From an uncultured Pelagibacteraceae bacterium (GTDB lineage Bacteria > Pseudomonadota > Alphaproteobacteria > Pelagibacterales > Pelagibacteraceae): a stretch of DNA of 64,000 nucleotides. The translations under genes and the position numbers were made by a program. The DNA lies in NCBI GenBank assembly GCA_902581605.1, contig CACHPE010000008.1, positions 1 to 64,000 on the forward strand, read 5' to 3'. This document shows positions 1-64,000 of the stretch, one piece after another. The number at the start of each line of letters is the position of its first letter. The first letter of the stretch is position 1. The notes below the pieces were generated by a model. That model did not search any database. It was given only the letters and a program-made list of their open reading frames with translations, and had not been told where the DNA came from.

Positions 1-162
1 GTAAAAAATTTTAAGTTAGCAGATCCAATTCAGAATAGTGATCTTTTCTTATTAGCTGAAAAGGAAATGAGAAGAATAGAAAAATCAAATGAAGATATAA
101 GTAAATTCAAACCTTTGATAAAATTGTACGATAGAGCTGATATAATAAACGATATCGCTTAA
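1..162 (+). CDS. recG: RecG ATP-dependent DNA helicase, C-terminal end (5' part outside window)
   Basis: An open frame runs from the first base to a TAA at 160-162 and encodes the last 53 residues of a protein. The segment reads like the extreme C-terminus of alphaproteobacterial RecG: a FKLAD start, then a helical stretch, then a hydrophobic-plus-Arg tail (KPLIKLYDRADIINDIA). RecG remodels stalled replication forks and Holliday junctions. The next gene, a DUF502 membrane protein, is to my knowledge a common recG neighbour in alphaproteobacteria, which supports the call. The stop overlaps the stop of the convergent DUF502 gene by 4 bases, so there is no room for a separate terminator. No helicase motif lies in the window, so the call rests on tail similarity and context. 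Confidence 0.65.
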   Translation, partial: VKNFKLADPIQNSDLFLLAEKEMRRIEKSNEDISKFKPLIKLYDRADIINDIA

Positions 163-776
163 GATTTTTTTGTTGAGGTACCCGCTGACACTATAAATTT
201 GGAAGCTTCTTCAAAAGACATATTTAAATATATCACATCTTCTACCGGAAACATTAATAAGAAACCACTTGTTGGGTTTGGTGTTGTTGGAACGAAAACA
301 TTAATTAAATTTTTCCTTGTCTTTTCTGCCATCTCTCCTTTATTTTCCTTTGTGGCAAATCCGACGGCCCAAACTCCTTTTCTTGGATATTCAATCAAAA
401 CAACACTCTTTTTGCCATCATCCTTTTTTGAAAAAGTTTCAGTCATTTGAACAATTGCTGAATAAACCGTTCTTAAAAAAGGAATTCTTTTAAACAAATC
501 ATCAATTAATTTTAGAATTCTTCTTCCAAAAAATGATAAGGACAGTCCACCTACGATAGTAATAAGTAAAATTGAAATTACAATCTCAACGCCAGGAATA
601 TTGAAAGGTAAATAACTATTTGGATTAATATTTTTGGGAATTAAATTTGAAGATATTCCAATTAAAATTTTAGTTAAATATAAAGTAAAACCTATCGGTA
701 TTAAAACAACAACGCCAGCAATAAAATAGTTTCTAAGAGTTAAAGATAAAGATTTTTTAGTACTTTTTTTAGCCAT
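159..776 (-). CDS. DUF502 family inner-membrane protein
   Basis: This 205-residue protein belongs to the DUF502 family, which has no firmly known function. Two strongly hydrophobic segments lie near residues 16-40 (YFIAGVVVLIPIGFTLYL) and 60-83 (VEIVISILLITIVGGLSL). They are followed by the family signature FFGRRIL and RIPFLRTVYSAIVQMTETF. A cytoplasmic beta-rich domain follows. An upstream in-frame ATG at 806 would add ten residues, but MAKKSTKK at 776 gives a typical basic N-terminus and is preferred; neither start has a clear Shine-Dalgarno. It converges on recG with overlapping stops. The function cannot be deduced from the sequence. Confidence 0.85.
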   Translation of the reverse strand: MAKKSTKKSLSLTLRNYFIAGVVVLIPIGFTLYLTKILIGISSNLIPKNINPNSYLPFNIPGVEIVISILLITIVGGLSLSFFGRRILKLIDDLFKRIPFLRTVYSAIVQMTETFSKKDDGKKSVVLIEYPRKGVWAVGFATKENKGEMAEKTRKNLINVFVPTTPNPTSGFLLMFPVEDVIYLNMSFEEASKFIVSAGTSTKKS

Positions 777-888
777 AAAATTAACTGTAACTAGCGTAAA
801 TAACAAACAATATTGAAATAATAAATAATACTATTAATATTTTATTGTTAAGATTCATGTTAAACTACTATTATCAAATTTTATAGTT

Positions 889-1716
889 ATGAATAGAAGA
901 AAATTCTTATCTTATATGGGTTGTGGATGTGGAAGTTTATTACTATCTTCTTGTACCACTGCACCTATAACTGAGAGAAAACAATTAAAAATTGTCTCTG
1001 AAGCAAAACTTAATGCTCAAGCAGCTGCTATTTATGAAAAAATAAAAGAAAAAGAAAAAATGAGTGATGACACAAACACTCTAAATGAAATCAAAGAAAT
1101 TGGAAAAAAAATGGAAAACTCAATTTCGGAGTATTTTTATAGAGCAGGAATTGAAGACCCAACAATTAACTTCGAATGGGAATATATTCTAATTGATCGT
1201 AAAAAAGTTAGAAATGCATGGTGTATGCCGGGTGGCAAAATAGCTGTATATACTGGTATCCTTGAAGCAACAAAAAATACTGATGGTTTAGCTGCAGTTA
1301 TGGGTCACGAAATTGCTCATGCTGTAGCAAAACATTCGATTGAAAGAGCAAGTAGAGCCACACTAGTAAATACTGGAACACAACTAATAGATATTTTTAG
1401 TGGAGGAAAACTTTCGCAAGTTAATAGAACAACTGGAATAAATACAGTTGGATTAATTACACAATTAGGATTATTAAATCCTTTTAATAGAAAACAAGAG
1501 AGTGAAGCTGATTATTTAGGAATGATTTTTTCATCGTTATCAGGTTATGATATTAGGGAAACTGTAAAAATTTGGGAAAGAATGAAAAAATTTAATAAAG
1601 GCAAAGAGCCACCTGAATTTATGAGTACACATCCATCATCTGATAACAGAATTAAAGACTTAAATGAAAAGATGGGTGGAGTAATTTTAGATTACCCACC
1701 AATTGAAATTAGCTAG
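889..1716 (+). CDS. M48-family zinc metalloprotease, Tat-type lipoprotein
   Basis: A peptidase of family M48, similar to the LoiP/YggG envelope proteases that degrade damaged outer-membrane or periplasmic proteins. The catalytic motif HEIAH is at about residue 140, and the third zinc ligand lies in ESEADYLG near residue 205. The N-terminus MNRRKFLSYMG has a twin-arginine pattern followed by a lipobox ending LLSSC, so the protein is probably exported folded by Tat, lipidated on the Cys and held in a membrane. PITERKQL just after the Cys matches a conserved sequence of these lipoproteins. At 275 residues it has the normal length. The tatABC genes lie in the same window. It is monocistronic and followed by a convergent tRNA-Lys. 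Confidence 0.88.
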   Translation: MNRRKFLSYMGCGCGSLLLSSCTTAPITERKQLKIVSEAKLNAQAAAIYEKIKEKEKMSDDTNTLNEIKEIGKKMENSISEYFYRAGIEDPTINFEWEYILIDRKKVRNAWCMPGGKIAVYTGILEATKNTDGLAAVMGHEIAHAVAKHSIERASRATLVNTGTQLIDIFSGGKLSQVNRTTGINTVGLITQLGLLNPFNRKQESEADYLGMIFSSLSGYDIRETVKIWERMKKFNKGKEPPEFMSTHPSSDNRIKDLNEKMGGVILDYPPIEIS

Positions 1717-1725
1717 TTCAATTGA

Positions 1726-1801
<76 letters not shown>

Positions 1802-1837
1802 ACAAAATTGATTCATTTTTTTTAAATGAATATTGTG

Positions 1838-1865
1838 TGTATACAGAAAAATTTTTATTTTTCAA
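1838..1865 (-). promoter_or_regulatory. Candidate sigma-70 promoter of tRNA-Lys
   Basis: On the minus strand, TTGAAA (1865-1860) and TATACA (1843-1838) are separated by 16 bp, about 37 bp upstream of the mature tRNA 5' end. A weak 8-bp hairpin with a T loop (1811-1831) lies in the leader. This is pattern matching in AT-rich DNA, so chance is possible. Confidence 0.45.
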
Positions 1866-1955
1866 TTCGTTGAATTTAAAAGTTTTAATAAACTAAGGTT
1901 GTTAAATTAAGGAATTTGACATTATTATTCATACAAAATGGCACACTTGCTCTAA

Positions 1956-3068
1956 CTACAACTTATCTATGTATTTATTATGAAAATCATCAAATGTGCC
2001 AGAATTAATATTTTTTCTAATTTGTGACATTAATTCTTGATAAAAATTAATATTATGAAGCGTCAACAGCATTGAAGCTAATATTTCATTGGTATTAAAT
2101 AAATGATTTAAATAATTTTTTGAGTATTTGTTTAAGTTAAGATTTTCACAATTAGGATCAAGCGGAGTATTATCATTTTGATACTTATTATTTTTAATGT
2201 TTACCCTTCCATTCCATGTAAAAGCTAAACCTGTCCTTCCAGATCTGGTAGGTAACACACAATCAAACATATCTATCCCTCTTTTGACAGCACCTAAAAT
2301 ATCTGATGGTGTTCCAACACCCATTAAATAGTGAGGTCTTTCTGTAGGTAAATATTCTTTTATGTCATCTAAAACATTAAACATTTCATTTTGTGTCTCA
2401 CCTACTGCTAATCCTCCAATAGCATAACCATCAAAACCAATTTTAACTAATTCTTCAAGTGATTTAAGTCTTAGATCTTTAAATAGACCTCCTTGAACAA
2501 TTCCAAATAAAGCTTTATGAGGATTGTTACCAAAAGCTTTTTTAGATCTTTCAGCCCAATAAATTGAAAGATCCATTGATTTTTTAATAACATTAAAATC
2601 ATTAGTTTTTTTTGGACACTCATCCATAATCATTACTATGTCTGAATTTAAACCCAACTGTATTCTGATGCTCTCCTCAGGACTTAAATAAAATTTTTTA
2701 CCATCAACATGAGAATTGAATATGGCACCCTTCTCTCTATCAATCTTATTCAATTTTGAAAGAGACATTACTTGAAAACCACCAGAGTCAGTTAATATGG
2801 GTAAATTACAATTCATAAAATTATGAAGTCCACCAGCAGATACTATTCTTTCAACACCAGGTCGTATCATTAAATGATAAGTATTTGAAAGTATTATTTC
2901 GGAACCCGTTTTTTTAATATCATCTATTGTACAAGCTTTAACAGTTGCCTGGGTTCCTACAGGCATAAAAGCCGGAGTTTGTATATTTCCACGATGTGTT
3001 TCGATTAAACCACACCTTGCAAATTTATCTTTTTTTAAAACGTTAAAGGCAAATTTTTTTAATGCCAT
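1956..3068 (-). CDS. tgt: Queuine/preQ1 tRNA-guanine transglycosylase, zinc site degenerate
   Basis: Tgt exchanges G34 for preQ1 in tRNAs with GUN anticodons (Asp, Asn, His, Tyr), a step of queuosine synthesis. The substrate-pocket motif LTDSGGFQVMS and the nucleophile Asp in MFDCVLPTRSGR are intact, and the 370-residue length is normal. The oddity is the C-terminal zinc site. The family motif CxCxxC followed by a distant His appears here as NCENLNL: Cys307 and His338 remain, but the second and third Cys are Asn and Leu. The enzyme may be zinc-free or use another structural solution. The gene follows the cyclophilin with 8 bases between them and is the last of a gyrA-coaD-ppiase-tgt run. Confidence 0.95.
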   Translation of the reverse strand: MALKKFAFNVLKKDKFARCGLIETHRGNIQTPAFMPVGTQATVKACTIDDIKKTGSEIILSNTYHLMIRPGVERIVSAGGLHNFMNCNLPILTDSGGFQVMSLSKLNKIDREKGAIFNSHVDGKKFYLSPEESIRIQLGLNSDIVMIMDECPKKTNDFNVIKKSMDLSIYWAERSKKAFGNNPHKALFGIVQGGLFKDLRLKSLEELVKIGFDGYAIGGLAVGETQNEMFNVLDDIKEYLPTERPHYLMGVGTPSDILGAVKRGIDMFDCVLPTRSGRTGLAFTWNGRVNIKNNKYQNDNTPLDPNCENLNLNKYSKNYLNHLFNTNEILASMLLTLHNINFYQELMSQIRKNINSGTFDDFHNKYIDKL

Positions 3069-3076
3069 TAAAAAAT

Positions 3077-3637
3077 TTATTGGGATTTGAAACTAATAAT
3101 CTTATCTGGATCAGTTACAGCACCGTTATTGTTTTGATCACCTCTTTTTATTTTATCTACAAATTCCATACCTTCAATTACTTTTCCAAATACTGTGTAT
3201 TGACGATCTAAAAAAGGAGCTGGCTGAAAGCAAATAAAAAATTGACTATTTGCACTGTTTGGATCTTGAGCTCTTGCCATTGACAAAGTTCCTCTATCAT
3301 GTGGCAGACTATTAAATTCTTGCTCTAAATCAGGATAATCTGATCCACCCATTCCAGCTCTTCTAAGATCAAAATCTTTAGTTTCTGAATTTCCAAATTT
3401 TACATCACCTGTTTGAGCCATAAATCCATCTATAACTCTGTGAAAAACAACATTGTCGTATTTACCGCTATTTGCTAATTCCTTAATTCTTTTAACATGA
3501 TTTGGCGCAACATCTTCAAATAATTCAATTTTAACCTCACCATCTTTTAATTTTAATATCATTATATTCTCCTCAGCTATTGATTGATTGGTAATAAAAA
3601 AAAGTAAAATAAGTATTTTAATAAAAATTTTATTCAT
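3077..3637 (-). CDS. Periplasmic peptidyl-prolyl cis-trans isomerase, cyclophilin type
   Basis: A cyclophilin-fold prolyl isomerase. Residues 1-21 form a signal peptide (basic start, then ILILLFFITNQSIA), indicating a periplasmic site. The core contains FHRVIDGFMAQTGD and NSANSQFFICF, with the catalytic Arg of FHRV present. At 186 residues it is a single-domain enzyme of the PpiA kind, likely helping envelope proteins to fold. Its start overlaps the end of coaD by 8 bases and tgt follows closely, so it is probably translated from the gyrA-coaD transcript. Housekeeping role; no unusual residues seen. Confidence 0.92.
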   Translation of the reverse strand: MNKIFIKILILLFFITNQSIAEENIMILKLKDGEVKIELFEDVAPNHVKRIKELANSGKYDNVVFHRVIDGFMAQTGDVKFGNSETKDFDLRRAGMGGSDYPDLEQEFNSLPHDRGTLSMARAQDPNSANSQFFICFQPAPFLDRQYTVFGKVIEGMEFVDKIKRGDQNNNGAVTDPDKIISFKSQ

Positions 3638-4124
3638 ATTTATCTTTTAAAGATTTAATTGTACTTTTTGTAGTAAATTTTTTTATATCTCCTTTTAATT
3701 TAACGATTTCTTTCACAAATCTTGATGAAATAATTTGATTTTCTACATCAGACATTAAAAAAATTGTTTCTACGTTTTGGTTTAATTTTCTGTTCATACC
3801 AGCTAACTGAAATTCATATTCAAAATCAGATACAGCTCTTAATCCTCTTAGAATAATGTTTGATTTATATTTTTTACATAAATCAGTGGTTAAAGAGCCA
3901 AAAGAAACAACTTTTATTTTTTTCCTATTTAATCTTAGGTCTTTAAATAAGGCTTTATTGACTATTTCTATTCTTTCATCAGAACTGAATAAATAATTTT
4001 TATTACTTTCATCTGAAACACCTACTACTATTTTATCAAACAATTTTAATGATTTTTTTATTACATCTATATGTCCAAAAGTTATTGGATCAAATGTACC
4101 AGGATAAATTGCAATTTTACTCAT
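3630..4124 (-). CDS. coaD: Phosphopantetheine adenylyltransferase
   Basis: CoaD transfers AMP from ATP to 4'-phosphopantetheine, giving dephospho-CoA, the penultimate step of CoA synthesis in the cytoplasm. It is a 164-residue nucleotidyltransferase with the start IAIYPGTFDPITFGHIDVI, which carries the T/HxGH signature, and ILRGLRAVSDFEYEFQLAGMN for substrate and ATP binding. The C-terminal ISSRFVKEI matches the family motif. The ATG overlaps the last base of the gyrA stop region at 4124, suggesting translational coupling. Length and motifs are canonical. Confidence 0.97.
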   Translation of the reverse strand: MSKIAIYPGTFDPITFGHIDVIKKSLKLFDKIVVGVSDESNKNYLFSSDERIEIVNKALFKDLRLNRKKIKVVSFGSLTTDLCKKYKSNIILRGLRAVSDFEYEFQLAGMNRKLNQNVETIFLMSDVENQIISSRFVKEIVKLKGDIKKFTTKSTIKSLKDKYE

Positions 4125-6703
4125 TAAATTAAATTATCATCAATTTTAATTGCTGAAACAACTTTTTCTTCTCCTGATAACTTAATTATTCTAACTCCTT
4201 GAGTATTTCTTCCTGCTGTTCTAATTTCTTTCACAGCAACTCTTATAACCCTACCTTTATTCGTAGAAATTAAAATTTCATCCCCTTCAAAAACAGGAAA
4301 GGATGAGGTAATATTTCCATTTCTTGGTGAATTTACTATTCCTATAATGCCTTTTCCACCTCTATTAGTAACTCTGTAGTCTGTATGAGAAGTCTTTTTA
4401 CCATAACCATTCTCAGTTATTGATAAAACAAATTTTTCTCTTGCTTTCAATTCAGATTTTTCATCTTTAGATTTTTTTCCATTTTTATTAATTTTATGAT
4501 TATCGATAACTGATAAAGATACTATTTGATCATTAGGAGCTAACTCTATACCTTTAATTCCTTTAGAAGATCTACCTTTAAAAACTCTAAGTTTCTTAGC
4601 TTCAAATCTAATACATTTTCCAAATTTTGTACTTAAAATTATATCTTGATTATCTTTACAAATTTTAACACCTACAATTTTATCATTGTTTTCCAATTTC
4701 ATCGCAATTTTTCCAGATGCATTAATTGATGAAAAATCTTCTAAACTATTTTTTCGTACTTTTCCCTGCGCTGTAGCAAAAATTATTTGATAATTTTTTA
4801 AATCTGTTTCATCCTCTGGCATTGGCATAATGGAGCTTATTGCTTGATGACTCTTTAAAGGTAAAATATTAAATAAAGACTTACCTTTAGATGATGATGA
4901 ACCTTCTGGAATTTTCCATGCTTTGATCTTGTAAACTAAACCTTCAGTAGAAAAGAAGAGAACTGAAGTGTGTGTATTTACAGACAATGTTTGAACAACA
5001 GAGTCTTGATCTCTAGTTGTTATCCCTGATTTTCCCTTACCACCTCTTTTTTGCTTTTTTACTCCATCTAAAGAACCTCTTTTTATATATCCTTGTAACG
5101 TAACTGTAATTATTACTGATTGTTTTTGGATGGTTTCCTCAATGTCATAATTTAAAACAGCATCTATAATTTTTGTTCTTCTTGGCGTTGAAAATTTCTC
5201 TTTAATATTTTTTAACTCTTCACTGATTACTTTTAAAAGTTCTTTTTTTGATGAAATAATCTTTTTATATTTAGTGATTAATTCAGCTAATTTTTTAATT
5301 TCAACCTCGATTTCATTTATTCCTAATGCAGTTAATTTTTGAAGTCTTAACTCTAAAATAGCCAAAACTTGTGGTTCAGATAAAGAATAAGGGTTTTTAC
5401 CTGTCTTTCCCTCTACTAAAGAAATTAATTTTTGAGATTTGTTTATTTTCCATTTTGTTTTTAAAATAGATAATTTAGCATCATCAGGTGTTTTAGATGA
5501 TCGAATAATTTTTATTATTTTATCTAAATTTTCAACTGAGACCGATAATCCAATTAATATATGCGCACGTTCCTCTGCTCTATGAAGATCAAATTTAGTT
5601 TTCTTAATAACTACATCTTCTCTAAAAGTTAAAAAATTAGATAAAAAATCTTTTAATGTACAAGTTTGAGGTTTTCCTTCAACAATAGCTAAAGTATTAA
5701 ATCCAAAAGAACTTTCTATTTGAGTATTTTTATACAATTGTCTCTTTATAGTTTCCGGTTCTACACCGTTTCTTAAATCAATTGCTACCCTTATACCCTC
5801 TCTATTGGATTCATCTCGTATATCTCTTATTCCTTCAATCTTTTTTTCTCTTACTAATTGAACAATCCTTTCGTTTAAAACAGATTTATTAACTTGATAA
5901 GGTATTGATGTTATTACAAGTCTTTCACGTCCATTTTTTTGTTGTTCAATTGATATTTCACCCCTTATCTTAAAAGATCCTCTTCCATCTTTATATCCTT
6001 GTTTGATTATATCTTTACCTATAATGACACCGCCTGTTGGAAAATCTGGACCAGGTATATGTTTCATTAATTCTTTAATTTTAATATCCTTATTATCTAT
6101 TAAGGCCAAGGTGCCATCTATAATTTCACCTAAATTGTGGGGAGGTATACTTGTTGCCATACCAACAGCGATACCACCTGCTCCATTTACTAATAAATTT
6201 GGAAATTGTGCTGGTAAAACACTAGGTTCTTTCTCTGTTTCATCATAATTGCTTTTAAAAGTAATTGTATTCTTTTCAATATCATCAATCAAATATTGAG
6301 AAACTTTTGACAAGCGAGTTTCGGTATATCTCATTGCTGCTGCAGGATCACCATCTATAGAACCAAAATTTCCTTGCCCTTGAATTAAAGGTAGACTCAT
6401 GGAGAAATCTTGCACCATTCTCACCAAAGCATCATAGACAGACTGATCACCATGAGGGTGATATTTACCAATAACATCCCCTACTATTCTTGCAGATTTT
6501 CTAAATTGTTTAGACCAATCGTATCCACCTTTATACATTGCATATAAAATTCTTCTATGAACAGGTTTTAACCCATCTCTTACATCAGGAAGTGCACGAC
6601 TTACAATTACACTCATTGCATAAGAAAGATATGATGAGCTCATCTCATCATGCATTGAGATCAATTTTATATTTTTATCTTTAAACTCTTCAGTATTTTT
6701 CAT
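4124..6703 (-). CDS. gyrA: DNA gyrase subunit A
   Basis: GyrA is the DNA-cleaving subunit of gyrase, which introduces negative supercoils with GyrB. The 859-residue protein has the N-terminal breakage-reunion domain with the catalytic Tyr in [13 protein letters not shown], then a coiled-coil tower. The C-terminal wrapping domain includes a GyrA-box-like RGGKGKSG, and further degenerate repeats follow. In the quinolone-resistance region the sequence is [10 protein letters not shown]: the position of E. coli Ser83 is Gln (residue 87 here), while the Asp87 equivalent is kept. It is the first gene after ssb with 5 bases between them, and coaD overlaps its end. Chromosomal and essential. Confidence 0.98.
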
Positions 6704-6708
6704 AGAAT

Positions 6709-7158
6709 TTAAAATGGAATTTCATCATCCATATCTGACACTTGTGAAGAATCCTCAATATTATTTTGTTGAGTTGTGTCATTTTGAATTCCACCACCAG
6801 AATTTCCCCCGCCCAACATAGTAAGTGATGAATTATATCCTTGTATAACTATTTCTGTTGAGTATTTGTCTTGTCCAGATTGTTCATCTTTCCATTTTCG
6901 TGTTGTAAGTTGTCCCTCAACATAAACTTGAGCTCCTTTTTTTAAGTATTGTTGAACAACATTTACTAACCCTTCGTTAAATACAACTACACGGTGCCAC
7001 TCAGTTTTTTCTTTTCTTTCACCTGTGTTTTTATCTTTCCAGGATTGACTTGTTGCAAGGCTTAATCTGGCTACACTTTTACCATTTACCATTTGCTTAA
7101 TCTCAGGATCTGCGCCCAAACGACCAATTAATAATACTTTATTTAAACTTCCAGCCAT
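6709..7158 (-). CDS. ssb: Single-stranded DNA-binding protein
   Basis: SSB coats single-stranded DNA during replication, recombination and repair. The 149-residue protein has the OB-fold start [17 protein letters not shown], an aromatic-rich core ([13 protein letters not shown]), a Gly/Gln/Asn-rich linker from about residue 115, and the conserved acidic tip DMDDEIPF that recruits partner proteins. It is divergent from uvrA, with an 88-bp promoter spacer, and lies directly upstream of gyrA. The ssb/uvrA head-to-head arrangement is common and is LexA-controlled in many proteobacteria. I see no clear SOS box here. Confidence 0.97.
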
Positions 7159-7246
7159 AATATTTAATATTTGTTAAATTAGTTAATTAGAATTATATCA
7201 CAATTCTTCTGAATATTAATTTTATTAACTCATAGCAACTAAAATT

Positions 7247-10099
7247 ATGATGAAAAAGATAGTTATTAAGGGCGCTAAAGAACATAATTTGAAGAATATT
7301 ACTGTAGAGATTCCCAAAGACAAATTTGTGGTCATAACGGGTCTATCAGGGTCAGGAAAATCATCTTTAGCTTTTGATACAATATACGCAGAGGGTCAGA
7401 GAAGGTATGTAGAGAGTTTATCTGCCTATGCTCGTCAATTTTTAGATAAAATGAAAAAACCAAATGTTGATTTAATTGAAGGGTTAAGTCCAGCTATTGC
7501 AATAGAACAAAAAAATACATCAAAAAATCCAAGATCTACTGTTGCAACTGTAACAGAAATTTATGATTACATGAGGGTGTTATATGCAAGAGCAGGTATC
7601 CCTTACTCGCCATTTACAGGTAAACCAATAACCTCTCAAACAATTACACAGATAGTAGATTTGGTTAAAAAATTACCAAAAAAATCAACAATTTATATTT
7701 ACGCTCCAGTAGTAAGAGGTCGTAAGGGTGAATATAAAAAAGACATTTTAAGTTACAAAAGAAGAGGTTTTAGAAAAATTAAAATTGATAATGTTTTATA
7801 TGATATAGAAAAATCACCCAATCTAGATAAAAAACTGAAACACGATATTTCAGTCTTAGTCGATAGAGTAGTTTTAAATTCAAAACTTGGAAACAGATTG
7901 GCAGAAAGTATTGAAACAGCTGTAAATTTAGCTAATGGTTTGGTTTTTGTAGAATATGAGGATGAAACACTTCCTCAAAAATTTAGAAAACTTGAAAAGT
8001 TAATTTACTCTACCAAATTTGCTTGCCCTGAGAGTGGTTTTACAATTGAGGAAATTGAGCCAAGACTTTTTTCATTTAACAGTCCCTATGGAGCTTGTGA
8101 AGAATGTGAGGGAATTGGAATGAAATTAAATGTTGATCCAAATTTAGTGGTTCCCGATGAAAGAAAAAGTTTAGCTGATGGAGCAATTGAGCCATGGTCA
8201 AAATCAACCACATTATATTATGCTCAAACTTTAGCCTCCTTAGCAAAACATTATGGTTTTTCTCTAGATGAAAAATGGAAAAAATTACCAAAAAAAATTA
8301 AAGATATTATTCTTTATGGTTCAGATGAAGATGAGATTAAATTTAATTATGATGACGGTTATGAAAAATATTCTTATAAAAAAACTTTTGAAGGTGTAAT
8401 TAATAATCTTGAAAGAAGATTTTTAGAATCTGATAGTGAATGGAAAAGAGAAGCTATTGCTGAATATCAATCTGATACTGCATGTGAAGCATGTAATGGA
8501 GACAGATTAAAAGAAGAGGCATTATGTGTTAAAATCAATGATCTTAATATTAGTGAAGTAACAAAAAAATCTATTTTAGATGCAGCAGAATGGTTTAAAA
8601 ATTTAGAAAATAACCTTGATAAAAGACAATTTAAAATTGCTGAACATGTTTTAAAAGAAATTAATGAAAGATTAAATTTTCTTCTTAACGTTGGTTTAGA
8701 TTATTTAACATTATCAAGGGAATCTGGAACATTATCAGGTGGTGAAGCACAAAGAATAAGATTAGCCTCGCAGATTGGTTCTGGTTTAACAGGCGTATTA
8801 TATGTGTTAGATGAACCTTCAATTGGTTTACATCAAAAAGACAATGTTAAACTAATTAATGCATTAAAAAGATTACGAGACCTAGGTAATACTGTTATCG
8901 TTGTAGAACATGACACAGAGACAATGGAAAATGCAGATCATATTATTGACCTAGGTCCAGAAGCTGGAAGTAATGGTGGTGAGATAACAGCACAAGGATC
9001 ATATGAAGAAATTAAAAAAGATAAAAATAGTATTACTGGACAGTATCTTTCTGATAAAAAAACAATTGAAATTCCAAAATCAAGACGTATTGCTAAAAAT
9101 GGAAGATTTATTGAAATAAATGGAGCAAGTGGAAATAATTTAAATAATGTTAATCTAAGAATTCCAACTGGAACCTTTACCTGTGTTACTGGTGTCTCTG
9201 GTAGTGGTAAATCTACTCTAATATTACAAACTTTATTTCACGCCTTAAATTTAACTTTAAATAATAAGGCAAGAAAAGCACCTAAATCATTTAAAGGTTA
9301 TAAAGGAGTAGAACTAATTGATAAAATAATTGATATTGACCAATCTCCTATTGGGAGAACACCTAGATCAAATCCAGCAACATATACAGGAGCTTTTGGA
9401 CCTATTAGAGATTGGTTTACAAGTCTACCGGAGTCGAAAACAAGAGGATACAAACCAGGAAGATTTTCTTTCAATGTTAAGGGGGGTAGATGTGAAGCAT
9501 GTGAGGGTGATGGTGTAATTACATATGAAATGCATTTTTTACCTGATGTTTATATACAGTGTGATGAATGTAAAGGGACTAGATATAATAGAGAAACTTT
9601 GGAAATCAAATTTAAAGGTAAAAGTATTGCAGATGTTTTGGATATGTCAGTTGATGAAGGGTGTGAATATTTTGAAAATATATCTAATATAAAAACAAAA
9701 TTGTTAACTCTTAAAAAAGTTGGATTGGGCTATATAAAAATTGGTCAGCAAGCAACAACATTATCAGGAGGTGAAGCTCAACGAATTAAGCTTGCCAAAG
9801 AACTGTCAAAGAGATCGACTGGAAGGACAATGTATATATTAGATGAACCAACTACAGGTTTACATCAACATGATATTAAAAAACTTTTAGAAATACTTCA
9901 TACATTTGTAAAACTTGGAAATACAGTTGTTGTTATTGAGCATAATCTAGACGTTATTAAAACAGCCGATTACATTGTGGATATGGGTCCTGAAGGCGGT
10001 GTAAAGGGTGGTAATATTGTCGCCGAAGGAAAACCTGAAGAGGTATGCAAAATAAAGGAGAGTTATACTGGTCAATTTTTAAAACCTCTTTTAGCTTAA
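7247..10099 (+). CDS. uvrA: Excinuclease ABC subunit A
   Basis: UvrA is the damage-recognising ATPase of nucleotide excision repair; it loads UvrB on lesions. The 950-residue protein has two ABC modules: Walker [13 protein letters not shown] near residue 32 and [11 protein letters not shown] near residue 650. The signatures are [12 protein letters not shown] and [12 protein letters not shown]. Zinc-module cysteines are seen in [15 protein letters not shown] and [15 protein letters not shown]. It starts with two successive ATGs (7247, 7250); either may be used. It is transcribed away from ssb and is followed 50 bp later by a membrane-protein gene. Length and motifs are canonical. Confidence 0.98.
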
Positions 10100-10149
10100 A
10101 TTTAACAACTTAAAAATATTCAAAAATTAGTGTATAGTTATTTAGAATC

Positions 10150-10752
10150 ATGAGTAATTTGTTGTCATCATTATCAAAAACAATTCACACATCCCTTGCG
10201 TTAGCTATAGTATTGTTTTTAGGATTGTTTTATTTAAATGATGGAATAGCTTTCGATACTCTATTTTGGAGTTGGTTGTTTAGATACATACATGTGATTG
10301 TTGCAATTATGTGGATTGGGTTGTTGTGGTACTTCAATTTTGTACAAATTCCAAATATGGGAAAAATTCCAGATGAACAAAAGCCAGCTATTGGTAAAGT
10401 AATAGCACCTGCTGCATTATTTTATTTTAGGTGGGCTGCTGCATTAACTGTTCTTTCAGGTTTAATTCTAGCTCTTCTTAATGGATATCTTCATGATGCT
10501 ATGACTTTAAGTATTGGTTCAGGTGTACCAAAACATACTGCAATTGGTATAGGGATGTGGCTAGGAATTATAATGGCATTTAATGTATGGTTTGTAATTT
10601 GGCCAAATCAGAAAAGAGCATTAGGAATTGTTGAAAGTGATCCTGATACAAAAGCAAAATCAGCAAAAACAGCGATGTTATTTTCAAGAACAAATACTTT
10701 ATTATCATTACCAATGTTGCTTACAATGGTAATAGCTCAAAATTTATATTAA
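10150..10752 (+). CDS. Urate-oxidase N-terminal-domain (PuuD-N / DUF989-like) membrane protein
   Basis: A 200-residue integral membrane protein with about five hydrophobic segments. The stretch IHVIVAIMWIGLLWYFNFVQ resembles the membrane domain of PuuD-type urate hydroxylases. In full-length PuuD this domain is followed by a cytochrome c domain with CxxCH; no such motif is present here. The protein is thus a stand-alone membrane domain, and urate oxidation is not established. Histidines in TM-like regions (YIHV, KHTAIG) could bind haem. It has its own start 50 bp after uvrA and ends 4 bp before the convergent acetoacetyl-CoA synthetase gene. The family match is from memory. Confidence 0.7.
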   Translation: MSNLLSSLSKTIHTSLALAIVLFLGLFYLNDGIAFDTLFWSWLFRYIHVIVAIMWIGLLWYFNFVQIPNMGKIPDEQKPAIGKVIAPAALFYFRWAAALTVLSGLILALLNGYLHDAMTLSIGSGVPKHTAIGIGMWLGIIMAFNVWFVIWPNQKRALGIVESDPDTKAKSAKTAMLFSRTNTLLSLPMLLTMVIAQNLY

Positions 10753-10756
10753 AAAA

Positions 10757-12712
10757 TTAATATTGTAGCTCTTTAATATCTTTAAATTGATATAAACTTT
10801 CTGGATTAGCCAAAGCCTCTTTGTTTTTTATTGTATTTCCTTCAATTATATTTTTTACTGCTAATTCAACAATTTTACCACTTTTAGTTCTTGGTATATC
10901 GTTTACATGAATTATTTTTCTTGGCACATGTCTAGGCGAAGCATTTTTTTTAATTTGTAATTTCAATTTTTTTAATAAATTATCATCAAGTTGATACATT
11001 GGATTTAAAGTAACAAATAAAATTATTCTAATATCATTATCCCATGATTGTCCAATAACTAATGAGTCACTTATTTCTTTGAACCGTTCTACCTCAGAGT
11101 AAATTTCGGCAGTCCCAAGCCTTACACCACCAGGATTTAAAGTAGTATCTGATCTTCCTGATATTATTATTCCATTATTTTTTGTAATTTTTGCGTAATC
11201 ACCGTGGTGCCATATATTTTTAAATTTATTAAAATAAGCTTTTTTAAATTTTACATCTTTTTGATCATTCCAAAATTTTGAAGGCATTGATGGGAAAGGA
11301 TTAACACAAACCAATTCACCTTTTATATTTAAAATAGATTTTCCTTTTTCATTGAATACACGAACATCCATACCCAATCCTTTACTTTGTATTTCTCCAG
11401 CATAAACTGGTTGATATAAATTGCCTAAGACAAAACAAGAAACAATGTCTGTTCCTCCAGAAATAGAAGCTAGATGAATATTTTTTTTAATATTGTTATA
11501 GACAAATTTGAAACTATCTGACGATAATGGAGATCCAGTAGAGCATATAGTTCTAAGTTTTTTTAACTTATAAATTTTCTTAAAATTTTTTTTAGTTTTT
11601 CTTAAAGTATCTATATATTTGGCACTAACTCCAAATAAAGTTATATTTTCTTTATTAGCTATTTTTATAAGAAGATCATCACGTTTATACATTGGAAAAC
11701 CATCGAATAATACAATTGATGCTTTTGAGGCTAGAACTGAAATTAGCCAATTCCACATCATCCATCCACATGTTGTAAAATAAAAAACATTATCATTCTC
11801 TTTAATGTCACAATGCAGTTGATGTTCTTTTAAATGCTGAATTAATACACCACCATTTTTATGGCAAATACATTTAGGTTTACCTGTTGTACCGCTTGAA
11901 TAAAGAATTGCTAAATCATGTTCAAAATCAAATTTAGGAAATTTAAATTTTGAAACATTTTCTTTAATAATGTTAGTCCAATGATGTGTTTTGATATTTT
12001 TATATTTTGGAAGTTTTTTTAAAATAGGCTGTCCTGGGTAAATAGATATAATTACATGCTTTATAGAAGGTATTTTTTTTATTATTTCAGGAATTCTATC
12101 TAGAATATTAATTTTTTTTCCATTGTAAAAATATTGATTAGTAACAATTAAAATTTTCGGTTTAATTTGAGAAAATCTTTCTATAACTCCTTTAGTTCCA
12201 AAATCAGGTGAACAAGATGACCATGTAGCACCAATTGCAACTGAACCCAAAAAAGCTTCTACTGTTTCAGGTATATTTGGCATATAAGCAGCTATTCTAT
12301 CCTTTGACTTAAGATTTAATTTTTTTAAATTATTTGATAAATTTTTTACATTTTTATTTAACTCATTCCAATTTCGGATTTCACGATGGCCATTTTCACT
12401 AATAAAAGTAATTGCCTTTTCTTTTGTATTTTTTGAAAGTAAATTTTCAGAAAAATTTAATTTTGAATTTGGTAGAAAAATATTTTTAAAAAATTTTTTT
12501 GATTTTTTGACTTTAGCTTTGCTTTTAATTCCTTTAATTTTTGAGAAATCCCAAACACTGCTCCAAAAATCACCCTGATTTTTAACTGACCAATCATGAA
12601 TTTTATTGAAATTTACATTGAAATTTTTATTGAATTTTTTGGCTATAAATTTTTCAAATTTGAATAGATTTGAATTTTTTATTGTTTTACTAGACGGTTT
12701 CCAAAGTCTCAT
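10757..12712 (-). CDS. aacS: Acetoacetyl-CoA synthetase
   Basis: An acyl-adenylate-forming enzyme that activates acetoacetate (and perhaps related short acids) to the CoA thioester in the cytoplasm. The 651-residue length and the N-terminal WSVKNQGDFWSSVWDF match the acetoacetate-CoA ligase branch. Key motifs are the AMP-binding loop YSSGTTGKPK near residue 272, CGWMMWNW, the hinge ISGRSDTTLNPGGVRLG and the C-terminal catalytic-Lys motif PRTKSGKIVE. Internal Lys/Asn richness is high but the frame is intact. It is monocistronic, converging on the PuuD-N-like gene. A dyad symmetry overlaps its likely promoter. Confidence 0.9.
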   Translation of the reverse strand: MRLWKPSSKTIKNSNLFKFEKFIAKKFNKNFNVNFNKIHDWSVKNQGDFWSSVWDFSKIKGIKSKAKVKKSKKFFKNIFLPNSKLNFSENLLSKNTKEKAITFISENGHREIRNWNELNKNVKNLSNNLKKLNLKSKDRIAAYMPNIPETVEAFLGSVAIGATWSSCSPDFGTKGVIERFSQIKPKILIVTNQYFYNGKKINILDRIPEIIKKIPSIKHVIISIYPGQPILKKLPKYKNIKTHHWTNIIKENVSKFKFPKFDFEHDLAILYSSGTTGKPKCICHKNGGVLIQHLKEHQLHCDIKENDNVFYFTTCGWMMWNWLISVLASKASIVLFDGFPMYKRDDLLIKIANKENITLFGVSAKYIDTLRKTKKNFKKIYKLKKLRTICSTGSPLSSDSFKFVYNNIKKNIHLASISGGTDIVSCFVLGNLYQPVYAGEIQSKGLGMDVRVFNEKGKSILNIKGELVCVNPFPSMPSKFWNDQKDVKFKKAYFNKFKNIWHHGDYAKITKNNGIIISGRSDTTLNPGGVRLGTAEIYSEVERFKEISDSLVIGQSWDNDIRIILFVTLNPMYQLDDNLLKKLKLQIKKNASPRHVPRKIIHVNDIPRTKSGKIVELAVKNIIEGNTIKNKEALANPESLYQFKDIKELQY

Positions 12713-12724
12713 TTTCTTATAATA

Positions 12725-12755
12725 ATTACAATACTATGAAGTATTATAATGTAAT
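12725..12755 (-). promoter_or_regulatory. Dyad over the aacS promoter region (candidate operator)
   Basis: ATTACA-ATACT, a short loop ATGA, then AGTAT-TATAA-TGTAAT form an interrupted inverted repeat just upstream of the aacS start (12712). On the minus strand a TATAAT (about 12750-12745) lies inside it and could be the -10 element. Such a layout would suit a repressor site. No known consensus was recognised, and AT-rich dyads occur by chance. Confidence 0.3.
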
Positions 12756-12777
12756 TTTTAAATTTTTAATGATTAAT

Positions 12778-13671
12778 TTAATTTTTTTGATCGTCTTCTC
12801 TCAAAACTGTTTTTTGAGAAACTCTTAATCTAACTAGAACAGTATTTGCTATATATATTGAGGAATAAGTTCCAAAAACAACACCCATTATCATAGCAAG
12901 TGAAAATCCTTTAAGTATTTCACCACCAAAAAAATAGATAGCTAATAAAGCCAGTAAAGTAGTTGCTGATGTTATTATTGTTCTTGATAAAGTTTCATTT
13001 ATTGAAATATTTGTTAATTCAAAAATTTTTATATCTGAATATTTTCTTAAATTTTCTCGAACACGGTCAAAAATAACTACTGTATCATTCATAGAATATC
13101 CAACTATTGTTAATACTGCTGCTATAATTGATAAGTTTATTTCTAGATTAAATAACGAAAAAACTCCAAGAGTTACAATTACATCATGAAATAAAGCTAA
13201 AATTGCACCTAAACTAAACTGCCATTCAAATCTAATCCAAATGTAAATAAGCATTAATGCTAATGACAAAGATATTGCTATTACCCCTGATTTTAATAAT
13301 TCAGCACTAACTTTTGGACCAACATTTTCAACTCTCCTAAAATCATAGTTGTTTCCAAAGGATTTATCTAAATTAACTTTAATTTCTTCAATGATATTTT
13401 TCTTATTATCTTTATTTTCAAATTTTACTAAAAAATCAGTATCATTACCAAATTTCTTAACAGAAACATCTCCCAAATCCATTTGGCTAAATCTATCTCT
13501 TAATGAACTAACATTTATTTTTGAGTCTGAGGCTCTTAATTCAATTAATGTCCCACCTTTAAAGTCTATGCCAAAATTAAGTCCTTTAAATATTAATAAT
13601 AATAATGAAACAACAATCAACGCTAAAGATAATAAATTAAAATGATTATAATATTTATTAAAAGCAATCAT
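12778..13671 (-). CDS. secF: Protein-export membrane protein SecF
   Basis: SecF works with SecD in the inner membrane and uses the proton-motive force to complete translocation through SecYEG. The 297-residue protein has the first TM, then GIDFKGGTLIELR, the periplasmic domain, and five more membrane segments. These carry the family motifs GYSMNDTVVIFDRVREN and TTLLALLAIYFFGG. The start shares its first base with the end of secD (13671), so translation is coupled. The secD-secF-yajC order is typical of alphaproteobacteria. Confidence 0.97.
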   Translation of the reverse strand: MIAFNKYYNHFNLLSLALIVVSLLLLIFKGLNFGIDFKGGTLIELRASDSKINVSSLRDRFSQMDLGDVSVKKFGNDTDFLVKFENKDNKKNIIEEIKVNLDKSFGNNYDFRRVENVGPKVSAELLKSGVIAISLSLALMLIYIWIRFEWQFSLGAILALFHDVIVTLGVFSLFNLEINLSIIAAVLTIVGYSMNDTVVIFDRVRENLRKYSDIKIFELTNISINETLSRTIITSATTLLALLAIYFFGGEILKGFSLAMIMGVVFGTYSSIYIANTVLVRLRVSQKTVLREDDQKN

Positions 13672-15224
13672 TATATTAATTTTTCCTTATTTTTATTTCT
13701 TGATACATAAATGCTAGTGAATAATCTTGCTATAAAATAAACTGAAAATAGTGTTGTAAATATTCCAACTCCTAAGGTTACAGCGAAACCTTTTACAGGA
13801 CCTGAGCCCATAAAAAATAAAATAATTGCAGCTAATAATGTAGTAATATTTGCATCTAAAATTGCTGTTCTTGATTTAGTATATCCACCATCAAAAGCCA
13901 AAATATTGTTAGTCTCGTCTTTTAATTCTTCCTTGATCCTTTCAAAAATTAAAACATTTGCGTCAACAGCCATACCTACAGTTAGAATTATTCCTGCAAT
14001 ACCAGGCAATGTTAAAGTAGCTTCAAATAAGGTTAAAACACCTAAAAGTAAAAATAAATTTACTATTAAAGTCACATTAGTTATCAAACCAAAAATTTTA
14101 TATTTGATAAACATAAAAATTATCACCAACATAAAACCTATTGCTAAAGCAATCATACCTGCATTAATTGAATCTTGTCCAAGATCTGGACCTACTGTTC
14201 TTTCTTCAATTATTTCTAATGGAGCTGGTAACGCTCCTGATCTTAATAATAAAGCTAGATCAGTTGCTGTTTGAAAAGTGAAGCCACCACTTATCTGACC
14301 AGATCCACTGGCAATCGTGTCTCTAACTACGGGTGCACTAATAATTTTACCATCTAAAACAATTGCTAATTGCTTTCCAATGCCAGTTGAGGTTGCTTTA
14401 CCAAACCTTTTTGCACCTACTCTATCTAAAGTAAATGAAACAATAGTTTGATTAGTTTGAGTGTCCATTTTTGGCTGAGCATCAAGTAAATTTTCACCAC
14501 TTATAATTATTCTTTTACTAACTGTGGCTTCTTCTAGACCATTTTCAAATTTTAACTTTTCAACACCAAAACGATCATTGTCATCATTCGTTACAAAACG
14601 AAATGTGAGATTTGCAGTTTTTCCAAGTAATGATTTTATTCTCATTGGATCATCTAATCCAGGAAGCTCAACTAAAATTCTGTTATTCCCTCTTTTGAGT
14701 ATATTGGGTTCATTAGTACCAACCTCATCAACCCTTCTTCTAACTATTTCTATAGCTTGGTCTTGAGAAGAAGTTTTAAGTTTAATTAAACCCTGTCTTG
14801 AAAAATTAACTTTAAAATTTAATCCTGTATCTTCAATTTCCAACTGGTGTGATTTAAATCTTGGGTAATAAGGATTAAGATCACTATTTTCATCCTGAAA
14901 AACATCTAAGACAGATTGCTTATCATTATCTATTACATTAAAAAAAATATTTTGATTATCTATTTTTATATTATTTATTTTAATATTTTTCTCTTTGAAA
15001 TAATTTCTGATTGTTGTTGTTAGGTTTTGTAATTTTTGTTCAATTACAGGTTCATTATCAATTTCAAGAAGTAGATAAGATCCACCTTGAAGGTCTAATC
15101 CTAGATTAATTTTTTTATCAAAAAAACTATCATCAAACTTAAAAAGATTTGATGAAGCAATTAAAATAAAAAGAACTGAAAAGAGAGTTATAAATAAAAT
15201 TCTTAACTTAGAAAAATAAAGCAC
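13671..15224 (-). CDS. secD: Protein-export membrane protein SecD
   Basis: SecD is the larger RND-type partner of SecF in the accessory Sec translocon. The 517-residue protein has an N-terminal TM, then KINLGLDLQGGSYLLLEID, a P1 periplasmic domain with RRVDEVGTNEP and the LVELPG motif, and a C-terminal six-TM part. This carries LPGIAGIILTVGMAVDANVL followed by the IFERIKEE motif. It lies 14 bp after yajC and is fused translationally to secF by a one-base overlap. Canonical length; no unusual features. Confidence 0.97.
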   Translation of the reverse strand: MLYFSKLRILFITLFSVLFILIASSNLFKFDDSFFDKKINLGLDLQGGSYLLLEIDNEPVIEQKLQNLTTTIRNYFKEKNIKINNIKIDNQNIFFNVIDNDKQSVLDVFQDENSDLNPYYPRFKSHQLEIEDTGLNFKVNFSRQGLIKLKTSSQDQAIEIVRRRVDEVGTNEPNILKRGNNRILVELPGLDDPMRIKSLLGKTANLTFRFVTNDDNDRFGVEKLKFENGLEEATVSKRIIISGENLLDAQPKMDTQTNQTIVSFTLDRVGAKRFGKATSTGIGKQLAIVLDGKIISAPVVRDTIASGSGQISGGFTFQTATDLALLLRSGALPAPLEIIEERTVGPDLGQDSINAGMIALAIGFMLVIIFMFIKYKIFGLITNVTLIVNLFLLLGVLTLFEATLTLPGIAGIILTVGMAVDANVLIFERIKEELKDETNNILAFDGGYTKSRTAILDANITTLLAAIILFFMGSGPVKGFAVTLGVGIFTTLFSVYFIARLFTSIYVSRNKNKEKLI

Positions 15225-15238
15225 TTAACTAAAAATAA

Positions 15239-15532
15239 TTATTTTTTAACTTCTTGAGTGTTTGTATTAACAAGACTTTGAATACCAGTAGATTTAACTA
15301 TCTCAACTTTTACATTTTCAGCAATTTCTACTTCAACTTTATCGTTGTCAATTAGTCTCTCCACTGTACCTGTAATACCACCAGAAGTGACAACCTTGTC
15401 ACCTCTTTTAAGGCTTTCAACCATAGCTTTATGTTCTTTAACCTTTTTTTGCTGTGGTCTGATTAAGAAAAAATAAAAAATAACAAAAATTAAAATTAAC
15501 GGTATAAATTGTCCTATTCCTGAACCTTCCAT
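15239..15532 (-). CDS. yajC: Sec translocon accessory protein YajC
   Basis: YajC is a small single-TM protein that associates with SecDF. In this 97-residue copy a TM segment lies near residues 8-23 (IPLILIFVIFYFFLIRPQQKK). It is followed by the family motif KEHKAMVESLKRGDKVVTSG and a short beta domain. It is the first gene of the yajC-secD-secF operon, 55 bp downstream of serS. Confidence 0.95.
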   Translation of the reverse strand: MEGSGIGQFIPLILIFVIFYFFLIRPQQKKVKEHKAMVESLKRGDKVVTSGGITGTVERLIDNDKVEVEIAENVKVEIVKSTGIQSLVNTNTQEVKK

Positions 15533-15587
15533 AAATCTCCTTCTAAATTATGTGAATACTTATACTATCTGCGTAATTAAAACAACT

Positions 15588-16847
15588 TTATTTAATTGAA
15601 ATCGATTCCAAATTATTCATATACGGTCGCAGTATCTTAGGAATAATAATCGAACCATCTTTTTGTTGATAGTTTTCTAGTACAGCAATTAGTGTTCTAC
15701 CCACAGCTAAACCACTGCCATTTAATGTTCCAACAAAAACAGTTTCTTTGTTTTTATTTTTATATCTTGATTTCATTCTTTGTGCCTGAAATGTTGAACA
15801 AGAAGAGCATGATGATATTTCACGATACTTATTTTCTGATGGTAACCAAACTTCAATATCATAAGTTTTTTCAGCACTGAAACCCATATCACCAGAACAT
15901 AAAATTATTTTTCTATAAGGTAGCTCTAACTTATCCAAAATATCTGTTGCGCAATTAGTCATTCGCTCTAATTCATCTAAACAATTTTCTTTTTCAACAA
16001 TACTTACCAGCTCCACCTTATAAAATTGATGTTGTCTAATCATTCCTTTTGTATCTTTTCCATAACTACCAGCTTCTTTTCTAAAACATGGAGTTGAAGC
16101 AACAAATCTCATAGGTAATTCTTTTTTATCAACGATTTTATCTTTAACTATATTGGTTAATATTACTTCTGCTGTTGGAATTAAAAATTTTCTATCAGAC
16201 CCTTGATCAAATTTTATTTCAAATTGATCGTTTTCAAATTTTGGTAATTGGCCTGTCCCATACATTGTATTATCAGAGGCTATTAATGGAGGTGAAATTT
16301 CTTGATAACCATTTTGAAAAATATGAGTATCTAGCATAAAATTAGATAAAGCACGTTCCAATAATGCTAGCTCTTTTTTAACAAATACAAATCTTGATCC
16401 AGTTGTTTTTGTTGCAAGATCAAAATCAAGCATGTCTAAATTTTCGCCGAGTTCGTAATGAGATTTAGGTTTAAAATCAAATTCAGGAATTTTCCCAGCT
16501 TTTAGGACTTCCACATTATCATTTTCATCTATTCCATTTGGAACATCTTGATGAGGTATGTTTGGTATACTTGATAAAATACTATCTAATTCAATTTTAG
16601 TATTTTTTTGTTTCTCAGAAATCTTCTCTAATTCTATGGATATTTCTTTAGATTTTTTAAATAGATTTTCATCTTTAGATTTTGAAATATCTTTTTTTTC
16701 TTTTTCTAAATTTTCTTTCCTTTGTATTAAATCTCTATTTAACTCATCAAGTTTTTTTAAATTATTAAAATCAATTTTTACTGAGCGTTTTGCAAGATCT
16801 TTTTCAAATTTTGAAAAATCTTTTCTAATTTCTTTTAAATTATGCAT
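15588..16847 (-). CDS. serS: Seryl-tRNA synthetase
   Basis: A class II synthetase that charges tRNA-Ser (and tRNA-Sec where present). In this 419-residue protein residues 1 to about 100 form the long antiparallel coiled coil that grips the tRNA variable arm (very Lys/Glu-rich here). The catalytic domain has motif 2 in FRKEAGSYGKDTKGMIRQHQF and motif 3 in GLAVGRTLIAVLENYQ. CSSCSTFQAQRM matches the serine-site region. Its start overlaps the end of tatC by 8 bases, so it is translated from the tat transcript. Canonical. Confidence 0.97.
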   Translation of the reverse strand: MHNLKEIRKDFSKFEKDLAKRSVKIDFNNLKKLDELNRDLIQRKENLEKEKKDISKSKDENLFKKSKEISIELEKISEKQKNTKIELDSILSSIPNIPHQDVPNGIDENDNVEVLKAGKIPEFDFKPKSHYELGENLDMLDFDLATKTTGSRFVFVKKELALLERALSNFMLDTHIFQNGYQEISPPLIASDNTMYGTGQLPKFENDQFEIKFDQGSDRKFLIPTAEVILTNIVKDKIVDKKELPMRFVASTPCFRKEAGSYGKDTKGMIRQHQFYKVELVSIVEKENCLDELERMTNCATDILDKLELPYRKIILCSGDMGFSAEKTYDIEVWLPSENKYREISSCSSCSTFQAQRMKSRYKNKNKETVFVGTLNGSGLAVGRTLIAVLENYQQKDGSIIIPKILRPYMNNLESISIK

Positions 16848-17610
16848 CAGTTTTTTCTAACTTTTTGTTTTCTATAAATTTTACTGAAAATATAGATAAT
16901 TCATATAAAATTAATAATGGAACGGCTAAGCCAATTTGAGTAATTGGATCTGGTGGTGTTAGTAATGCTGCAGCGGCAAATATAATCACAACAACATATT
17001 TTCTTCTTTCTTTTAGAAATTGACTATCAACAACACCTATTCTTGCTAATAAACTTAAAACTATAGGTAATTGAAAACTTATACCAAATGCAAAAATTAA
17101 CTTCATAACAAGTGATAAGTATTCATTTACCTTAGCCTCTAATTGAATTGGAAGACTTGTAGACACCCCTGTACTTTCAAATGATAAAAAGAATTTGATA
17201 GCTAGAGGCATTATCAAGTAGTAAACAAGCATGCCTCCTAAAAAGAAAAGGATTGGTGTTAATACAAGGTACGGTAGTATTGCAACTTTTTCATGTTTGT
17301 ATAAACCTGGTGCAATAAATTTCCATATTTGCATTAGAATAAATGGACAAGTGACAAAAAAAGCAGTGAAAAAAGATACCTTTATATAGGTTAAAAAAGT
17401 TTCTTGTAAGGCTGTAAAAATAAGCCTTCGATCAGATCCATCATTTTTTACGGCTTGAGCAAATGGATCAACTAAAAAACCGTAAATATGTTCCGCAAAT
17501 ATATAACAAATTGCAAAGAAAATTATTAGAAATACAAAACTATGTATTAATCTTTTTCTTAATTCTGTTAGGTGGCTAACAAATCCACCTTCATTTTCTT
17601 CATTGCTCAT
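16840..17610 (-). CDS. tatC: Twin-arginine translocase subunit TatC
   Basis: TatC, with TatB, binds twin-arginine signal peptides of folded proteins; TatA then forms the passage. The 256-residue protein has six hydrophobic segments and the N-terminal family motif FVSHLTELRKRLIHS with its essential Glu. Also visible are FAQAVKN and ALLTPPDPITQ before the final TM pair. The start overlaps tatB by 11 bases and the end overlaps serS by 8. Client candidates include the twin-arginine M48 lipoprotein at 889-1716. Confidence 0.97.
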   Translation of the reverse strand: MSNEENEGGFVSHLTELRKRLIHSFVFLIIFFAICYIFAEHIYGFLVDPFAQAVKNDGSDRRLIFTALQETFLTYIKVSFFTAFFVTCPFILMQIWKFIAPGLYKHEKVAILPYLVLTPILFFLGGMLVYYLIMPLAIKFFLSFESTGVSTSLPIQLEAKVNEYLSLVMKLIFAFGISFQLPIVLSLLARIGVVDSQFLKERRKYVVVIIFAAAALLTPPDPITQIGLAVPLLILYELSIFSVKFIENKKLEKTDA

Positions 17611-17821
17611 CTTTTTTAGTTTCTTTTTTTATTTCTTTATCAATTTTTTCTTCATCAATTTCTAAATTAGAAACTTCATTTTGAATGTTGCTTACATATC
17701 TTTTAGCAGTTCCTATCCATGAACCAGCTTTCTTTAACATGATTGGAAAATCTTTTGGGCCAAGAACAACAATTGCAATACCAACAACAATTAATATCTC
17801 AAACCAACCAATAGTAGGCAT
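17600..17821 (-). CDS. tatB: Twin-arginine translocase subunit TatB
   Basis: A 73-residue TatA/B-family protein with one N-terminal TM (IGWFEILIVVGIAIVVLGPKDFP), the hinge Pro/Gly region and a charged amphipathic helix and tail. The GPKDFP motif and its position between tatA and tatC identify it as TatB rather than TatA. It is short for TatB, as expected in a streamlined genome. It overlaps tatC by 11 bases. Confidence 0.93.
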   Translation of the reverse strand: MPTIGWFEILIVVGIAIVVLGPKDFPIMLKKAGSWIGTAKRYVSNIQNEVSNLEIDEEKIDKEIKKETKKDEQ

Positions 17822-17826
17822 GTGAT

Positions 17827-18027
17827 TTAATCTTTTTTTTCTGAGTCTTTATTTTCGTCGGAAATATTTTTTGGCTCTGTATCGTCAGTAACATCTGACG
17901 CCATTCCTTTTTTAAAACTTTTAATTCCCTTAGCTACATCACCCATCAGACTTGAAATTTTACCTCGTCCAAATAATAAGACTACTAATATAACTACGAT
18001 TGCAATTTGCCAAATTCCTATGCTCAT
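17827..18027 (-). CDS. tatA: Twin-arginine translocase subunit TatA
   Basis: A 66-residue TatA with an N-terminal TM ([22 protein letters not shown]), the FGRGKI hinge and an amphipathic helix ([12 protein letters not shown]), followed by an acidic tail. TatA oligomers form the Tat passage. It is the first gene of tatABC, five bp before tatB, and sits about 50 bp after scpB. Confidence 0.95.
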
Positions 18028-18074
18028 AAAAAACTTATAACCTTTTTATGATTAATTTAAAAGTTACTTTTTTG

Positions 18075-18776
18075 TTAATCTTTCTCTTCTGTATCAAGAG
18101 TACTATTTAGCATCTCATCAATATTAGAATAAATATCCTCTTTTTTTTCTTCTTGTTTTTCTTTGTAGAATTTACCAGTTCCAAAAATTGCACTATCGAC
18201 ACTAGAGCTGTCAATTAATCCAGCAGCACCTAATTCATCAATTGTTGGTAGATCAGATAATTTTTGAAGATTAAAATGACTTAAAAATTCATCAGTCGTA
18301 ACATACTGGATTGGTCTACCTGGTACATCTTTACGACCACCCGGCTTTACCCAATTAAGTTCCATCAATATTTCAAGAGTATTTGTTCCGAATGCAACAC
18401 CTCTTATTTCCTCAATCTCTGCTCTAGTAACAGGCTGATGATATACAATTATAGCCAAAGTCTCCACCGCAGCTCTAGAAAGTTTTTTTTCAACTGTCTT
18501 CTCTTGTGACATGATGTTTGACAAGTTGGGAGAAGTTCTAAAGGACCACTTTTCTTTTATGCAAACTAGATTAATTCCACGTTTAGAGTATTCTTGCTGC
18601 AGCTTTTCTAATGATTTAGATACACTACCTTTTTTCGTTATTTTGCTTTCGATTGTATCAACATCTAATGGTTCAGCAGCTGCAAATATAACAGCTTCAA
18701 TCTCTTTATCTAAATCAGTTAGCTTGGATGGAAATTTAACAATATTATCTTTTGCAATTTTTTCTTTTTTAATCAT
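18075..18776 (-). CDS. scpB: Segregation and condensation protein B
   Basis: ScpB is the winged-helix kleisin-associated subunit of the SMC-ScpAB condensin, which organises the chromosome. In this 233-residue copy the core motifs IEAVIFAAAEPL, RAAVETLAIIVYHQPVTRAEIEEIRGV and GRPIQYVTTDEFL are intact. The C-terminal tail is acidic and low-complexity. It overlaps scpA by 8 bases. ScpAB is typical of alphaproteobacteria that use SMC rather than MukB. Confidence 0.95.
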   Translation of the reverse strand: MIKKEKIAKDNIVKFPSKLTDLDKEIEAVIFAAAEPLDVDTIESKITKKGSVSKSLEKLQQEYSKRGINLVCIKEKWSFRTSPNLSNIMSQEKTVEKKLSRAAVETLAIIVYHQPVTRAEIEEIRGVAFGTNTLEILMELNWVKPGGRKDVPGRPIQYVTTDEFLSHFNLQKLSDLPTIDELGAAGLIDSSSVDSAIFGTGKFYKEKQEEKKEDIYSNIDEMLNSTLDTEEKD

Positions 18777-19512
18777 TATTTTCCTTCACATAAATATCAT
18801 CAAATAATTTATCTTGTTTCATAGTCAGGTTTCCTTCTTTAACTAATTCCAATGAACCAGCGAAAATTCCTGCTTTTCCTGTACGTTTATATTTTGAACC
18901 ATTTTTAAAATTTTTAGGAATTAAATCATCTAATTTTTTCCAATCAATTAATTTACCAAAAAATTCTCTTATTGTTTTAATTCCATCTTCAGCTGTAAAT
19001 ACAGGTAATTTTGGAATATTCATTTTTTGAAAATCCTTGGTCATAATAATTGTTGAATATGACTTGAGAAGCTCAAATAAACTTAAATTATAATCAGTGC
19101 TATAAATAGATCTTATATTTCCTTTCATTCCTCTTGATCGAATTTCTCTACCCAGTCTTTTTCTTTTTAGCATTTGTTCAGAAAGTAATCTTATTAGTTC
19201 TAATTTTTTTAGTTGTAATTTTAATTTTTCAGCAACTTCTTGAACTTTAAATTCTTCTTCTGGTGTTCCTGGAAGTAATAATTTAGATTTTAAATAAGCT
19301 AACCAAGTTGCCATCAATAAATATTCTGAAGCAATTTCTAAGTTTAAATCTTTTTCTTTTGTAATATAATCGTGGAACTGATCTGCTAACTTTGTAATTG
19401 ATATCTCTTCAAGATCTACTTTTTGAGCTTTTGCTAGATCTAAAAGTATATCTAAGGGACCATTATAGTTATTTATGTCAACATTAAATAATGCAGAATC
19501 AGAAATAGTCAT
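18769..19512 (-). CDS. scpA: Segregation and condensation protein A (kleisin)
   Basis: ScpA is the kleisin that bridges the SMC heads and binds ScpB. The 247-residue protein begins with the family region YNGPLDILLDLAKAQKVDLEEI and has SEYLLMATWLAYLKSKLLLP near residues 63-82. The C-terminal winged helix is less obvious but length fits. It lies 10 bp after nagZ and overlaps scpB, so nagZ-scpA-scpB are probably cotranscribed, an order common in alphaproteobacteria. Confidence 0.95.
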   Translation of the reverse strand: MTISDSALFNVDINNYNGPLDILLDLAKAQKVDLEEISITKLADQFHDYITKEKDLNLEIASEYLLMATWLAYLKSKLLLPGTPEEEFKVQEVAEKLKLQLKKLELIRLLSEQMLKRKRLGREIRSRGMKGNIRSIYSTDYNLSLFELLKSYSTIIMTKDFQKMNIPKLPVFTAEDGIKTIREFFGKLIDWKKLDDLIPKNFKNGSKYKRTGKAGIFAGSLELVKEGNLTMKQDKLFDDIYVKENND

Positions 19513-19521
19513 ACTCAGATA

Positions 19522-20472
19522 TTAACTTAAAATTTTATAAAATAACGATGTTTTTTTTATAATAAAATTACTAACCTTTGGTGAATTATCACCAACTATC
19601 TTCATTTCAGACAATTTGCCATTACAGTGAAGAGCAAGATTACAACCTGCACTAAACGTTTTAATAGTATTAGTTTTTAAATCATCTTTTAAACTTTTCA
19701 TTGATAAATCATCTGATATTAAAATGTTTTTAAAACCAATTTTTTTTCTGATTAAATTTATAATTTCTTTAGAGTGTGTAGCTGTATTTAATCTATCAAT
19801 GCTTCGATATATTACATGCGCTGTCATAGCAAAATAGCTTTGTTTTTTCTTGAATGGGAAAAAATCATTTTTAATCAAATAATTTAAGTTTTTGCTAACT
19901 ACAGGAGTAAATTTGTGACTATCTACCTTAGCTAATCCATGTCCAGGAATGTGTTTTATAACAGTGCCAATGGAATTTTCATGAAAAAAATCAATACAAA
20001 TATCTCCAATTTTAGAGATATTTTTTTTATTTTTTGAAAAAGACCTATCACCAATAATGTTGCTAGCTCCTTTAACTCGAATATCTAAAACAGGAACAGT
20101 ATTTATATTAATACCAATTGATTTAAGCAAATATGAAGTTTTATCGATAAATAATTTATAAATAATATTAAATTTTCTCTTATCTTTTGTGAATAAATTA
20201 CCAAAATATTCAGAGGTTAAATTGTCAAATGAAATAATTTTACTTAATCGATTTACTCGGCCACCTTCTTGATCAATTAGTATTGGGTATTTTTTATCTT
20301 TAAATATCTTTTTTATTTTATCAGTTAATTTTTTAGTTTGTTCAATTGAACTTATGTTTCTTGAAAATAAAATAACTCCCCATGGTTTATATTTATTTAA
20401 AAAAGTAATCTCCTTGTTTGATAGTTTTGATGATTTTAAACCAACAATAAAAGCTCTTCTATTCTTAATCAT
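19522..20472 (-). CDS. nagZ: Beta-N-acetylhexosaminidase NagZ (GH3)
   Basis: NagZ removes N-acetylglucosamine from anhydro-muropeptides in the cytoplasm during cell-wall recycling. The 316-residue glycoside hydrolase family 3 protein carries KHIPGHGLAKVDSH, the catalytic Asp-His loop specific to NagZ, and ILISDDLSMKSL with the nucleophile Asp. ILIDQEGGRVNRL is the substrate-binding family motif. It overlaps the small hypothetical gene upstream by 8 bases. Confidence 0.93.
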   Translation of the reverse strand: MIKNRRAFIVGLKSSKLSNKEITFLNKYKPWGVILFSRNISSIEQTKKLTDKIKKIFKDKKYPILIDQEGGRVNRLSKIISFDNLTSEYFGNLFTKDKRKFNIIYKLFIDKTSYLLKSIGININTVPVLDIRVKGASNIIGDRSFSKNKKNISKIGDICIDFFHENSIGTVIKHIPGHGLAKVDSHKFTPVVSKNLNYLIKNDFFPFKKKQSYFAMTAHVIYRSIDRLNTATHSKEIINLIRKKIGFKNILISDDLSMKSLKDDLKTNTIKTFSAGCNLALHCNGKLSEMKIVGDNSPKVSNFIIKKTSLFYKILS

Positions 20473-20725
20473 TCTCTAAAAGTTTCCAAAAATTAAACTT
20501 TTTTTTCTTTTTTTTGTTTGTTTGCTTAACGTATTCTATTACATTTTGTGTGTCGTTTTTCAAAACAGGTAGATTTTTTGAATATAATTTAATTTTTTCA
20601 TCATTATTTTTATAAGATCTGTATGATTTCTTCTTATTTTCATCTGAAAAATAATATCTACCAGTCAAAAAAATAAATAAAGCAATTACAAGAATAAAGA
20701 TTAAATACTTAATTTCTTTTAACAT
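20465..20725 (-). CDS. Small single-TM protein in the usual SPOR-protein position
   Basis: An 86-residue protein with one TM at about residues 7-26 (YLIFILVIALFIFLTGRYYF) and a very Lys-rich remainder ending KKKKKFNFWKLLEND. I recognise no domain. In many alphaproteobacteria a TM protein with a C-terminal SPOR (peptidoglycan-binding) domain lies between argS and nagZ. This copy has the N-terminal TM but is too short for a SPOR domain of about 75 residues. It may be a reduced relic that kept its slot, or something unrelated. It shares a base with argS and overlaps nagZ by 8 bases, so it is still translated within the operon. Confidence 0.7.
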   Translation of the reverse strand: MLKEIKYLIFILVIALFIFLTGRYYFSDENKKKSYRSYKNNDEKIKLYSKNLPVLKNDTQNVIEYVKQTNKKKKKKFNFWKLLEND

Positions 20726-22458
20726 TACATTTTATCTGGTGTATCTACACCAACTATATCCATCCCAGATTTTACAACGTTAGATATTGCTTTTAAAAAA
20801 ATTAATTTATCTGGTGAAACTGTTTTTTGATCATTAATAAATCTTTTTTTTGGGTTTTGTTTACCAAGATTCCAATAAGAGTGAAATTCTGAGGCAAGAT
20901 CATATAAATAAACAGGTATTCTATGTGGTTCTAATTTTGAACTAGCTGCATCGATACATTTTGGCCATTCTGAAATCTTTTTTAAAATTTTGATCTCATC
21001 ATTTGAGTATTCAAAACTAAAATCATCTAATTTAATATTTGAATTTAAATCTTTGCTAATATGTCTAAAGACAGATGAAATTCTAGCATAACAATATTGA
21101 ACGTAATACAATGGATTATCTTTTGATTTTTCTTTTACAGCATCAAAATCAAAATCTAATTCGACATCACTACTTCTGTTTAGCATAATAAATCTAGTTG
21201 CATCTTTCCCTACTTCTTTAATTAAATCATCAACAGTTATATAATCACCTTTTCTTTTTGACATCTTAAATGGTTTGTTATCTTTAATGAGTTTAACAAG
21301 CTGACTAATTTTACAGATCAATTTATCTTTTTTTCCCGACAAAGCCTCAACCGAAGATGAAATTCTTTTGATATAACCAGCATGGTCTGCACCAAGAATA
21401 TTTATTAAATAATCAAATTTACGATCTACTTTATTTTTATGATATGCAACATCACTTGCAAAATAAGTCCATGTTCCATCTGACTTTTGTAATGCTCTAT
21501 CTTTGTCATCACCAAAATCAGTAGATTTAAAAAGTAACTGTTCTCTTTCTATCCATTTTTTATCGTCTTCTCCAGCTGGAGCTTTAATTTTCCCTTTGTA
21601 TACAAATTTATTCTTTTCTAAAAATTTTATTACACTCTCTACTTCATTGTTTAAAACAATACTTTTTTCACTAACAAAATTATCATGGTTAATTCCTAAA
21701 CTCTTAAGGTTCTTTTTAATTAAAAGTAGAGCCTGTTCTATAGATAAAACTGTTAGCTTATCATCAATTTCGTCATAATTATCAAAATTTAACTCTGAAT
21801 TATCTGAAATTATATTTTTTGCAAAATCAATTAGATAATCTCCTGGATACAAATCAGGATTATCTTGAAGAAAAGGTTCGTTAAACTTTATTTCTCTAAT
21901 TCTAAAGTATACAGATTTTGTAAAATTTATAATTTGATTACCATAATCATTTACATAATACTCTTTTGTTACCTTGTGCTTATTAAATATTAACACATTA
22001 GATATGACATCTCCTAAAATAGCTCCTCTACAGTGACCAACATGCAAAGGTCCTGTTGGATTAGCTGATACAAATTCAACTAAATAATTATTTTTTTTCT
22101 CTTTTTCATTAATTCCAAATTTTTCAGCGTTATCAATTATTTCTTTAATAAAGTTTGACCAAAAAGATGGCTTAAATTTAATATTTATAAAACCAGGTTT
22201 AGCTATGGATATGTTTTCTATTAGATCATCGCTATTTTTTATTTCAGGTGCAAGCTTTTCTGCTAATTGTATTGGAGAAGTTTTGTTTAGTTTAGATAAA
22301 ACCATTGCAACATTAGTTGAAATATCACAATCAAATTTTGGGGGTGGTATTTCCGCATTAATACCATTGAAACTCTCCGGTACGATGAGTTGATTTTTTT
22401 TACTAAGTTCAACAATAATTGATTTAATTTTATCTAAATATAATTCAAAAATATTCAT
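20725..22458 (-). CDS. argS: Arginyl-tRNA synthetase
   Basis: A class Ia synthetase charging tRNA-Arg. The 577-residue protein has the N-terminal additional domain and the HIGH-type motif in VSANPTGPLHVGHCRGAILG. It also has ILGADHAGYIKR and the C-terminal DALR anticodon-binding domain (YVQYCYARISSV). FKMSKRKGDYITVDDL is the KMSKS-type loop. It overlaps dgt by 4 bases, a classic alphaproteobacterial dgt-argS pair. Canonical. Confidence 0.97.
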   Translation of the reverse strand: MNIFELYLDKIKSIIVELSKKNQLIVPESFNGINAEIPPPKFDCDISTNVAMVLSKLNKTSPIQLAEKLAPEIKNSDDLIENISIAKPGFINIKFKPSFWSNFIKEIIDNAEKFGINEKEKKNNYLVEFVSANPTGPLHVGHCRGAILGDVISNVLIFNKHKVTKEYYVNDYGNQIINFTKSVYFRIREIKFNEPFLQDNPDLYPGDYLIDFAKNIISDNSELNFDNYDEIDDKLTVLSIEQALLLIKKNLKSLGINHDNFVSEKSIVLNNEVESVIKFLEKNKFVYKGKIKAPAGEDDKKWIEREQLLFKSTDFGDDKDRALQKSDGTWTYFASDVAYHKNKVDRKFDYLINILGADHAGYIKRISSSVEALSGKKDKLICKISQLVKLIKDNKPFKMSKRKGDYITVDDLIKEVGKDATRFIMLNRSSDVELDFDFDAVKEKSKDNPLYYVQYCYARISSVFRHISKDLNSNIKLDDFSFEYSNDEIKILKKISEWPKCIDAASSKLEPHRIPVYLYDLASEFHSYWNLGKQNPKKRFINDQKTVSPDKLIFLKAISNVVKSGMDIVGVDTPDKM

Positions 22459-23573
22459 TTATTATCGTTGTATAGGTTAATTGCGTATCTATCTGTCATA
22501 CCAGATATAAAATCTGAAATAGCTCTATATTTGTCTTTAGTCAATTGCTCTTTAGTAAGAAATTTTCTTGGATTTGATTTAATTATTTTAAATAATTTCT
22601 TAATTATCATTTTACCTCTTTGATTCTTATTAAGTACCGATTTATTGTCATACATTCTATGTCTTAAAAATGATCTGATTTCTTGCTCTGAATTTTCTAT
22701 TTTATCTGAAAAAGAAACTATTAATTGATTTGATTTTGATACATCTTTTAATGACTTAATTTTAAATTTTTTAATATTTTTCTCTGTATTACTTAGTAAA
22801 TCTCTTATCATAATATCTATTGAATCTCTGATGATTTGATAAATAGCAATTTTATAATTTTCTTTATTTATTTTATTTTTATATTTTTGATAAATGTCTT
22901 TAAAAAATTCTAATTCAACTAGTTCTTCAAGTTTAAATAGGTTTGCTTTAATTCCATCCTGAATGTCATGATTATTATATGCAATATCATCTGATATAGC
23001 TGATATTTGAGCTTCTAACGATGGATAAGTATTAAAATTAATTTTATTTTTGAAAACTTTTGAACCAATTAATTTATTGATCATGCTTAGATCATCTACA
23101 GGTCCGTTATGTTTTAAAAGGCCTTCTAAAGTTTCAAGAGTTAAATTTAATCCAGCAAATTTAAAATATTTATTCTCCAAAAACATTACTATTCTTAGTG
23201 TCTGAAGATTGTGATCAAAACCACCATAATTATGCATACATTCATGTAAAGCATCCTCTCCTGCATGGCCAAATGGAGTATGACCTAAATCATGAGCAAG
23301 ACTTAAGGTTTCAGATAAATCTTCATTTAATTTTAGATATTTTGCAATTGATCTTGCTATTTGAGCAACTTCAATTGAATGAGTAATCCTTGTTCTAAAA
23401 TGATCCCCTTCTGTATTAACAAATACCTGGGTTTTATGCTTTAATCTTCTAAATGATGCGCTATGAATTATACGATCTCTGTCACGTTGAAAAGGAGATC
23501 TGTATTTTGAATTAGCCTCTTTATTAAGTCTACCTTTACTTTTAAATACGCCTAACAAAGTGTCTTTTTTCAT
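22455..23573 (-). CDS. dgt: Deoxyguanosinetriphosphate triphosphohydrolase-like protein
   Basis: An HD-domain dNTP triphosphohydrolase (dGTPase family) that trims dNTP pools. The 372-residue protein has the metal motif residues in RITHSIEVAQIA and AHDLGHTPFGHAGEDAL, with ISDDIAYNNHDIQDG as the later Asp ligand. The start MKKDTLLG is followed by SKYRSPFQRDRDRIIHSASF, typical of the alphaproteobacterial branch. It is divergent from the iron-sulfur carrier gene (50-bp spacer) and overlaps argS by 4 bases. Confidence 0.94.
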   Translation of the reverse strand: MKKDTLLGVFKSKGRLNKEANSKYRSPFQRDRDRIIHSASFRRLKHKTQVFVNTEGDHFRTRITHSIEVAQIARSIAKYLKLNEDLSETLSLAHDLGHTPFGHAGEDALHECMHNYGGFDHNLQTLRIVMFLENKYFKFAGLNLTLETLEGLLKHNGPVDDLSMINKLIGSKVFKNKINFNTYPSLEAQISAISDDIAYNNHDIQDGIKANLFKLEELVELEFFKDIYQKYKNKINKENYKIAIYQIIRDSIDIMIRDLLSNTEKNIKKFKIKSLKDVSKSNQLIVSFSDKIENSEQEIRSFLRHRMYDNKSVLNKNQRGKMIIKKLFKIIKSNPRKFLTKEQLTKDKYRAISDFISGMTDRYAINLYNDNK

Positions 23574-23623
23574 CCTTTAATTTAAATAATTAAGTATTAT
23601 ATTAGTAATATCAGTGTTCGAAC

Positions 23624-23941
23624 ATGATTAAAGAAATTAAATTTACGGATAAAGCTTTAAAACAAATAGATAATTTGTTATCAAAAAAAGACAAAGGTTC
23701 ATTCTTTAGAATCGCTATCAAAGGTGGAGGATGTTCTGGTTTTCAATATGAATTTACATTTGATAAATCAAAACAAGATGATGATTTAAATTATCAAAAT
23801 ATTTTAATTGATAAAACTTCTGCTGATTTGCTTAAAGGATCTGAGGTTGATTATGTTTCTGAACTTATAGGTGAACAATTCAAAATATCTAATCCACAAA
23901 CCAAATCTTCATGTGGTTGTGGAGTTTCTTTCTCGCTTTAA
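23624..23941 (+). CDS. erpA: Iron-sulfur cluster insertion protein, HesB/IscA family
   Basis: An A-type Fe-S carrier of 105 residues. The three conserved cysteines are seen in GGGCSGFQYEF and in SSCGCGVSFSL at the C-terminus. It receives a cluster from the Suf or Isc scaffold and passes it to target enzymes such as IlvD in this window (inference). ErpA rather than IscA is chosen from the stand-alone location beside dgt, common in alphaproteobacteria. Its TAA overlaps the ATG of xth (TAATG). Confidence 0.85.
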   Translation: MIKEIKFTDKALKQIDNLLSKKDKGSFFRIAIKGGGCSGFQYEFTFDKSKQDDDLNYQNILIDKTSADLLKGSEVDYVSELIGEQFKISNPQTKSSCGCGVSFSL

Positions 23942-24717
23942 TGCTCATTTCATCTTGGAATGTAAACTCGGTAAGAGCAAGAATTGAAAATATAAAAAGT
24001 TATTTATTAAAATATAAACCTGATATTTTAATGATGCAGGAAATCAAAACTGAAGATGTTAATTTTCCATATGATGATTTTTCATCAATGGACTATGAAA
24101 GTCATGTGTTTGGTCAAAAAAGTTATAATGGTGTAGCGATCATCTCAAAAAATAAATTAAAAAATATCAAAACGGATTTGATTAAGGATAAGTTAAAACA
24201 ATCAAGAATAATTTTAGCTGAATTTGAACATAAGAAAAAAAACATACAATTAATAAATATTTACACCCCTAATGGTAATCCTGTTGATACAGAAAAATAT
24301 GATTATAAAAAAGAATGGCTTGATCAATTAATAAAACAATTAAAAACTTTATCTAAAAAAAATTCAAATATTATTTTAGCTGGTGATTTCAATATAATCC
24401 CATCAGCTGAAGATGTTTACAATGTTAAAAGTTTTGAAGACGATGCTTTATACCGACTTGAAATAAGAAAAAAATTTAGAGAAATGATTAATCTTGGTTT
24501 TAATGACGTCTACAGATATTTTCATGAGGATAAAGAAGGATATACATTTTGGGATTATATGAGAGGTGCATGGCAAAAAAATAACGGTATGAGGATTGAT
24601 CATTTTTTAGTTTCAAATTCTATAATTGATCAAATTAAAGATATTAATATTAATAAAGATCCACGTGGAAGAGAAAAGCCTTCTGATCACACACCTATTG
24701 AGATTAATTTAGCTTAA
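23941..24717 (+). CDS. xthA: Exodeoxyribonuclease III / AP endonuclease
   Basis: An exonuclease III-type enzyme that cuts at abasic sites and degrades duplex DNA 3' to 5'. The EEP-fold motifs are present: LISSWNVNSVRARI at the start, MMQEIKTED (metal Glu), LAGDFNIIPSAED and the C-terminal SDHTPIEI catalytic His. The start is set at 23941, where the ATG overlaps the erpA stop and the protein begins MLISSWNVNS as in homologues. An upstream ATG at 23911 would add ten atypical residues inside erpA. The stop overlaps that of the convergent Ldh-family gene. Confidence 0.95.
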   Translation: MLISSWNVNSVRARIENIKSYLLKYKPDILMMQEIKTEDVNFPYDDFSSMDYESHVFGQKSYNGVAIISKNKLKNIKTDLIKDKLKQSRIILAEFEHKKKNIQLINIYTPNGNPVDTEKYDYKKEWLDQLIKQLKTLSKKNSNIILAGDFNIIPSAEDVYNVKSFEDDALYRLEIRKKFREMINLGFNDVYRYFHEDKEGYTFWDYMRGAWQKNNGMRIDHFLVSNSIIDQIKDININKDPRGREKPSDHTPIEINLA

Positions 24718-25707
24718 AGATTTAATTTTGTTTACTAATTCTTCGTTAATATTTCTTGGACCAGTATCCATTCTATTATTGTGACGTCTTTCTCCGGGTA
24801 GTCTTACTTCGCCCATTAATTTCATTTTTTTAAAAAATTCCTCAGCATGTTTTTGCCAATTAGTACCTGATGTTTTATCTGGGTTAATGGCTAATATGAA
24901 TTCACCGCCACTTGGAGGACCACCATCATTATTATCTTTAGCAGCAGTTTCAAAACTAAAATTATCTCCAACTAGTGCACCTGCCATTAATTCAACCATC
25001 ATTGCAATTGCAGATCCTTTGTAACCACCAAAGGGTAATAAAACTCCACCATCGGCAATTTCCCCTGGATCAGTTGTTTCTTTACCATCTTTAGTTAAAC
25101 CTGTTCCAATTGGAACTTTGTGACCTTCTCTTTTAGCAACTTGAACTTCTCCCATCGCCATTGAAGCTGTTGCCATGTCATAAACAACTGGTGTTTTACC
25201 TGGACGTGGCCAAGCAAATGAAATTGGGTTTGTTCCAAACAAAGGTTTTATTGCACCGGCAGGTGCTACAGCAGGCTTGTAAGATGTACAAGCAAACGCA
25301 ACCAAACCATCTTCTGCTAATTTTTCTGTTTCAGGCCACATAGCAGCCATGTGATGTGAATTATTTATTGCTAATACTGCAACACCATTTTCTTTTGCAG
25401 CTTTTGCTAGTTCAGGCAAACCTTTATTTAATACAACAGGTGCTAAACAATTATTTCCTTCAACCTTAATTACTGATGAAGATATTTTTTTTACTTCAGG
25501 TTTCCCTTTACCATTTATCTTTCCACCTTTAAGACCTGTTACATAAGCTGGCAATCTGAATAAACCATGGGATACAGAACCATCTCTTTCAGCGTTTCTG
25601 ATTAAGTCAGATAAAATTGATGCTGTTTCATCATCACAACCATTTGCCAAAAGAGTTTTTTTAGCTAGTTCAAATATTTCATCTAAAGTTAATGAAACTG
25701 TGCTCAT
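24709..25707 (-). CDS. Ldh-family (malate/L-lactate/DpkA-type) NAD(P)-dependent oxidoreductase
   Basis: A 332-residue member of the malate/L-lactate dehydrogenase family, whose members reduce 2-keto acids or cyclic imines (Delta1-pyrroline/piperideine-2-carboxylate). Family motifs include SHGLFRLPAYV with the catalytic His, NNSHHMAAMW, LFGTNPISFAWPRPG and the glycine-rich PFGGYKGSAIAMMVELM. The exact substrate cannot be read from the sequence. It starts on the stop of zur (TAATG overlap), so it is translationally coupled to the zinc regulator, an unexpected partner. It converges on xthA with a 9-base overlap. Confidence 0.88.
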   Translation of the reverse strand: MSTVSLTLDEIFELAKKTLLANGCDDETASILSDLIRNAERDGSVSHGLFRLPAYVTGLKGGKINGKGKPEVKKISSSVIKVEGNNCLAPVVLNKGLPELAKAAKENGVAVLAINNSHHMAAMWPETEKLAEDGLVAFACTSYKPAVAPAGAIKPLFGTNPISFAWPRPGKTPVVYDMATASMAMGEVQVAKREGHKVPIGTGLTKDGKETTDPGEIADGGVLLPFGGYKGSAIAMMVELMAGALVGDNFSFETAAKDNNDGGPPSGGEFILAINPDKTSGTNWQKHAEEFFKKMKLMGEVRLPGERRHNNRMDTGPRNINEELVNKIKSLS

Positions 25708-26105
25708 TATTTTGATTTACATTTTTTACATAAACCAAAAAATTCTAAATTGTATTTGCTATATTTCATTCCAGAGTCATCTGAAAAATTAGATAAATAT
25801 TTTGATAGTTTTGAATTACTTATCTCAGATACATTTTCACAACTTTCACAAATTGAAAAAGCTGTTGCTTTTGAAACCTGACAGCTTGAATTTTGACAAG
25901 CTATAAAAGCATTTCTGCTTTCAATCTTATGAATTTTTCCTATTTCAACTAATTTATCTAATGCTCTGTAAACTTGTAGTGGTGCTTTAATTCCTTTTTT
26001 TTGAACATTAAAAAGGATTGAATAAGCTTTCATTGGTCCACCAGATTTATCAATTAGGTCAAAAATAATTTTTTGATTTTTGGAAAGGTTATGTTCTTTT
26101 TGCAT
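25707..26105 (-). CDS. zur: Fur-family zinc-uptake regulator Zur
   Basis: A 132-residue Fur-family repressor. The N-terminal winged helix includes KAYSILFNVQKKGIKAPLQVY. The C-terminal half has the structural zinc site CESC and CKKC. The order zur-znuB-znuC, with palindromes in the znu promoter, argues for zinc control rather than iron. In the regulatory site the IHKIES His and the following FIAC Cys match E. coli Zur. The later His ligand is not seen and the loop is Cys-rich (CQNSSC), so ligand details may differ. It lies 24 bp downstream of znuB and overlaps the Ldh-family gene. Confidence 0.88.
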   Translation of the reverse strand: MQKEHNLSKNQKIIFDLIDKSGGPMKAYSILFNVQKKGIKAPLQVYRALDKLVEIGKIHKIESRNAFIACQNSSCQVSKATAFSICESCENVSEISNSKLSKYLSNFSDDSGMKYSKYNLEFFGLCKKCKSK

Positions 26106-26129
26106 GTTTAAATTCTTATCAATATGTTA

Positions 26130-26933
26130 TCAGTTTTTCAATTTAATCGATTGTTTTATTTTAAATAAAGACAGTATGAATAATACTAACGAGGCAGCTA
26201 TTATTGATGGTCCTGAAGATGTATTAAATTCTAATGAAGAATATAAACCTAATACGACAGACAGTAATCCACCAACAATTGAAAATATTACCATTTTTTG
26301 AGGACTGTCTGAGATATTTCTAGCCATAGCCGCTGGTATAATTAGCATACCTGTAATTAGTAATAACCCTACCATTTTAATTGATATGGCAATTACAGCA
26401 GCCATAAGAATTGTAAAAATAGCTTTTGCTCTATCAGGGTTTAATCCTTCTGCTTCTGCTAACTCATAATTGACTGTAGACGCAAACAACGGTTTCCAAA
26501 TAAATTTAAGAACTAATAAAATTACAGCGCCACCAGTCCAAATAATTATCAAATCATCAGTTGTTACGGCTAATATATCACCAAATAATAGACCCATAAT
26601 ATCAAAACGAATAAATGCTAAAAAACCTATTACTACTAATCCAACAGCTAATGAAGAATGAGCTAAAAGACCAAGCAAAGCATCCCCGGGTAAATTAGTT
26701 TTTTTCTGTAGTTGAATTAGGATTAATGCGATTACTGAAGAAATTAAAAACACTGAAATAGCAATATTTAAATCTAAGGTATATGCCATTGTTACACCAA
26801 GAAGTGCTGAATGAGCTAATGTATCACCAAAATAAGATAATCTTCTCCATACTACAAAACAACCTAATGGTCCTGTTACAAATGCAATTCCTATTCCTGC
26901 AAATAATGCTCTTATAAAAAAATCATCAAACAT
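26130..26933 (-). CDS. znuB: Zinc ABC transporter permease ZnuB
   Basis: The inner-membrane permease of the ZnuABC zinc importer, an ABC-3 family protein of 267 residues with about eight TMs. The N-terminal FVTGPLGCFVVWRRLSYFGDTLAHSALLG segment holds the family's conserved pattern, and the loop LLGLLAHSSLAVGLV follows. NYELAEAEGLNPDRAKAIF is the cytoplasmic coupling helix that contacts the ATPase. It lies one base after znuC, clearly in one operon znuC-znuB-zur. Confidence 0.95.
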   Translation of the reverse strand: MFDDFFIRALFAGIGIAFVTGPLGCFVVWRRLSYFGDTLAHSALLGVTMAYTLDLNIAISVFLISSVIALILIQLQKKTNLPGDALLGLLAHSSLAVGLVVIGFLAFIRFDIMGLLFGDILAVTTDDLIIIWTGGAVILLVLKFIWKPLFASTVNYELAEAEGLNPDRAKAIFTILMAAVIAISIKMVGLLLITGMLIIPAAMARNISDSPQKMVIFSIVGGLLSVVLGLYSSLEFNTSSGPSIIAASLVLFILSLFKIKQSIKLKN

Positions 26934-26934
26934 A

Positions 26935-27681
26935 TTAATTTTTCTTTATTTCTCCCTCATCAGAATGAACGTGGTCATGTTTATGTTCATATACAGAAAG
27001 AATTTGAGATGCTTGTTCACCAAATAAGGATTTATATTCATTGTTTTTAGCAACATCCATTGGTGATCCAGAGCAACATACGTGGCCATTTAAACAAACC
27101 ACATGATCAGTTGCAGTCATAACTGTATGCAAATCATGTGAGATTAATAGAATTCCACAATTTAGTGTATCAGAAATTCTTTTTATTAATTCATACAAAG
27201 CAATCTCGCCAGTGTAATCAACTCCTTGAACAGGTTCATCAAGAACTAATAATTCAGGTTGTTTTGAAATAGCTCTTGCGATTAAAACTCTTTGAAATTC
27301 ACCACCTGACAAATTTCCTAAATTTTTATTCTTAAGATGGATAACACCTGTTAATGTAAGTGCTTCTTTAATTGCCTCATCTTTAATATTTTCAGTTAGA
27401 CGCATAAAATCATAAACTCTTAATGGTAAGGTCCAATCAATAGAAATTTTTTGAGGAACATATCCAACTTTATTTGTGTATTTCTCAACACTTCCTTCTA
27501 TGTTTTTGTAAATTCCCAATGCAATTTTTGCGGTAGTACTTTTTCCAGAACCATTAGGTCCAATAAGGGTAACAATTTTCCCTTTTTCAACAGTTAATGA
27601 AACACCTTCTACTAGCCATTTATCATTTTGTTTAAAACCAGCGTTATTTAATTTTACTAATCTACTATTTTCTGAGCTCAT
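26935..27681 (-). CDS. znuC: Zinc ABC transporter ATP-binding protein ZnuC
   Basis: The ATPase of the zinc importer (248 residues). Walker A is LIGPNGSGKSTTAK, the signature NLSGGEFQRVLIARA, Walker B LLVLDEPVQGVD, and the switch His ISHDLHTVM. The C-terminus is His-rich (YEHKHDHVHSDEGE), seen in other ZnuC proteins and possibly metal-sensing. It is the first gene of the znuC-znuB-zur-ldh run, divergent from znuA across a 71-bp spacer carrying Zur boxes. Confidence 0.96.
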   Translation of the reverse strand: MSSENSRLVKLNNAGFKQNDKWLVEGVSLTVEKGKIVTLIGPNGSGKSTTAKIALGIYKNIEGSVEKYTNKVGYVPQKISIDWTLPLRVYDFMRLTENIKDEAIKEALTLTGVIHLKNKNLGNLSGGEFQRVLIARAISKQPELLVLDEPVQGVDYTGEIALYELIKRISDTLNCGILLISHDLHTVMTATDHVVCLNGHVCCSGSPMDVAKNNEYKSLFGEQASQILSVYEHKHDHVHSDEGEIKKN

Positions 27682-27698
27682 ATATTGCTTGACATATA

Positions 27699-27735
27699 AA
27701 TGTTATATTATTACATAACGTTATATTATAACAAC
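27699..27735. promoter_or_regulatory. Two overlapping Zur-box-like palindromes in the znuA/znuC divergent promoter
   Basis: Box 1 (27699-27717) is AATGTTATATTATTACATA and box 2 (27717-27735) is AACGTTATATTATAACAAC. The known proteobacterial Zur consensus is close to AATGTTATANTATAACATT: each box differs at only a few positions, and box 2 contains the perfect palindrome GTTATA-T-TATAAC. They touch at one base, spaced 18 bp centre to centre. A TTGACA (27689-27694) immediately precedes box 1. Bound Zur would cover both promoters, repressing znuA and znuCB-zur when zinc is adequate, with autoregulation of zur. Confidence 0.8.
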
Positions 27736-27752
27736 CAATTAAATTACTTATT

Positions 27753-28856
27753 ATGAAAAATATTAAAAAAATACAACTTATATTCTCAATATTATCAATT
27801 CTAACATTTTTTACACCAGCAAATGCCGAAATAAAAGTAGTTGCTTCTATTAAACCAATTCATTCATTAGCTAGTTACTTAATGGATGGTATTGCTAAAC
27901 CTGATTTAATAGTTGATGGATATGCTTCTCCACACGGATTTGCAATGAAACCTTCGCACGCAAAAATGCTTCAAAATGCTGACCTAATATTCTGGGTTGG
28001 TGAAGATTTAGAGAGTTTTTTAGAAAAACCATTGAGTTCTATTGCTAAGAAAGCAGAAAAAATTGAATTAATGGAAACTAAAGGATTACAGGTATTAAAA
28101 TTTAGAGAAAGAAATATTTTTGACGAACATGGTCATGACGATCACGGACATGACGATCATGGTAAAAAAGAAGACGATCATGACGACCATGGACATGACG
28201 ATCACGGTAAAAAAGAAGATGATCATGACGATCATGGACATGATGACCATGGTAAAAAAGAAGATGATCACGACCACGATCATGACGATCATGGTAAAAA
28301 AGAGGATGATCATGACGACCACGGACATGACGATCATGATGGACATGCTCATGGTGAATTTGATCCACACATTTGGTTGGACCCAATTAATGCAAAAGCT
28401 ATGTTAAATGAAATGGCAGAACATTTAATTGAAAATGATCCTAAAAATGAAGCTAAATATAAAAGTAATTTAGCTAAAGCTTTACAAGAAATCGATAAAC
28501 TTACAATTGATGTAATGACTGATTTAAGTAGCAGTGTTGCTTCAATTGTATTCCATGATGCTTATCAGTATTTTGAGAAAAGATTTAATGTAAATATATT
28601 AGGTGCTTTTACTGTTAATACAGATGTAATGCCTGGAGCAGAACAACTAGCAGAAATCAGAGAGATAATTGAACACGATAAAGTTGCTTGTGTATTTTCT
28701 GAACCTCAATTCAACCCTGATATCATTAAAGCAGTTGCAAAAGATATGAATATTAAAACCGGTGTAGTTGACCCATTAGGAGCGACTTTAGACCCAGGAA
28801 AAGACTTGTATTTCAATTTAATTAGAAATATGTCTGCTTCGTTTAAAGGTTGTTAA
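27753..28856 (+). CDS. znuA: Zinc ABC transporter substrate-binding protein ZnuA with long His/Asp repeat loop
   Basis: The periplasmic zinc-binding protein that feeds ZnuBC (367 residues). A signal peptide covers residues 1-25 (ILTFFTPANA). The metal-site motifs are IKPIHSLASYLM, the first cluster-A9 His, then FDPHIWLDP, then FHDAYQYF and a C-terminal GVVDPLG. Between the first two ligands, residues 124-201 form an expanded loop of tandem HGHDDHGKKEDD-type units with 23 histidines, which can bind zinc with low affinity and may act as a collector or chaperone. Most ZnuA loops are shorter. Divergent from znuC under Zur control. Confidence 0.96.
   Translation: MKNIKKIQLIFSILSILTFFTPANAEIKVVASIKPIHSLASYLMDGIAKPDLIVDGYASPHGFAMKPSHAKMLQNADLIFWVGEDLESFLEKPLSSIAKKAEKIELMETKGLQVLKFRERNIFDEHGHDDHGHDDHGKKEDDHDDHGHDDHGKKEDDHDDHGHDDHGKKEDDHDHDHDDHGKKEDDHDDHGHDDHDGHAHGEFDPHIWLDPINAKAMLNEMAEHLIENDPKNEAKYKSNLAKALQEIDKLTIDVMTDLSSSVASIVFHDAYQYFEKRFNVNILGAFTVNTDVMPGAEQLAEIREIIEHDKVACVFSEPQFNPDIIKAVAKDMNIKTGVVDPLGATLDPGKDLYFNLIRNMSASFKGC
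28122..28355 (+). repeat. In-frame tandem repeat encoding the His-rich loop of ZnuA
   Basis: The coding region for residues 124-201 is built from related units of roughly 45 bp (15 codons) encoding HGHDDHGKKEDDHDD. KKED occurs four times and one unit is altered to DHDHDHDD. Near-identical GATCATGACGA-type stretches make slippage or unequal recombination likely, and all changes keep the frame. Other frames are also open here because of the repeat and should not be read as genes. Confidence 0.95.
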
Positions 28857-28888
28857 CAAAGCATTCATATTTCTATATAATGTAGAAT

Positions 28889-29428
28889 ATGAAAATTAGC
28901 ACTGGCGATAAATTAGAGGAAATTACACTTCCAGATCAGAATGGTAACTCATTTAATTTATCTCAGACCTTAGGGAAAAAAGTCTTATTAACTTTTTATA
29001 GAATCGCAGGTTGTAGCTTCTGCAACCTAAGACTTAATGAAATTAATAAGAGATTTGGTGAACTTGGAAATAATTTTACACATGTTGGAATATTTCATTC
29101 ACCAGTAGATAATTTAAAATCATATATGGATAAGCATAAGAATTTACCATTCACAGTATTAGCAGATGAAAATTTTGAATATTTTCAAAAATATGAAATT
29201 GAGAGATCAGTGAGTAAAACACTAAACGCAATTTTGTTTAAAGCACATAAAATTATTCCTGCTATGATGAAAGGATATATTCCTACAAGAATAAAAGGTC
29301 ATTTAGATATAGCTGTGACCGACGTTCTAATTAATGAGGATGGTGTAGTTCAAGATGTTTATTATGCTAAAAAGGACATTGCAGATCATTTTGAATTTGA
29401 AAAAATTAAGCAGTTTGCATTAAATTAA
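28889..29428 (+). CDS. Peroxiredoxin-like / AhpC-TSA family thiol protein
   Basis: A 179-residue thioredoxin-fold protein of the AhpC/TSA class. DKLEEITLPDQNGNSF at the start and RIAGCSFCNLRLNEI near residue 48 show the active-site CxxC. No signal peptide, so it is probably cytoplasmic. The CxxC in place of the usual TxxC peroxiredoxin site places it in the peroxiredoxin-like group of uncertain substrate (peroxide or disulfide). It is 32 bp after znuA and 7 bp before the DsbA-fold isomerase, so these may form a small redox operon. Confidence 0.8.
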   Translation: MKISTGDKLEEITLPDQNGNSFNLSQTLGKKVLLTFYRIAGCSFCNLRLNEINKRFGELGNNFTHVGIFHSPVDNLKSYMDKHKNLPFTVLADENFEYFQKYEIERSVSKTLNAILFKAHKIIPAMMKGYIPTRIKGHLDIAVTDVLINEDGVVQDVYYAKKDIADHFEFEKIKQFALN

Positions 29429-29435
29429 ATAAATA

Positions 29436-30029
29436 ATGAAAATTGAATATTATTTTAGTGTCTTGTCTCCATTTACTTACTTAGGTGCTGATAGATTTAC
29501 AAAAATAGTAAGTCAATATAATTTAGAAGTAATAGAAAAACCACTTGATTTAGTTGGTGAAATTTTTCCAAATACCGGAGGATTACCAGTTCCTAAAAGA
29601 CACCCTGCAAGACAAAAGTACAGACTTTTGGAAATGGAGAGAATTTCAAATAAATTAGGTTTGCCAATTATTAAACAGCCAAAATTTTTTCCACCTAGTG
29701 ATCCACATTTGCCAGCAAAATTTGTAATCGCCTCAAATAAAATGGGAAATAAACTTCATTTTGGAAATGAGTGTTTAAAATATTTATGGTCTATGGATAA
29801 AGATCTTTCAGATCACAAAATACTTCGGGAAATTTGTGAAAAATTAAATTTAAATTTTGAGGAAATGAAAAAGTTAGCTTTAACTGACGAAGTAAACATT
29901 GAGTACCAAAAAAATTCAAAAGATGCAGTTAATAACCATGTATTTGGTGCTCCTTCATATGTCTTAAATAACGAGATTTTTTGGGGTCAAGATAGATTGG
30001 ATTATCTTGAAGATGCATTAAAAAAATAA
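29436..30029 (+). CDS. 2-hydroxychromene-2-carboxylate isomerase family protein (DsbA fold)
   Basis: A 197-residue kappa-class GST/DsbA-like protein. The start IEYYFSVLSPFTYLG matches the HCCA isomerase family, with Ser instead of Cys at the active site. The C-terminal HVFGAPSYVLNNEIFWGQDRLDYL is the family signature. HCCA isomerases act in naphthalene breakdown with glutathione, but many marine alphaproteobacterial homologues lie outside such pathways and the substrate here is unknown. It follows the peroxiredoxin-like gene by 7 bp and probably shares its transcript. Confidence 0.85.
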   Translation: MKIEYYFSVLSPFTYLGADRFTKIVSQYNLEVIEKPLDLVGEIFPNTGGLPVPKRHPARQKYRLLEMERISNKLGLPIIKQPKFFPPSDPHLPAKFVIASNKMGNKLHFGNECLKYLWSMDKDLSDHKILREICEKLNLNFEEMKKLALTDEVNIEYQKNSKDAVNNHVFGAPSYVLNNEIFWGQDRLDYLEDALKK

Positions 30030-30115
30030 TTTAAAATTACTAAATTTTATTAATAATTTAATTAAACATTGTATTTTTTTATAAGAAGATTTATTTTTAT
30101 TTATAATCTGCATTT

Positions 30116-30997
30116 ATGAATGATTTGAATTTATTTAAAAAAAATGGCTTTCTTGTTAAAGAAAATCTAATTTCTCGAACAAAGATAAATAAAATAAATA
30201 AAATTGTTAATGAAGTAATTTTAAAAGAGAAAAAGAAAAAAAATGGTAATGGTGCAAATGGAACTCAATCCTATGATAATTACCATTTTGTCTACAATTC
30301 AGGCTCTTCTAAAAATAAAGAAATTTTAAGACTTAATAATCCTCAGAACAGACATAAAATCTTCTATGAATTATCTAGAGATAAAAGAATTATATCTATA
30401 GCTAAAAAATTATTAGGTGGAACAGTAAGATTTCATCTAGGTAAATTAAATTTTAAACTACCAAATAAGAAAAAAGGAAGTGAAATTGGATGGCACCAAG
30501 ATTGGGCTTTTTACCCTCATACAAACGATGATTTAATTACAGTTGGTATATATTTAGATGATTGCTATGAAAAAAATGGGCCACTTAAAATAATAAAAAA
30601 ATCACACAAAAAGAAATTGTACAGTCACCACAGCAAAGAAAATTATTTTGTTGGAAAAATAGACACTAAGAAAGATAAAATAGGAACTAAAGATAGTGTT
30701 TCTATAACTGGAACTGCTGGAACGGTCGTTTTTTTTCATTGTAGATCAGTTCATGGGTCTGGACACAACCAAATGAATAACTCAAGACCGTTAATTTTAT
30801 TTGGTTATAGAGCTTGTGATGCGTGGCCATTAATCAATGATGGAAATCCTCATCCTGAGGTTGATTTGGAAAATTATGACAAAAATATAATTGTAGGAAA
30901 TAAATCAATAAAACCAAGATTGACTAAAGTTCCAACCATTATCCCACTGCCTAAGAGGAAACATTACGTTTCTATCTATGAACTTCAAAAAAATTAA
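30116..30997 (+). CDS. Phytanoyl-CoA dioxygenase (PhyH) family protein
   Basis: A 293-residue Fe(II)/2-oxoglutarate dioxygenase of the PhyH family. The iron ligands are visible as His and Asp in GWHQDWAFYPHT (HxD) and His in RSVHGSGHNQ, with an Arg in SRPLILFGYRA for 2-oxoglutarate. The substrate is unknown; PhyH enzymes hydroxylate lipids, ectoine or phosphonates among others. A TATAAT at 30102-30107 only 9 bp before the ATG suggests a very short leader. The last 16 codons, PLPKRKHYVSIYELQKN, are part of a 122-bp repeat found again after glpD. Confidence 0.85.
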   Translation: MNDLNLFKKNGFLVKENLISRTKINKINKIVNEVILKEKKKKNGNGANGTQSYDNYHFVYNSGSSKNKEILRLNNPQNRHKIFYELSRDKRIISIAKKLLGGTVRFHLGKLNFKLPNKKKGSEIGWHQDWAFYPHTNDDLITVGIYLDDCYEKNGPLKIIKKSHKKKLYSHHSKENYFVGKIDTKKDKIGTKDSVSITGTAGTVVFFHCRSVHGSGHNQMNNSRPLILFGYRACDAWPLINDGNPHPEVDLENYDKNIIVGNKSIKPRLTKVPTIIPLPKRKHYVSIYELQKN

Positions 30998-31071
30998 ATC
31001 ACATTAAAGTTTATTGTAATAAATCTTTAAAATTACATTTATATAAAAATCAAATGTCATTTCTAAAAAAA
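30950..31071 (+). repeat. 122-bp direct repeat, left copy (phyH end, spacer, start of small-ORF)
   Basis: This segment aligns without gaps to 39003-39124: 76/81 identical in the first part and 32/41 in the rest by hand count. It holds the last 16 codons of phyH, an intergenic region with a degenerate Pho-box-like repeat (TTGTAATAAATCTTTAAAA, 31014-31032) and the first codons MSFLKK of the gene that is complete at 39107. With the right copy it brackets the DUF1868-ugpQ-ugpCEEA-ugpB-glpD block. Confidence 0.93.
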
Positions 31072-31098
31072 AAAACTATTACAGGCTTTAAGAATTAA
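31054..31098 (+). pseudogene. 5' remnant of the small membrane-protein gene (MSFLKK...)
   Basis: An ATG at 31054 opens a 14-codon frame, MSFLKKKTITGFKN. The first six codons match the start of the intact gene at 39107 (MSFLKKYLKW), including the preceding promoter-like DNA. After an 11-A run the homology stops, and the frame ends in the 3' end of the convergent DUF1868 gene. It is best read as a gene start stranded when the block to its right was inserted. Confidence 0.7.
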
Positions 31099-31798
31099 TA
31101 CTTTTAAACTCCAGCATATCTTTAAAAGTATACATTTCAGGTTTTTTGAAAGTAATTTTTGGAAATTTTTTATTAAAGTCAGAGGATAGTTGTTTATTAA
31201 ATTCAATTAAGTTTTTTATTTCAGTCTCATTAAGTTGTCTCAAAATATAAGCTAAAGTAATATGGAAAGTATATCTTTGATGATTTTCAAATTTAATTTT
31301 TAACAAGCTACTAAGTTCATCTCTACAATTTCTTAGAATTTTTTCATCCTTTTCAGAAAAGGGTACTAAAATAATACTATAACCACCAAAAAAAGTTTTT
31401 AGTTTAAGATTAAATTGTTTTGGAAAATTATAATTTTCAATTTTTTTATTTAATTCAACAGCTATATCTTTATAATCCATATCAGGATCTATATCGGATG
31501 GCCAATAATTGGTGTTTTTTGTATTTAAATTACAACAATCAAATAATGTCATATGAAAACTAGATGGAGGTAAATAGAAATAAGTTTTTTTAGGATTAAA
31601 ATTTTCTATTTTTTTTTGGAAACTAATAATTTGATTAGATAAATCGGTATTAATAGGAATATTGCAAATTATTGTGCAGCCTGGAAATGATAAAGGGTTT
31701 CCTTTGTTGTCAAATTTATTTTCAGCACCTTTTAAAGTGTAACCTTCAAGTTTACCTGCTAAAAACTTTTCCTCATTATTAACTATGTTTAAATCCAT
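31088..31798 (-). CDS. 2H-phosphoesterase-like protein (DUF1868 type)
   Basis: A 236-residue protein with two Hx(T)x motifs of the 2H phosphoesterase superfamily: SFHMTLFDCC near residue 79 and TFHITLAYIL near residue 177. GYTLKGAENKFDNKGNPLSFPGCTI at the start resembles DUF1868 proteins. 2H enzymes open 2',3'-cyclic phosphates or cleave related phosphodiesters. It lies 9 bp after ugpQ at the end of the ugp operon, so an organophosphate role, such as opening cyclic glycerophosphate, is a reasonable inference but unproven. It has no signal peptide, so it is probably cytoplasmic. Confidence 0.75.
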   Translation of the reverse strand: MDLNIVNNEEKFLAGKLEGYTLKGAENKFDNKGNPLSFPGCTIICNIPINTDLSNQIISFQKKIENFNPKKTYFYLPPSSFHMTLFDCCNLNTKNTNYWPSDIDPDMDYKDIAVELNKKIENYNFPKQFNLKLKTFFGGYSIILVPFSEKDEKILRNCRDELSSLLKIKFENHQRYTFHITLAYILRQLNETEIKNLIEFNKQLSSDFNKKFPKITFKKPEMYTFKDMLEFKSINS

Positions 31799-31807
31799 TA
31801 AAATATA

Positions 31808-32728
31808 CTAAAACCATTTTTTATTTTCTTTTTCACAAAGTTCTTTCAGCCTTAGAGGATAATCTGTAAATATTCCATCTACACCATATTCAATCATCCG
31901 CATCATGTCGCTTTCTCTATTTACAGTCCAAGTATTTACCACTAGTCCATGATTGTGTGCTTCTTCAATATTTTTTTTTTTTATATCTTTGTAAAAAGGA
32001 TGCCAAGCAATTCCACCTAAATTATTTATAACTTCTGGAATTTCACTGTTATTAAAAAATGGAATAAACCCCATCCAAGGTGAATTTTCATAAATATTTT
32101 TCCTTGTTTTTTTTAAATCTTGTTGTGTTGATAAATAACCTCTAGAAATTTTTGGTAATTGTAATTTAAATTCTTTTAAAACTCTCCAATCAAAGGAAGA
32201 AACTAAAATTCGATCGCTTAAATTAGAGACTTCTATTTCTTGCTTTACAAGTTTTACAATCTCAATAGGTTCAGGAACTAGATTGCTAATTAATGGACTA
32301 GACTTAAATTCTAAATTAATTATTAAATCTTCAGTTTCATAAGATTTTAATAATTTAAACAATTTGTTTAAATTTGGTATTCTCTGGTTTTCTAAACTTT
32401 TTTGATTTAAAAATCTTCTGCCATAACTAGATAATTTATTAACAGCTCCTATATCATAATTTAATAATTCTTTATAAGTTTTACTATTAATTTTCATATA
32501 TTCATCTTCTATCCAATTACCATCTAAGTCTTTAGTCTGATCTCTGTCTAAGAAAAAATCATGGGTAATTACTGGCACCGAATCTTTAGAAAATAAAATA
32601 TCTACTTCTAATCCACTAAAATTATTATCAAATAAATATTTGAAACTCTCTAAAGTATTTTCAGGAAGATCACCTCTAGCTCCTCGATGACCATAAATTT
32701 TTATATGATTTGGTTTACTTAAAATCAA
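31808..32728 (-). CDS. ugpQ: Glycerophosphodiester phosphodiesterase
   Basis: A 306-residue GDPD-family TIM-barrel enzyme that hydrolyses glycerophosphodiesters (glycerophospho-choline, -ethanolamine and others) to glycerol-3-phosphate and an alcohol. The catalytic motifs are IYGHRGARGDLPENTLESF with HR and the Glu, GLEVDILFSKD, and THDFFLDR. The C-terminus ends with GVDGIFTDYPLRL, typical of the family. No signal peptide, so cytoplasmic, as for UgpQ in E. coli. It lies 2 bp after ugpC. Substrates would be brought in by UgpABCE, and G3P is passed to GlpD. Confidence 0.93.
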   Translation of the reverse strand: MILSKPNHIKIYGHRGARGDLPENTLESFKYLFDNNFSGLEVDILFSKDSVPVITHDFFLDRDQTKDLDGNWIEDEYMKINSKTYKELLNYDIGAVNKLSSYGRRFLNQKSLENQRIPNLNKLFKLLKSYETEDLIINLEFKSSPLISNLVPEPIEIVKLVKQEIEVSNLSDRILVSSFDWRVLKEFKLQLPKISRGYLSTQQDLKKTRKNIYENSPWMGFIPFFNNSEIPEVINNLGGIAWHPFYKDIKKKNIEEAHNHGLVVNTWTVNRESDMMRMIEYGVDGIFTDYPLRLKELCEKENKKWF

Positions 32729-32730
32729 AT

Positions 32731-33783
32731 TTAATTAACTCTTTTGCCAGTACTTTTATCAAAAATATAATATTTATTGTTCTCCATATTTACTCTTAAA
32801 TTAGAACCTTTTTCAACAGTTTGATTTCCTGGACACCTATAACAAAAGTCTTTTTTATTTTTCAATTGACCATAAACAATATTATCCGAACCAAGCTGTT
32901 CCACTAAGTCTACTGTTAAATTAATTAAACCACTCTCAGATTGTACTAAATGCTCAGGTCTTATTCCTAATGTAACCTCACCCTCAAAGTCAGTATTAAC
33001 ATCTTTAATTTCAAAACCTTCTGCAGATAATGTTTTATTTTTTAAATTACCATTTAAAAAATTCATTTGAGGTGAACCAATAAAACCAGCAACAAATAAA
33101 GATTTTGGATTATCATATATCTCAATAGGAGTTCCAAGCTGTTCAATAATTCCATTATTAATTACTGCCAATCTGTCAGCAAGTGTCATGGCCTCAACTT
33201 GATCATGTGTAACAAATATACTTGTTACTCCAACCTTTTGTTGAAGTTTTTTAATTTCAAGTCTCATCTGAATTCTTAATTTTGCATCTAAGTTTGAAAG
33301 AGGTTCATCAAATAAGAATATTTTTGGATTTCTTACAATTGCTCTTCCCATAGCAACCCTTTGTCTTTGACCTCCAGATAACATTGAAGGTTTTCTCTGT
33401 AAATAATCTGAAATTTGTAACAGTTTAGCTGCATCATTTACTTTTTGCTCAATTGTTTCTTTATCAATTCCTCTGTTTTTTAAACCATAAGCCAAATTAT
33501 TATACACATTCATATGTGGGTATAATGCATAGTTCTGAAACACCATTGCTACATCTCTCTCAGATGGATCAACTTCATTAATTAATTTTCCATCAAGATT
33601 AATATCACCCTCTGTAATGTCCTCTAAACCTGCAACCATTCTTAATAAAGTTGATTTTCCACATCCACTTGGTCCTACAAAAACCATAAACTCTCCTTCA
33701 TCTACACTTAATGAAGTTTCGTGAACAGCCTTAGTTCCGTTTGGATAAATCTTAGTCACATTTTTTAAATCTAAAAAACTCAT
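32731..33783 (-). CDS. ugpC: sn-Glycerol-3-phosphate ABC transporter ATP-binding protein
   Basis: A MalK/UgpC-type ATPase of 350 residues. Walker A is [17 protein letters not shown], the signature SGGQRQRVAMGRA, Walker B IFLFDEPLSNLDAKLR and switch VTHDQVEAMTLADR. The C-terminal TOBE/regulatory domain has GIRPEHL. It powers uptake of G3P and glycerophosphodiesters; assignment to ugp rather than sugar uptake rests on neighbours ugpQ, ugpA, ugpE and ugpB. It abuts the first ugpE by one base. Confidence 0.93.
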   Translation of the reverse strand: MSFLDLKNVTKIYPNGTKAVHETSLSVDEGEFMVFVGPSGCGKSTLLRMVAGLEDITEGDINLDGKLINEVDPSERDVAMVFQNYALYPHMNVYNNLAYGLKNRGIDKETIEQKVNDAAKLLQISDYLQRKPSMLSGGQRQRVAMGRAIVRNPKIFLFDEPLSNLDAKLRIQMRLEIKKLQQKVGVTSIFVTHDQVEAMTLADRLAVINNGIIEQLGTPIEIYDNPKSLFVAGFIGSPQMNFLNGNLKNKTLSAEGFEIKDVNTDFEGEVTLGIRPEHLVQSESGLINLTVDLVEQLGSDNIVYGQLKNKKDFCYRCPGNQTVEKGSNLRVNMENNKYYIFDKSTGKRVN

Positions 33784-34635
33784 TTATTTCTCCGTTTGAA
33801 TTAATCCTTTTATGAACCATTTTTGTAAAAATACTACCACTAAAACTGGTGGGATCATTGATAAAATTATATATGCAAATCTTTCTGCTGTTCTTGGCAA
33901 AGCAACTCCTTCATAGCTTTCTGTGTAAATAATTTTCATTCCCATTACAACAGTCCAATATTCTTCTGCAGTTGTCATTATTAGCGGCCATAAATATTGG
34001 CTATATCCATATACGAACATAAAGATAAACATTGCTGCTATCATAGTTTTTGATAGTGGTACCAAGAAATCTATGAAAAAACTCCAAGCATTTGCTCCAT
34101 CTAATTTTGCCGACTCCAAAAGTTCATCTGGAATTGTTTTGTAAAATTGTCTGAAGAAAAAAGTTGCTGTAGCTGAAGCAACTAACGGAAGAATAAGGCC
34201 TGTGTATGAATTTGTTAAACCTAAATCAGATACAATTTTATAGCTTGGAAAAATTCTTACCTCCAAAGGAACAAGTAGAGTAATAAAGATTAACCAAAAA
34301 ATTGGTACAGCTAATTTAAATCTATAATAAACCAAAGCATATGCTGACATTGCAGAAATAACAACTTTAAGTGTTGCAATCCCTAATGCCATTATAAAAC
34401 TATTAATAAACATTTTTGCAGCAGTCACTTCTTCTGACCAACCACCTTTTTCATTTAAAACTTCGTTATAGTTTCTTGCTAGCTGATCACCTATATGAAA
34501 CTTCATACCTTCCGTCAGTATAGTTACAGAGTCATGTGAAGAACTTGCAAAAGATATCCAAATAGGAACTACCATTAACAATACCCCTAATATTAAAATA
34601 ATATGAGCAATTATTTGAAGTGGTTTAATTTTCAT
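33784..34635 (-). CDS. ugpE: sn-Glycerol-3-phosphate ABC transporter permease UgpE (copy nearer ugpC)
   Basis: A 283-residue inner-membrane permease of the MalG type with six TMs. The ATPase-contact EAA loop is DELLESAKLDGANAWSFFIDF. It is very similar along its length to the next gene upstream: FMFVYGYSQYLWPLIMTTAEEYWTVV aligns with FMFVFGYNQYLWPLLVTTSEQYWTVV. The copies differ mainly in the periplasmic loop near residues 50-65 and by an insertion (TESYEGVALPRTAER) before the last TM. Its ATG overlaps the stop of the other copy by 4 bases. One copy plus UgpA would make the usual heterodimer, so the pair may give two transporters or a specialised one. Confidence 0.9.
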   Translation of the reverse strand: MKIKPLQIIAHIILILGVLLMVVPIWISFASSSHDSVTILTEGMKFHIGDQLARNYNEVLNEKGGWSEEVTAAKMFINSFIMALGIATLKVVISAMSAYALVYYRFKLAVPIFWLIFITLLVPLEVRIFPSYKIVSDLGLTNSYTGLILPLVASATATFFFRQFYKTIPDELLESAKLDGANAWSFFIDFLVPLSKTMIAAMFIFMFVYGYSQYLWPLIMTTAEEYWTVVMGMKIIYTESYEGVALPRTAERFAYIILSMIPPVLVVVFLQKWFIKGLIQTEK

Positions 34636-35453
34636 TTATCTTGAAAAACCCCCTTAATAAAATGTTTCTGCAACACAATTATAATTAAAATTGGTGGAAC
34701 CATAGACATCATCACAAAAGCAAAACGATGAACAATAGAACCCGACATCATTTTTAATCCCATAACCACTGTCCAATATTGTTCTGAAGTTGTTACCAAT
34801 AGCGGCCATAAGTACTGATTGTAACCAAAAACAAACATAAATATTAACATCGCTACAATCATCGTTTTTGACAAAGGAATTAAAAAATCAACAAAAAATC
34901 TCCAGGTATTTGCCCCATCAAGTTTTGCAGACTCAAGTAATTCATCTGGAACAGTTTTATAAAATTGTCGAAAGAATAATGTTGCTATAGCTGATGCTGA
35001 AATTGGAACTATTAATCCAAAGTAAGAATTTACTAAATTAAGTTCAGCCATTACTGAATAAGTAGGAAAAATTCTTAACTCTAGTGGTACTAATATCGTG
35101 ATAAAAATTATCCAAAACAATAATGTTGCATGTTTTATTCTATAATAAACCAATGCGTAGGCAGCCATTAAAGATGTGACAACGGATAGAATTGCAACTC
35201 CCGTAGCCATTAAAAAACTATTAAAAAACATTTTTAATGCTGTTATCTCTTTAAAGAAACCACCCTGATATAATAAAACCCGTAAGTAATTTTCATAAAA
35301 GCTATCTCCTAAAAACATTTGGAGACCATTCATATTAATCATTGAACTTGTGTGCGTTGAGCTAGCAAAAATCATCCACACAGGAAGTACCATGATAAGT
35401 ATTCCAATGATTAAAATTAAATGTGAAAAACTTGATGTGATAAATCTAGTCAT
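34632..35453 (-). CDS. ugpE: Second UgpE-type permease (tandem paralogue next to ugpA)
   Basis: A 273-residue MalG-type permease with six TMs, the EAA loop DELLESAKLDGANTWRFFVDF and the motif SKTMIVAMLIFMFVFGYNQYLWPL. It is the tandem partner of the preceding ugpE-type gene and closely resembles it, so it arose by duplication or was acquired as a pair. It lacks the loop insertion before the last TM seen in its twin. It shares one base with ugpA (35453) and overlaps its twin by 4 bases, so all three are translationally coupled. No sign of decay: both frames are intact with conserved coupling motifs. Confidence 0.88.
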   Translation of the reverse strand: MTRFITSSFSHLILIIGILIMVLPVWMIFASSTHTSSMINMNGLQMFLGDSFYENYLRVLLYQGGFFKEITALKMFFNSFLMATGVAILSVVTSLMAAYALVYYRIKHATLLFWIIFITILVPLELRIFPTYSVMAELNLVNSYFGLIVPISASAIATLFFRQFYKTVPDELLESAKLDGANTWRFFVDFLIPLSKTMIVAMLIFMFVFGYNQYLWPLLVTTSEQYWTVVMGLKMMSGSIVHRFAFVMMSMVPPILIIIVLQKHFIKGVFQDK

Positions 35454-36331
35454 TAATTATAATGTATTTTCCCTTCGATATATCTAAATTGAAAAATTGT
35501 AATTACTAATACAATCAACATCATCATTATTGATTGAGCTCCAGCACTTCCTAAATCTAATCCTCTAAATCCATCCATGTAGGCTTTATAAACTAGAGTT
35601 CTTGTTTCACCTGAAGGAGCACCTATCGTTGTAGTATCAATAATTCCAAATGTATCAAAGAAAGCATAGGTTATATTAATAATTATTAAGAAGAATGTAG
35701 TTGGCATTAATAATGGGAATGTAATTGTCCAAAATCTTCTAAAACTATTTTTACAATCAATCATTGATGCTTCAATTACAGATTTTTGTATAGCTTGAAG
35801 ACCTGCCAAGAAGAAAATAAAATTAGCACTGATTTGCTTCCAAGAACCAGCTATTATTACATAAATATACGAGTCAAAAACACTCTCGTACCAATTGAAA
35901 CCCCAAAGTTCGTGAAATAAATGATAAAGGAGCCCAAATCTTTCACTAAAAAAATAATTTGCCATTACACCTACAACCGCAGGCGCAATTGCATAAGGCC
36001 AAATTAAAAGTGTTTTGTAAGTGCTTTTACCATGTATTACATTATTGGCCTGAACGGCAAGCAGCAAACCGATTGAGCCGGTAATTAATGTAATTGCAAA
36101 ACTATAAATAATAGTAAATTTGAAAGCTATAAAATAAGCTGGATCATCAAAAATAAATAAAAAATTATCAAACCATACAAACGTCGCTCCAAATCCAAAA
36201 GCATCTTGCATTGTAAATGCATCTCTGAAGGTTTGTATGATTGGCCAATATAAAAAAATTAATAAAATTCCTAACTGTGGTGCTAAGAATAAATATTGTG
36301 AATAGCTAGATTTAAATTGGACTTTTTTCAT
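35453..36331 (-). CDS. ugpA: sn-Glycerol-3-phosphate ABC transporter permease UgpA
   Basis: The 292-residue MalF-type permease partner of UgpE. Six TMs; a typical start YLFLAPQLGILLIFLYWPIIQTFRDAFTMQD, and the EAA loop KSVIEASMIDCKNSFRRFWTITF. It is the first gene after the ugpB/ugpA intergenic hairpin. Assigned to ugp from the neighbours and from strong family resemblance (VWFDNFLFIFDDPAY). It shares a base with the second ugpE. Confidence 0.92.
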   Translation of the reverse strand: MKKVQFKSSYSQYLFLAPQLGILLIFLYWPIIQTFRDAFTMQDAFGFGATFVWFDNFLFIFDDPAYFIAFKFTIIYSFAITLITGSIGLLLAVQANNVIHGKSTYKTLLIWPYAIAPAVVGVMANYFFSERFGLLYHLFHELWGFNWYESVFDSYIYVIIAGSWKQISANFIFFLAGLQAIQKSVIEASMIDCKNSFRRFWTITFPLLMPTTFFLIIINITYAFFDTFGIIDTTTIGAPSGETRTLVYKAYMDGFRGLDLGSAGAQSIMMMLIVLVITIFQFRYIEGKIHYN

Positions 36332-36345
36332 ATAAGTAAAATAAA

Positions 36346-36379
36346 AAATAAGGAGGGTAAATCAACACCCTCCTTATTT
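36346..36379 (-). terminator. Rho-independent terminator/attenuator between ugpB and ugpA
   Basis: A perfect 13-bp stem (AAATAAGGAGGGT with ACCCTCCTTATTT) has an 8-base loop. On the minus strand it is followed by a U-rich tail (TTTATTTTAC). It lies just past the ugpB stop (36390) and before the ugpA start (36331). Partial termination here would yield more binding protein than permease, as is known for many ABC importers. A similar element separates pstS from pstC. Confidence 0.88.
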
Positions 36380-36389
36380 AAATTATTAA

Positions 36390-37697
36390 TTATAAAGTTT
36401 TAGCGAATTGTTTTAACAATTTAGCTGCACCTTTATCCATGTTCTGCAATCCTTTTTCGATTGATATTTTGCCGTTTAACATTGGCTCAACATTTTCGTA
36501 AATTACTTCACGAATTTGTGGCCAATTACCAGCTCTATATCCACCAGGAATAGTCGAACCTTCTAAGCTTAATTGTTCACCAACTGCTTTATGATATGGA
36601 GAAGCTCTATAGAAATTTATAGTTTCAGCTAACTCTATTCCACCTTTAGTTACTGCAGAGTAACCAGTCATATTGTGATAATACAGATCCATCTCTGGAG
36701 AACCCATAAATTCTATAAATTTAGCAAGTCCTTTGTACTCTTCCTCAGTATGACCATTTAAGATCCAGTTAGCAGCACCACCGATAAACGTTGGATACTC
36801 TTTACCACCAGTTACAGAATCCCAGTAAGGAATATGGTTTACTGTAAAGTTAGGTACAACACCTTTCATTCCACCGAACGAAGCAGCTGAACCAAACCAA
36901 AATGCAGCTTCACCAGCTATAAATGGAGCTTGGTTATCTCCCCACGCTCTTCCTTTATATCCATAAAAGCCTTTTTCATACCATTCCTTGACTTTTTTCC
37001 AATGCATTACAAATGCATCTGTTTCAGCAAATAAAGTTTTTGTTGGAACAGCATCGTAACCATTGTTTCCATCAGTCATAAGTAGATTATGTCTTGAAAA
37101 GAAATTTTCTGTCCATATCCAAGGAAAGTGACTTTGAACTAAAGGTATGTATCCGGCAGCTTTAATTTTTGGAGCTATAGCCTCAAACTCTTCATAAGTT
37201 TTTGGAACTGACTCAATTCCTACTTTTTTCAATATGTCCATGTTTGCATACATCAAACAAGTTGAGCTATTGAAAGGCACACCAATCATTTTTCCATCAG
37301 AGTCTGCATAGAAATTTTTAATGCCTGGAATATAATTGTCAGCATCTACATCAATGCCATATTTCTCTGCCATTTCTTCAAAACCGATGACAACACCATT
37401 TTTTACTTGCGCTACCATTATTGCAGCACCAGCATCATAAACCTGTGAATAGTGTGGTTGGTCTCCTGCTCTAAATGCAGCAATAGTTGCCGCCATGTTA
37501 TCTTCATAACTTCCTTTTCCTGTAGGAATGACCGTATATTGATCTTGTGAAGCGTTAAATCTATTTGCAATTTCAATAATTACATCACCAAGAAAACCAC
37601 TGTTTCCGTACCACCAATGAATTTCTGTTTTTGAATAACTGTGTGATGTAAAAGAGAAAGTAAATAGAATTGTTAAAACACTAAGTATTTTTTTCAT
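36390..37697 (-). CDS. ugpB: sn-Glycerol-3-phosphate ABC transporter substrate-binding protein
   Basis: A 435-residue periplasmic binding protein with a signal peptide (residues 1-22, ILSVLTILFTFSFTSHSYS). The mature start TEIHWWYGNSGFLGDVI, the GSYEDNMAATIAAFRAG region and the later PTFIGGAANWILNG match UgpB proteins. The aromatic WWYG and GGAANW resemble residues that hold glycerol-phosphate in UgpB (inference). It is the promoter-proximal gene of the ugp operon and lies divergent to glpD with a 144-bp spacer. Confidence 0.93.
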   Translation of the reverse strand: MKKILSVLTILFTFSFTSHSYSKTEIHWWYGNSGFLGDVIIEIANRFNASQDQYTVIPTGKGSYEDNMAATIAAFRAGDQPHYSQVYDAGAAIMVAQVKNGVVIGFEEMAEKYGIDVDADNYIPGIKNFYADSDGKMIGVPFNSSTCLMYANMDILKKVGIESVPKTYEEFEAIAPKIKAAGYIPLVQSHFPWIWTENFFSRHNLLMTDGNNGYDAVPTKTLFAETDAFVMHWKKVKEWYEKGFYGYKGRAWGDNQAPFIAGEAAFWFGSAASFGGMKGVVPNFTVNHIPYWDSVTGGKEYPTFIGGAANWILNGHTEEEYKGLAKFIEFMGSPEMDLYYHNMTGYSAVTKGGIELAETINFYRASPYHKAVGEQLSLEGSTIPGGYRAGNWPQIREVIYENVEPMLNGKISIEKGLQNMDKGAAKLLKQFAKTL

Positions 37698-37751
37698 ATC
37701 TATCCTTCTGTTAAGTTTAGTTTATTTTATTTTTTATTAATAATTAATTAA

Positions 37752-37785
37752 TGTTAAGGTATTATGAAATTGTAAATAATTTCAT
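37752..37785. promoter_or_regulatory. ugpB/glpD divergent control region: 22-bp palindrome and weak Pho-like repeat
   Basis: ATGAAATT-GTAAAT-AATTTCAT (37764-37785) is a perfect 8-bp inverted repeat with a 6-bp spacer in the middle of the ugpB/glpD spacer. Overlapping it, on the minus strand, 37770-37752 reads ATTTCATAATACCTTAACA. This fits the CTGTCATA/CTGTAACA 11-bp-period Pho pattern at 12 of 16 half-site positions. The palindrome could be an operator for a glycerol-phosphate-responsive repressor, but I recognise no consensus. Neither element is secure. Confidence 0.35.
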
Positions 37786-37841
37786 TTAAAAATTTTAAAT
37801 TTCTAAAAGAGGTTGTATATTTTTAAAAAATCATGATTTAA

Positions 37842-38993
37842 ATGTCTAAAATTTTTGATTTATTCATAATAGGTGGCGGTATAAACGGCGCAGGTATTGC
37901 GAGGGATGCTGCAGGTAGAGGTTTATCAGTTTGTTTAGCTGACAAAGGTGAGATTGGAGGAGCAACCTCATCTTGGTCGACGAAATTAGTACATGGTGGT
38001 CTTCGTTATTTAGAAAATTATGAATTCAAATTAGTTAGAGAATCTCTCAAAGAAAGAGAAATTGTTTATAAAATTGCTAAACATATTTCCAAACCGATTC
38101 CTTTTATAATTCCTTATGCAGATAAAATTCGACCAGCCTGGTTAATTAAATTTGGTTTGTTTTTGTACGACAATTTAGGTGGCAAAAGCAATATACCAAA
38201 ATCAAAAAAATTTGATCTTACAAAAAAATATTCAAATATTCTTAAAGAAAAATATAAAACTGGTTTTCAATATTTTGACATTCAAATTGATGATAAAAAA
38301 TTAACAAAGTTAAACGCTCAAGATGCAAAAAGAAACAACGCTAAAATACTAGAATATAACAAAGTTAAAAAAGCTGAAATTATTAATAATGAGTGGGTCA
38401 TTAGTCTTCAAAATGGAAAAAAAATAAAATCAAAAGTTTTAATCAATGCATCTGGACCATGGATAAATGAAACTTTAAATAAAAATATAAAAATAAAATC
38501 TAAGAAAAAAATAAGACTGGTTAAAGGAAGTCATATCATTACAAAAAAATTGTACAAAGAAAACGTTGCATTCACATTTCAAAATACAGATAAAAGAATA
38601 ATATTTGTGTTACCTTATAAAGGGAAGTTTTCTTTAATTGGAACAACTGAAGTGGAAGTGAAATCACCAGAAAATAAAGGGATATCTAAAAAAGAAATTA
38701 GCTATTTAATTAATTCAGTAAACAATTACTTAAAAAAACAAATCAGAACAAAGGACATCGTAGATACTTATTCAGGAATACGACCTTTAATTGAAGACTT
38801 TAATTCAGCTTCAAAAGTTACAAGGGATTATGTTTTTGATCTAAAAATTATTAAAAAATTGCCTTTATTGAATATCTATGGAGGAAAACTTACCACCTAC
38901 AGAAAATTGTCCGAAAAAGTTCTTGTTGATCTAAAAAGGTTTTTACCTAAGACAAAAAAAGGTCCATGGACACACAAAAAGAAGCTTTTTTGA
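37842..38993 (+). CDS. glpD: FAD-dependent glycerol-3-phosphate dehydrogenase, C-terminally short
   Basis: A 383-residue GlpD-family flavoprotein that oxidises G3P to dihydroxyacetone phosphate, passing electrons to quinone at the membrane. The FAD motif IIGGGINGAGIARDAAGRG is at residues 8-26, then GGATSSWSTKLVHGGLRYLE, and NIYGGKLTTYRKLSEK is the last conserved block. GlpD proteins are usually about 500 residues; this one stops soon after GPWTHKKKLF and lacks the C-terminal helical cap domain. The TGA stop is followed in frame by a copy of the phyH 3' end, so the end coincides with a recombination junction. The catalytic FAD domain is whole; activity is uncertain. Confidence 0.85.
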   Translation: MSKIFDLFIIGGGINGAGIARDAAGRGLSVCLADKGEIGGATSSWSTKLVHGGLRYLENYEFKLVRESLKEREIVYKIAKHISKPIPFIIPYADKIRPAWLIKFGLFLYDNLGGKSNIPKSKKFDLTKKYSNILKEKYKTGFQYFDIQIDDKKLTKLNAQDAKRNNAKILEYNKVKKAEIINNEWVISLQNGKKIKSKVLINASGPWINETLNKNIKIKSKKKIRLVKGSHIITKKLYKENVAFTFQNTDKRIIFVLPYKGKFSLIGTTEVEVKSPENKGISKKEISYLINSVNNYLKKQIRTKDIVDTYSGIRPLIEDFNSASKVTRDYVFDLKIIKKLPLLNIYGGKLTTYRKLSEKVLVDLKRFLPKTKKGPWTHKKKLF

Positions 38994-39044
38994 TTTCCAT
39001 TCCCTAAAATGAAACATTATGTTTCTATCTTTGAACTTCAATAA
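38994..39044 (+). pseudogene. Stranded 3' fragment of a phyH-type gene
   Basis: Directly after the glpD stop, in the same frame, the sequence encodes FPFPKMKHYVSIFELQ then TAA. It matches the end of the PhyH protein at 30116-30997 (PLPKRKHYVSIYELQKN). No upstream part of phyH is present. It is the left part of the right-hand 122-bp repeat and shows that a phyH gene once preceded the gene at 39107. Confidence 0.85.
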
Positions 39045-39124
39045 AATTAAATCACATTAAAGTTTATTGTAATAAATCTTTAACAAAACATTCATATAAA
39101 TTTTGAATGTCATTTTTAAAAAAA
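39003..39124 (+). repeat. 122-bp direct repeat, right copy
   Basis: An ungapped match (108/122 by hand) to 30950-31071. It contains the phyH 3' fragment, the spacer with a good Pho-box-like element and -10, and the first six codons of the small membrane-protein gene. It marks the right boundary of the ugp/glpD block. The spacing between the two copies is 8053 bp start to start. Confidence 0.93.
39067..39100 (+). promoter_or_regulatory. Pho-box-like promoter of the arsenate operon
   Basis: TTGTAATAAATCTTTAACA (39067-39085) has two 7-bp half-sites at an 11-bp period. It resembles the element upstream of pstS (CTGTAACAATTCTGTAATA) and that upstream of the kinase gene (TTGTAACACAACTGTAACT). TATAAA follows at 39095-39100, nine bases after the box, the spacing expected of PhoB-activated promoters, and the ATG is at 39107. 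The second half-site has T for G, so binding may be weaker. Confidence 0.55.
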
Positions 39125-39331
39125 TATCTTAAGTGGATCAGTACACTTTTAGTGTTAACAGGTATTTTACTTACAAATCTTAATATTTACCCGCTGAATA
39201 TTTATTTTCATGGGCTTGGTGTTGTTGGATGGACAATTTCAGGTTTCTTATTAAAGGATAAGGCCATTTTAACTAACTTTGGATTACAAATTCCATTATT
39301 TGTAATCGGAATTTATAAAATTATTTTTTAA
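39107..39331 (+). CDS. Small membrane protein (DUF6552-like)
   Basis: A 74-residue protein with two or three hydrophobic segments (LLVLTGILLTNLNIYPLN, GLGVVGWTISGFLL, LQIPLFVIGIYKII). It resembles small marine alphaproteobacterial membrane proteins annotated as DUF6552; the family name is from memory and the function is unknown. Its last base is the first base of arsC (39331), so it is translated with the arsenate genes. Its first codons and promoter are duplicated at 31054. Confidence 0.75.
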   Translation: MSFLKKYLKWISTLLVLTGILLTNLNIYPLNIYFHGLGVVGWTISGFLLKDKAILTNFGLQIPLFVIGIYKIIF

Positions 39332-39762
39332 TGAAAAATATTTTATTTGTATGCACAGGAAATTCAGCAAGAAGCATTATAGCTGAGAGTATTATCAATA
39401 ATGAATACTCAAATAAATTTAAAGCTTTTAGTGCTGGTAGTAATCCATCTGGAACAATTAATATTGATGTTAGAAGTTTTTTAGAGAAAAATAAAAATTA
39501 TGATCTAACTAATTATAGTTCTAAAAACTTTGAAGAGTTTATAAATAATGAAATAAAAATGGATCATGTAATAACAGTATGTAATAACGCAAATTATGAG
39601 GTATGTCCTATTTGGCCTGATAAAAACCAAATTATACACTGGAATATAGACGATCCTGTGGCTAAACTTCAAACTGCAAATAACGAAGAAAAGCAAATAA
39701 TCATTAGAAACACTTTTAATATTATAAGCAATAAAATTAAAGATTGGCTAGATGAAAAATAA
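39331..39762 (+). CDS. arsC: Arsenate reductase, low-molecular-weight phosphatase type
   Basis: A 143-residue LMW-phosphatase-fold ArsC. The P-loop FVCTGNSARSIIAES has the CX5R nucleophile. The cysteine pair in VCNNANYEVCPIWPD matches the redox relay of thioredoxin-coupled arsenate reductases. HWNIDDPVAK is the family Asp-Pro motif. It reduces arsenate to arsenite, which a channel or pump must remove. The aquaporin gene overlaps its end by 11 bases. Placement beside phosphate-uptake genes makes sense because arsenate enters through phosphate systems. Confidence 0.9.
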   Translation: MKNILFVCTGNSARSIIAESIINNEYSNKFKAFSAGSNPSGTINIDVRSFLEKNKNYDLTNYSSKNFEEFINNEIKMDHVITVCNNANYEVCPIWPDKNQIIHWNIDDPVAKLQTANNEEKQIIIRNTFNIISNKIKDWLDEK

Positions 39763-40411
39763 AAATAAATATTTTCTTTCAGAATTTATTGGAAGTTGCT
39801 TTCTAGTAATGATCATAGTTGGGTCAGGTTTAATGGCAGAAAATCTTACCAATGATACAGCGGTAATGCTAATTGCAAATACTATAGCAACTGGAGCTGG
39901 ATTGTTTGTGCTAATAACTGTTTTTGCTGATGTGTCTGGGGCTCATTTCAATCCATTTGTAAGTATTGCTATGACAATTACAGGAAAGTTAAAAAAACGT
40001 CTTCTACCCTTTTATATTTCAGCTCAGATCCTAGGATGTTTGTTAGGTGTGGCTTTAGCTAATTTCTTTTTTGAACATCAGATTTTTGAATTATCGACAA
40101 AATCAAGAGATGGTATCTACATTTTTGTATCAGAAATTATTGCTACTTTAGGACTAATAATCATTATTTTTGGATCCATGAAGTCAGGTAAAATTACCGT
40201 AGCTGCATCTGTTGGGTTATATATTACAGCTGGTTATTGGTTTACTTCATCAACATCCTTTGCAAATCCTGCTGTAGCAATAGCAAGAACATTCACAGAG
40301 TCTTTTACTGGTATAAGTTATTTAAACACTCCTTTTTATATAGTTGCTGAATTAATTGGTATGTTAATTGCTGTTTTTATTGCAAAAAAATTATTCTTAA
40401 AAAAAAATTAA
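39752..40411 (+). CDS. Aquaporin/MIP-family channel (likely arsenite exit, AqpS-like)
   Basis: A 219-residue six-TM MIP-family channel. The two half-helix motifs are SGAHFNPFVSIA, NPF rather than NPA, and SFANPAVAIARTF with NPA and the selectivity Arg. Overlap with arsC (11 bases) and the absence of an ArsB or Acr3 pump suggest arsenite leaves down its gradient through this channel, as proposed for AqpS in rhizobia. Glycerol or water transport is an alternative, given glpD close by. The altered first NPA may widen or shift the pore. Confidence 0.87.
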   Translation: MKNKNKYFLSEFIGSCFLVMIIVGSGLMAENLTNDTAVMLIANTIATGAGLFVLITVFADVSGAHFNPFVSIAMTITGKLKKRLLPFYISAQILGCLLGVALANFFFEHQIFELSTKSRDGIYIFVSEIIATLGLIIIIFGSMKSGKITVAASVGLYITAGYWFTSSTSFANPAVAIARTFTESFTGISYLNTPFYIVAELIGMLIAVFIAKKLFLKKN

Positions 40412-40432
40412 AAAATTTTAAAGTTATAATAA

Positions 40433-40461
40433 ATACGCCCGATAAAATTAATCGAGCGTAT
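40433..40461 (+). other. Hairpin after the aquaporin gene, not a clear terminator
   Basis: ATACGCCCGAT and ATCGAGCGTAT pair over 11 positions with one mismatch around a 7-base loop, the most GC-rich element of this AT-rich spacer. It is followed by ATTAAGGGGTGGATTGAC, not a T-run, so it is not a standard Rho-independent terminator. It may protect the arsC-aquaporin mRNA end or be part of a small RNA. Confidence 0.5.
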
Positions 40462-40566
40462 ATTAAGGGGTGGATTGACAATTAAAAAATTTAAATATTC
40501 TATAATTTATTTATAAAATAAAAATGAATGAAATATTTATTTTTTATTAAAAATTTATTACAAAGA

Positions 40567-40588
40567 AACTATTATTAAACTAATAGTT
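40567..40588. terminator. Candidate bidirectional terminator between aquaporin and ppx
   Basis: AACTATTA-TTAAAC-TAATAGTT is a perfect 8-bp stem with a 6-base loop. On the plus strand it is followed by GTGTTTTTTT. On the minus strand it is followed by a U-rich stretch (TTTCTTTGTAAT...). It lies between two convergent genes ending at 40411 and 40606. The AU-rich stem is weak. Confidence 0.55.
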
Positions 40589-40605
40589 GTGTTTTTTTAA
40601 AGAGT

Positions 40606-42117
40606 TTAACTATTTGAATATAATACTCTTGGTTCTAAAAATAATTCTCGTGCAAGAGCTTTAAATCTTTTTGTAACTTGTTTAGAAATTATTTCTTGAT
40701 GTTGTGCTGGAATTTTTAAAAATACAGAGTTACCTCTTTTATACAATTTAAATTCCTCTAAGAAGATAGTTGAAATAGATGTAAGTGAGTGAGCAAATCT
40801 TAAGGCTGCACCAACTTGTTTACTAGAAAAAATTTCATTATTATTTAAAAATGTCAAATATTCTATTTTAGGGTTGTATTTAATGCTGCAGTACCTCCAA
40901 TAACATGAAAGAGCTATTTGAATTCTTTCTTTATGTGAAAGTCTCAATAAAGGGGTATTTAATGTTTCTTGAAAAACTAATTCTGCCTTTTGAAAAGCAC
41001 CAAGTCCCCAATCCATATGACTTAAAACACAAGCCAAATTAAGTAATTTTTCATTAAAATGTTCATTACCCTCAAATACAGGTTTGATAAATTCATGATA
41101 TTTTTTGTAAGTTAATCCCAAATCACCTCTTTTCTTAGAAATATATTCTAATGATTTCTCAAAAACTTGAGAGTTATCAATATTTTTAAAGTAATCTTTT
41201 GCTAGAGATCCCTCTCTAATTCCGCTTATAGAACATATTATGTTTTTTGGATTTGTTACATTCATGATCTCATCTAATATTATAGCGCTGTATGGTAGAT
41301 AAGGTGTTCTAGATTTAGATATATATTCAACTGTTTTTAGTTTTGCTTTATTGAAAGATGCAATTTTTTCTAAAAATGATGATATAGTTTCATAATTTAC
41401 CGAATACTGATGAATTATGTGGACAGGGTGTTTATTTTGAAACAAATGAAGTTTAAATAAAGCTCTCCATGTTCCACCAACTAAATATAGGTTTTCAAAT
41501 TTTTTTTTAGATAACCATTTCTCGTCTTTGAAAAGTTTTTTTATATATTTGGAAAGGTTTCTCTTTTTTACAATTGGATTATTTATTAATCTTAAAACAC
41601 CTAAGGGTAAAGATGTTTTATTAGTGATCAAACCATTTTCAACTCGAGCTAGTTCTAAACTACCTCCACCAAGATCAGCAACTAACCCATCTACATTATC
41701 AAATCCAATTTTAACACCTTCTGCTGAACAAATTGCTTCTTCCTCACCACTTAAGATTTCTATTTTTTTCTTAAAAAGATTTTCTACATATTCAACAAAT
41801 GGTTTTGCATCAGTTGCTTCTCTTAAAACAGCAGTTGCTATTATTTTTAAATTAACAATTTTAGAAACATTTAAAATCTCTGAAAATCTCTTCAATACTT
41901 TTTGAGCATAATCAACACCAGACTTATGAAGTTTTCTTGATTTATCTAAATTTTTACCAAGTTCACAAACAGCTTTTTCATTGAAAAATGGCACACGAGA
42001 AGAGCTAAAATCTTCATAAATTAGCATCCTAATAGAATTAGATCCTATATCAATAACTGCTAATTTAGCAGGTTTTAATTTTAAATTTTGTTTATTTTTA
42101 AAAACTTTAATTTCCAC
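40606..42117 (-). CDS. ppx: Exopolyphosphatase, Ppx/GppA family
   Basis: A 503-residue enzyme releasing phosphate from polyphosphate ends (or pppGpp). The ASKHA-fold phosphate motifs are LAVIDIGSNSIRMLIYED at residues 19-36 and GLVADLGGGSLELA near residue 144, with the catalytic Glu in SGEEEA. A C-terminal HD-like helical domain includes LSHMDWGLGAF. It overlaps ppk by 11 bases; Ppk makes and Ppx breaks polyphosphate, a phosphorus store. Gene pair is typical. Confidence 0.94.
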   Translation of the reverse strand: MEIKVFKNKQNLKLKPAKLAVIDIGSNSIRMLIYEDFSSSRVPFFNEKAVCELGKNLDKSRKLHKSGVDYAQKVLKRFSEILNVSKIVNLKIIATAVLREATDAKPFVEYVENLFKKKIEILSGEEEAICSAEGVKIGFDNVDGLVADLGGGSLELARVENGLITNKTSLPLGVLRLINNPIVKKRNLSKYIKKLFKDEKWLSKKKFENLYLVGGTWRALFKLHLFQNKHPVHIIHQYSVNYETISSFLEKIASFNKAKLKTVEYISKSRTPYLPYSAIILDEIMNVTNPKNIICSISGIREGSLAKDYFKNIDNSQVFEKSLEYISKKRGDLGLTYKKYHEFIKPVFEGNEHFNEKLLNLACVLSHMDWGLGAFQKAELVFQETLNTPLLRLSHKERIQIALSCYWRYCSIKYNPKIEYLTFLNNNEIFSSKQVGAALRFAHSLTSISTIFLEEFKLYKRGNSVFLKIPAQHQEIISKQVTKRFKALARELFLEPRVLYSNS

Positions 42118-44257
42118 TTTTAATTAATCTTAAGTTTAATTTTTTCGGTTTCATTTTTAATTTAGCTTTACCTCTTCCAGATAAACTAGGATTATTCATA
42201 AAATAATCATGGGCTGAAAAAGAATCATTTTCACTATATTTTATTTTTTTATAATTTCCACTAGCATCGAGTTCCCAACTTTGTTTTTTATCTAAATAAT
42301 TAGCTAACATAATTTGATCAAGAACTTGTTCATGGACTGTTTGGTTTTCAATTGGAACTAGAAGTTCAACTCTTCGATTTAAATTTCTTGGCATTAAATC
42401 TGCTGATGAAATAAAAACTTTTGCATCTCTACTAGGCATTGTTTTTCCATTTGAAAAACAATAAATTCTTGAGTGTTCCAAAAATCTTCCAATCATGCTT
42501 TTAACTATTATATTTTCAGATTTATCTTTAACTCCAGGTCTTAAACAACAAACACCTCTTACAAATAAAAATATCTTTACTCCAGCATTTGAAGCTTCGT
42601 AAAATTTATCAATTATCGATGGATCTACTAAGGAATTCATTTTGGCCCATATTTCACCTTTTTTACCTTTTTTGACATTTGCTATCTCGTTAGCAATACA
42701 TTTGTTCAAAGTTTCCCTAAGATTAATTGGTGATATAGATATTTTACTAAGATTTCGTGGTTTTGAATAACCAGTTACATAATTAAAAAATTTTTCTACA
42801 TCAGTTGCTATTTTTTTATCAGAGCTAAATAAAGATAAGTCAGTATAAATTTTTGCATTAACTGGGTGATAATTACCAGTTCCCAGATGTATATAAGTTT
42901 GAATTTTTCCCTGCTCCTTTCTTAATATTAAAGATGATTTTGCATGTGTTTTATATTTTGCAAAACCATAAACTATTTGAATTCCTGCCTTTTCTAAACT
43001 TCTTGAAAGTTGAATGTTTGCTTCTTCATCAAATCTTGCTTTGATCTCTATTAAAGCGGTTACTGTCTTTCCATTTTCAGCTGCTGTTATTAAGGCTTTA
43101 ACAATTGGAGAGTCTAACGTTGTTCTGTATAGAGTTTGTTTAATTGCTATAACTTTTTTATCATATGCAGCTTGATTTAAAAACTCAACGACAGCATCAA
43201 ATGTTTCAAAAGGGTGATGAACTATTAAATCCTTTTTTTTTATAGTATCAAAAAAATTATTATTAAATTCCTTTAATCTCTCAACCTCTCTGGGATTAAA
43301 ATTTTTAAATCTTAATTTAGAATTTTTAATTTTACAAACTTGGTCGATATCTTGAATTCCAACAATGCCTTCAATTTCATAGATGTATTCAGATTTTACG
43401 TTTAACTTATTGGTTATAAACTTAATTAAGTCATTATTACTTTTTTTTAAAATTTCTAAACGTACGATGTCACCTGTTCTTCTTCTTTTTAAAGCCAATT
43501 CAAAAGATCTTACTAAATCTTCGGCCTCCTCTTGAATTTCTACATCACTATCTCTTATAACTCTAAATAACATTTTTTTATCTAAATCATGATCAGGAAA
43601 TATTTCAGAAGCAAAAAAACTTATAACATCATCAATAATTAAAAATTTCTTAAAACTTTTATTTCCATCTATTTCAATAAATCTTGATAAAGCTTTTGGA
43701 ATTACTATTATTGCATTTAAAACTCTTTTTTTATTTTTCTTATTTAATCTCATAACTAATGCTCTTCCTTGATTTGCAATAAATGGAAAGGGATGAGCTG
43801 GGTCTATTGCCGATGGTGTTAGCAGAGGGTAAATTTCTTCATTAAAAATTTTAAATAATCTTTTTTGATCCGATTTACTTAAATTTTCAGGTTTAACTAT
43901 ACTTATATTTGCTTTTTTTAATTGAAGAATTAAATCTCTATATATTTTATTTTGTTTATTAAGAAGATTATTTGTTTCCAAAATAACTTCACTCATTTGT
44001 TCATCAGGAGTAAGACCATCAGAGCTAAGAGAATCTACCTCTTGCTTGATTTGACTATATAAACCCGCGACACGTACCATAAAGAATTCATCTAAATTTG
44101 ATCCAGCTATAGATAAAAATTTAATTCTTTCATAAAGTGGGTTTTCAATATTTTGGGCTTCTAGAAGAACTCTGTCGTTGAATTTGAGCCAAGACAATTC
44201 TCTATTTATGTATTTAGATCTAAGTATTTCTTTATCTTGTTTTTTTAATGCAGTCAT
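42107..44257 (-). CDS. ppk: Polyphosphate kinase 1
   Basis: Ppk1 polymerises ATP gamma-phosphate into polyphosphate at the membrane. The protein is 716 residues from the chosen start. It begins YINRELSWLKFNDRVLLEAQ and has the catalytic His in AKYKTHAKSSLILR, then THLGTGNYH as YIHLGTGNYHPVNAKIYTD. The second PLD-like His is in LEHSRIYCFSNG. An upstream TTG at 44278 is possible, but ATG 44257 (MTALKK) is preferred. Divergent from sixA with only 13 bases between start codons, so each promoter must lie within the other's coding region or farther upstream. Confidence 0.95.
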   Translation of the reverse strand: MTALKKQDKEILRSKYINRELSWLKFNDRVLLEAQNIENPLYERIKFLSIAGSNLDEFFMVRVAGLYSQIKQEVDSLSSDGLTPDEQMSEVILETNNLLNKQNKIYRDLILQLKKANISIVKPENLSKSDQKRLFKIFNEEIYPLLTPSAIDPAHPFPFIANQGRALVMRLNKKNKKRVLNAIIVIPKALSRFIEIDGNKSFKKFLIIDDVISFFASEIFPDHDLDKKMLFRVIRDSDVEIQEEAEDLVRSFELALKRRRTGDIVRLEILKKSNNDLIKFITNKLNVKSEYIYEIEGIVGIQDIDQVCKIKNSKLRFKNFNPREVERLKEFNNNFFDTIKKKDLIVHHPFETFDAVVEFLNQAAYDKKVIAIKQTLYRTTLDSPIVKALITAAENGKTVTALIEIKARFDEEANIQLSRSLEKAGIQIVYGFAKYKTHAKSSLILRKEQGKIQTYIHLGTGNYHPVNAKIYTDLSLFSSDKKIATDVEKFFNYVTGYSKPRNLSKISISPINLRETLNKCIANEIANVKKGKKGEIWAKMNSLVDPSIIDKFYEASNAGVKIFLFVRGVCCLRPGVKDKSENIIVKSMIGRFLEHSRIYCFSNGKTMPSRDAKVFISSADLMPRNLNRRVELLVPIENQTVHEQVLDQIMLANYLDKKQSWELDASGNYKKIKYSENDSFSAHDYFMNNPSLSGRGKAKLKMKPKKLNLRLIKSGN

Positions 44258-44270
44258 ATATTTAAACTTT

Positions 44271-44795
44271 ATGCTCAAATTATACGTTATGCGTCATGCA
44301 AAATCTAGCTGGGACCATCCAAATCTTGAGGATCATGAAAGACCTTTAAGTAAGCGTGGCAAGAAAAATGCAAAAAAGATTTGTGAATTTTTTGTTAAAA
44401 AAAAATATAAGTTTGATTACATATTACTTTCATCATCAAAAAGAACAAAGAAAACGTTAAAAATTTTATTAAAAAAAATAGAAAAACCAAAAAAAATTAT
44501 TTCTTCAAAAAAATTATACCTATCAAGTGAAGATAAAATTATAGATATAATAAAAAAAACACCTAAAAAATTTAAATCTGTGCTTTTAATTAACCACGAG
44601 CCTGCTGTTAGAAATCTAGTACGATCACTGACAAAAAATCATAACAACAATCATTTTAAGTTATTAAACTATAAATTTCCAACATCAGCTTTTGCAAAAA
44701 TTTATTTTGATTTTAATGAATGGAATAAATTAGATGGAAATGGTTTAATTAAGGAATTTATGAGACCTAAAGACCTTCAAGATTCTAATGAATAA
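44271..44795 (+). CDS. sixA: Phosphohistidine phosphatase SixA
   Basis: A 174-residue histidine-phosphatase (PGM-like) protein. LYVMRHAKSSWDHPNLEDHERPLSKRG is the family start with the catalytic RHA, and LLINHEPAVRNL carries the second His. SixA removes phosphate from phosphohistidine in two-component or PTS-Ntr proteins. ATG 44271 is chosen because MLKLYVMRHAK is the normal start; an earlier ATG inside ppk would add 31 residues. It is convergent with phoB, overlapping by 19 bases. A role on the PhoR/PhoB relay is only suggested by location. Confidence 0.88.
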   Translation: MLKLYVMRHAKSSWDHPNLEDHERPLSKRGKKNAKKICEFFVKKKYKFDYILLSSSKRTKKTLKILLKKIEKPKKIISSKKLYLSSEDKIIDIIKKTPKKFKSVLLINHEPAVRNLVRSLTKNHNNNHFKLLNYKFPTSAFAKIYFDFNEWNKLDGNGLIKEFMRPKDLQDSNE

Positions 44796-45460
44796 CCTGC
44801 TGATCTTACAGTTCTAATTAATGGTTTGGTTTTATCTATATTAATAGCTTGTCTTAATCTTCTAATATGTACATCGACTGTTCTAGACTCTACATAAATA
44901 TTTTCACCCCAAACATTGTTTAATAGTTGTTCTCGTGAATATACTCTTTTTGGATTTTTGATAAAAAAATCTAATAATTTAAATTCTGTAGGACCTAAAT
45001 TTATTTCAACATTATTTCTATAAACTCTTTTTGTTATTCTATCTATTTTTAGATCTGTAAACTCAACAACATCTGCAGATGATTGTGGTTTTGATCTTCT
45101 AAGTAGTGATTTAATTCTTGCATTAAGTTCTTTTTGACTAAATGGCTTTGTTACATAATCATCTGCACCTGTATCAAAAGCTCTTAATTTGTCCTCTTCC
45201 TCACCTTTTGCTGTCAACATTATTACAGGTATGTCGTTATACTTTTTGTCTTTTTTTAAATTCTTACATATTTCAACACCTGACAAATCTGGCAACATCC
45301 AATCCATTAATATTAAGTCAGGATGCTTATCTTTGATTTGTTTAAGTGCATCTTCACCATTTTCGGAATAGCTTACTTTGTGACCTTCTTTTTCAAGATT
45401 ATATTTTAGCAGCGTTACTATTGAAGTTTCATCTTCAGCAATAAACACGTGAGCAGACAT
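44777..45460 (-). CDS. phoB: Phosphate regulon response regulator PhoB
   Basis: A 227-residue OmpR/PhoB-family regulator. The receiver has the acidic pair in VFIAEDETSIV, the phospho-Asp in LILMDWMLPDLSG near residue 53, and DDYVTKPFS with the conserved Lys. The winged-helix domain contains LGPTEFKLLDFFIKNPKRVYSREQLL and VDVHIRRLRQAI. It binds the Pho boxes and, when phosphorylated, activates phosphate-starvation genes. It directly follows phoU (adjacent bases) in the pst operon. PhoR is encoded apart at 51501. Confidence 0.96.
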   Translation of the reverse strand: MSAHVFIAEDETSIVTLLKYNLEKEGHKVSYSENGEDALKQIKDKHPDLILMDWMLPDLSGVEICKNLKKDKKYNDIPVIMLTAKGEEEDKLRAFDTGADDYVTKPFSQKELNARIKSLLRRSKPQSSADVVEFTDLKIDRITKRVYRNNVEINLGPTEFKLLDFFIKNPKRVYSREQLLNNVWGENIYVESRTVDVHIRRLRQAINIDKTKPLIRTVRSAGYSLES

Positions 45461-46171
45461 TTATTGCTTTTCTCCTGTTACTATTGGCTCTGTTCCTTTT
45501 GGACGATCTCCTTCTAAATACTCTCCTGTAACTAAATAATATACCTGCTCTGCAACGTTTGTTGTGTGATCACCGATACGTTCAATATTTTTAGTAACAA
45601 ATAATAAATGAGTACCATCATCTAGATTTTTTTCGTCTTCCTTCAAATATTTTATTACTTCTTGCATACATAAATTTGTTAAATCATCTATTTGTTCATC
45701 ACCTTCCCAGACATTTATAGCCATAGCAGATGACCTATCTAAATATGCATCCAAAATAGATTTGAGTTGTTTTTGAACATTAGAAGAAACTCTTACCAAA
45801 GCTTCGGTCAAATTTTTTGGTAAATTTTCATTTAATAATAATGTTCTTTTTGAAATATTCTTTGCCAAATCACCTATTCGTTCTAAATCAGATGAAATTT
45901 TCAATGCGGTTACAGTTTCTCTTAAATCTATTGCCATTGGTTGTCTTAAAGCAATTAGATTTACCACCTGTTGCTCTATTAAAGTTTCAAACTTATCTAT
46001 TTTTTCGTCATCTTTTATAACAGCTTCCGCATTATCACTATTTCTTGTGGTAATGGCTTGAATAGCCTTGCCTAATGACTCCTCGCAAAAACCACCCATT
46101 TTAATTATATTACTATTTAAATTTTTAAGTTCTTCCTCGTAAGACTTAACCGTGTGTGGTGCTTCAACCAT
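45461..46171 (-). CDS. phoU: Phosphate-specific transport system accessory protein PhoU
   Basis: PhoU links the Pst transporter to PhoR and damps the Pho response when phosphate is plentiful. The 236-residue protein is all-helical with two PhoU repeats. ITTRNSDNAEAVIKDDEKID and KISSDLERIGDLAKNISKR in the first match KNIERIGDHTTNVAEQVYYL in the second: the E/DxxRxGD motifs bind metal. It overlaps the pstB stop by one base and abuts phoB. Confidence 0.96.
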   Translation of the reverse strand: MVEAPHTVKSYEEELKNLNSNIIKMGGFCEESLGKAIQAITTRNSDNAEAVIKDDEKIDKFETLIEQQVVNLIALRQPMAIDLRETVTALKISSDLERIGDLAKNISKRTLLLNENLPKNLTEALVRVSSNVQKQLKSILDAYLDRSSAMAINVWEGDEQIDDLTNLCMQEVIKYLKEDEKNLDDGTHLLFVTKNIERIGDHTTNVAEQVYYLVTGEYLEGDRPKGTEPIVTGEKQ

Positions 46172-46926
46172 TATCCAAACCTCCCTGTAATATAATCCTG
46201 AGTTCTTTTATTTTCAGGATTCTTAAATATTTTATCAGTAGAACCATGTTCTATCAATTCTCCCAAATGAAAAAAGCCTGTGTTTTGGGATACTCTTGCT
46301 GCTTGAGCCATTGAATGAGTAACTATTATAATAGTATGGTCTTTTTTTAACTCATCAATTAGTTCTTCTATTTGAGCTGTAGCAATAGGATCTAAAGCAG
46401 AACAAGGCTCGTCCATAAGAATAACTTCAGGTTTAACTGAAATAGCCCTTGCTATGCATAATCTTTGTTGTTGTCCACCAGACAAACCAGTTCCTGGTTC
46501 ATGAAGTCTATCTTTGACCTCTTCCCATAACGCTGCTTTTTTTAAGCTATTTTCAACTATTTCATCCATTTCATTTTTTGATTGAGCCATGCCATGAATT
46601 GTTGGGCCATAAGAAATGTTTTCATAAATAGTTTTAGGAAAAGGATTTGGTTTTTGAAAAACCATACCAATTTTTTCTCTTAATCTAACTACATCACAAC
46701 TCTTGTCATTGATATCAAAATCATTGATAATAATCTGACCTTTAACTCTGCATATATCAATCACATCATTCATTCTATTAAGACATCTTAAAAAAGTAGA
46801 TTTACCACAACCTGAAGGACCAATTAGTGCTGTAACCTGATTTTCTTCAATATCTAAGTTTATATTGAATAGAGCTTGTTTCTTTCCATAGAAAACATCT
46901 ACATTTTTTGAATTTATCTTTATCAT
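46171..46926 (-). CDS. pstB: Phosphate ABC transporter ATP-binding protein PstB
   Basis: The ATPase of the high-affinity phosphate importer, about 251 residues. Walker A is [21 protein letters not shown], the phosphate-specific [15 protein letters not shown], the signature [14 protein letters not shown] and Walker [17 protein letters not shown] 46926 is chosen: GGAG lies 7 bases ahead and the stop of pstA is one base away (TAAGATG). An ATG 21 bases upstream lies inside pstA. The end overlaps the phoU start. Confidence 0.97.
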
Positions 46927-46927
46927 C

Positions 46928-48196
46928 TTAACTCCATTTTTTTTCAAATTTATGTCTAATTATTTGTGCAAACAAATTCATTATGATTAAAAATCCCAAT
47001 AGGACCATAATACAAGCAGAAACTTTCTCGACAAATCCTCTTTCAGCACTCTCTGCCCATATATAAATTTGTACAGGCAAACTTGCAGCTGGATCTAAAG
47101 GAGATCCTGGAATTGTATTTACAAAAGCTACCATACCAATCAATATCAAAGGTGCAGTTTCACCTAAAGCTTGAGCCAAGCCAATAATTGTACCTGATAA
47201 AGTTCCTGGCATAGATAATGGCACTGTATGATGCATTGTAGTTTGCATTTTACTAGCGCCCATTGCAAGTGCAGCCTCTCTTATACTTGGAGGAACTGCT
47301 TTTAAAGATGCTCTACAGGCAATAATTATTGTTGGCAATGTCATCAACGATAAAGTTATTCCACCAACTAGAGGTGTTGATCTAGGTAACTGAAATACAG
47401 CCAGCAAAATACCTAGTCCCAAAAGACCAAAAACAATTGATGGAACAGCTGCTAAGTTATTTATATTTACCTCAATAAAATCAGTAAATCTATTTTTTGG
47501 TGCAAATTCCTCTAAATAAATGGCTGCTAGCACTGCAACAGGAAATGCAATAACTAAACAAACTAAAATAGAAAAAATCGATCCCATAAATGAGCTTGCT
47601 ATACCAGCTAATTCAGCCTCTCTTGAATCTGGGTATGTAAAAAAACTTAAATTGAATTTACTTTCAACTCTTCCCTGTTCTACAAGTTGATCAAAAATCT
47701 TTAATTGATAATCTGTAACTCTTCTTTGATCTTCGGGTAAATCCCTTGGATAATTGCCTTTAAATACTTGATCTAAATCATCTGAAGCAGTTAAGTAAAC
47801 ATCTTTAGTTTTTCCAATTAATGAAGGGTCATTTAAAAGCTCCCTTTTAATCTCTCTTTCAAAAAAGTAAGAGACCATTCTCTTCAGATCATTTTGTTGT
47901 TTTTCTGAGGCACTTTTATCTAAATTAAACATTGTTTGTAAAGCTAGATCAAAATAATCTGCATCCTCTAAGTCTTCTTTAGAAGGATTTTCGTCAAGGT
48001 ACATGGTTTCAGCATCAAAGGTGACTGGTACAATCAACCAAGTTTTCTGAAACGCTGTATAGCCAGTAGAAAAGATTTTAAAAATAAAAATTGTTAAAAA
48101 TAATAGAGCTAAAAAAATTGCGCTTTTCCCGTAAAATTGAAATCTTTTTTCGGCCCTATATCTAGAATTTAGGAGTTTTTCTTTATTTTTATTCAT
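46928..48196 (-). CDS. pstA: Phosphate ABC transporter permease PstA
   Basis: A PstA-type permease of about 422 residues. It is longer than E. coli PstA (about 296) because of an N-terminal extension with a periplasmic loop, common in alphaproteobacteria. The six-TM core has the EAA loop [23 protein letters not shown] and [21 protein letters not shown] 48196 is preferred over the upstream TTG because AGGGA lies just ahead. It overlaps pstC by 8 bases and lies two bases before pstB. Confidence 0.94.
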
Positions 48197-49574
48197 ATTT
48201 TTCCCTATATTTTTTAACAACTCTTAATGCAAAAATATTTAAACTAAGTGTTACCAAAAACAATGTCATACCTAGTGCAAATGCTGCCTGGGTTTTAGGA
48301 TCTCCAAAGGCCTGATCTCCAATTAATATTACGACAATTTGAGCAGTGATAGTTGAAGTAGATTCTAAAGGGTTAAATGTTAAGTTGGCTGCAAGGCCTG
48401 AAGCCATAACTACAATCATTGTTTCTCCAACAGCTCTGGAAACACCTAGCAAGATAGAACCAACAATTCCTGGTAATGCTGCTGGAAAAATAACTTTTTT
48501 TATTGTTTCTGATTTAGTAGCCCCCATTGCATAACTACCATCTCTTAAACTTTGAGGAACACTAGTAATAACGTCATCACTCAAACTAGATATAAACGGA
48601 ATAATCATTATCCCCATTACACCCCCTGCAGCTAGAGCACTCTCTGCAGATACTTCTAATCCCATTGCCGTTCCTATATCTTTAAGGAATGGTCCAACTG
48701 TTAAAGCTGCAAAAAAACCATAAACTACAGTTGGTATGCCTGCTAAAATTTCAATTAAAGGTTTTGCATATTGTCTTACTTTGGTTGAAGCGTATTCAGC
48801 TAAATAAATTCCACTCATCAATCCAATTGGTATAGCAACACACATTGCAATTAATGCAATAAAAAATGTTCCGGCAAAAATTGGTACAGCCCCAAATGTA
48901 TCAGAATACATTGATGGATCCAAAGGCTCAGAAGCATCTCTCACAAATGCTTTAGCTGGATACCAATGAGTTCCAAAAATAAAATCAAACAAGGGAATTA
49001 CTTTAAAAAAATCGATAGTTTGAAATATTAATGAAAAAACAATTCCAATAGTTGTTAATATAGCTGCCAAAGAAGCTGTAAATAAAACAGCATTTAAAAA
49101 TTTTTCAACCGGTTCTCTTGTTCTGTTGTTTGAAGAAATTCTTTTATAACCATAAACTATAGAAGCTATAATTATTGCCAAAATTAAAACAACTTTAGAG
49201 TTTTGGGCTATAGATCGAAGATTTAAATATTTTTCTGCAGATGTTTCAAGATAAGTAGTAATTTCTCCACTAAACTGACCACGAGATAATGATTTAGTTT
49301 TTTCATAAATTAGATTTAGTTCGTCATCAAGATATCCTTGATTGCTATAATCACTTAAAATTATTAACTTAACTATACTCGGCTCAAATATTGCCCATAA
49401 AGAATAAATAATAAAAGCGGGTATTGCGCACCATATTGCTAAATAATACCCATAAAATTGTGGAAGTGCTGTTAATCTAGTATTTGTTGCTTGAATTGAG
49501 TAGGCTTTTTTTCTTCCAAAATAGTAACTAGTAAAACCAAGAAGTACAATAAAGATGAATATAACTAAGTTCAA
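48189..49574 (-). CDS. pstC: Phosphate ABC transporter permease PstC
   Basis: A 461-residue PstC-type permease, longer than E. coli PstC through an N-terminal region with extra hydrophobic segments and a periplasmic loop. The permease core has the EAA loop SLRDGSYAMGATKSETIKKVIFP and LIEILAGIPTVVYGFFAALTV. It follows the pstS terminator and overlaps pstA. With PstA it forms the membrane channel for phosphate. Confidence 0.95.
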   Translation of the reverse strand: MNLVIFIFIVLLGFTSYYFGRKKAYSIQATNTRLTALPQFYGYYLAIWCAIPAFIIYSLWAIFEPSIVKLIILSDYSNQGYLDDELNLIYEKTKSLSRGQFSGEITTYLETSAEKYLNLRSIAQNSKVVLILAIIIASIVYGYKRISSNNRTREPVEKFLNAVLFTASLAAILTTIGIVFSLIFQTIDFFKVIPLFDFIFGTHWYPAKAFVRDASEPLDPSMYSDTFGAVPIFAGTFFIALIAMCVAIPIGLMSGIYLAEYASTKVRQYAKPLIEILAGIPTVVYGFFAALTVGPFLKDIGTAMGLEVSAESALAAGGVMGIMIIPFISSLSDDVITSVPQSLRDGSYAMGATKSETIKKVIFPAALPGIVGSILLGVSRAVGETMIVVMASGLAANLTFNPLESTSTITAQIVVILIGDQAFGDPKTQAAFALGMTLFLVTLSLNIFALRVVKKYREKYE

Positions 49575-49614
49575 AGAATCTCCTAATGTTTTACTTTACA
49601 CTTTCTTAAAAAAA

Positions 49615-49636
49615 AAGGGGTCTAAAAAGACCCCTT
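49615..49636 (-). terminator. Rho-independent terminator between pstS and pstC
   Basis: AAGGGGTC-TTTTTA-GACCCCTT on the minus strand forms a GC-rich 8-bp stem followed by a run of Ts (complement of the A-run at 49608-49616). It follows the pstS stop (49661) and precedes pstC (start 49574). Read-through past it would set a low PstC level relative to PstS. Confidence 0.93.
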
Positions 49637-49660
49637 ATCTTTATTTGTTAACCAGCTTTA

Positions 49661-50692
49661 TTAGTCAGCCATTGCAACAAGATCTTTCGCATTAGTTCTA
49701 GTTGTCTTGTACAACTTCTTATCTAATGGTACTAAACCAATATCAGCCAAATAGCCATTTTTACCTATAGCTTTAGTTGTAGTGAACTCTTTTACAAATT
49801 CATGTAATCCAGGGATTACACCAACGTGAGCTTTTTTCACATAGAAAAATAATGGTCTTGCAACTGCATAACTGTAGTCTTGAATACTCGCAAGAGATGG
49901 TTGACCACCATCAATGCTAGCAGCTTGCAATTTGTCTTTAGCAGCTAAGAAATAACTAAATCCAAAGAAACCAAACATATCTTTATCTTGTACTAATTTT
50001 TGAATGATTAAACTATCGTTTTCACCAACTTCAATAGCAGCACCATCTTCTCTATAAAGTTTTTGAGGTTTTTTGTATTTTTTATTTCCAGCCTCATAAC
50101 CAGCTTTATAAAGAGCTTTAGCTTCTTTAGTCATACCTTTTTTCATTACCAAAGAATTCCAAGCATCTCTTGTTCCAGAAGTTCCTGGAGGGATCATTAC
50201 AGAAATTTTCTGCTTAGGTAGACTTGGATCAATTTGGTCCCAAGTTTTATAAATATTTGGAACTAATTTACCATCAACAACTGTATGTGCAGCTAATGCT
50301 AAATATAATTGCTCTTTAGTAAAGTTAATTGGTTTTGCATCTTTACTATAAGCTAATGTAATACCGTCATTACCAATAACGATCTCAACGATTTCATTAA
50401 CTCCATTTTTTTTACATAGAGCTTTTTCTTTATCTTTCATGGCTCTTGATGCATTTGTAATATCTGGATGTTGTTCACCAACACCAGCGCAGAATAGTTT
50501 AGCTCCTCCACCAGTACCAGTCGATTCGATTACAGGAGTTTTAAATCCTGAACCACCGAATCTTTCAGCAACAACAGTCGCGTAAGGGAATACTGTAGAT
50601 GAACCAACTATTTTAATTTGATCTCTTGCTTGAGCAACTGTCGCAATTGTTAAAGCAACAAGCGAAGCAATTATTATAGTTAGTTTTTTCAT
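49661..50692 (-). CDS. pstS: Phosphate ABC transporter substrate-binding protein PstS
   Basis: The periplasmic phosphate-binding protein, 343 residues. A signal peptide covers residues 1-23 (KKLTIIIASLVALTIATVAQA). The phosphate-binding loops are IVGSSTVFPYAT, STGTGGGAKLF, SRAMKDKE and PPGTSGTRDAW. ATG 50692 is chosen because AAAGGA lies 10 bases ahead; an ATG 18 bases upstream contains that site. A Pho box lies about 66-84 bp upstream. PstS-type proteins are among the most abundant SAR11 proteins in phosphate-poor seas (known). Confidence 0.96.
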   Translation of the reverse strand: MKKLTIIIASLVALTIATVAQARDQIKIVGSSTVFPYATVVAERFGGSGFKTPVIESTGTGGGAKLFCAGVGEQHPDITNASRAMKDKEKALCKKNGVNEIVEIVIGNDGITLAYSKDAKPINFTKEQLYLALAAHTVVDGKLVPNIYKTWDQIDPSLPKQKISVMIPPGTSGTRDAWNSLVMKKGMTKEAKALYKAGYEAGNKKYKKPQKLYREDGAAIEVGENDSLIIQKLVQDKDMFGFFGFSYFLAAKDKLQAASIDGGQPSLASIQDYSYAVARPLFFYVKKAHVGVIPGLHEFVKEFTTTKAIGKNGYLADIGLVPLDKKLYKTTRTNAKDLVAMAD

Positions 50693-50757
50693 TATCTTTA
50701 ATCCTTTCATTATTAATTAAAAGATTTCAGACTCGTATAAATTTATTGAATCTTTAA

Positions 50758-50776
50758 TATTACAGAATTGTTACAG
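50758..50776 (-). promoter_or_regulatory. Pho box upstream of pstS
   Basis: On the minus strand, CTGTAACAATTCTGTAATA is a direct repeat of CTGTAAYA at an 11-bp period, a close match to the known PhoB consensus CTGTCATAWAWCTGTCAYM. About ten bases later comes an AT-rich -10-like AATAAAT. It supports PhoB activation of the whole pstSCAB-phoU-phoB operon, giving positive feedback. Confidence 0.85.
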
Positions 50777-50797
50777 TTTTGTTAAAAAGGTAACTTT

Positions 50798-51406
50798 TTA
50801 GTTGTATTTCATTGAGATAATAATCTCATTTTTTTCGGTTTCCAAACCACCTTTGCATGAAACTGGATTAACATTATCCTTAAAAGCAAGTTCTGTTGTA
50901 GGTCTTAAAATAACTTCCAATTTCACGAGATTAACTAATTCCTCAAGAACACTTTGATCATAACGCCATTTGGGCCAACTACTTGGAGTTGAAAATATAG
51001 ATGTTAAATAACTTGTTGCCATAGTAAATCTATAATTACTCATATTTTCATTTCTTAGTAAATGATCTCTGACAGAATTAAATATATTTCTACATCTAAA
51101 TGAATCTGACATGTAGTTTTCTTTTTTTAAATTTTCGTTTACAGGAATTGAAATAATTAGATCTACTGAATTGTTTCGATATGAAGTGAGAACATCCATG
51201 TAAATATCTTCATATGGGACATCTTTATGTTTTTTAATTTCAGGATAAGTGCTTTTTAAATCTTCTTGTAATCTAAAAACACCAATATCGAATACAGTTA
51301 ATTGTTGATTCCTTAGAATTGTAGATATATCCGATGATATACTTTTAGTAATCATCGACATAAAAACAAATAAGATAATTAAAATACTATGCAATACCTT
51401 AATCAT
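50798..51406 (-). CDS. Secreted hypothetical protein between phoR and pstS
   Basis: A 202-residue protein with a signal peptide at residues 1-24 (ILIILFVFMSMITKSISS) and no recognised domain. Features are three Cys (CRNIF near residue 104, SCKGG near 184), GVFRLQEDLKSTYPEIKK and a C-terminal beta-like NEIIISMKYN. It is probably periplasmic. It lies 94 bp after phoR and ends 22 bp before the pstS Pho box; a short hairpin with TAAAAAG/CTTTTTA (50783-50800) overlaps its stop. Its placement inside the phosphate cluster suggests a link to phosphate sensing or use, but nothing in the sequence proves it. Confidence 0.75.
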   Translation of the reverse strand: MIKVLHSILIILFVFMSMITKSISSDISTILRNQQLTVFDIGVFRLQEDLKSTYPEIKKHKDVPYEDIYMDVLTSYRNNSVDLIISIPVNENLKKENYMSDSFRCRNIFNSVRDHLLRNENMSNYRFTMATSYLTSIFSTPSSWPKWRYDQSVLEELVNLVKLEVILRPTTELAFKDNVNPVSCKGGLETEKNEIIISMKYN

Positions 51407-51500
51407 ATTAAAAATTTAATTAAAATAGGATACGAATCAACAAAAGATTTGTTAAATATTGATCGAATAAGAGTTAATTTTAAACAACTTTTTAAATTAA

Positions 51501-52649
51501 TTATTTTGTTGGAAGATATATTTTAATTTCAGTACCTTCATTAAGTTTACTAAGAATCTCGTAATCACCTCTGTGTTGAGATATAATATGTTTCATGATA
51601 GCTAAACCTAAACCTGTGCCACCAACTTTTTTACTTTTTTCTGTATCTACTCTAAAAAATCTTTCAGTTATTCTTGGAATTAACTGTTGAGGTATTCCAA
51701 TCCCTTCATCTTTAATACTAATGACAATATTTTTACCAATTAATTTACCTTCACTGTTTTGACTTTTGACATATATATTTTTTCCACCTTGAGAATATTT
51801 AATTGAATTATCAATTAAATTTGAAAATACAGTTAACAATTTATCATTATCACCAAAAACTAAAGTTGGTTCAATAAGTTCAAGATGTAAATTAATTTTC
51901 TTTTTTTTAAGAATTAATTCAAAGTTACTTTTAATATTTTTAAAAATATCATTTAGATTAATGATTTTATTTGGTTTAATGTGTTCTTCAAGCTCAATTC
52001 TGCTTAAAATCAATAAATCATTGATTAAGTTTTCCATTCTCAATACTTGATCAGACATGATAGACATAAATTTTTTTTGACCCTCTTGGTCTTTTGAAGC
52101 TGGTCCAAGAATAGTATCTAAGGAGCCTTTAATTGAAACTAAAGGTGTTCTTAATTCGTGACTCACATTAGCAACAAAATCAGTTTTTAATTTTTGTGCT
52201 TTTGTTATTTCTGTAAAATCTTTTAGAAATAATACAACCGAGTCTATTTCTGGAAACAAATGAGTAGGACCAGGAATAACGTAAATTTTGTAAAGCTGAT
52301 AAGATGGTAAATTGATTTCTACATTAACATTTTTTGTGGTTTGGTCCTTAATAGCTTCATCAATTGTTTCTAATAGTTTTGTATCTCTTATTACACTTGA
52401 AATATTTTTATCAATTAAGTTTTCGCCAAAACGTTGTTTTGCACTTTTGTTAAGATATTTGATTAAGTTATATTTATCTAAAGCAAAAAATTGATCTTCT
52501 AATTCTTCAATAATTACTCTCTTTCCTAAATCATCTTTATTGGTCTTATTTACAACTGGAGCTGTATTTTCTGGCTTAATATTTTTTTTAAATAAAAAAT
52601 ATAATAAAATAATTATTACAACTATGAGTATCAACTCTGTCCAAAACAT
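51501..52649 (-). CDS. phoR: Phosphate regulon sensor histidine kinase PhoR
   Basis: A 382-residue sensor kinase. One N-terminal TM (residues 3-22), a PAS-like region (about 45-150), then HisKA with the phospho-acceptor His in DFVANVSHELRTPLVSI near residue 169. The ATPase domain has the N box NLIDNSIKYS, G1 IKDEGIGIPQ and G2 GGTGLGLAIMKH. A single TM and no sensory periplasmic domain are typical of PhoR, which reads phosphate status through PstSCAB-PhoU. It lies 34 bp after agt in the plcP-agt-phoR direction rather than beside phoB, and is probably cotranscribed with those lipid genes. Confidence 0.9.
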   Translation of the reverse strand: MFWTELILIVVIIILLYFLFKKNIKPENTAPVVNKTNKDDLGKRVIIEELEDQFFALDKYNLIKYLNKSAKQRFGENLIDKNISSVIRDTKLLETIDEAIKDQTTKNVNVEINLPSYQLYKIYVIPGPTHLFPEIDSVVLFLKDFTEITKAQKLKTDFVANVSHELRTPLVSIKGSLDTILGPASKDQEGQKKFMSIMSDQVLRMENLINDLLILSRIELEEHIKPNKIINLNDIFKNIKSNFELILKKKKINLHLELIEPTLVFGDNDKLLTVFSNLIDNSIKYSQGGKNIYVKSQNSEGKLIGKNIVISIKDEGIGIPQQLIPRITERFFRVDTEKSKKVGGTGLGLAIMKHIISQHRGDYEILSKLNEGTEIKIYLPTK

Positions 52650-52683
52650 GGATATGTTTTAACAAATGTAATGAATATTGTCT

Positions 52684-53691
52684 TTAATAATTAGGTGAAA
52701 TATTTTCAAAAAATATTTTTGCTGTTTCTTCCCATGAATATTTTTTTGCAAAATCAAGACAATCTTGGCGACTTACCTTCAAAGCTTTTAAAGCAGAAGC
52801 CTTCAAATCATCATCTAAAGTATCAATATTAGTTCCACCTAATATATCTTTAGGTCCTGGCACTGGATAAGCTGCAACTGGTGTACCACAATTTAATGAT
52901 TCCAAAACAACAATACCAAATGTATCAGTTTTACTAGGAAAAACAAAAACGTCTGATGATGCAAAATGAGATGCTAATTCTCCATTAGTCTTTTCTCCTA
53001 AAAAAATATCATTTGGAAATTTTTTTTTCAAATTGTTCAAATCTGGACCTTTTCCAATAATAACTTTAGTACCTTCAAGATCGAGATCTAAAAATGCTTT
53101 AATATTTTTTTCAACTGCAATCCTACCAACATATATCCATATAGGTCTTTTATAAGGTAAGTCTCTCTTAATGGGATTTTTAAACGCACCATGATTACCT
53201 CCCCTAGTCCATGTAACCATTTTATTATTATCAACACCTAATGCAATTAGCTCCTCACGCATAGATTCTGTTGTCACTAAAATTCTTTCAGCTTTATTAT
53301 GAAAATTGCATAAAAATTTCTCTGACCATTTAGCCGGAATGATAGGCATATAAAGTTTCATATATTTATCAAATCTTGTATGAAAACTCGTTGTAAACTT
53401 TAAACCTTTTTTAATACAATGTCTTCTTGCCATAAAACCAAGAGGCCCTTCTGTTGCAATGTGTATTGCATCAGGTTTAATTGAATTGATTAAATTACTT
53501 ACACGAGGCCAAACATTTAAAGATAATCTAATTTCATTATATTTGGGCATAGGTACAGTCAGAAATTGTTGAGGTGTAATATATTCAATAGTGTGACCTT
53601 GTGATTTAAGTATTTCACCTGTCTGATGGAGAGTTCTTACTACACCATTAACTTGCGGGTAATAAGCATCAGTAACTATTAATATTTTCAT
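52684..53691 (-). CDS. agt: Diacylglycerol glycosyltransferase of the phosphate-stress lipid pathway (Agt-like, GT4)
   Basis: A 335-residue GT-B glycosyltransferase. The start VTDAYYPQVNGVVRTLHQTG, HIATEGPLGFMARRHC, the donor-site WIYVGRIAVEKN and the EX7E-type SKTDTFGIVVLESLNCGTPV match the SqdX/Agt group. These add a sugar to diacylglycerol, replacing phospholipids. It is three bases after plcP. Known work in marine heterotrophs, including SAR11, links PlcP-Agt pairs to phosphate-starvation lipid renovation. The exact sugar (glucuronic acid, glucose) cannot be told from the sequence. Confidence 0.82.
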   Translation of the reverse strand: MKILIVTDAYYPQVNGVVRTLHQTGEILKSQGHTIEYITPQQFLTVPMPKYNEIRLSLNVWPRVSNLINSIKPDAIHIATEGPLGFMARRHCIKKGLKFTTSFHTRFDKYMKLYMPIIPAKWSEKFLCNFHNKAERILVTTESMREELIALGVDNNKMVTWTRGGNHGAFKNPIKRDLPYKRPIWIYVGRIAVEKNIKAFLDLDLEGTKVIIGKGPDLNNLKKKFPNDIFLGEKTNGELASHFASSDVFVFPSKTDTFGIVVLESLNCGTPVAAYPVPGPKDILGGTNIDTLDDDLKASALKALKVSRQDCLDFAKKYSWEETAKIFFENISPNY

Positions 53692-53694
53692 TTT

Positions 53695-54501
53695 TTAGGA
53701 TGCTTTTTTGAAAGAAGTGAACTTGTCTTTATCAATATTTTCTGAAATATATTCTTTTCTTTTTTTATCCCAATAAATTATCTCAAAAGTTCCATCATAT
53801 TTTTCTGTTAATGCTGTACAAGACTCAACCCAATCACCACAATTTAAATAATTCACACCATCAAGGTTTAAATTTTCAGCGTGATGGATGTGACCACAGA
53901 TTATTCCATCAAATCTTTTTCTTTTTGCATATTTTGAAAGTGTGTTTTCATATTCACCTATATATTTGACAGCATTTTTTACCTTATATTTTAAAAATTT
54001 TGCCAAAGACCAATAGTCTTTACCTCTCAACTTTCTAAAGAAATTTATAATAATATTAATTTTAAGTAATAATTCATATGCAATAGCTCCTAATTTAGAT
54101 AGCCATTTTGCATGTTTCATTACTCCGTCCCAAGCATCACCATGAACAACTAAATATTTTTTTCCTAACTGAGTTTCATGAATAACTCTATTTACTATTT
54201 TAATATCACCCAAATGCATTGGGATAAATTTTCTAAACACCTCGTCATGATTACCAATAATGTAAAATACTTTTGTTCCGTGCCTTGCTTTTCTTAATAT
54301 TTTTTGAATGACATCATTGTGCTCTTGAGGCCAATAGAAACTCTTTTGCATAGCCCAAACATCGATGATGTCTCCAACCAAATAAAGATTTTCAGATCTT
54401 GAATTTTTAAAAAATTCTAGAAGCTTGTTTGCTTGACAACCTTTAGTACCAAGATGTACATCAGATATGAATATACTCTTATATTTTAATATTGGGGCCA
54501 T
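53695..54501 (-). CDS. plcP: Phospholipase C-type metallophosphoesterase PlcP
   Basis: A 268-residue calcineurin-like metallophosphoesterase. The metal-ligand motifs are FISDVHLGTKGC, LVGDIIDVWAM, IIGNHDE, VVHGDAWDG and GIICGHIHHAE. It resembles UDP-2,3-diacylglucosamine diphosphatase (LpxH) in fold. PlcP rather than LpxH is chosen because it directly precedes agt and phoR and has the PlcP-like YLNCGDWVESCTAL. PlcP splits phospholipids to diacylglycerol, freeing the phospho-head group and giving Agt its substrate. Its start is 14 bases from a Pho box oriented toward the divergent kinase gene. Confidence 0.82.
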   Translation of the reverse strand: MAPILKYKSIFISDVHLGTKGCQANKLLEFFKNSRSENLYLVGDIIDVWAMQKSFYWPQEHNDVIQKILRKARHGTKVFYIIGNHDEVFRKFIPMHLGDIKIVNRVIHETQLGKKYLVVHGDAWDGVMKHAKWLSKLGAIAYELLLKINIIINFFRKLRGKDYWSLAKFLKYKVKNAVKYIGEYENTLSKYAKRKRFDGIICGHIHHAENLNLDGVNYLNCGDWVESCTALTEKYDGTFEIIYWDKKRKEYISENIDKDKFTSFKKAS

Positions 54502-54515
54502 TAAAAAAACCTTTT

Positions 54516-54534
54516 TTGTAACACAACTGTAACT
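54516..54534 (+). promoter_or_regulatory. Pho box in the plcP/DAG-kinase-like divergent spacer
   Basis: TTGTAACACAACTGTAACT on the plus strand is a direct repeat of TGTAAC at an 11-bp period, close to the pstS box. A weak -10 (CTATTT, 54543-54548) follows at suitable spacing, so activation of the kinase-like gene at 54574 fits. The box is within 15 bases of the plcP start on the other strand; reading it for plcP would need a different geometry. Confidence 0.75.
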
Positions 54535-54573
54535 CGAATCATCTATTTCTTATTTCATTAAAATGTTAAGGAT

Positions 54574-55485
54574 ATGTTAAAATTTAATTACGAAAAAATT
54601 ATGCATTATTGTTTAATATATAATCTCAATTCATCATCAGGGAAAAAAGTAAAATTAGTAAATAAAATTTATGAAAAATTAAAGATCAATAATACTGTTG
54701 ATTTTTTCAAAACTAAATCTGAAGAAGAGGCAAAAAAAATATTTCTTGAATTTAAAAATAAAAATTATGATAGATTGATAGTTGCTGGTGGTGATGGATC
54801 AGTATCATTTGCTATCAATGAATTAATCAAAAATGACTTTGATTTTAATGAAAATTTTGCAATTGGGTATATACCGGCTGGGACTGCCAATTTACTTCAA
54901 GCAGAGTTATCTATAACCAAAAAAGTAAATGATGTTTGCAGTGTTTTAACATCAAATAATTATAAACAATCTAATCTTATAAAAATAAATGAAAATTATT
55001 TTTTTTTAATGGCTGGTATTGGTTGGGATGCTAAAATTGTTCACTCTATTGATACGCGTATAAAAAAAATACTAGGAAAGATAATTTTTGGTTTAAAAGG
55101 GTTACAACATTTTTTATTTATGAATAATAATAAACTTAATGTTTTCTTTGACGGTCAAAAACATCAGGCTGATTGGATATTGTCATCTAATACAAGGTAT
55201 TATGCTGGTCATCATAAGATAAATAAGTCAGATATTTTTGATGATAGATTGGTAACTTACGTGTTCAAAGATTTAACAAGATTAAAACTAATATATTATA
55301 TAATTTTAATTATTATTTATGGAGATTTATCGAAAAACAAATCTGTTATCACTACTTACTCAAAAAATATTCATATTGATGGTAATAATTTTGAAATTCC
55401 CGTTCAGATTGATGGGGACAATTTTGGATGTCATAAGCAGATTGATATTGAATTTTCAGATAAAAAAGTAAATTTTTTACTATAA
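54574..55485 (+). CDS. Diacylglycerol/lipid kinase family protein
   Basis: A 303-residue DAGK-catalytic-domain protein (YegS/BmrU/DgkB type). The nucleotide motif is DRLIVAGGDGSVSFAINEL near residues 67-85, and GYIPAGTANLLQAEL matches the family PxGTxN. FLMAGIGWDAKIVH follows. Such enzymes phosphorylate diacylglycerol or related lipids. Divergent from plcP-agt and preceded by a Pho box, it could recycle excess diacylglycerol to phosphatidate when PlcP is active. ATG 54574 overlaps AAGGA too closely; ATG 54601 (MHYCLIYN) is an equally likely start. Confidence 0.82.
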   Translation: MLKFNYEKIMHYCLIYNLNSSSGKKVKLVNKIYEKLKINNTVDFFKTKSEEEAKKIFLEFKNKNYDRLIVAGGDGSVSFAINELIKNDFDFNENFAIGYIPAGTANLLQAELSITKKVNDVCSVLTSNNYKQSNLIKINENYFFLMAGIGWDAKIVHSIDTRIKKILGKIIFGLKGLQHFLFMNNNKLNVFFDGQKHQADWILSSNTRYYAGHHKINKSDIFDDRLVTYVFKDLTRLKLIYYIILIIIYGDLSKNKSVITTYSKNIHIDGNNFEIPVQIDGDNFGCHKQIDIEFSDKKVNFLL

Positions 55486-55575
55486 TTTTAAATAACATAA
55501 TTTAACAAAAAATTATTTTACTTATATATTTAATTTAAATATGATTGTTTTTTAAATTTACTGTAGGGGGTTGTC

Positions 55576-55785
55576 ATGAGTAAAAAACTCAAGAAAAATG
55601 AAAAAAGAAAAAAGAAATTTATCAAATCAATAGATAAACTTAAAAATAAGATAAGTTTAAAAGAAAAAAAATTATCTAAAATTAATATAAAAATTGCAAG
55701 TTTAGAAAAAAAAGCTGCTGAAAAAAGAGCAAAAAAAATAGCTAAGAAACAAGCTAGTGAAAGCTCAGCATCTGTAAATAATTAA
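55576..55785 (+). CDS. Small Lys-rich coiled-coil protein
   Basis: A 69-residue, extremely basic protein: MSKKLKKNEKRKKKFIKSI, then heptad-like LKNKISLKEKKLSKINIKIASLEKK, then an Ala/Lys-rich end and the tail ESSASVNN. No family recognised. A strong GGGGG ribosome site lies 7 bases before the ATG, an unusually good one in this genome, which argues that it is translated well. A nucleic-acid-binding or ribosome-associated role is possible but unproven. Confidence 0.65.
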   Translation: MSKKLKKNEKRKKKFIKSIDKLKNKISLKEKKLSKINIKIASLEKKAAEKRAKKIAKKQASESSASVNN

Positions 55786-55798
55786 TATCTGAATTCGT

Positions 55799-55832
55799 CT
55801 TTCTCTCTTCTCAATTATGAAAAGAGAGAAAG
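55799..55832 (+). terminator. Strong hairpin after the Lys-rich small gene
   Basis: CTTTCTCTCTT and AAGAGAGAAAG form a perfect 11-bp stem with a 12-base loop, 14 bases after the stop. TAGTTAATTAAC follows, without a good U-run, so it may be a stability or processing element rather than a Rho-independent terminator. Confidence 0.5.
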
Positions 55833-55840
55833 TAGTTAAT

Positions 55841-55900
55841 TAACAAAATTTAAAATAAATACGAGAAGAATAATTTATTATTTAACTATAAATTTTGTTA
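55841..55900. repeat. Long inverted repeat in the 240-bp spacer (possible structured RNA)
   Basis: TAACAAAATTTA (55841-55852) is an exact inverted repeat of TAAATTTTGTTA (55889-55900). Inside it AATAAAT and ATTTATT pair again around ACGAGAAGAATA. Together they can form a hairpin of about 60 bases. Together with the hairpin at 55799-55832 and a smaller AAACTT/AAGTTT dyad near 55903-55919, this spacer is unusually structured. No ORF or known RNA family is recognised in it. Confidence 0.55.
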
Positions 55901-56026
55901 GCAAACTTTAGATAAGTTTAATTACAAAAATATTTATCTAATATTACAATTCAGTTAATTTACCATTGCCCCTAAAATGCTGTTGCATTTGAATACAATA
56001 ATTATTCTTAAATTATTCAACTATAT

Positions 56027-56869
56027 TTAAAATAGCTTAATCCCAATCACCCCAATAACTATAAGCACAATCGATATAATTTTTTTAAGATTGATAGTTT
56101 CTTTTAAGAAGAAATAGCCAATAAATATTGAGAAAAAAATACTCGTTTCTCTTAGAGCTGCAACTAGAGGAATTGGAGCCTTTGTGAAACCCCAAACAAC
56201 AATTACGTAAATAATAAAAGATATAGATCCTCCTGCCCAAAATATCATTTTTGCATATTTAAAAACCTTTGAAAAAATATTCTCATGTTTATTTAGTTTT
56301 AAAATGATAGGAAAAACTAAAGCACTAAATAAAAAGGAAAAACTAATATAGGAAATTGCTGATGTACTTACTCTTGCTCCGTATCCATCAATCAATGAAT
56401 AAAGACCTATAAATGATCCAGTAAGCAGTGAGTATTTAATTATTTCAATTTGATTTTGATTTTTTGAACCAAATAATCCAAGAAACATTATTCCTACACA
56501 GATTAACAATATTGAAACTAGGGTAGGTATTTTAAATACTACACCAAGAAAAATTATGGAGATCAATGTAGCCAATAAAGGACCAAAGCCTCTGAATATT
56601 GGATAGACATTAGTGTAGTCACCTACCTTGTAAGAATTCAGCATATACCATTGATAACCTTGATGAGCTAATACGCTTGCAATTATATACGGTAGCGACT
56701 CTTTTCCAGGTAAAGGAAAATAAAAAATACAAATTAAAGCTAAAGGAATGTGGCCTAAAACAATAGCTAGAACTGCAATCGCTTTATCTGGATGATGTTT
56801 AACCATCGCATTCCAAATGGCATGCATAATAGTTGCTAATAGAATTACAAAAAATACTGTGGTGTCCAT
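56027..56869 (-). CDS. EamA-family (DMT) transporter
   Basis: A 280-residue protein with about ten TMs and two EamA repeats. IMHAIWNAMVKHHPDKAIAV at the start and PLVAALRETSIFFSIFIGYFFL near the end are typical. The family exports or imports small metabolites; the substrate is not evident. It has its own gene end after a 240-bp hairpin-rich spacer and lies 7 bp after manC. Confidence 0.88.
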   Translation of the reverse strand: MDTTVFFVILLATIMHAIWNAMVKHHPDKAIAVLAIVLGHIPLALICIFYFPLPGKESLPYIIASVLAHQGYQWYMLNSYKVGDYTNVYPIFRGFGPLLATLISIIFLGVVFKIPTLVSILLICVGIMFLGLFGSKNQNQIEIIKYSLLTGSFIGLYSLIDGYGARVSTSAISYISFSFLFSALVFPIILKLNKHENIFSKVFKYAKMIFWAGGSISFIIYVIVVWGFTKAPIPLVAALRETSIFFSIFIGYFFLKETINLKKIISIVLIVIGVIGIKLF

Positions 56870-56876
56870 TAATTAT

Positions 56877-58082
56877 TTATTTTACTCTACCGTAAACGTC
56901 TTGGTATCTTACAATGTCAGTTTCTTTTAAAATTGAACCTACCTGAGCTTCAACAATCTTAACTGCTTTCTTACCTGAATTTTGAACTCTATGAATAGCT
57001 TCTAATGGAATAAATATATGCTCACCTGGTTTTTTAGTAATTATATCTTTATTAAGTGTTATTTTAGCATTTCCTTGAGTAACCAACCAGTGTTCAGCTC
57101 GGTGATGATGTTTTTGCAAACTTAATATACCCTTTGGTTTTACATATAATTCTTTAATTAGAAACTCTTTACCCTCAAATAAGTTTGTGTATTTACCCCA
57201 TGGGCGATAATAAATATTTTTTTTCTTAATATATTTATTTTTATTTTTGTCATACATCTTCAAAATTTCTTTCCAACTTCCAAGATCCGACCAAGGAATA
57301 TCTAGTTTAATTGCATTAATTTGTTTGGTTTTTTCTAAAATTGCATAATCAAAAGATTTTGCTGTAGCTTTTATAAATGAAGCTTTATTCAAAAAATAAG
57401 TATTAGACTTGTATTTTGCTTTTTTTACTGCATTTAAGCAATTTCTATAACTTTTAGGCAGATACTTTTTAAAGTTATTAATAATCGAGTCTTTTCGAAG
57501 ATAAAACATTCCTGAATTCCAATAGCCTTTATTCTTTATAATTTGTTTTGCTTTAGCTTCTTTTGGTTTTTCAACAAATCTTGTTACTTTATTAATATTT
57601 CCTTTGATTTTTTTGGTTAAAAAATAACCATAATCACTAGTTGGAGATTTAGGTTTAATGCCAAAAACAAATATATTTTCTTCATTAAGGTTTGATTTAT
57701 TTTTGTTTATCGCCTTATTAAAAACACTCATTTTTTCAATCAAATGATCAGCAGTAAAAAACATCAAAGGTTGATGATTAGGTATATCTTTAATTAAGGC
57801 AGTGCTTAGAATAGCTGGTGCGGTGTTTCTTTTGGCTGGTTCTACAACGATTTTATATTTATTTATTTTGTTTTTTTTTAAATGCTGCTTAACTTTTTTT
57901 AAATACTTCTTGTTTGTACTTATGATTGGGGTATCGTAAATTGATGCTTTTGTTCTCTCAAGTGTTTTTCCAAGTAAAGTCCAATTACCAAAATTAATAA
58001 ACTGTTTTGCTTGATGATTTTTAGAATTTGTCCAAAGTCGAGTTCCAGCACCCCCACATAAAATAACTGGACGAATTTTCAT
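56877..58082 (-). CDS. manC: Mannose-1-phosphate guanylyltransferase / mannose-6-phosphate isomerase
   Basis: A 401-residue bifunctional type II enzyme making GDP-mannose for cell-surface sugars. The nucleotidyl part has CGGAGTRLWTNSKNHQAKQF at residues 10-29 (Thr-Asn-Ser where most have Pro-Leu-Ser) and FVEKPKEAKAK. The C-terminal isomerase/cupin part has RPWGKYTN and LQKHHHRAEHWLVTQG with the metal His. It is shorter than the usual 470 residues, with loops trimmed, but both domains are present. It abuts ilvD (one shared base), a chance-looking pairing common in compact genomes. Confidence 0.92.
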   Translation of the reverse strand: MKIRPVILCGGAGTRLWTNSKNHQAKQFINFGNWTLLGKTLERTKASIYDTPIISTNKKYLKKVKQHLKKNKINKYKIVVEPAKRNTAPAILSTALIKDIPNHQPLMFFTADHLIEKMSVFNKAINKNKSNLNEENIFVFGIKPKSPTSDYGYFLTKKIKGNINKVTRFVEKPKEAKAKQIIKNKGYWNSGMFYLRKDSIINNFKKYLPKSYRNCLNAVKKAKYKSNTYFLNKASFIKATAKSFDYAILEKTKQINAIKLDIPWSDLGSWKEILKMYDKNKNKYIKKKNIYYRPWGKYTNLFEGKEFLIKELYVKPKGILSLQKHHHRAEHWLVTQGNAKITLNKDIITKKPGEHIFIPLEAIHRVQNSGKKAVKIVEAQVGSILKETDIVRYQDVYGRVK

Positions 58083-59800
58083 TAAATCTCTGAATAATCC
58101 TTAACTTCTTTTTTCTTACCTGGATGTGTTGGTGCACCTAAATATGCTGGTCCAACTGTTTGTGCATATTTCCATAAAGTACCAGATCCAAAATCTGATT
58201 TTCTAGCCTTCCATTTTCTTTTTCTTGCAGCCATTTCTTTTTTAGAAAGTCTTACATTTATAGTTCCCTTCTTGGCGTCTATATCGATGATATCTCCTGT
58301 ACGTAAAAGGCCTATAGGACCCCCTAGAGCGGCCTCAGGGCCTACGTGACCCACACAAAAGCCTCTAGTGGCTCCAGAGAACCTGCCATCGGTAATAAGG
58401 GCTACTTTCTCCCCTTTTCCCTGTCCATAAATTGCACTTGTTGTCGATAACATTTCTCTCATACCAGGGCCTCCAACAGGTCCTTCGTATCTAATTATAA
58501 TTACATCACCATCATTATACTTTTTGCTTTGAACAGCTTTCATTGCACTTTCCTCATTTTCAAAACATCTTGCTTTACCGGTAAATTGTAATTTTTTAAG
58601 TCCTGCAACTTTAACAATTGCACCTTCAGGTGCTAAGTTTCCTTTTAATCCAACAACACCTCCAGTTGGTGATAATGGATTTTTATAAGATCTCATTACT
58701 TTTTGTTTTGGATTAAATTTAATACCTTTTAAATTTTCTTTCATAGTTTTCCCAGTAACTGTCATACAATCACCATGAATATATCCACCTTCATATAAAG
58801 TTTTTAATAACATTGGGACACCACCTGCTAACCACATATCTTTTGCAACATATTTTCCGCCTGGTTTTAAATCTGCAAGATAAGGTGTTCTTTTAAAAAT
58901 TTTAGCAACATCCATTAAGTCAAATTTAATTCCTGCTTCATTTGCAATAGCAGGTAAATGTAAACCTGCATTTGTTGATCCACCAGTTGCAGCAACAACT
59001 GTTGCAGCATTTTCCAAAGCTTTTCTTGTAACAATATCTCTTGGTTTAATTCCTTTTTTCAAAAGGTTCATAACTGTTTTACCACTTGCTTTTGCGTATT
59101 TATCTCTTTCTTCATATGGAGCTGGTGTTCCTGCTGAATAAGGTAATGCTAATCCAATTGCTTCAGACACACATGCCATTGTATTTGCAGTAAATTGTCC
59201 ACCACAAGCACCTGCACTTGGACAAGCTACTAATTCTAATTTTCTAAGTTCTGCGGCAGACATTTGACCTGTTGAATGTTTTCCAACCGCCTCAAATACA
59301 TCTACAACTGTTACGTCTTTTCCTTTATATTTGCCTGGAAGGATCGATCCACCATATATAAATACACTTGGTACATTCAATCTAACCATAGACATCATTA
59401 GACCTGGTAAAGATTTATCACATCCAGCAATACCAACTAAAGCATCGTAACAGTGACCTCTAACTGTAAGTTCAGCTGAATCAGCGATTACTTCTCTTGA
59501 TATCAATGAAGATTTCATTCCTTCATGACCCATCGCAATACCGTCAGTAACAGTAATTGTGCAAAATTCTCTTGGAGTTCCACCATTAGCTCTAACTCCT
59601 TTTTTAACTGATTGAGCCTGTCTCATTAGAGCAATATTACATGGAGCTGCCTCATTCCAGGTAGAAACTACACCAACAAAAGGTTTTGCTACGTCTTTCT
59701 CAGTTTCTCCCATAGCATAATAAAACGATCTGTGTGGAGCTCTATCTGCCCCTAATGATGTATGTCTGCTTGGAAGTTTCTTTTTATTAAATTTAGCCAT
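58082..59800 (-). CDS. ilvD: Dihydroxy-acid dehydratase
   Basis: IlvD removes water from 2,3-dihydroxy acids in valine, leucine, isoleucine and pantothenate synthesis. The 572-residue Fe-S enzyme has the three cluster Cys in [24 protein letters not shown] and [19 protein letters not shown]. Conserved GAIVKVAGL and [19 protein letters not shown] are present. It is between valS and manC with a one-base overlap on each side, so valine synthesis and tRNA-Val charging share a transcript. Fe-S assembly may use ErpA. Confidence 0.97.
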
Positions 59801-62427
59801 TATATACCCTTTATTGTTACTGATATTTTCTCAATATCATTCTTTAAATTATTATAATTATTTTTTTCTTGTTCAACAATCTCTTTTGGAGTACGGTCTA
59901 CAAAACTTTTATTTTCTAATCTTTGAGATATTTTATTCATCTCTTGCTCTAATCTGCTTTGTTTATTTGTTAAATTTTCTTTTATTAATTTTAAATCAAC
60001 ATCTTTATCAAAATAAATCTTAAACAAATCTCCAGAAACAACCATTGTCGCAGCTGGTTTATCTAAATCCTTATCTAATATACTGTTTATTCTTCCTAGT
60101 TTTTTTAAAATAATTTCATTTGTATTAATAAAGTCTTTTTGATTTTTATTAATATTACTTATTGATACATCAATAAATGAGCCTGGGCTTACATTTAGCT
60201 CATTTTTAAATGATCTAATCTCTGAAATAATATTTATGATGTTTTCAACCTGTTCAGTGCTACTATCCTTATTTATTTCACCTGATAACCAGTTTTTAAG
60301 CATCAAATAATCGCCACCTTCATTATCAAATTTGTTTTTAAGCCAAATTTCTTCAGTAACAAAAGGAATAAAAGGATGTAGCAAAATTAAAATTTGTTTA
60401 AATACAAAAGATGATACTTTTTTTACCTCTGCTTTAGCTTTTTCATCATCTGAAAAGAGTATAGTTTTAGATAGTTCTAAATACCAATCACAATACGAAT
60501 GCCATGCAAATTGATAGGCATTTTTAGCAGCTTCATCAAATCTATAATCTTCAAGGTTTTTTTGTATTTTGTTTTTAGTTTCAACAAGTTCTGAATAAAT
60601 CCATTTGTTAATATTAACATTTAAACTAGGAACTTTTTCTATATCTTTAAAATCACATTCATTAGTGATTAAAAAATTATTTGCATTCCACAATTTATTT
60701 AAAAAATTTCTATAACCTTTTACTCTATCCTCAGAAAGCTTAACATCAGTTCCTGGTGAAGCCATTGACAATAAAGTAAATCTAAGTGCATCTGCACTAT
60801 ATTTTTCAATTAAATCTAAAGGATCAATTACATTTCCTTTCGATTTAGACATTTTCTGCCCCTTTTCATCTCTAACTAAAGCATGAACATAAATATCCTT
60901 AAAAGGTTCTTTGTTTAAAAATTCAGTTCCAAACATAATCATCCTAGCTACCCAAAAAAATATAATATCAAAACCTGTAACTAAAACTGATGTTGGGTAA
61001 AATTTATCTACATATTTGTTATCATCTGGCCAACCAAGTGTAGCAAAAGGCCATAAGCCAGATGAAAACCAAGTGTCTAAAACATCTGGATCACGATTTA
61101 ATTCAACATCTTTACCGTAATGTTTTTTTGCTTGTTGTTTTGCATCATCTTCATTTTCTGCAACAAAAATTTTTTTATCTGGACCATACCAGGCAGGTAT
61201 TTGATGTCCCCACCAAAGTTGTCTTGAAATACACCATGGCTCAATATTATTCATCCATTGAAAATAAGTTTTTGACCAATTCTCAGGAAAGAAATTTGTC
61301 TTTTTTGAATTAACAACTTCTTTAGCTTTAACAGATAATTTACCTGCATCAGCAAACCATTGTTCTGTTAAGAAAGGTTCAATTATTGAATTAGATCTAT
61401 CTCCATAAGGAACTTTATTTTTTATATTCTCCTCTTTTACAAAAAATTCTTTTTCTTTAAGTTCTTTTAAAATTTTTTTTCTTGCTTCAGACCTATCAAG
61501 ACCTACGTAAGTTTTTGGAGCATTTTTATTTATTTTACCTGCTTCAGTAAAAATATTTATAATTTCAAGATTGTTTCTTTGCCCAACTTCATAGTCATTA
61601 AAATCATGAGCTGGAGTTATTTTTAATGCTCCAGTTCCTTGCTCAGGATCCGCATAATCATCTTCAATAATTTTAATCTTTCTTCCAACAATTGGGATAG
61701 TAACTGTTTTACCAACAAAGGATTTAAATCTTTCATCTTTTGGATTAACAGCAATAGCTGTATCACCGAGCATTGTTTCAGGTCTTGTTGTTGCAATTGT
61801 TATAAATTCATCTGTTCCATCTATTGGATATCTGATGTAATAAATTTTAGAATTTACCTCTCTTTGATCTACTTCTAGGTCTGAAATAGCTGTTTTTAAA
61901 ACTGTATCCCAATTGACCAATTTCTTATCTTTATAAATAAGTCCTTTATTATATAGATCCACAAAAACCTTAATTACTGATTTGGATAAATTTTCATCCA
62001 TAGTAAAAGCATTTCTAGACCAATCACAGGAACAACCTAGTTTTTTTAACTGGTTTATTATTATGTCGCCATATTGATCTTTCCATTCCCAAACTTTTTC
62101 GATGAATTTTTCTCTACCAATTTCATTTTTATCAATTTTTTCAGAAGTTAATTTTTTCTCGACTAAAGCTTGAGTAGCTATACCAGCATGGTCTGTACCT
62201 GGTTGCCATAACGTTTCATAATTATTCATTCTGTGATAACGAATTAATAAATCTTGAATAGAATTATTGAGAGCATGACCCATATGCAAACTGCCAGTTA
62301 CATTTGGTGGAGGAATTACAATTGAGAATTTTTTTGAATTTTCTCTAGGTTTAAAAAGACCATTTTTTTCCCAATAAGAATAAATTCTATTTTCTACATC
62401 AGAATGTATATATTTCTCGCTACTCAT
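59800..62427 (-). CDS. valS: Valyl-tRNA synthetase
   Basis: An 875-residue class Ia enzyme charging tRNA-Val. [20 protein letters not shown] is the HIGH region, the editing domain has [19 protein letters not shown], and [19 protein letters not shown] is the KMSKS loop. The C-terminal coiled-coil arm that stabilises tRNA is present ([21 protein letters not shown]). It is upstream of ilvD, sharing one base. A promoter guess on the minus strand (TTGTTA, 16 bp, TATAAA) lies about 15-45 bp upstream. Confidence 0.97.
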
Positions 62428-62551
62428 TGATTTTAAAGTTTATAATTTAATAATCTAAATTAACAATAATCAATTTGGATCGTTATTTAATAGACTAATA
62501 GAAAAAATTTATTATAAAAAGGCATCTGTAGCTATTAGCTAAAAATAAGAT

Positions 62552-62625
62552 GGCAACGTGGCGGAATGGTTACGCAGAGGATTGCAAATCCTTGTATCCC
62601 GGTTCGATTCCGGGCGTTGCCTCCA
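62552..62625 (+). tRNA. tRNA-Cys (anticodon GCA)
   Basis: A full cloverleaf: acceptor GGCAACG/CGTTGCC, anticodon loop TTGCAAA (anticodon GCA), T arm CCCGGTTCGATTCCGGG, discriminator T and encoded CCA. The upstream DNA has TAGCTATTAGCTA (62529-62541), a double palindromic TAGCTA of unknown meaning. It shares a tandem with tRNA-Asn 49 bases downstream. Confidence 0.97.
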
Positions 62626-62674
62626 AAAAAATTCTTGTTTTAGTTATAAAAAAAAGTAAGTTTGCTTTTTACAT

Positions 62675-62750
62675 TCCTCGGTAGCTCAGTTGGTAGAGCA
62701 GTTGACTGTTAATCAATTGGTCGCAGGTTCGAGTCCTGCCCGAGGAGCCA
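62675..62750 (+). tRNA. tRNA-Asn (anticodon GUU)
   Basis: Cloverleaf with acceptor TCCTCGG/CCGAGGA, D arm TAGCTCAGTTGGTAGAGCA, anticodon loop CTGTTAA (anticodon GTT), T arm GCAGGTTCGAGTCCTGC, discriminator G and encoded CCA. GUU-anticodon tRNA is a substrate of Tgt, encoded at 1956-3068. It is probably cotranscribed with tRNA-Cys. Confidence 0.97.
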
Positions 62751-62810
62751 GAATTTAAATTAAATAAAATTTTCTCTTAAGTTAAAACTAGGGTCTTAAT
62801 TAAATTTTAA

Positions 62811-63182
62811 TTAAACAGCTTTTGAAATTCCTGAACCTGAAATTTGTAAAGATTTATTAAATTTTAATTTTTGATCAGCATTAAGTTCTGAATATAATTT
62901 TACTAAAAAATTATAATTAACATTCATGTGACCTTCCTGTGATTTTTCTAAATTAACTAAATATTCTGAAAAATCTTCAAAGAAATAATTAATTGGGACT
63001 TTTAAATAATTTGCAAGTTGAAGTAATCTTATTGAACTTACACCGTTAGTCCCTTTCTCATACTTTTGAATTTGTTGAAATGTTACATTAATTGCTTTTG
63101 CTACTTTAGTCTGAGTTAAACCTAAAGCTAATCTTCTTAGCTTAAGCTTGTTGCCTAAGTGTTTATTGAAATTATCTTCCAT
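62811..63182 (-). CDS. XRE-family helix-turn-helix regulator
   Basis: A 123-residue regulator. The HTH is in residues 15-70: LRRLALGLTQTKVAKAINVTFQQIQKYEKG, typical of an alphaproteobacterial Cro/CI-type group. NYLKVPINYFFEDFSEYL follows, also shared with that group. The C-terminal region probably dimerises. It lies after tRNA-Asn, convergent to it. The ribosome site GGGG sits in the loop of a 6-bp hairpin TTAAGA/TCTTAA ending at the ATG, and two copies of a 16-bp element flank its promoter, so autoregulation is plausible. Confidence 0.88.
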   Translation of the reverse strand: MEDNFNKHLGNKLKLRRLALGLTQTKVAKAINVTFQQIQKYEKGTNGVSSIRLLQLANYLKVPINYFFEDFSEYLVNLEKSQEGHMNVNYNFLVKLYSELNADQKLKFNKSLQISGSGISKAV

Positions 63183-63235
63183 TAAGACCCCTCTTAATTA
63201 AATTTTATAAAGCTCATTCAACCTATTTATTAATG

Positions 63236-63317
63236 TTACTGCAATAGAAAAATTTATTTTTTTTTGTAAGAAATTTGAAATAATCAAAATACTGTCAAGC
63301 ATTACTTCAATAGAAAA
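63236..63317 (-). promoter_or_regulatory. Two direct repeats flanking the XRE promoter
   Basis: TTACTGCAATAGAAAA (63236-63251) and TTACTTCAATAGAAAA (63302-63317) differ at one base and are 66 bp apart (about six turns of helix). On the minus strand TTGACA (63298-63293), the likely -35, lies between them. This is a suitable layout for an autorepressor using DNA looping or two operators. The regulator's own site is unknown. Confidence 0.5.
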
Positions 63318-63372
63318 TTGAATTATTTAGATTGTTTAAATCTTATATTATGCCTTATAGTGGTTATATTTT

Positions 63373-64000
63373 TTAAAGGATTTGACTTAAAAATAGCTTG
63401 GTTCTATCACTCTTCGGGTTTGCAAAAAACTCTTTAGTTTCAGCTCTTTCAACTATCATACCCTCATCCATAAAAATAACTTCATCTGCAACCTCTTTTG
63501 CAAATCCCATTTCATGCGTTACTACAATCATTGTCATTCCTGCTTTTGCTAAATTAACCATTGCATCCAACACCTCTTTAATCATTTCCGGGTCTAGAGC
63601 TGATGTAGGCTCGTCAAATAACATTATTTTCGGCTCCATACATAGTGCTCTAGCAATTGCACATCGTTGTTGTTGTCCACCTGAAAGTTGGCCTGGATAC
63701 TTATTAGCTTGGTCTGCAATTTGTACTTTTTCTAGGTGCTGAAGAGCTAAATCTTCTGCCTCTTTTTTTGGCATTTTTTTTACCCAAATTGGAGCTAGTG
63801 TGCAATTATCTAAAATAGAAAGATGAGGAAATAAATTAAATTGTTGAAATACCATTCCAACTTCAGCTCTAATTTTTTCTATGTCTTTAGTATCTTCTGT
63901 TAATTCATTTCCATCTACTATAATTGAACCTTGTTGATGTTCCTCAAGTCTGTTTATACATCTAATTAATGTTGATTTACCTGATCCTGAAGGTCCACAC
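63373..64000 (-). CDS. Amino-acid ABC transporter ATP-binding protein (partial, 5' end outside window)
   Basis: The frame is open to the window end, about 209 residues. It begins inside the Walker A motif ([20 protein letters not shown]), so only the first 30-40 residues are missing. The Q-loop [17 protein letters not shown], signature [14 protein letters not shown], Walker [14 protein letters not shown] and [14 protein letters not shown] with a C-terminal [18 protein letters not shown] mark the GlnQ/AapP/BztD polar amino-acid class. Membrane partners would lie just past the window on the minus strand. Confidence 0.93.

Follow-up and report, generated by a model that had tools for sequence, protein, structure and literature searches.

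One proposed mode of gene mobility, described for the restriction-modification genes of Helicobacter pylori, is "insertion with long target duplication" (Nobusato, Uchiyama, Ohashi, Kobayashi, Gene 2000, as presented in excerpts of PMC1643837, PMC4978471, and PMC3154945). Excerpts on aquatic prokaryotes describe replacement flexible genomic islands that are swapped by homologous recombination (PMC4033161), and HIMB59 phosphate islands with pst-pho genes that have no IS elements or tRNAs at their edges (PMC10734472). In homology-facilitated illegitimate recombination, again as given in excerpts, one end is a homologous crossover (PMC3240628, PMC5361080).

Here we consider a gene block of a Pelagibacteraceae (SAR11) genome, which lies between phyH and an arsenate operon and is bracketed by 122-bp direct repeats. 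Features are listed in Table 1; "the window" is the whole 64,000-nucleotide stretch analysed. The preliminary description had called the block a glycerol-phosphate cassette, and this name is supported by the structure matches of UgpB (best E 1.7e-68 for 9lff and 2.4e-65 for 4aq4) and of GlpD (aerobic glycerol-3-phosphate dehydrogenase 2qcu, E 4e-102), as well as by UgpC, which exceeds its NCBIfam cut-off. For UgpA, UgpB, and both UgpE proteins, the Ugp models are the best NCBIfam matches, all below cut-off, and the best match of the arsC-like gene, TIGR02691, is also below its cut-off. At E 1e-60, 82 of 397 genomes have any ugpA match and each of these has a single one, though the block loci differ. 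The locus also holds arsenate, polyphosphate, and pst-pho genes.

Table 1. Positions of the block, its repeats, and neighbouring features in the window
Feature	Coordinates	Strand	Evidence or remark
phyH (PhyH dioxygenase), whole; left neighbour of insertion	30116..30997	+	PF05721 E 5.9e-28
Left repeat copy	30950..31071	+	phyH end (intact), spacer, DUF6552 start (dead, decayed)
Fused frame MSFLKK+KTITGFKN* (14 codons)	31054..31098	+	translation; carriers aligned
Aldehyde dehydrogenase gene tail, left end of block	31069..31098	+	24/30 identical; right part overlaps DUF1868 end
DUF1868 (2H phosphoesterase), leftmost block gene	31088..31798	-	PF08975 E 4.2e-24
ugpQ-like glycerophosphodiester phosphodiesterase	31808..32728	-	PF03009 E 4.4e-37
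ugpC, transporter ATPase	32731..33783	-	NF008653 524.2 bits, cut-off 432 (passed)
ugpE, first of two tandem permease paralogues	33784..34635	-	NF008210 280.6 bits, cut-off 297; PF00528
ugpE, second tandem paralogue	34632..35453	-	NF008210 235.3 bits, cut-off 297; PF00528
ugpA permease	35453..36331	-	NF007852 259.8 bits, cut-off 335
ugpB binding protein	36390..37697	-	NF008211 263.4 bits, cut-off 411; structures 9lff, 4aq4, 6x84
glpD, glycerol-3-phosphate dehydrogenase (383 aa), rightmost block gene	37842..38993	+	NF008899 509.6 bits, cut-off 360
Right end of block, TGATTTCCATT	38991..39002	+	followed by phyH remnant
Right repeat copy	39003..39124	+	phyH remnant (dead, decayed), spacer, DUF6552 start (intact)
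Pho-box-like site TTGTAAT-AAAT-CTTTAAC	39067..39084	+	right copy, upstream of DUF6552-arsC-MIP
DUF6552 small membrane protein, whole; right neighbour	39107..39331	+	PF20189 E 8.7e-11
arsC-like gene (low-molecular-weight phosphatase family)	39331..39762	+	PF01451 E 6e-15
MIP family channel, arsenate operon	39752..40411	+	PF00230 E 1.1e-26
MIP-ppx gap	40412..40605		expected place for remnants of a tandem duplication; none seen

The two repeat copies are identical at 108 of 122 positions without gaps, the same figure on recomputing as had been counted by hand, and at 112 of 128 when extended to 30944-31071 and 38997-39124; elsewhere in the window, on either strand, the left copy aligns without gaps at no better than 63/122. 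In the genome's own 1,156,206 bases (36 contigs, 82% complete), matches at E 0.001 lie at the two block edges only, so that the repeat is not the widespread dispersed sequence that would have told against an insertion. A looser search with a longer query added two short matches of 53 and 19 bases (E 0.002 and 0.007).

The repeat is target sequence: in genomes without the block at this position, where phyH stands immediately upstream of DUF6552, it spans the end of the former to the start of the latter. This empty site (phyH, 59 bp, and DUF6552-arsC-MIP, with one repeat copy) occurs at 32 distinct SAR11 loci, recounted as 18 of 40 phyH loci plus 14 further among 55, with 24 distinct repeat sequences among them, and G006 shows the same junction as far as its contig end. 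The preliminary description had proposed that the junction of phyH and the arsenate operon was duplicated when the block entered there, and the single-repeat sites of many relatives, including the junction phyH-spacer-MSFLKKYL that it suggested looking for, agree with this; the opposite outcome, a block in all relatives and no empty site, was not what we found. Seven genomes carry the block at the phyH site and have one junction pair in common (one contig ends before the right junction), with a phyH-DUF1868 gap of 95-97 bp in 7/7 and a glpD-DUF6552 gap of 116 bp in all six that reach the right junction. Judged from these comparisons of related genomes, the 122-bp repeat is the duplicated landing site of the block.

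As previously described, phyH is whole on the left and DUF6552 is whole on the right, but the left DUF6552 "start" is not merely truncated. It is a fusion (MSFLKK/KTITGFKN*), because the left end of the block is the tail of an aldehyde dehydrogenase gene, and the frame marks the left insertion joint; it is not conserved in every carrier, and the length of its poly-A varies. Where the operon adjoins the dehydrogenase gene in other genomes, that gene ends in LEVKTVTGWKD* or LEVKTVTGWKN*, and since six carriers retain the ending VKxVTGW with no adjoining block, the ending is the gene's own. The tail scores 24-29 of 30 in 18/18 blocks examined at three non-home kinds of site, compared with 15/30 for one control and a null maximum of 21/30, although about 20 of the 30 nt overlap the DUF1868 end at the source locus, so that only about 10 nt (GTAAAAACTR) are independent of simple DUF1868 copying. 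The likely source of the block is the locus where the dehydrogenase gene adjoins the operon, with about 27 nt of the tail apparently retained. In the six carriers examined for it, this source site lacks the block (tauD-10 bp-aldDH). At the right end, the glpD terminus resembles those of glpD copies at other sites, and TGATTTCCATT is near TAATTTCCAY, the sequence behind glpD at the ars-ppx site. The ugpQ of the carriers shares only 60-64% identity with the ugpQ of each non-carrier block in the comparison; the direct donor is thus unsampled, and the joints, both of which look illegitimate against the block's relatives, are inferred from those relatives.

The two copies have decayed reciprocally, each only in the half whose gene is broken. 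Scored against the 24 distinct empty-site repeats, the left copy has 0 novel changes on the phyH side and 8 on the DUF6552 side, and the right copy has 3 and 0 (Fisher P 0.006, in effect one observation per copy since the carriers' repeats are nearly alike); empty sites have means of 0.25 and 0.12 private changes in the same two halves. The middle 33 bp has zero novel changes in either window copy, which is not what plain neutral decay would predict. The Pho-box-like site of the right copy has a left counterpart at 31014-31031 with one mismatch, the pattern having been built post hoc from pstS promoters and the right-copy site itself.

Among carriers the block is 99.72-99.92% identical, with 6-22 substitutions over 7903 bp in five carriers and 6580 bp in G227. 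The gyrA genes of the same six are 91-94% identical, this being the sole background gene in the comparison and covering only 416 bp in G280 and 694 bp in AG-360-I06; the gyrA genes of two empty genomes, at 93% each to the window, are no farther than those of the carriers. To the right of the repeat, DUF6552-arsC-MIP is 98.9-99.8% identical in five carriers, and ppx is 99.9-100% identical in four and 99.7% identical over 388 bp in a fifth. Identity falls left of 30750-31000 in the carriers except G227, and at the left repeat four phyH-side versions are joined to one decayed half; two of the four are far from the window's version, which indicates crossovers in or next to the left repeat. The carriers do not form one clade in a valS tree, where starred branches force at least two changes and a single clade appears in 0% of 200 bootstrap trees. 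Nevertheless, five of the six carriers fall together with one empty genome (clustering of this strength arose in only 5/500 shuffles), and because carriers are partly related, with valS 97-98% identical to the window's in three, some of their similarity may reflect the region or common descent. The near-identity of the block, set against gyrA, suggests that its arrangement probably spread recently between SAR11 lineages by homologous exchange through shared flanks.

We consider it quite probable that a single illegitimate insertion with duplication of the landing site was followed by homologous spread. The operon DUF1868-ugpQ-ugpC-ugpE-ugpE-ugpA-ugpB, which in other relatives lies tail-to-tail with the aldehyde dehydrogenase gene, would have been joined to glpD and copied into the phyH / DUF6552-arsC-MIP junction with its remnant of dehydrogenase at the left end. 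Duplication of about 122 bp would have kept phyH intact at the left edge and, at the right edge, both DUF6552 and its upstream region. We infer that this happened once and illegitimately: through microhomology at both ends (an A-run at the left joint, about 12/15 nt at the right), strand exchange or end joining may have returned about 122 bp upstream of its departure point. The decayed half-copies are common to all carriers, so the insertion would predate the spread. Ordinary homologous recombination may later have moved the whole arrangement between lineages, with phyH and the first half of the left repeat providing the homology to its left and arsC-ppx-ppk that to its right. The preliminary description had favoured recombination of a circular or linear donor; the first entry was probably not recombination at the repeat, since 20 block loci taken from other places have no match to it at E 1e-4, whereas homologous recombination does explain the later spread.

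A circle formed by excision of the block with one repeat copy could integrate by a single crossover in a new host's repeat and would yield exactly R-block-R, the repeats then being a mobility device, and at least two carriers (G328 and AG-360-I06) would fit, as their left crossovers fell within or adjacent to the left repeat. We regard this as unlikely because R-block-R must already exist for it to work, and because the high-identity tract continues beyond the right repeat into sequence that a circle would lack. Excision through the repeats, raised earlier, is possible in principle, but no excised descendant or other sign of it was recognised, the nearest empty genome, G074, being 4-6% different from the window in DUF6552-arsC. 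The same genome makes it very improbable that an ancestor ordered phyH-DUF6552-arsC-MIP-block-ppx was tandemly duplicated and lost complementary copies, leaving the repeat and the permuted order: the MIP-ppx gap is 99.2% identical to that of G074 (window 40501-40750; 200 vs 201 bp) with no block-end trace, which also counts against the earlier alternative of a partly replaced tandem duplicate. The order MIP-block-ppx does exist on one contig in five genomes (G342, G419, G335, G352, G230) and across two contigs in G031, and the right end of the block resembles the right ends there; however, no phyH was found beside the G031 arsenate operon, and in windows of the transporter genes, identity is 89-100% with five aldDH-site alleles, 88-99% with two udg-site alleles, and only 76-94% with two ars-ppx alleles.

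Fixed ends could point to an element that has since disappeared and that moved by transposition or site-specific integration, its enzyme making the long target duplication. Blocks at the udg and ars-ppx sites have one starting base in common within the dehydrogenase tail (GTAAAAACT or GTTAAAACT), the right end TRATTTCCAY is common to ars-ppx and phyH blocks, and immediately beyond the right edge of the ars-ppx block there is a 22-bp match to the end of the MIP gene (20/22; P about 0.002 in G342 and 0.03 in G352). One ancestral relocated unit would also explain the common ends, however, and two udg-site loci and ten aldDH-type loci showed no flanking repeat. The genes from 26,935 to 45,460 all have Pfam names other than those of recombinases, in line with the earlier statement that no transposase or integrase was seen; the rest of the window was read only by eye, as ORFs. 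Of the longest 25 among 71 inverted pairs, none links one end of the block to the other, and the nearest tRNAs are at 1726-1801 and 62552-62625. A target duplication of 122 bp, moreover, far exceeds the usual length made by transposases, and we find such an element quite improbable. A related and rather unlikely reading is that the block is a transposase-free mobile operon with fixed ends (dehydrogenase tail on one side, glpD and about ten bases on the other), which would have moved more than once, landing behind gene ends and duplicating their tails without breaking a neighbour, so that one process would account for two separate landings, behind phyH with 122 bp duplicated and behind the MIP gene with the 22-bp match at the block edge.

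Streamlined ocean bacteria carry few transposons, and operon gain at new places in them is usually inferred from gene presence alone. Under a single insertion followed by homologous spread, this one case would show an entry scar, an empty site, a likely source locus, and later spread together. Glycerol phosphate uptake and use, a phosphorus-related trait, is found in separate species-level genomes as a single 8-kb piece that hardly differs between them. We suggest that in a genome so short of spare DNA, the illegitimate insertions that persist may mostly be those whose duplicated landing site spares both neighbours.

The locus resembles homology-facilitated illegitimate recombination, as excerpted in PMC3240628 and PMC5361080, in that at one end foreign DNA is joined where homology is slight or absent, but here neither end exceeds microhomology to known relatives of the block, the true donor being unsampled. 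With the flexible islands of PMC4033161 and PMC10734472, as far as their excerpts go, it has in common a near-identical cluster in diverged backgrounds and a phosphate locus; the block is more alike than its background (gyrA only), and breakpoints fall in shared flanking genes. Those islands are replacements at an equivalent position, whereas the SAR11 block is an addition with an entry scar and a likely source locus. The closest known kind is insertion with long target duplication, in which, in the excerpted accounts, a gene block likewise lies beside a long direct repeat derived from the target; here the repeat stands on both sides (108/122), is single at the 32 empty loci, and is target-derived. 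Compared with the Helicobacter pylori case as excerpted, the SAR11 payload is a nutrient-uptake operon rather than a restriction-modification system (by Pfam and NCBIfam), the latter being a published association that we do not treat as required for membership, and the SAR11 block retains the tail of its source neighbour and lies between repeats whose dead halves have decayed.

The block of ugp genes and glpD lies between two direct repeats (see the table), identical at 108 of 122 ungapped positions, the figure that the preliminary description had counted by hand, and at 112 of 128 on extension. The left repeat's second-best match elsewhere in the window reaches 63/122, and a search of the window's own genome found no third repeat place at E 0.001; a looser search added two short matches of 53 and 19 bases. 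Gene annotation also agrees with the anatomy described beforehand, phyH being whole on the left and a fragment on the right, and the small gene (DUF6552) a start on the left and whole on the right. Both copies of the permease gene ugpE are found in every complete block listed, and the pair may serve one three-permease transporter or two alternative transporters. Among six other close full-length relatives, the open length of GlpD is 383 aa in five and 387 aa in one; since close relatives have a like length, a GlpD this short is usual here and did not arise through the insertion.

Features of the phyH-DUF6552 locus and its surroundings in window coordinates
Feature	Position	Strand	Content
znuA tandem repeat	28121-28338		45-bp tandem repeat, histidine/aspartate-rich, in the znuA gene beside the locus
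Left repeat	30950-31071		intact phyH joined to first DUF6552 codons
Fusion frame	31054-31098		DUF6552 codons (MSFLKK) fused to dehydrogenase KTITGFKN*
Block genes		one strand; glpD opposite	DUF1868-ugpQ-ugpC-ugpE-ugpE-ugpA-ugpB, glpD
ugpE pair	33784-35453		tandem permease genes, 74% DNA identity over 300 bases
GlpD	37842-38993		383 aa; covers about the first 390 of about 500 positions in GlpD models
Right repeat	39003-39124		phyH remnant joined to intact DUF6552, then arsC and MIP channel gene
Pho-box-like site (predicted)	39067-39084
Pho-box-like site (predicted)	50759-50787	-
Adjoining gene set	52684-55485		glycosyltransferase, calcineurin-like phosphoesterase and diacylglycerol-kinase-domain genes
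Pho-box-like site (predicted)	54516-54533

Loci carrying phyH were collected in two sets. The first drew on 397 genomes belonging to the order, of which 59 had a match at E <=1e-60, and 40 loci were fetched; the second drew on the GTDB contig collection and numbered 78 loci, of which 55 were annotated (L280-L334) and 23 omitted at 37% identity or less. The check that had been proposed, for an empty junction with a single repeat in relatives, found it at 32 distinct loci (18 in the first set and 14 more in the second), which read phyH, exactly 59 bp, and DUF6552-arsC-MIP. Among the further phyH loci with identity of 88% or more, eight distinct ones have phoB next at 14 bp (L032, L228, L230, L235, L236, L281, L286, L304), 11 have a more distant allele of DUF6552, 73-106 bp away, and four have no recognised gene either up to the contig end or beyond, including that of genome G006, which has the same empty junction on a contig that stops within DUF6552. 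At the phyH-phoB loci, an allele of the pst operon follows where the contig reaches, and its pstA, pstC and pstS share just 61-65% identity with those of the window. From zinc transport through to pst, the region is a mosaic of alternative gene sets; around the znuA tandem repeat, identity to relatives is low.

The block occupies the phyH-DUF6552 junction in seven genomes, hereafter carriers: the window's genome, G227, G280 (AG-894-P23), G112, G328 (AG-914-B14), G242 (AG-920-D05) and AG-360-I06. The loci most closely related to the window's come from Pelagibacteraceae single-cell genomes and MAGs, in keeping with the SAR11 label of the preliminary description. From phyH to DUF1868 the gap measures 95-97 bp in each of the seven carriers, and from glpD to DUF6552 it is 116 bp in all six whose contig reaches that far; with junction gaps so uniform, a single insertion event therefore suffices.

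The two repeat copies have decayed reciprocally. Seven left and six right copies were aligned with 24 distinct empty-site repeats, and only states absent from every empty site were counted as changes, with L287, L297 and L305, second records of three carriers, excluded from the counts. In the window, novel changes in the left copy number 0 in the phyH half and 8 in the DUF6552 half; in the right copy they number 3 and 0, respectively (Fisher P 0.006, sites taken as independent); private changes per empty site average 0.25 in the phyH half and 0.12 in the DUF6552 half. In each copy, then, the half belonging to a whole gene has been preserved and the half belonging to a dead one has decayed. Because the decayed states are common to all carriers, save one missing from the right copy of AG-360-I06, the duplication predates the spread. 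The repeat's middle 33 bp, with zero novel changes in both window copies, may have a function or may have been renewed by recombination.

Other relatives have the operon, without glpD, flanked by genes for an aldehyde dehydrogenase (PF00171) and a TauD-family protein (PF02668), the presumed source (the aldDH site); there, at the five loci resolved gene by gene, the DUF1868 end overlaps the dehydrogenase gene end. The dehydrogenase C-terminus at aldDH sites is LEVKTVTGWKD* or KN* in four of five loci and LEVKNVTGWKN* in the fifth, while in six carriers, with no block adjoining, it is LEVKNVTGWS* or WN*. In the six carriers examined, no block occupies the presumed source site (tauD-10 bp-aldDH). 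A 30-base dehydrogenase tail, mostly also the overlapping end of DUF1868 and reaching only about 10 nt beyond it, is matched at the block start in 11 loci of two other locations (udg and ars-ppx sites) at 27-29 of 30 bases and in 7/7 carriers at 24 of 30, with the null reaching no more than 21; the block of genome G165, which has no overlap with the dehydrogenase, scores 15. The left "small gene start" of the preliminary description consequently needs amending: its DUF6552 codons are there, but they are fused to the dehydrogenase tail rather than forming a mere start. The fusion frame is not a kept gene, since poly-A length varies among carriers.

The gene ugpA was matched at E <=1e-60 in 82 of 397 genomes, one copy each; the window's genus accounts for 63 of these, and block surroundings were fetched in 27 of the 63 plus a few others. 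The block locations are of four kinds (phyH-DUF6552, FGGY kinase-udg, MIP-ppx and aldDH-tauD), plus the G165 variant (L277), in which a gene that is glyoxalase-like by a barely reached Pfam cut-off (20.7 bits vs 20.6) separates the block from the aldehyde dehydrogenase gene and DUF1868 ends without the dehydrogenase tail. Labels at the other sites follow Pfam (aldehyde dehydrogenase, TauD, uracil-DNA glycosylase superfamily, FGGY-family kinase); the name glpK for the kinase gene was assigned by eye, as was that of the binding-protein transporter adjoining tauD except its ABC ATPase. Against the other blocks compared, ugpQ of the carriers shows 60-64% identity. Windows along the transporter genes show 89-100% identity to five aldDH-site alleles, other aldDH-type alleles being farther, and 88-99% to two udg-site alleles; glpD windows show 86-95% to the alleles compared.

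At the left joint, the landing site gives ATGTCATTTYTAAAAAAA and the block gives AAAACTATTACAGG, the meeting point being an A-run. At the right joint, the block gives TRATTTCCAY, judged from ars-ppx copies, and the landing site gives CCCTAAGAAGAAAC, the parents agreeing at about 12 of about 15 positions by eye, with the best-fitting allele of each. Both joints look like microhomology, as judged from relatives of an unsampled donor. No target duplication was found at two udg-site loci or ten aldDH-type loci. At the ars-ppx site, BLAST returned a 22-bp match in four of five loci and a weaker one in the fifth. In L270, L271, L272 and L274 (MIP-block-ppx), the 22-bp stretch of the MIP end (20/22) turns up again at the edge of the block, some 10 bases to the right of glpD; this is a possible second target duplication, which we do not claim.

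Over 7903 bp (6580 bp in G227), the carriers' blocks differ from the window's by 6 to 22 aligned differences (99.72-99.92% identity). Across the nine genomes asked, gyrA is 91-94% identical to the window's in six carriers (over only 416 bp in G280 and 694 bp in AG-360-I06); two empty genomes stand at 93%, and the remaining one gave no gyrA match. For phyH, identity to the window's gene is 94.5-95% in five carriers and reaches 99.1% in G227. The left repeat occurs in four phyH-side versions, all joined to the same decayed half, and those of G328 and AG-360-I06 resemble empty-genome alleles, which therefore points to crossovers in or beside the left repeat. A valS tree was built for 26 genomes (AG-360-I06, G153, G225 and G006 were without usable valS; those of G303 to G352 having one were kept). 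The carriers are not one clade in it: at least two changes are forced, and 0% of 200 bootstrap trees have one. Five of six carriers group with one empty genome, and the carrier label is clustered (5/500 shuffles as low), with three carriers of that grouping at 97-98% valS identity to the window. Such clustering is evidence against fully independent acquisitions, not against transfer.

Other routes to the present arrangement were also weighed. Tandem duplication followed by reciprocal loss was disfavoured by the empty genome G074, whose MIP-ppx gap is 99.2% identical to the window's. The same genome, the one candidate covered by the excision search, shares the window's phyH-end allele but was rejected as a simple excision product since its DUF6552-arsC is 4-6% different. 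Integration of a circle could also have carried the block between genomes; however, near-identity among carriers continues rightward past the block through ppx, so that circle integration fits less well than homologous exchange of linear DNA. UgpB and PhyH scans of viral contigs, sensitive to close relatives only, found no phage carriage.

Candidate Pho-box-like sites are a lead only. On the 14 positions of the E. coli Pho box consensus, the repeat scores 9, which 98 of 300 shuffled versions of the ugpB upstream region equalled or exceeded. The pattern YTKTAAY-N4-YTKTAAY, built from pstS promoters and the repeat itself after some sites were seen, has 8 matches in the window vs 0.65 expected, three of them within genes. 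The predicted sites include an overlapping pair ahead of pstS, a site within the right repeat, and another between the metallophosphoesterase gene and its divergent kinase-like neighbour. The adjoining gene set there resembles the SAR11 lipid-remodelling plcP-agt set.

With the before and after states, the decay, the source tail and the near-identity directly observed, the best-supported reading is an old illegitimate insertion with a long target duplication, followed by spread through homologous recombination. The insertion would have joined ends through microhomology, with a template or end coming back about 122 bp upstream, and homologous exchange of linear DNA would later have spread the arrangement. 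The duplication left both neighbours unbroken and the upstream region of the arsenate operon intact, which may be why the insertion survived in a streamlined genome.

In the SAR11 literature on ugp, glycerol-phosphate use, hypervariable regions and gene gain, the insertion is undescribed in titles and abstract starts among the matches listed. Earlier work describes a flexible pst-phn island in SAR11 (PMC7318151), islands exchanged by homologous recombination in aquatic bacteria (PMC4033161), and phosphate islands likewise exchanged in HIMB59, where IS elements and tRNAs are noted as absent (PMC10734472). Insertion with long target duplication has been described for restriction-modification genes of Helicobacter pylori (PMC1643837, PMC4978471, PMC3154945), and the pattern equals that of the block here. 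What is unusual in the present case is the payload, the host and the completeness of the record.
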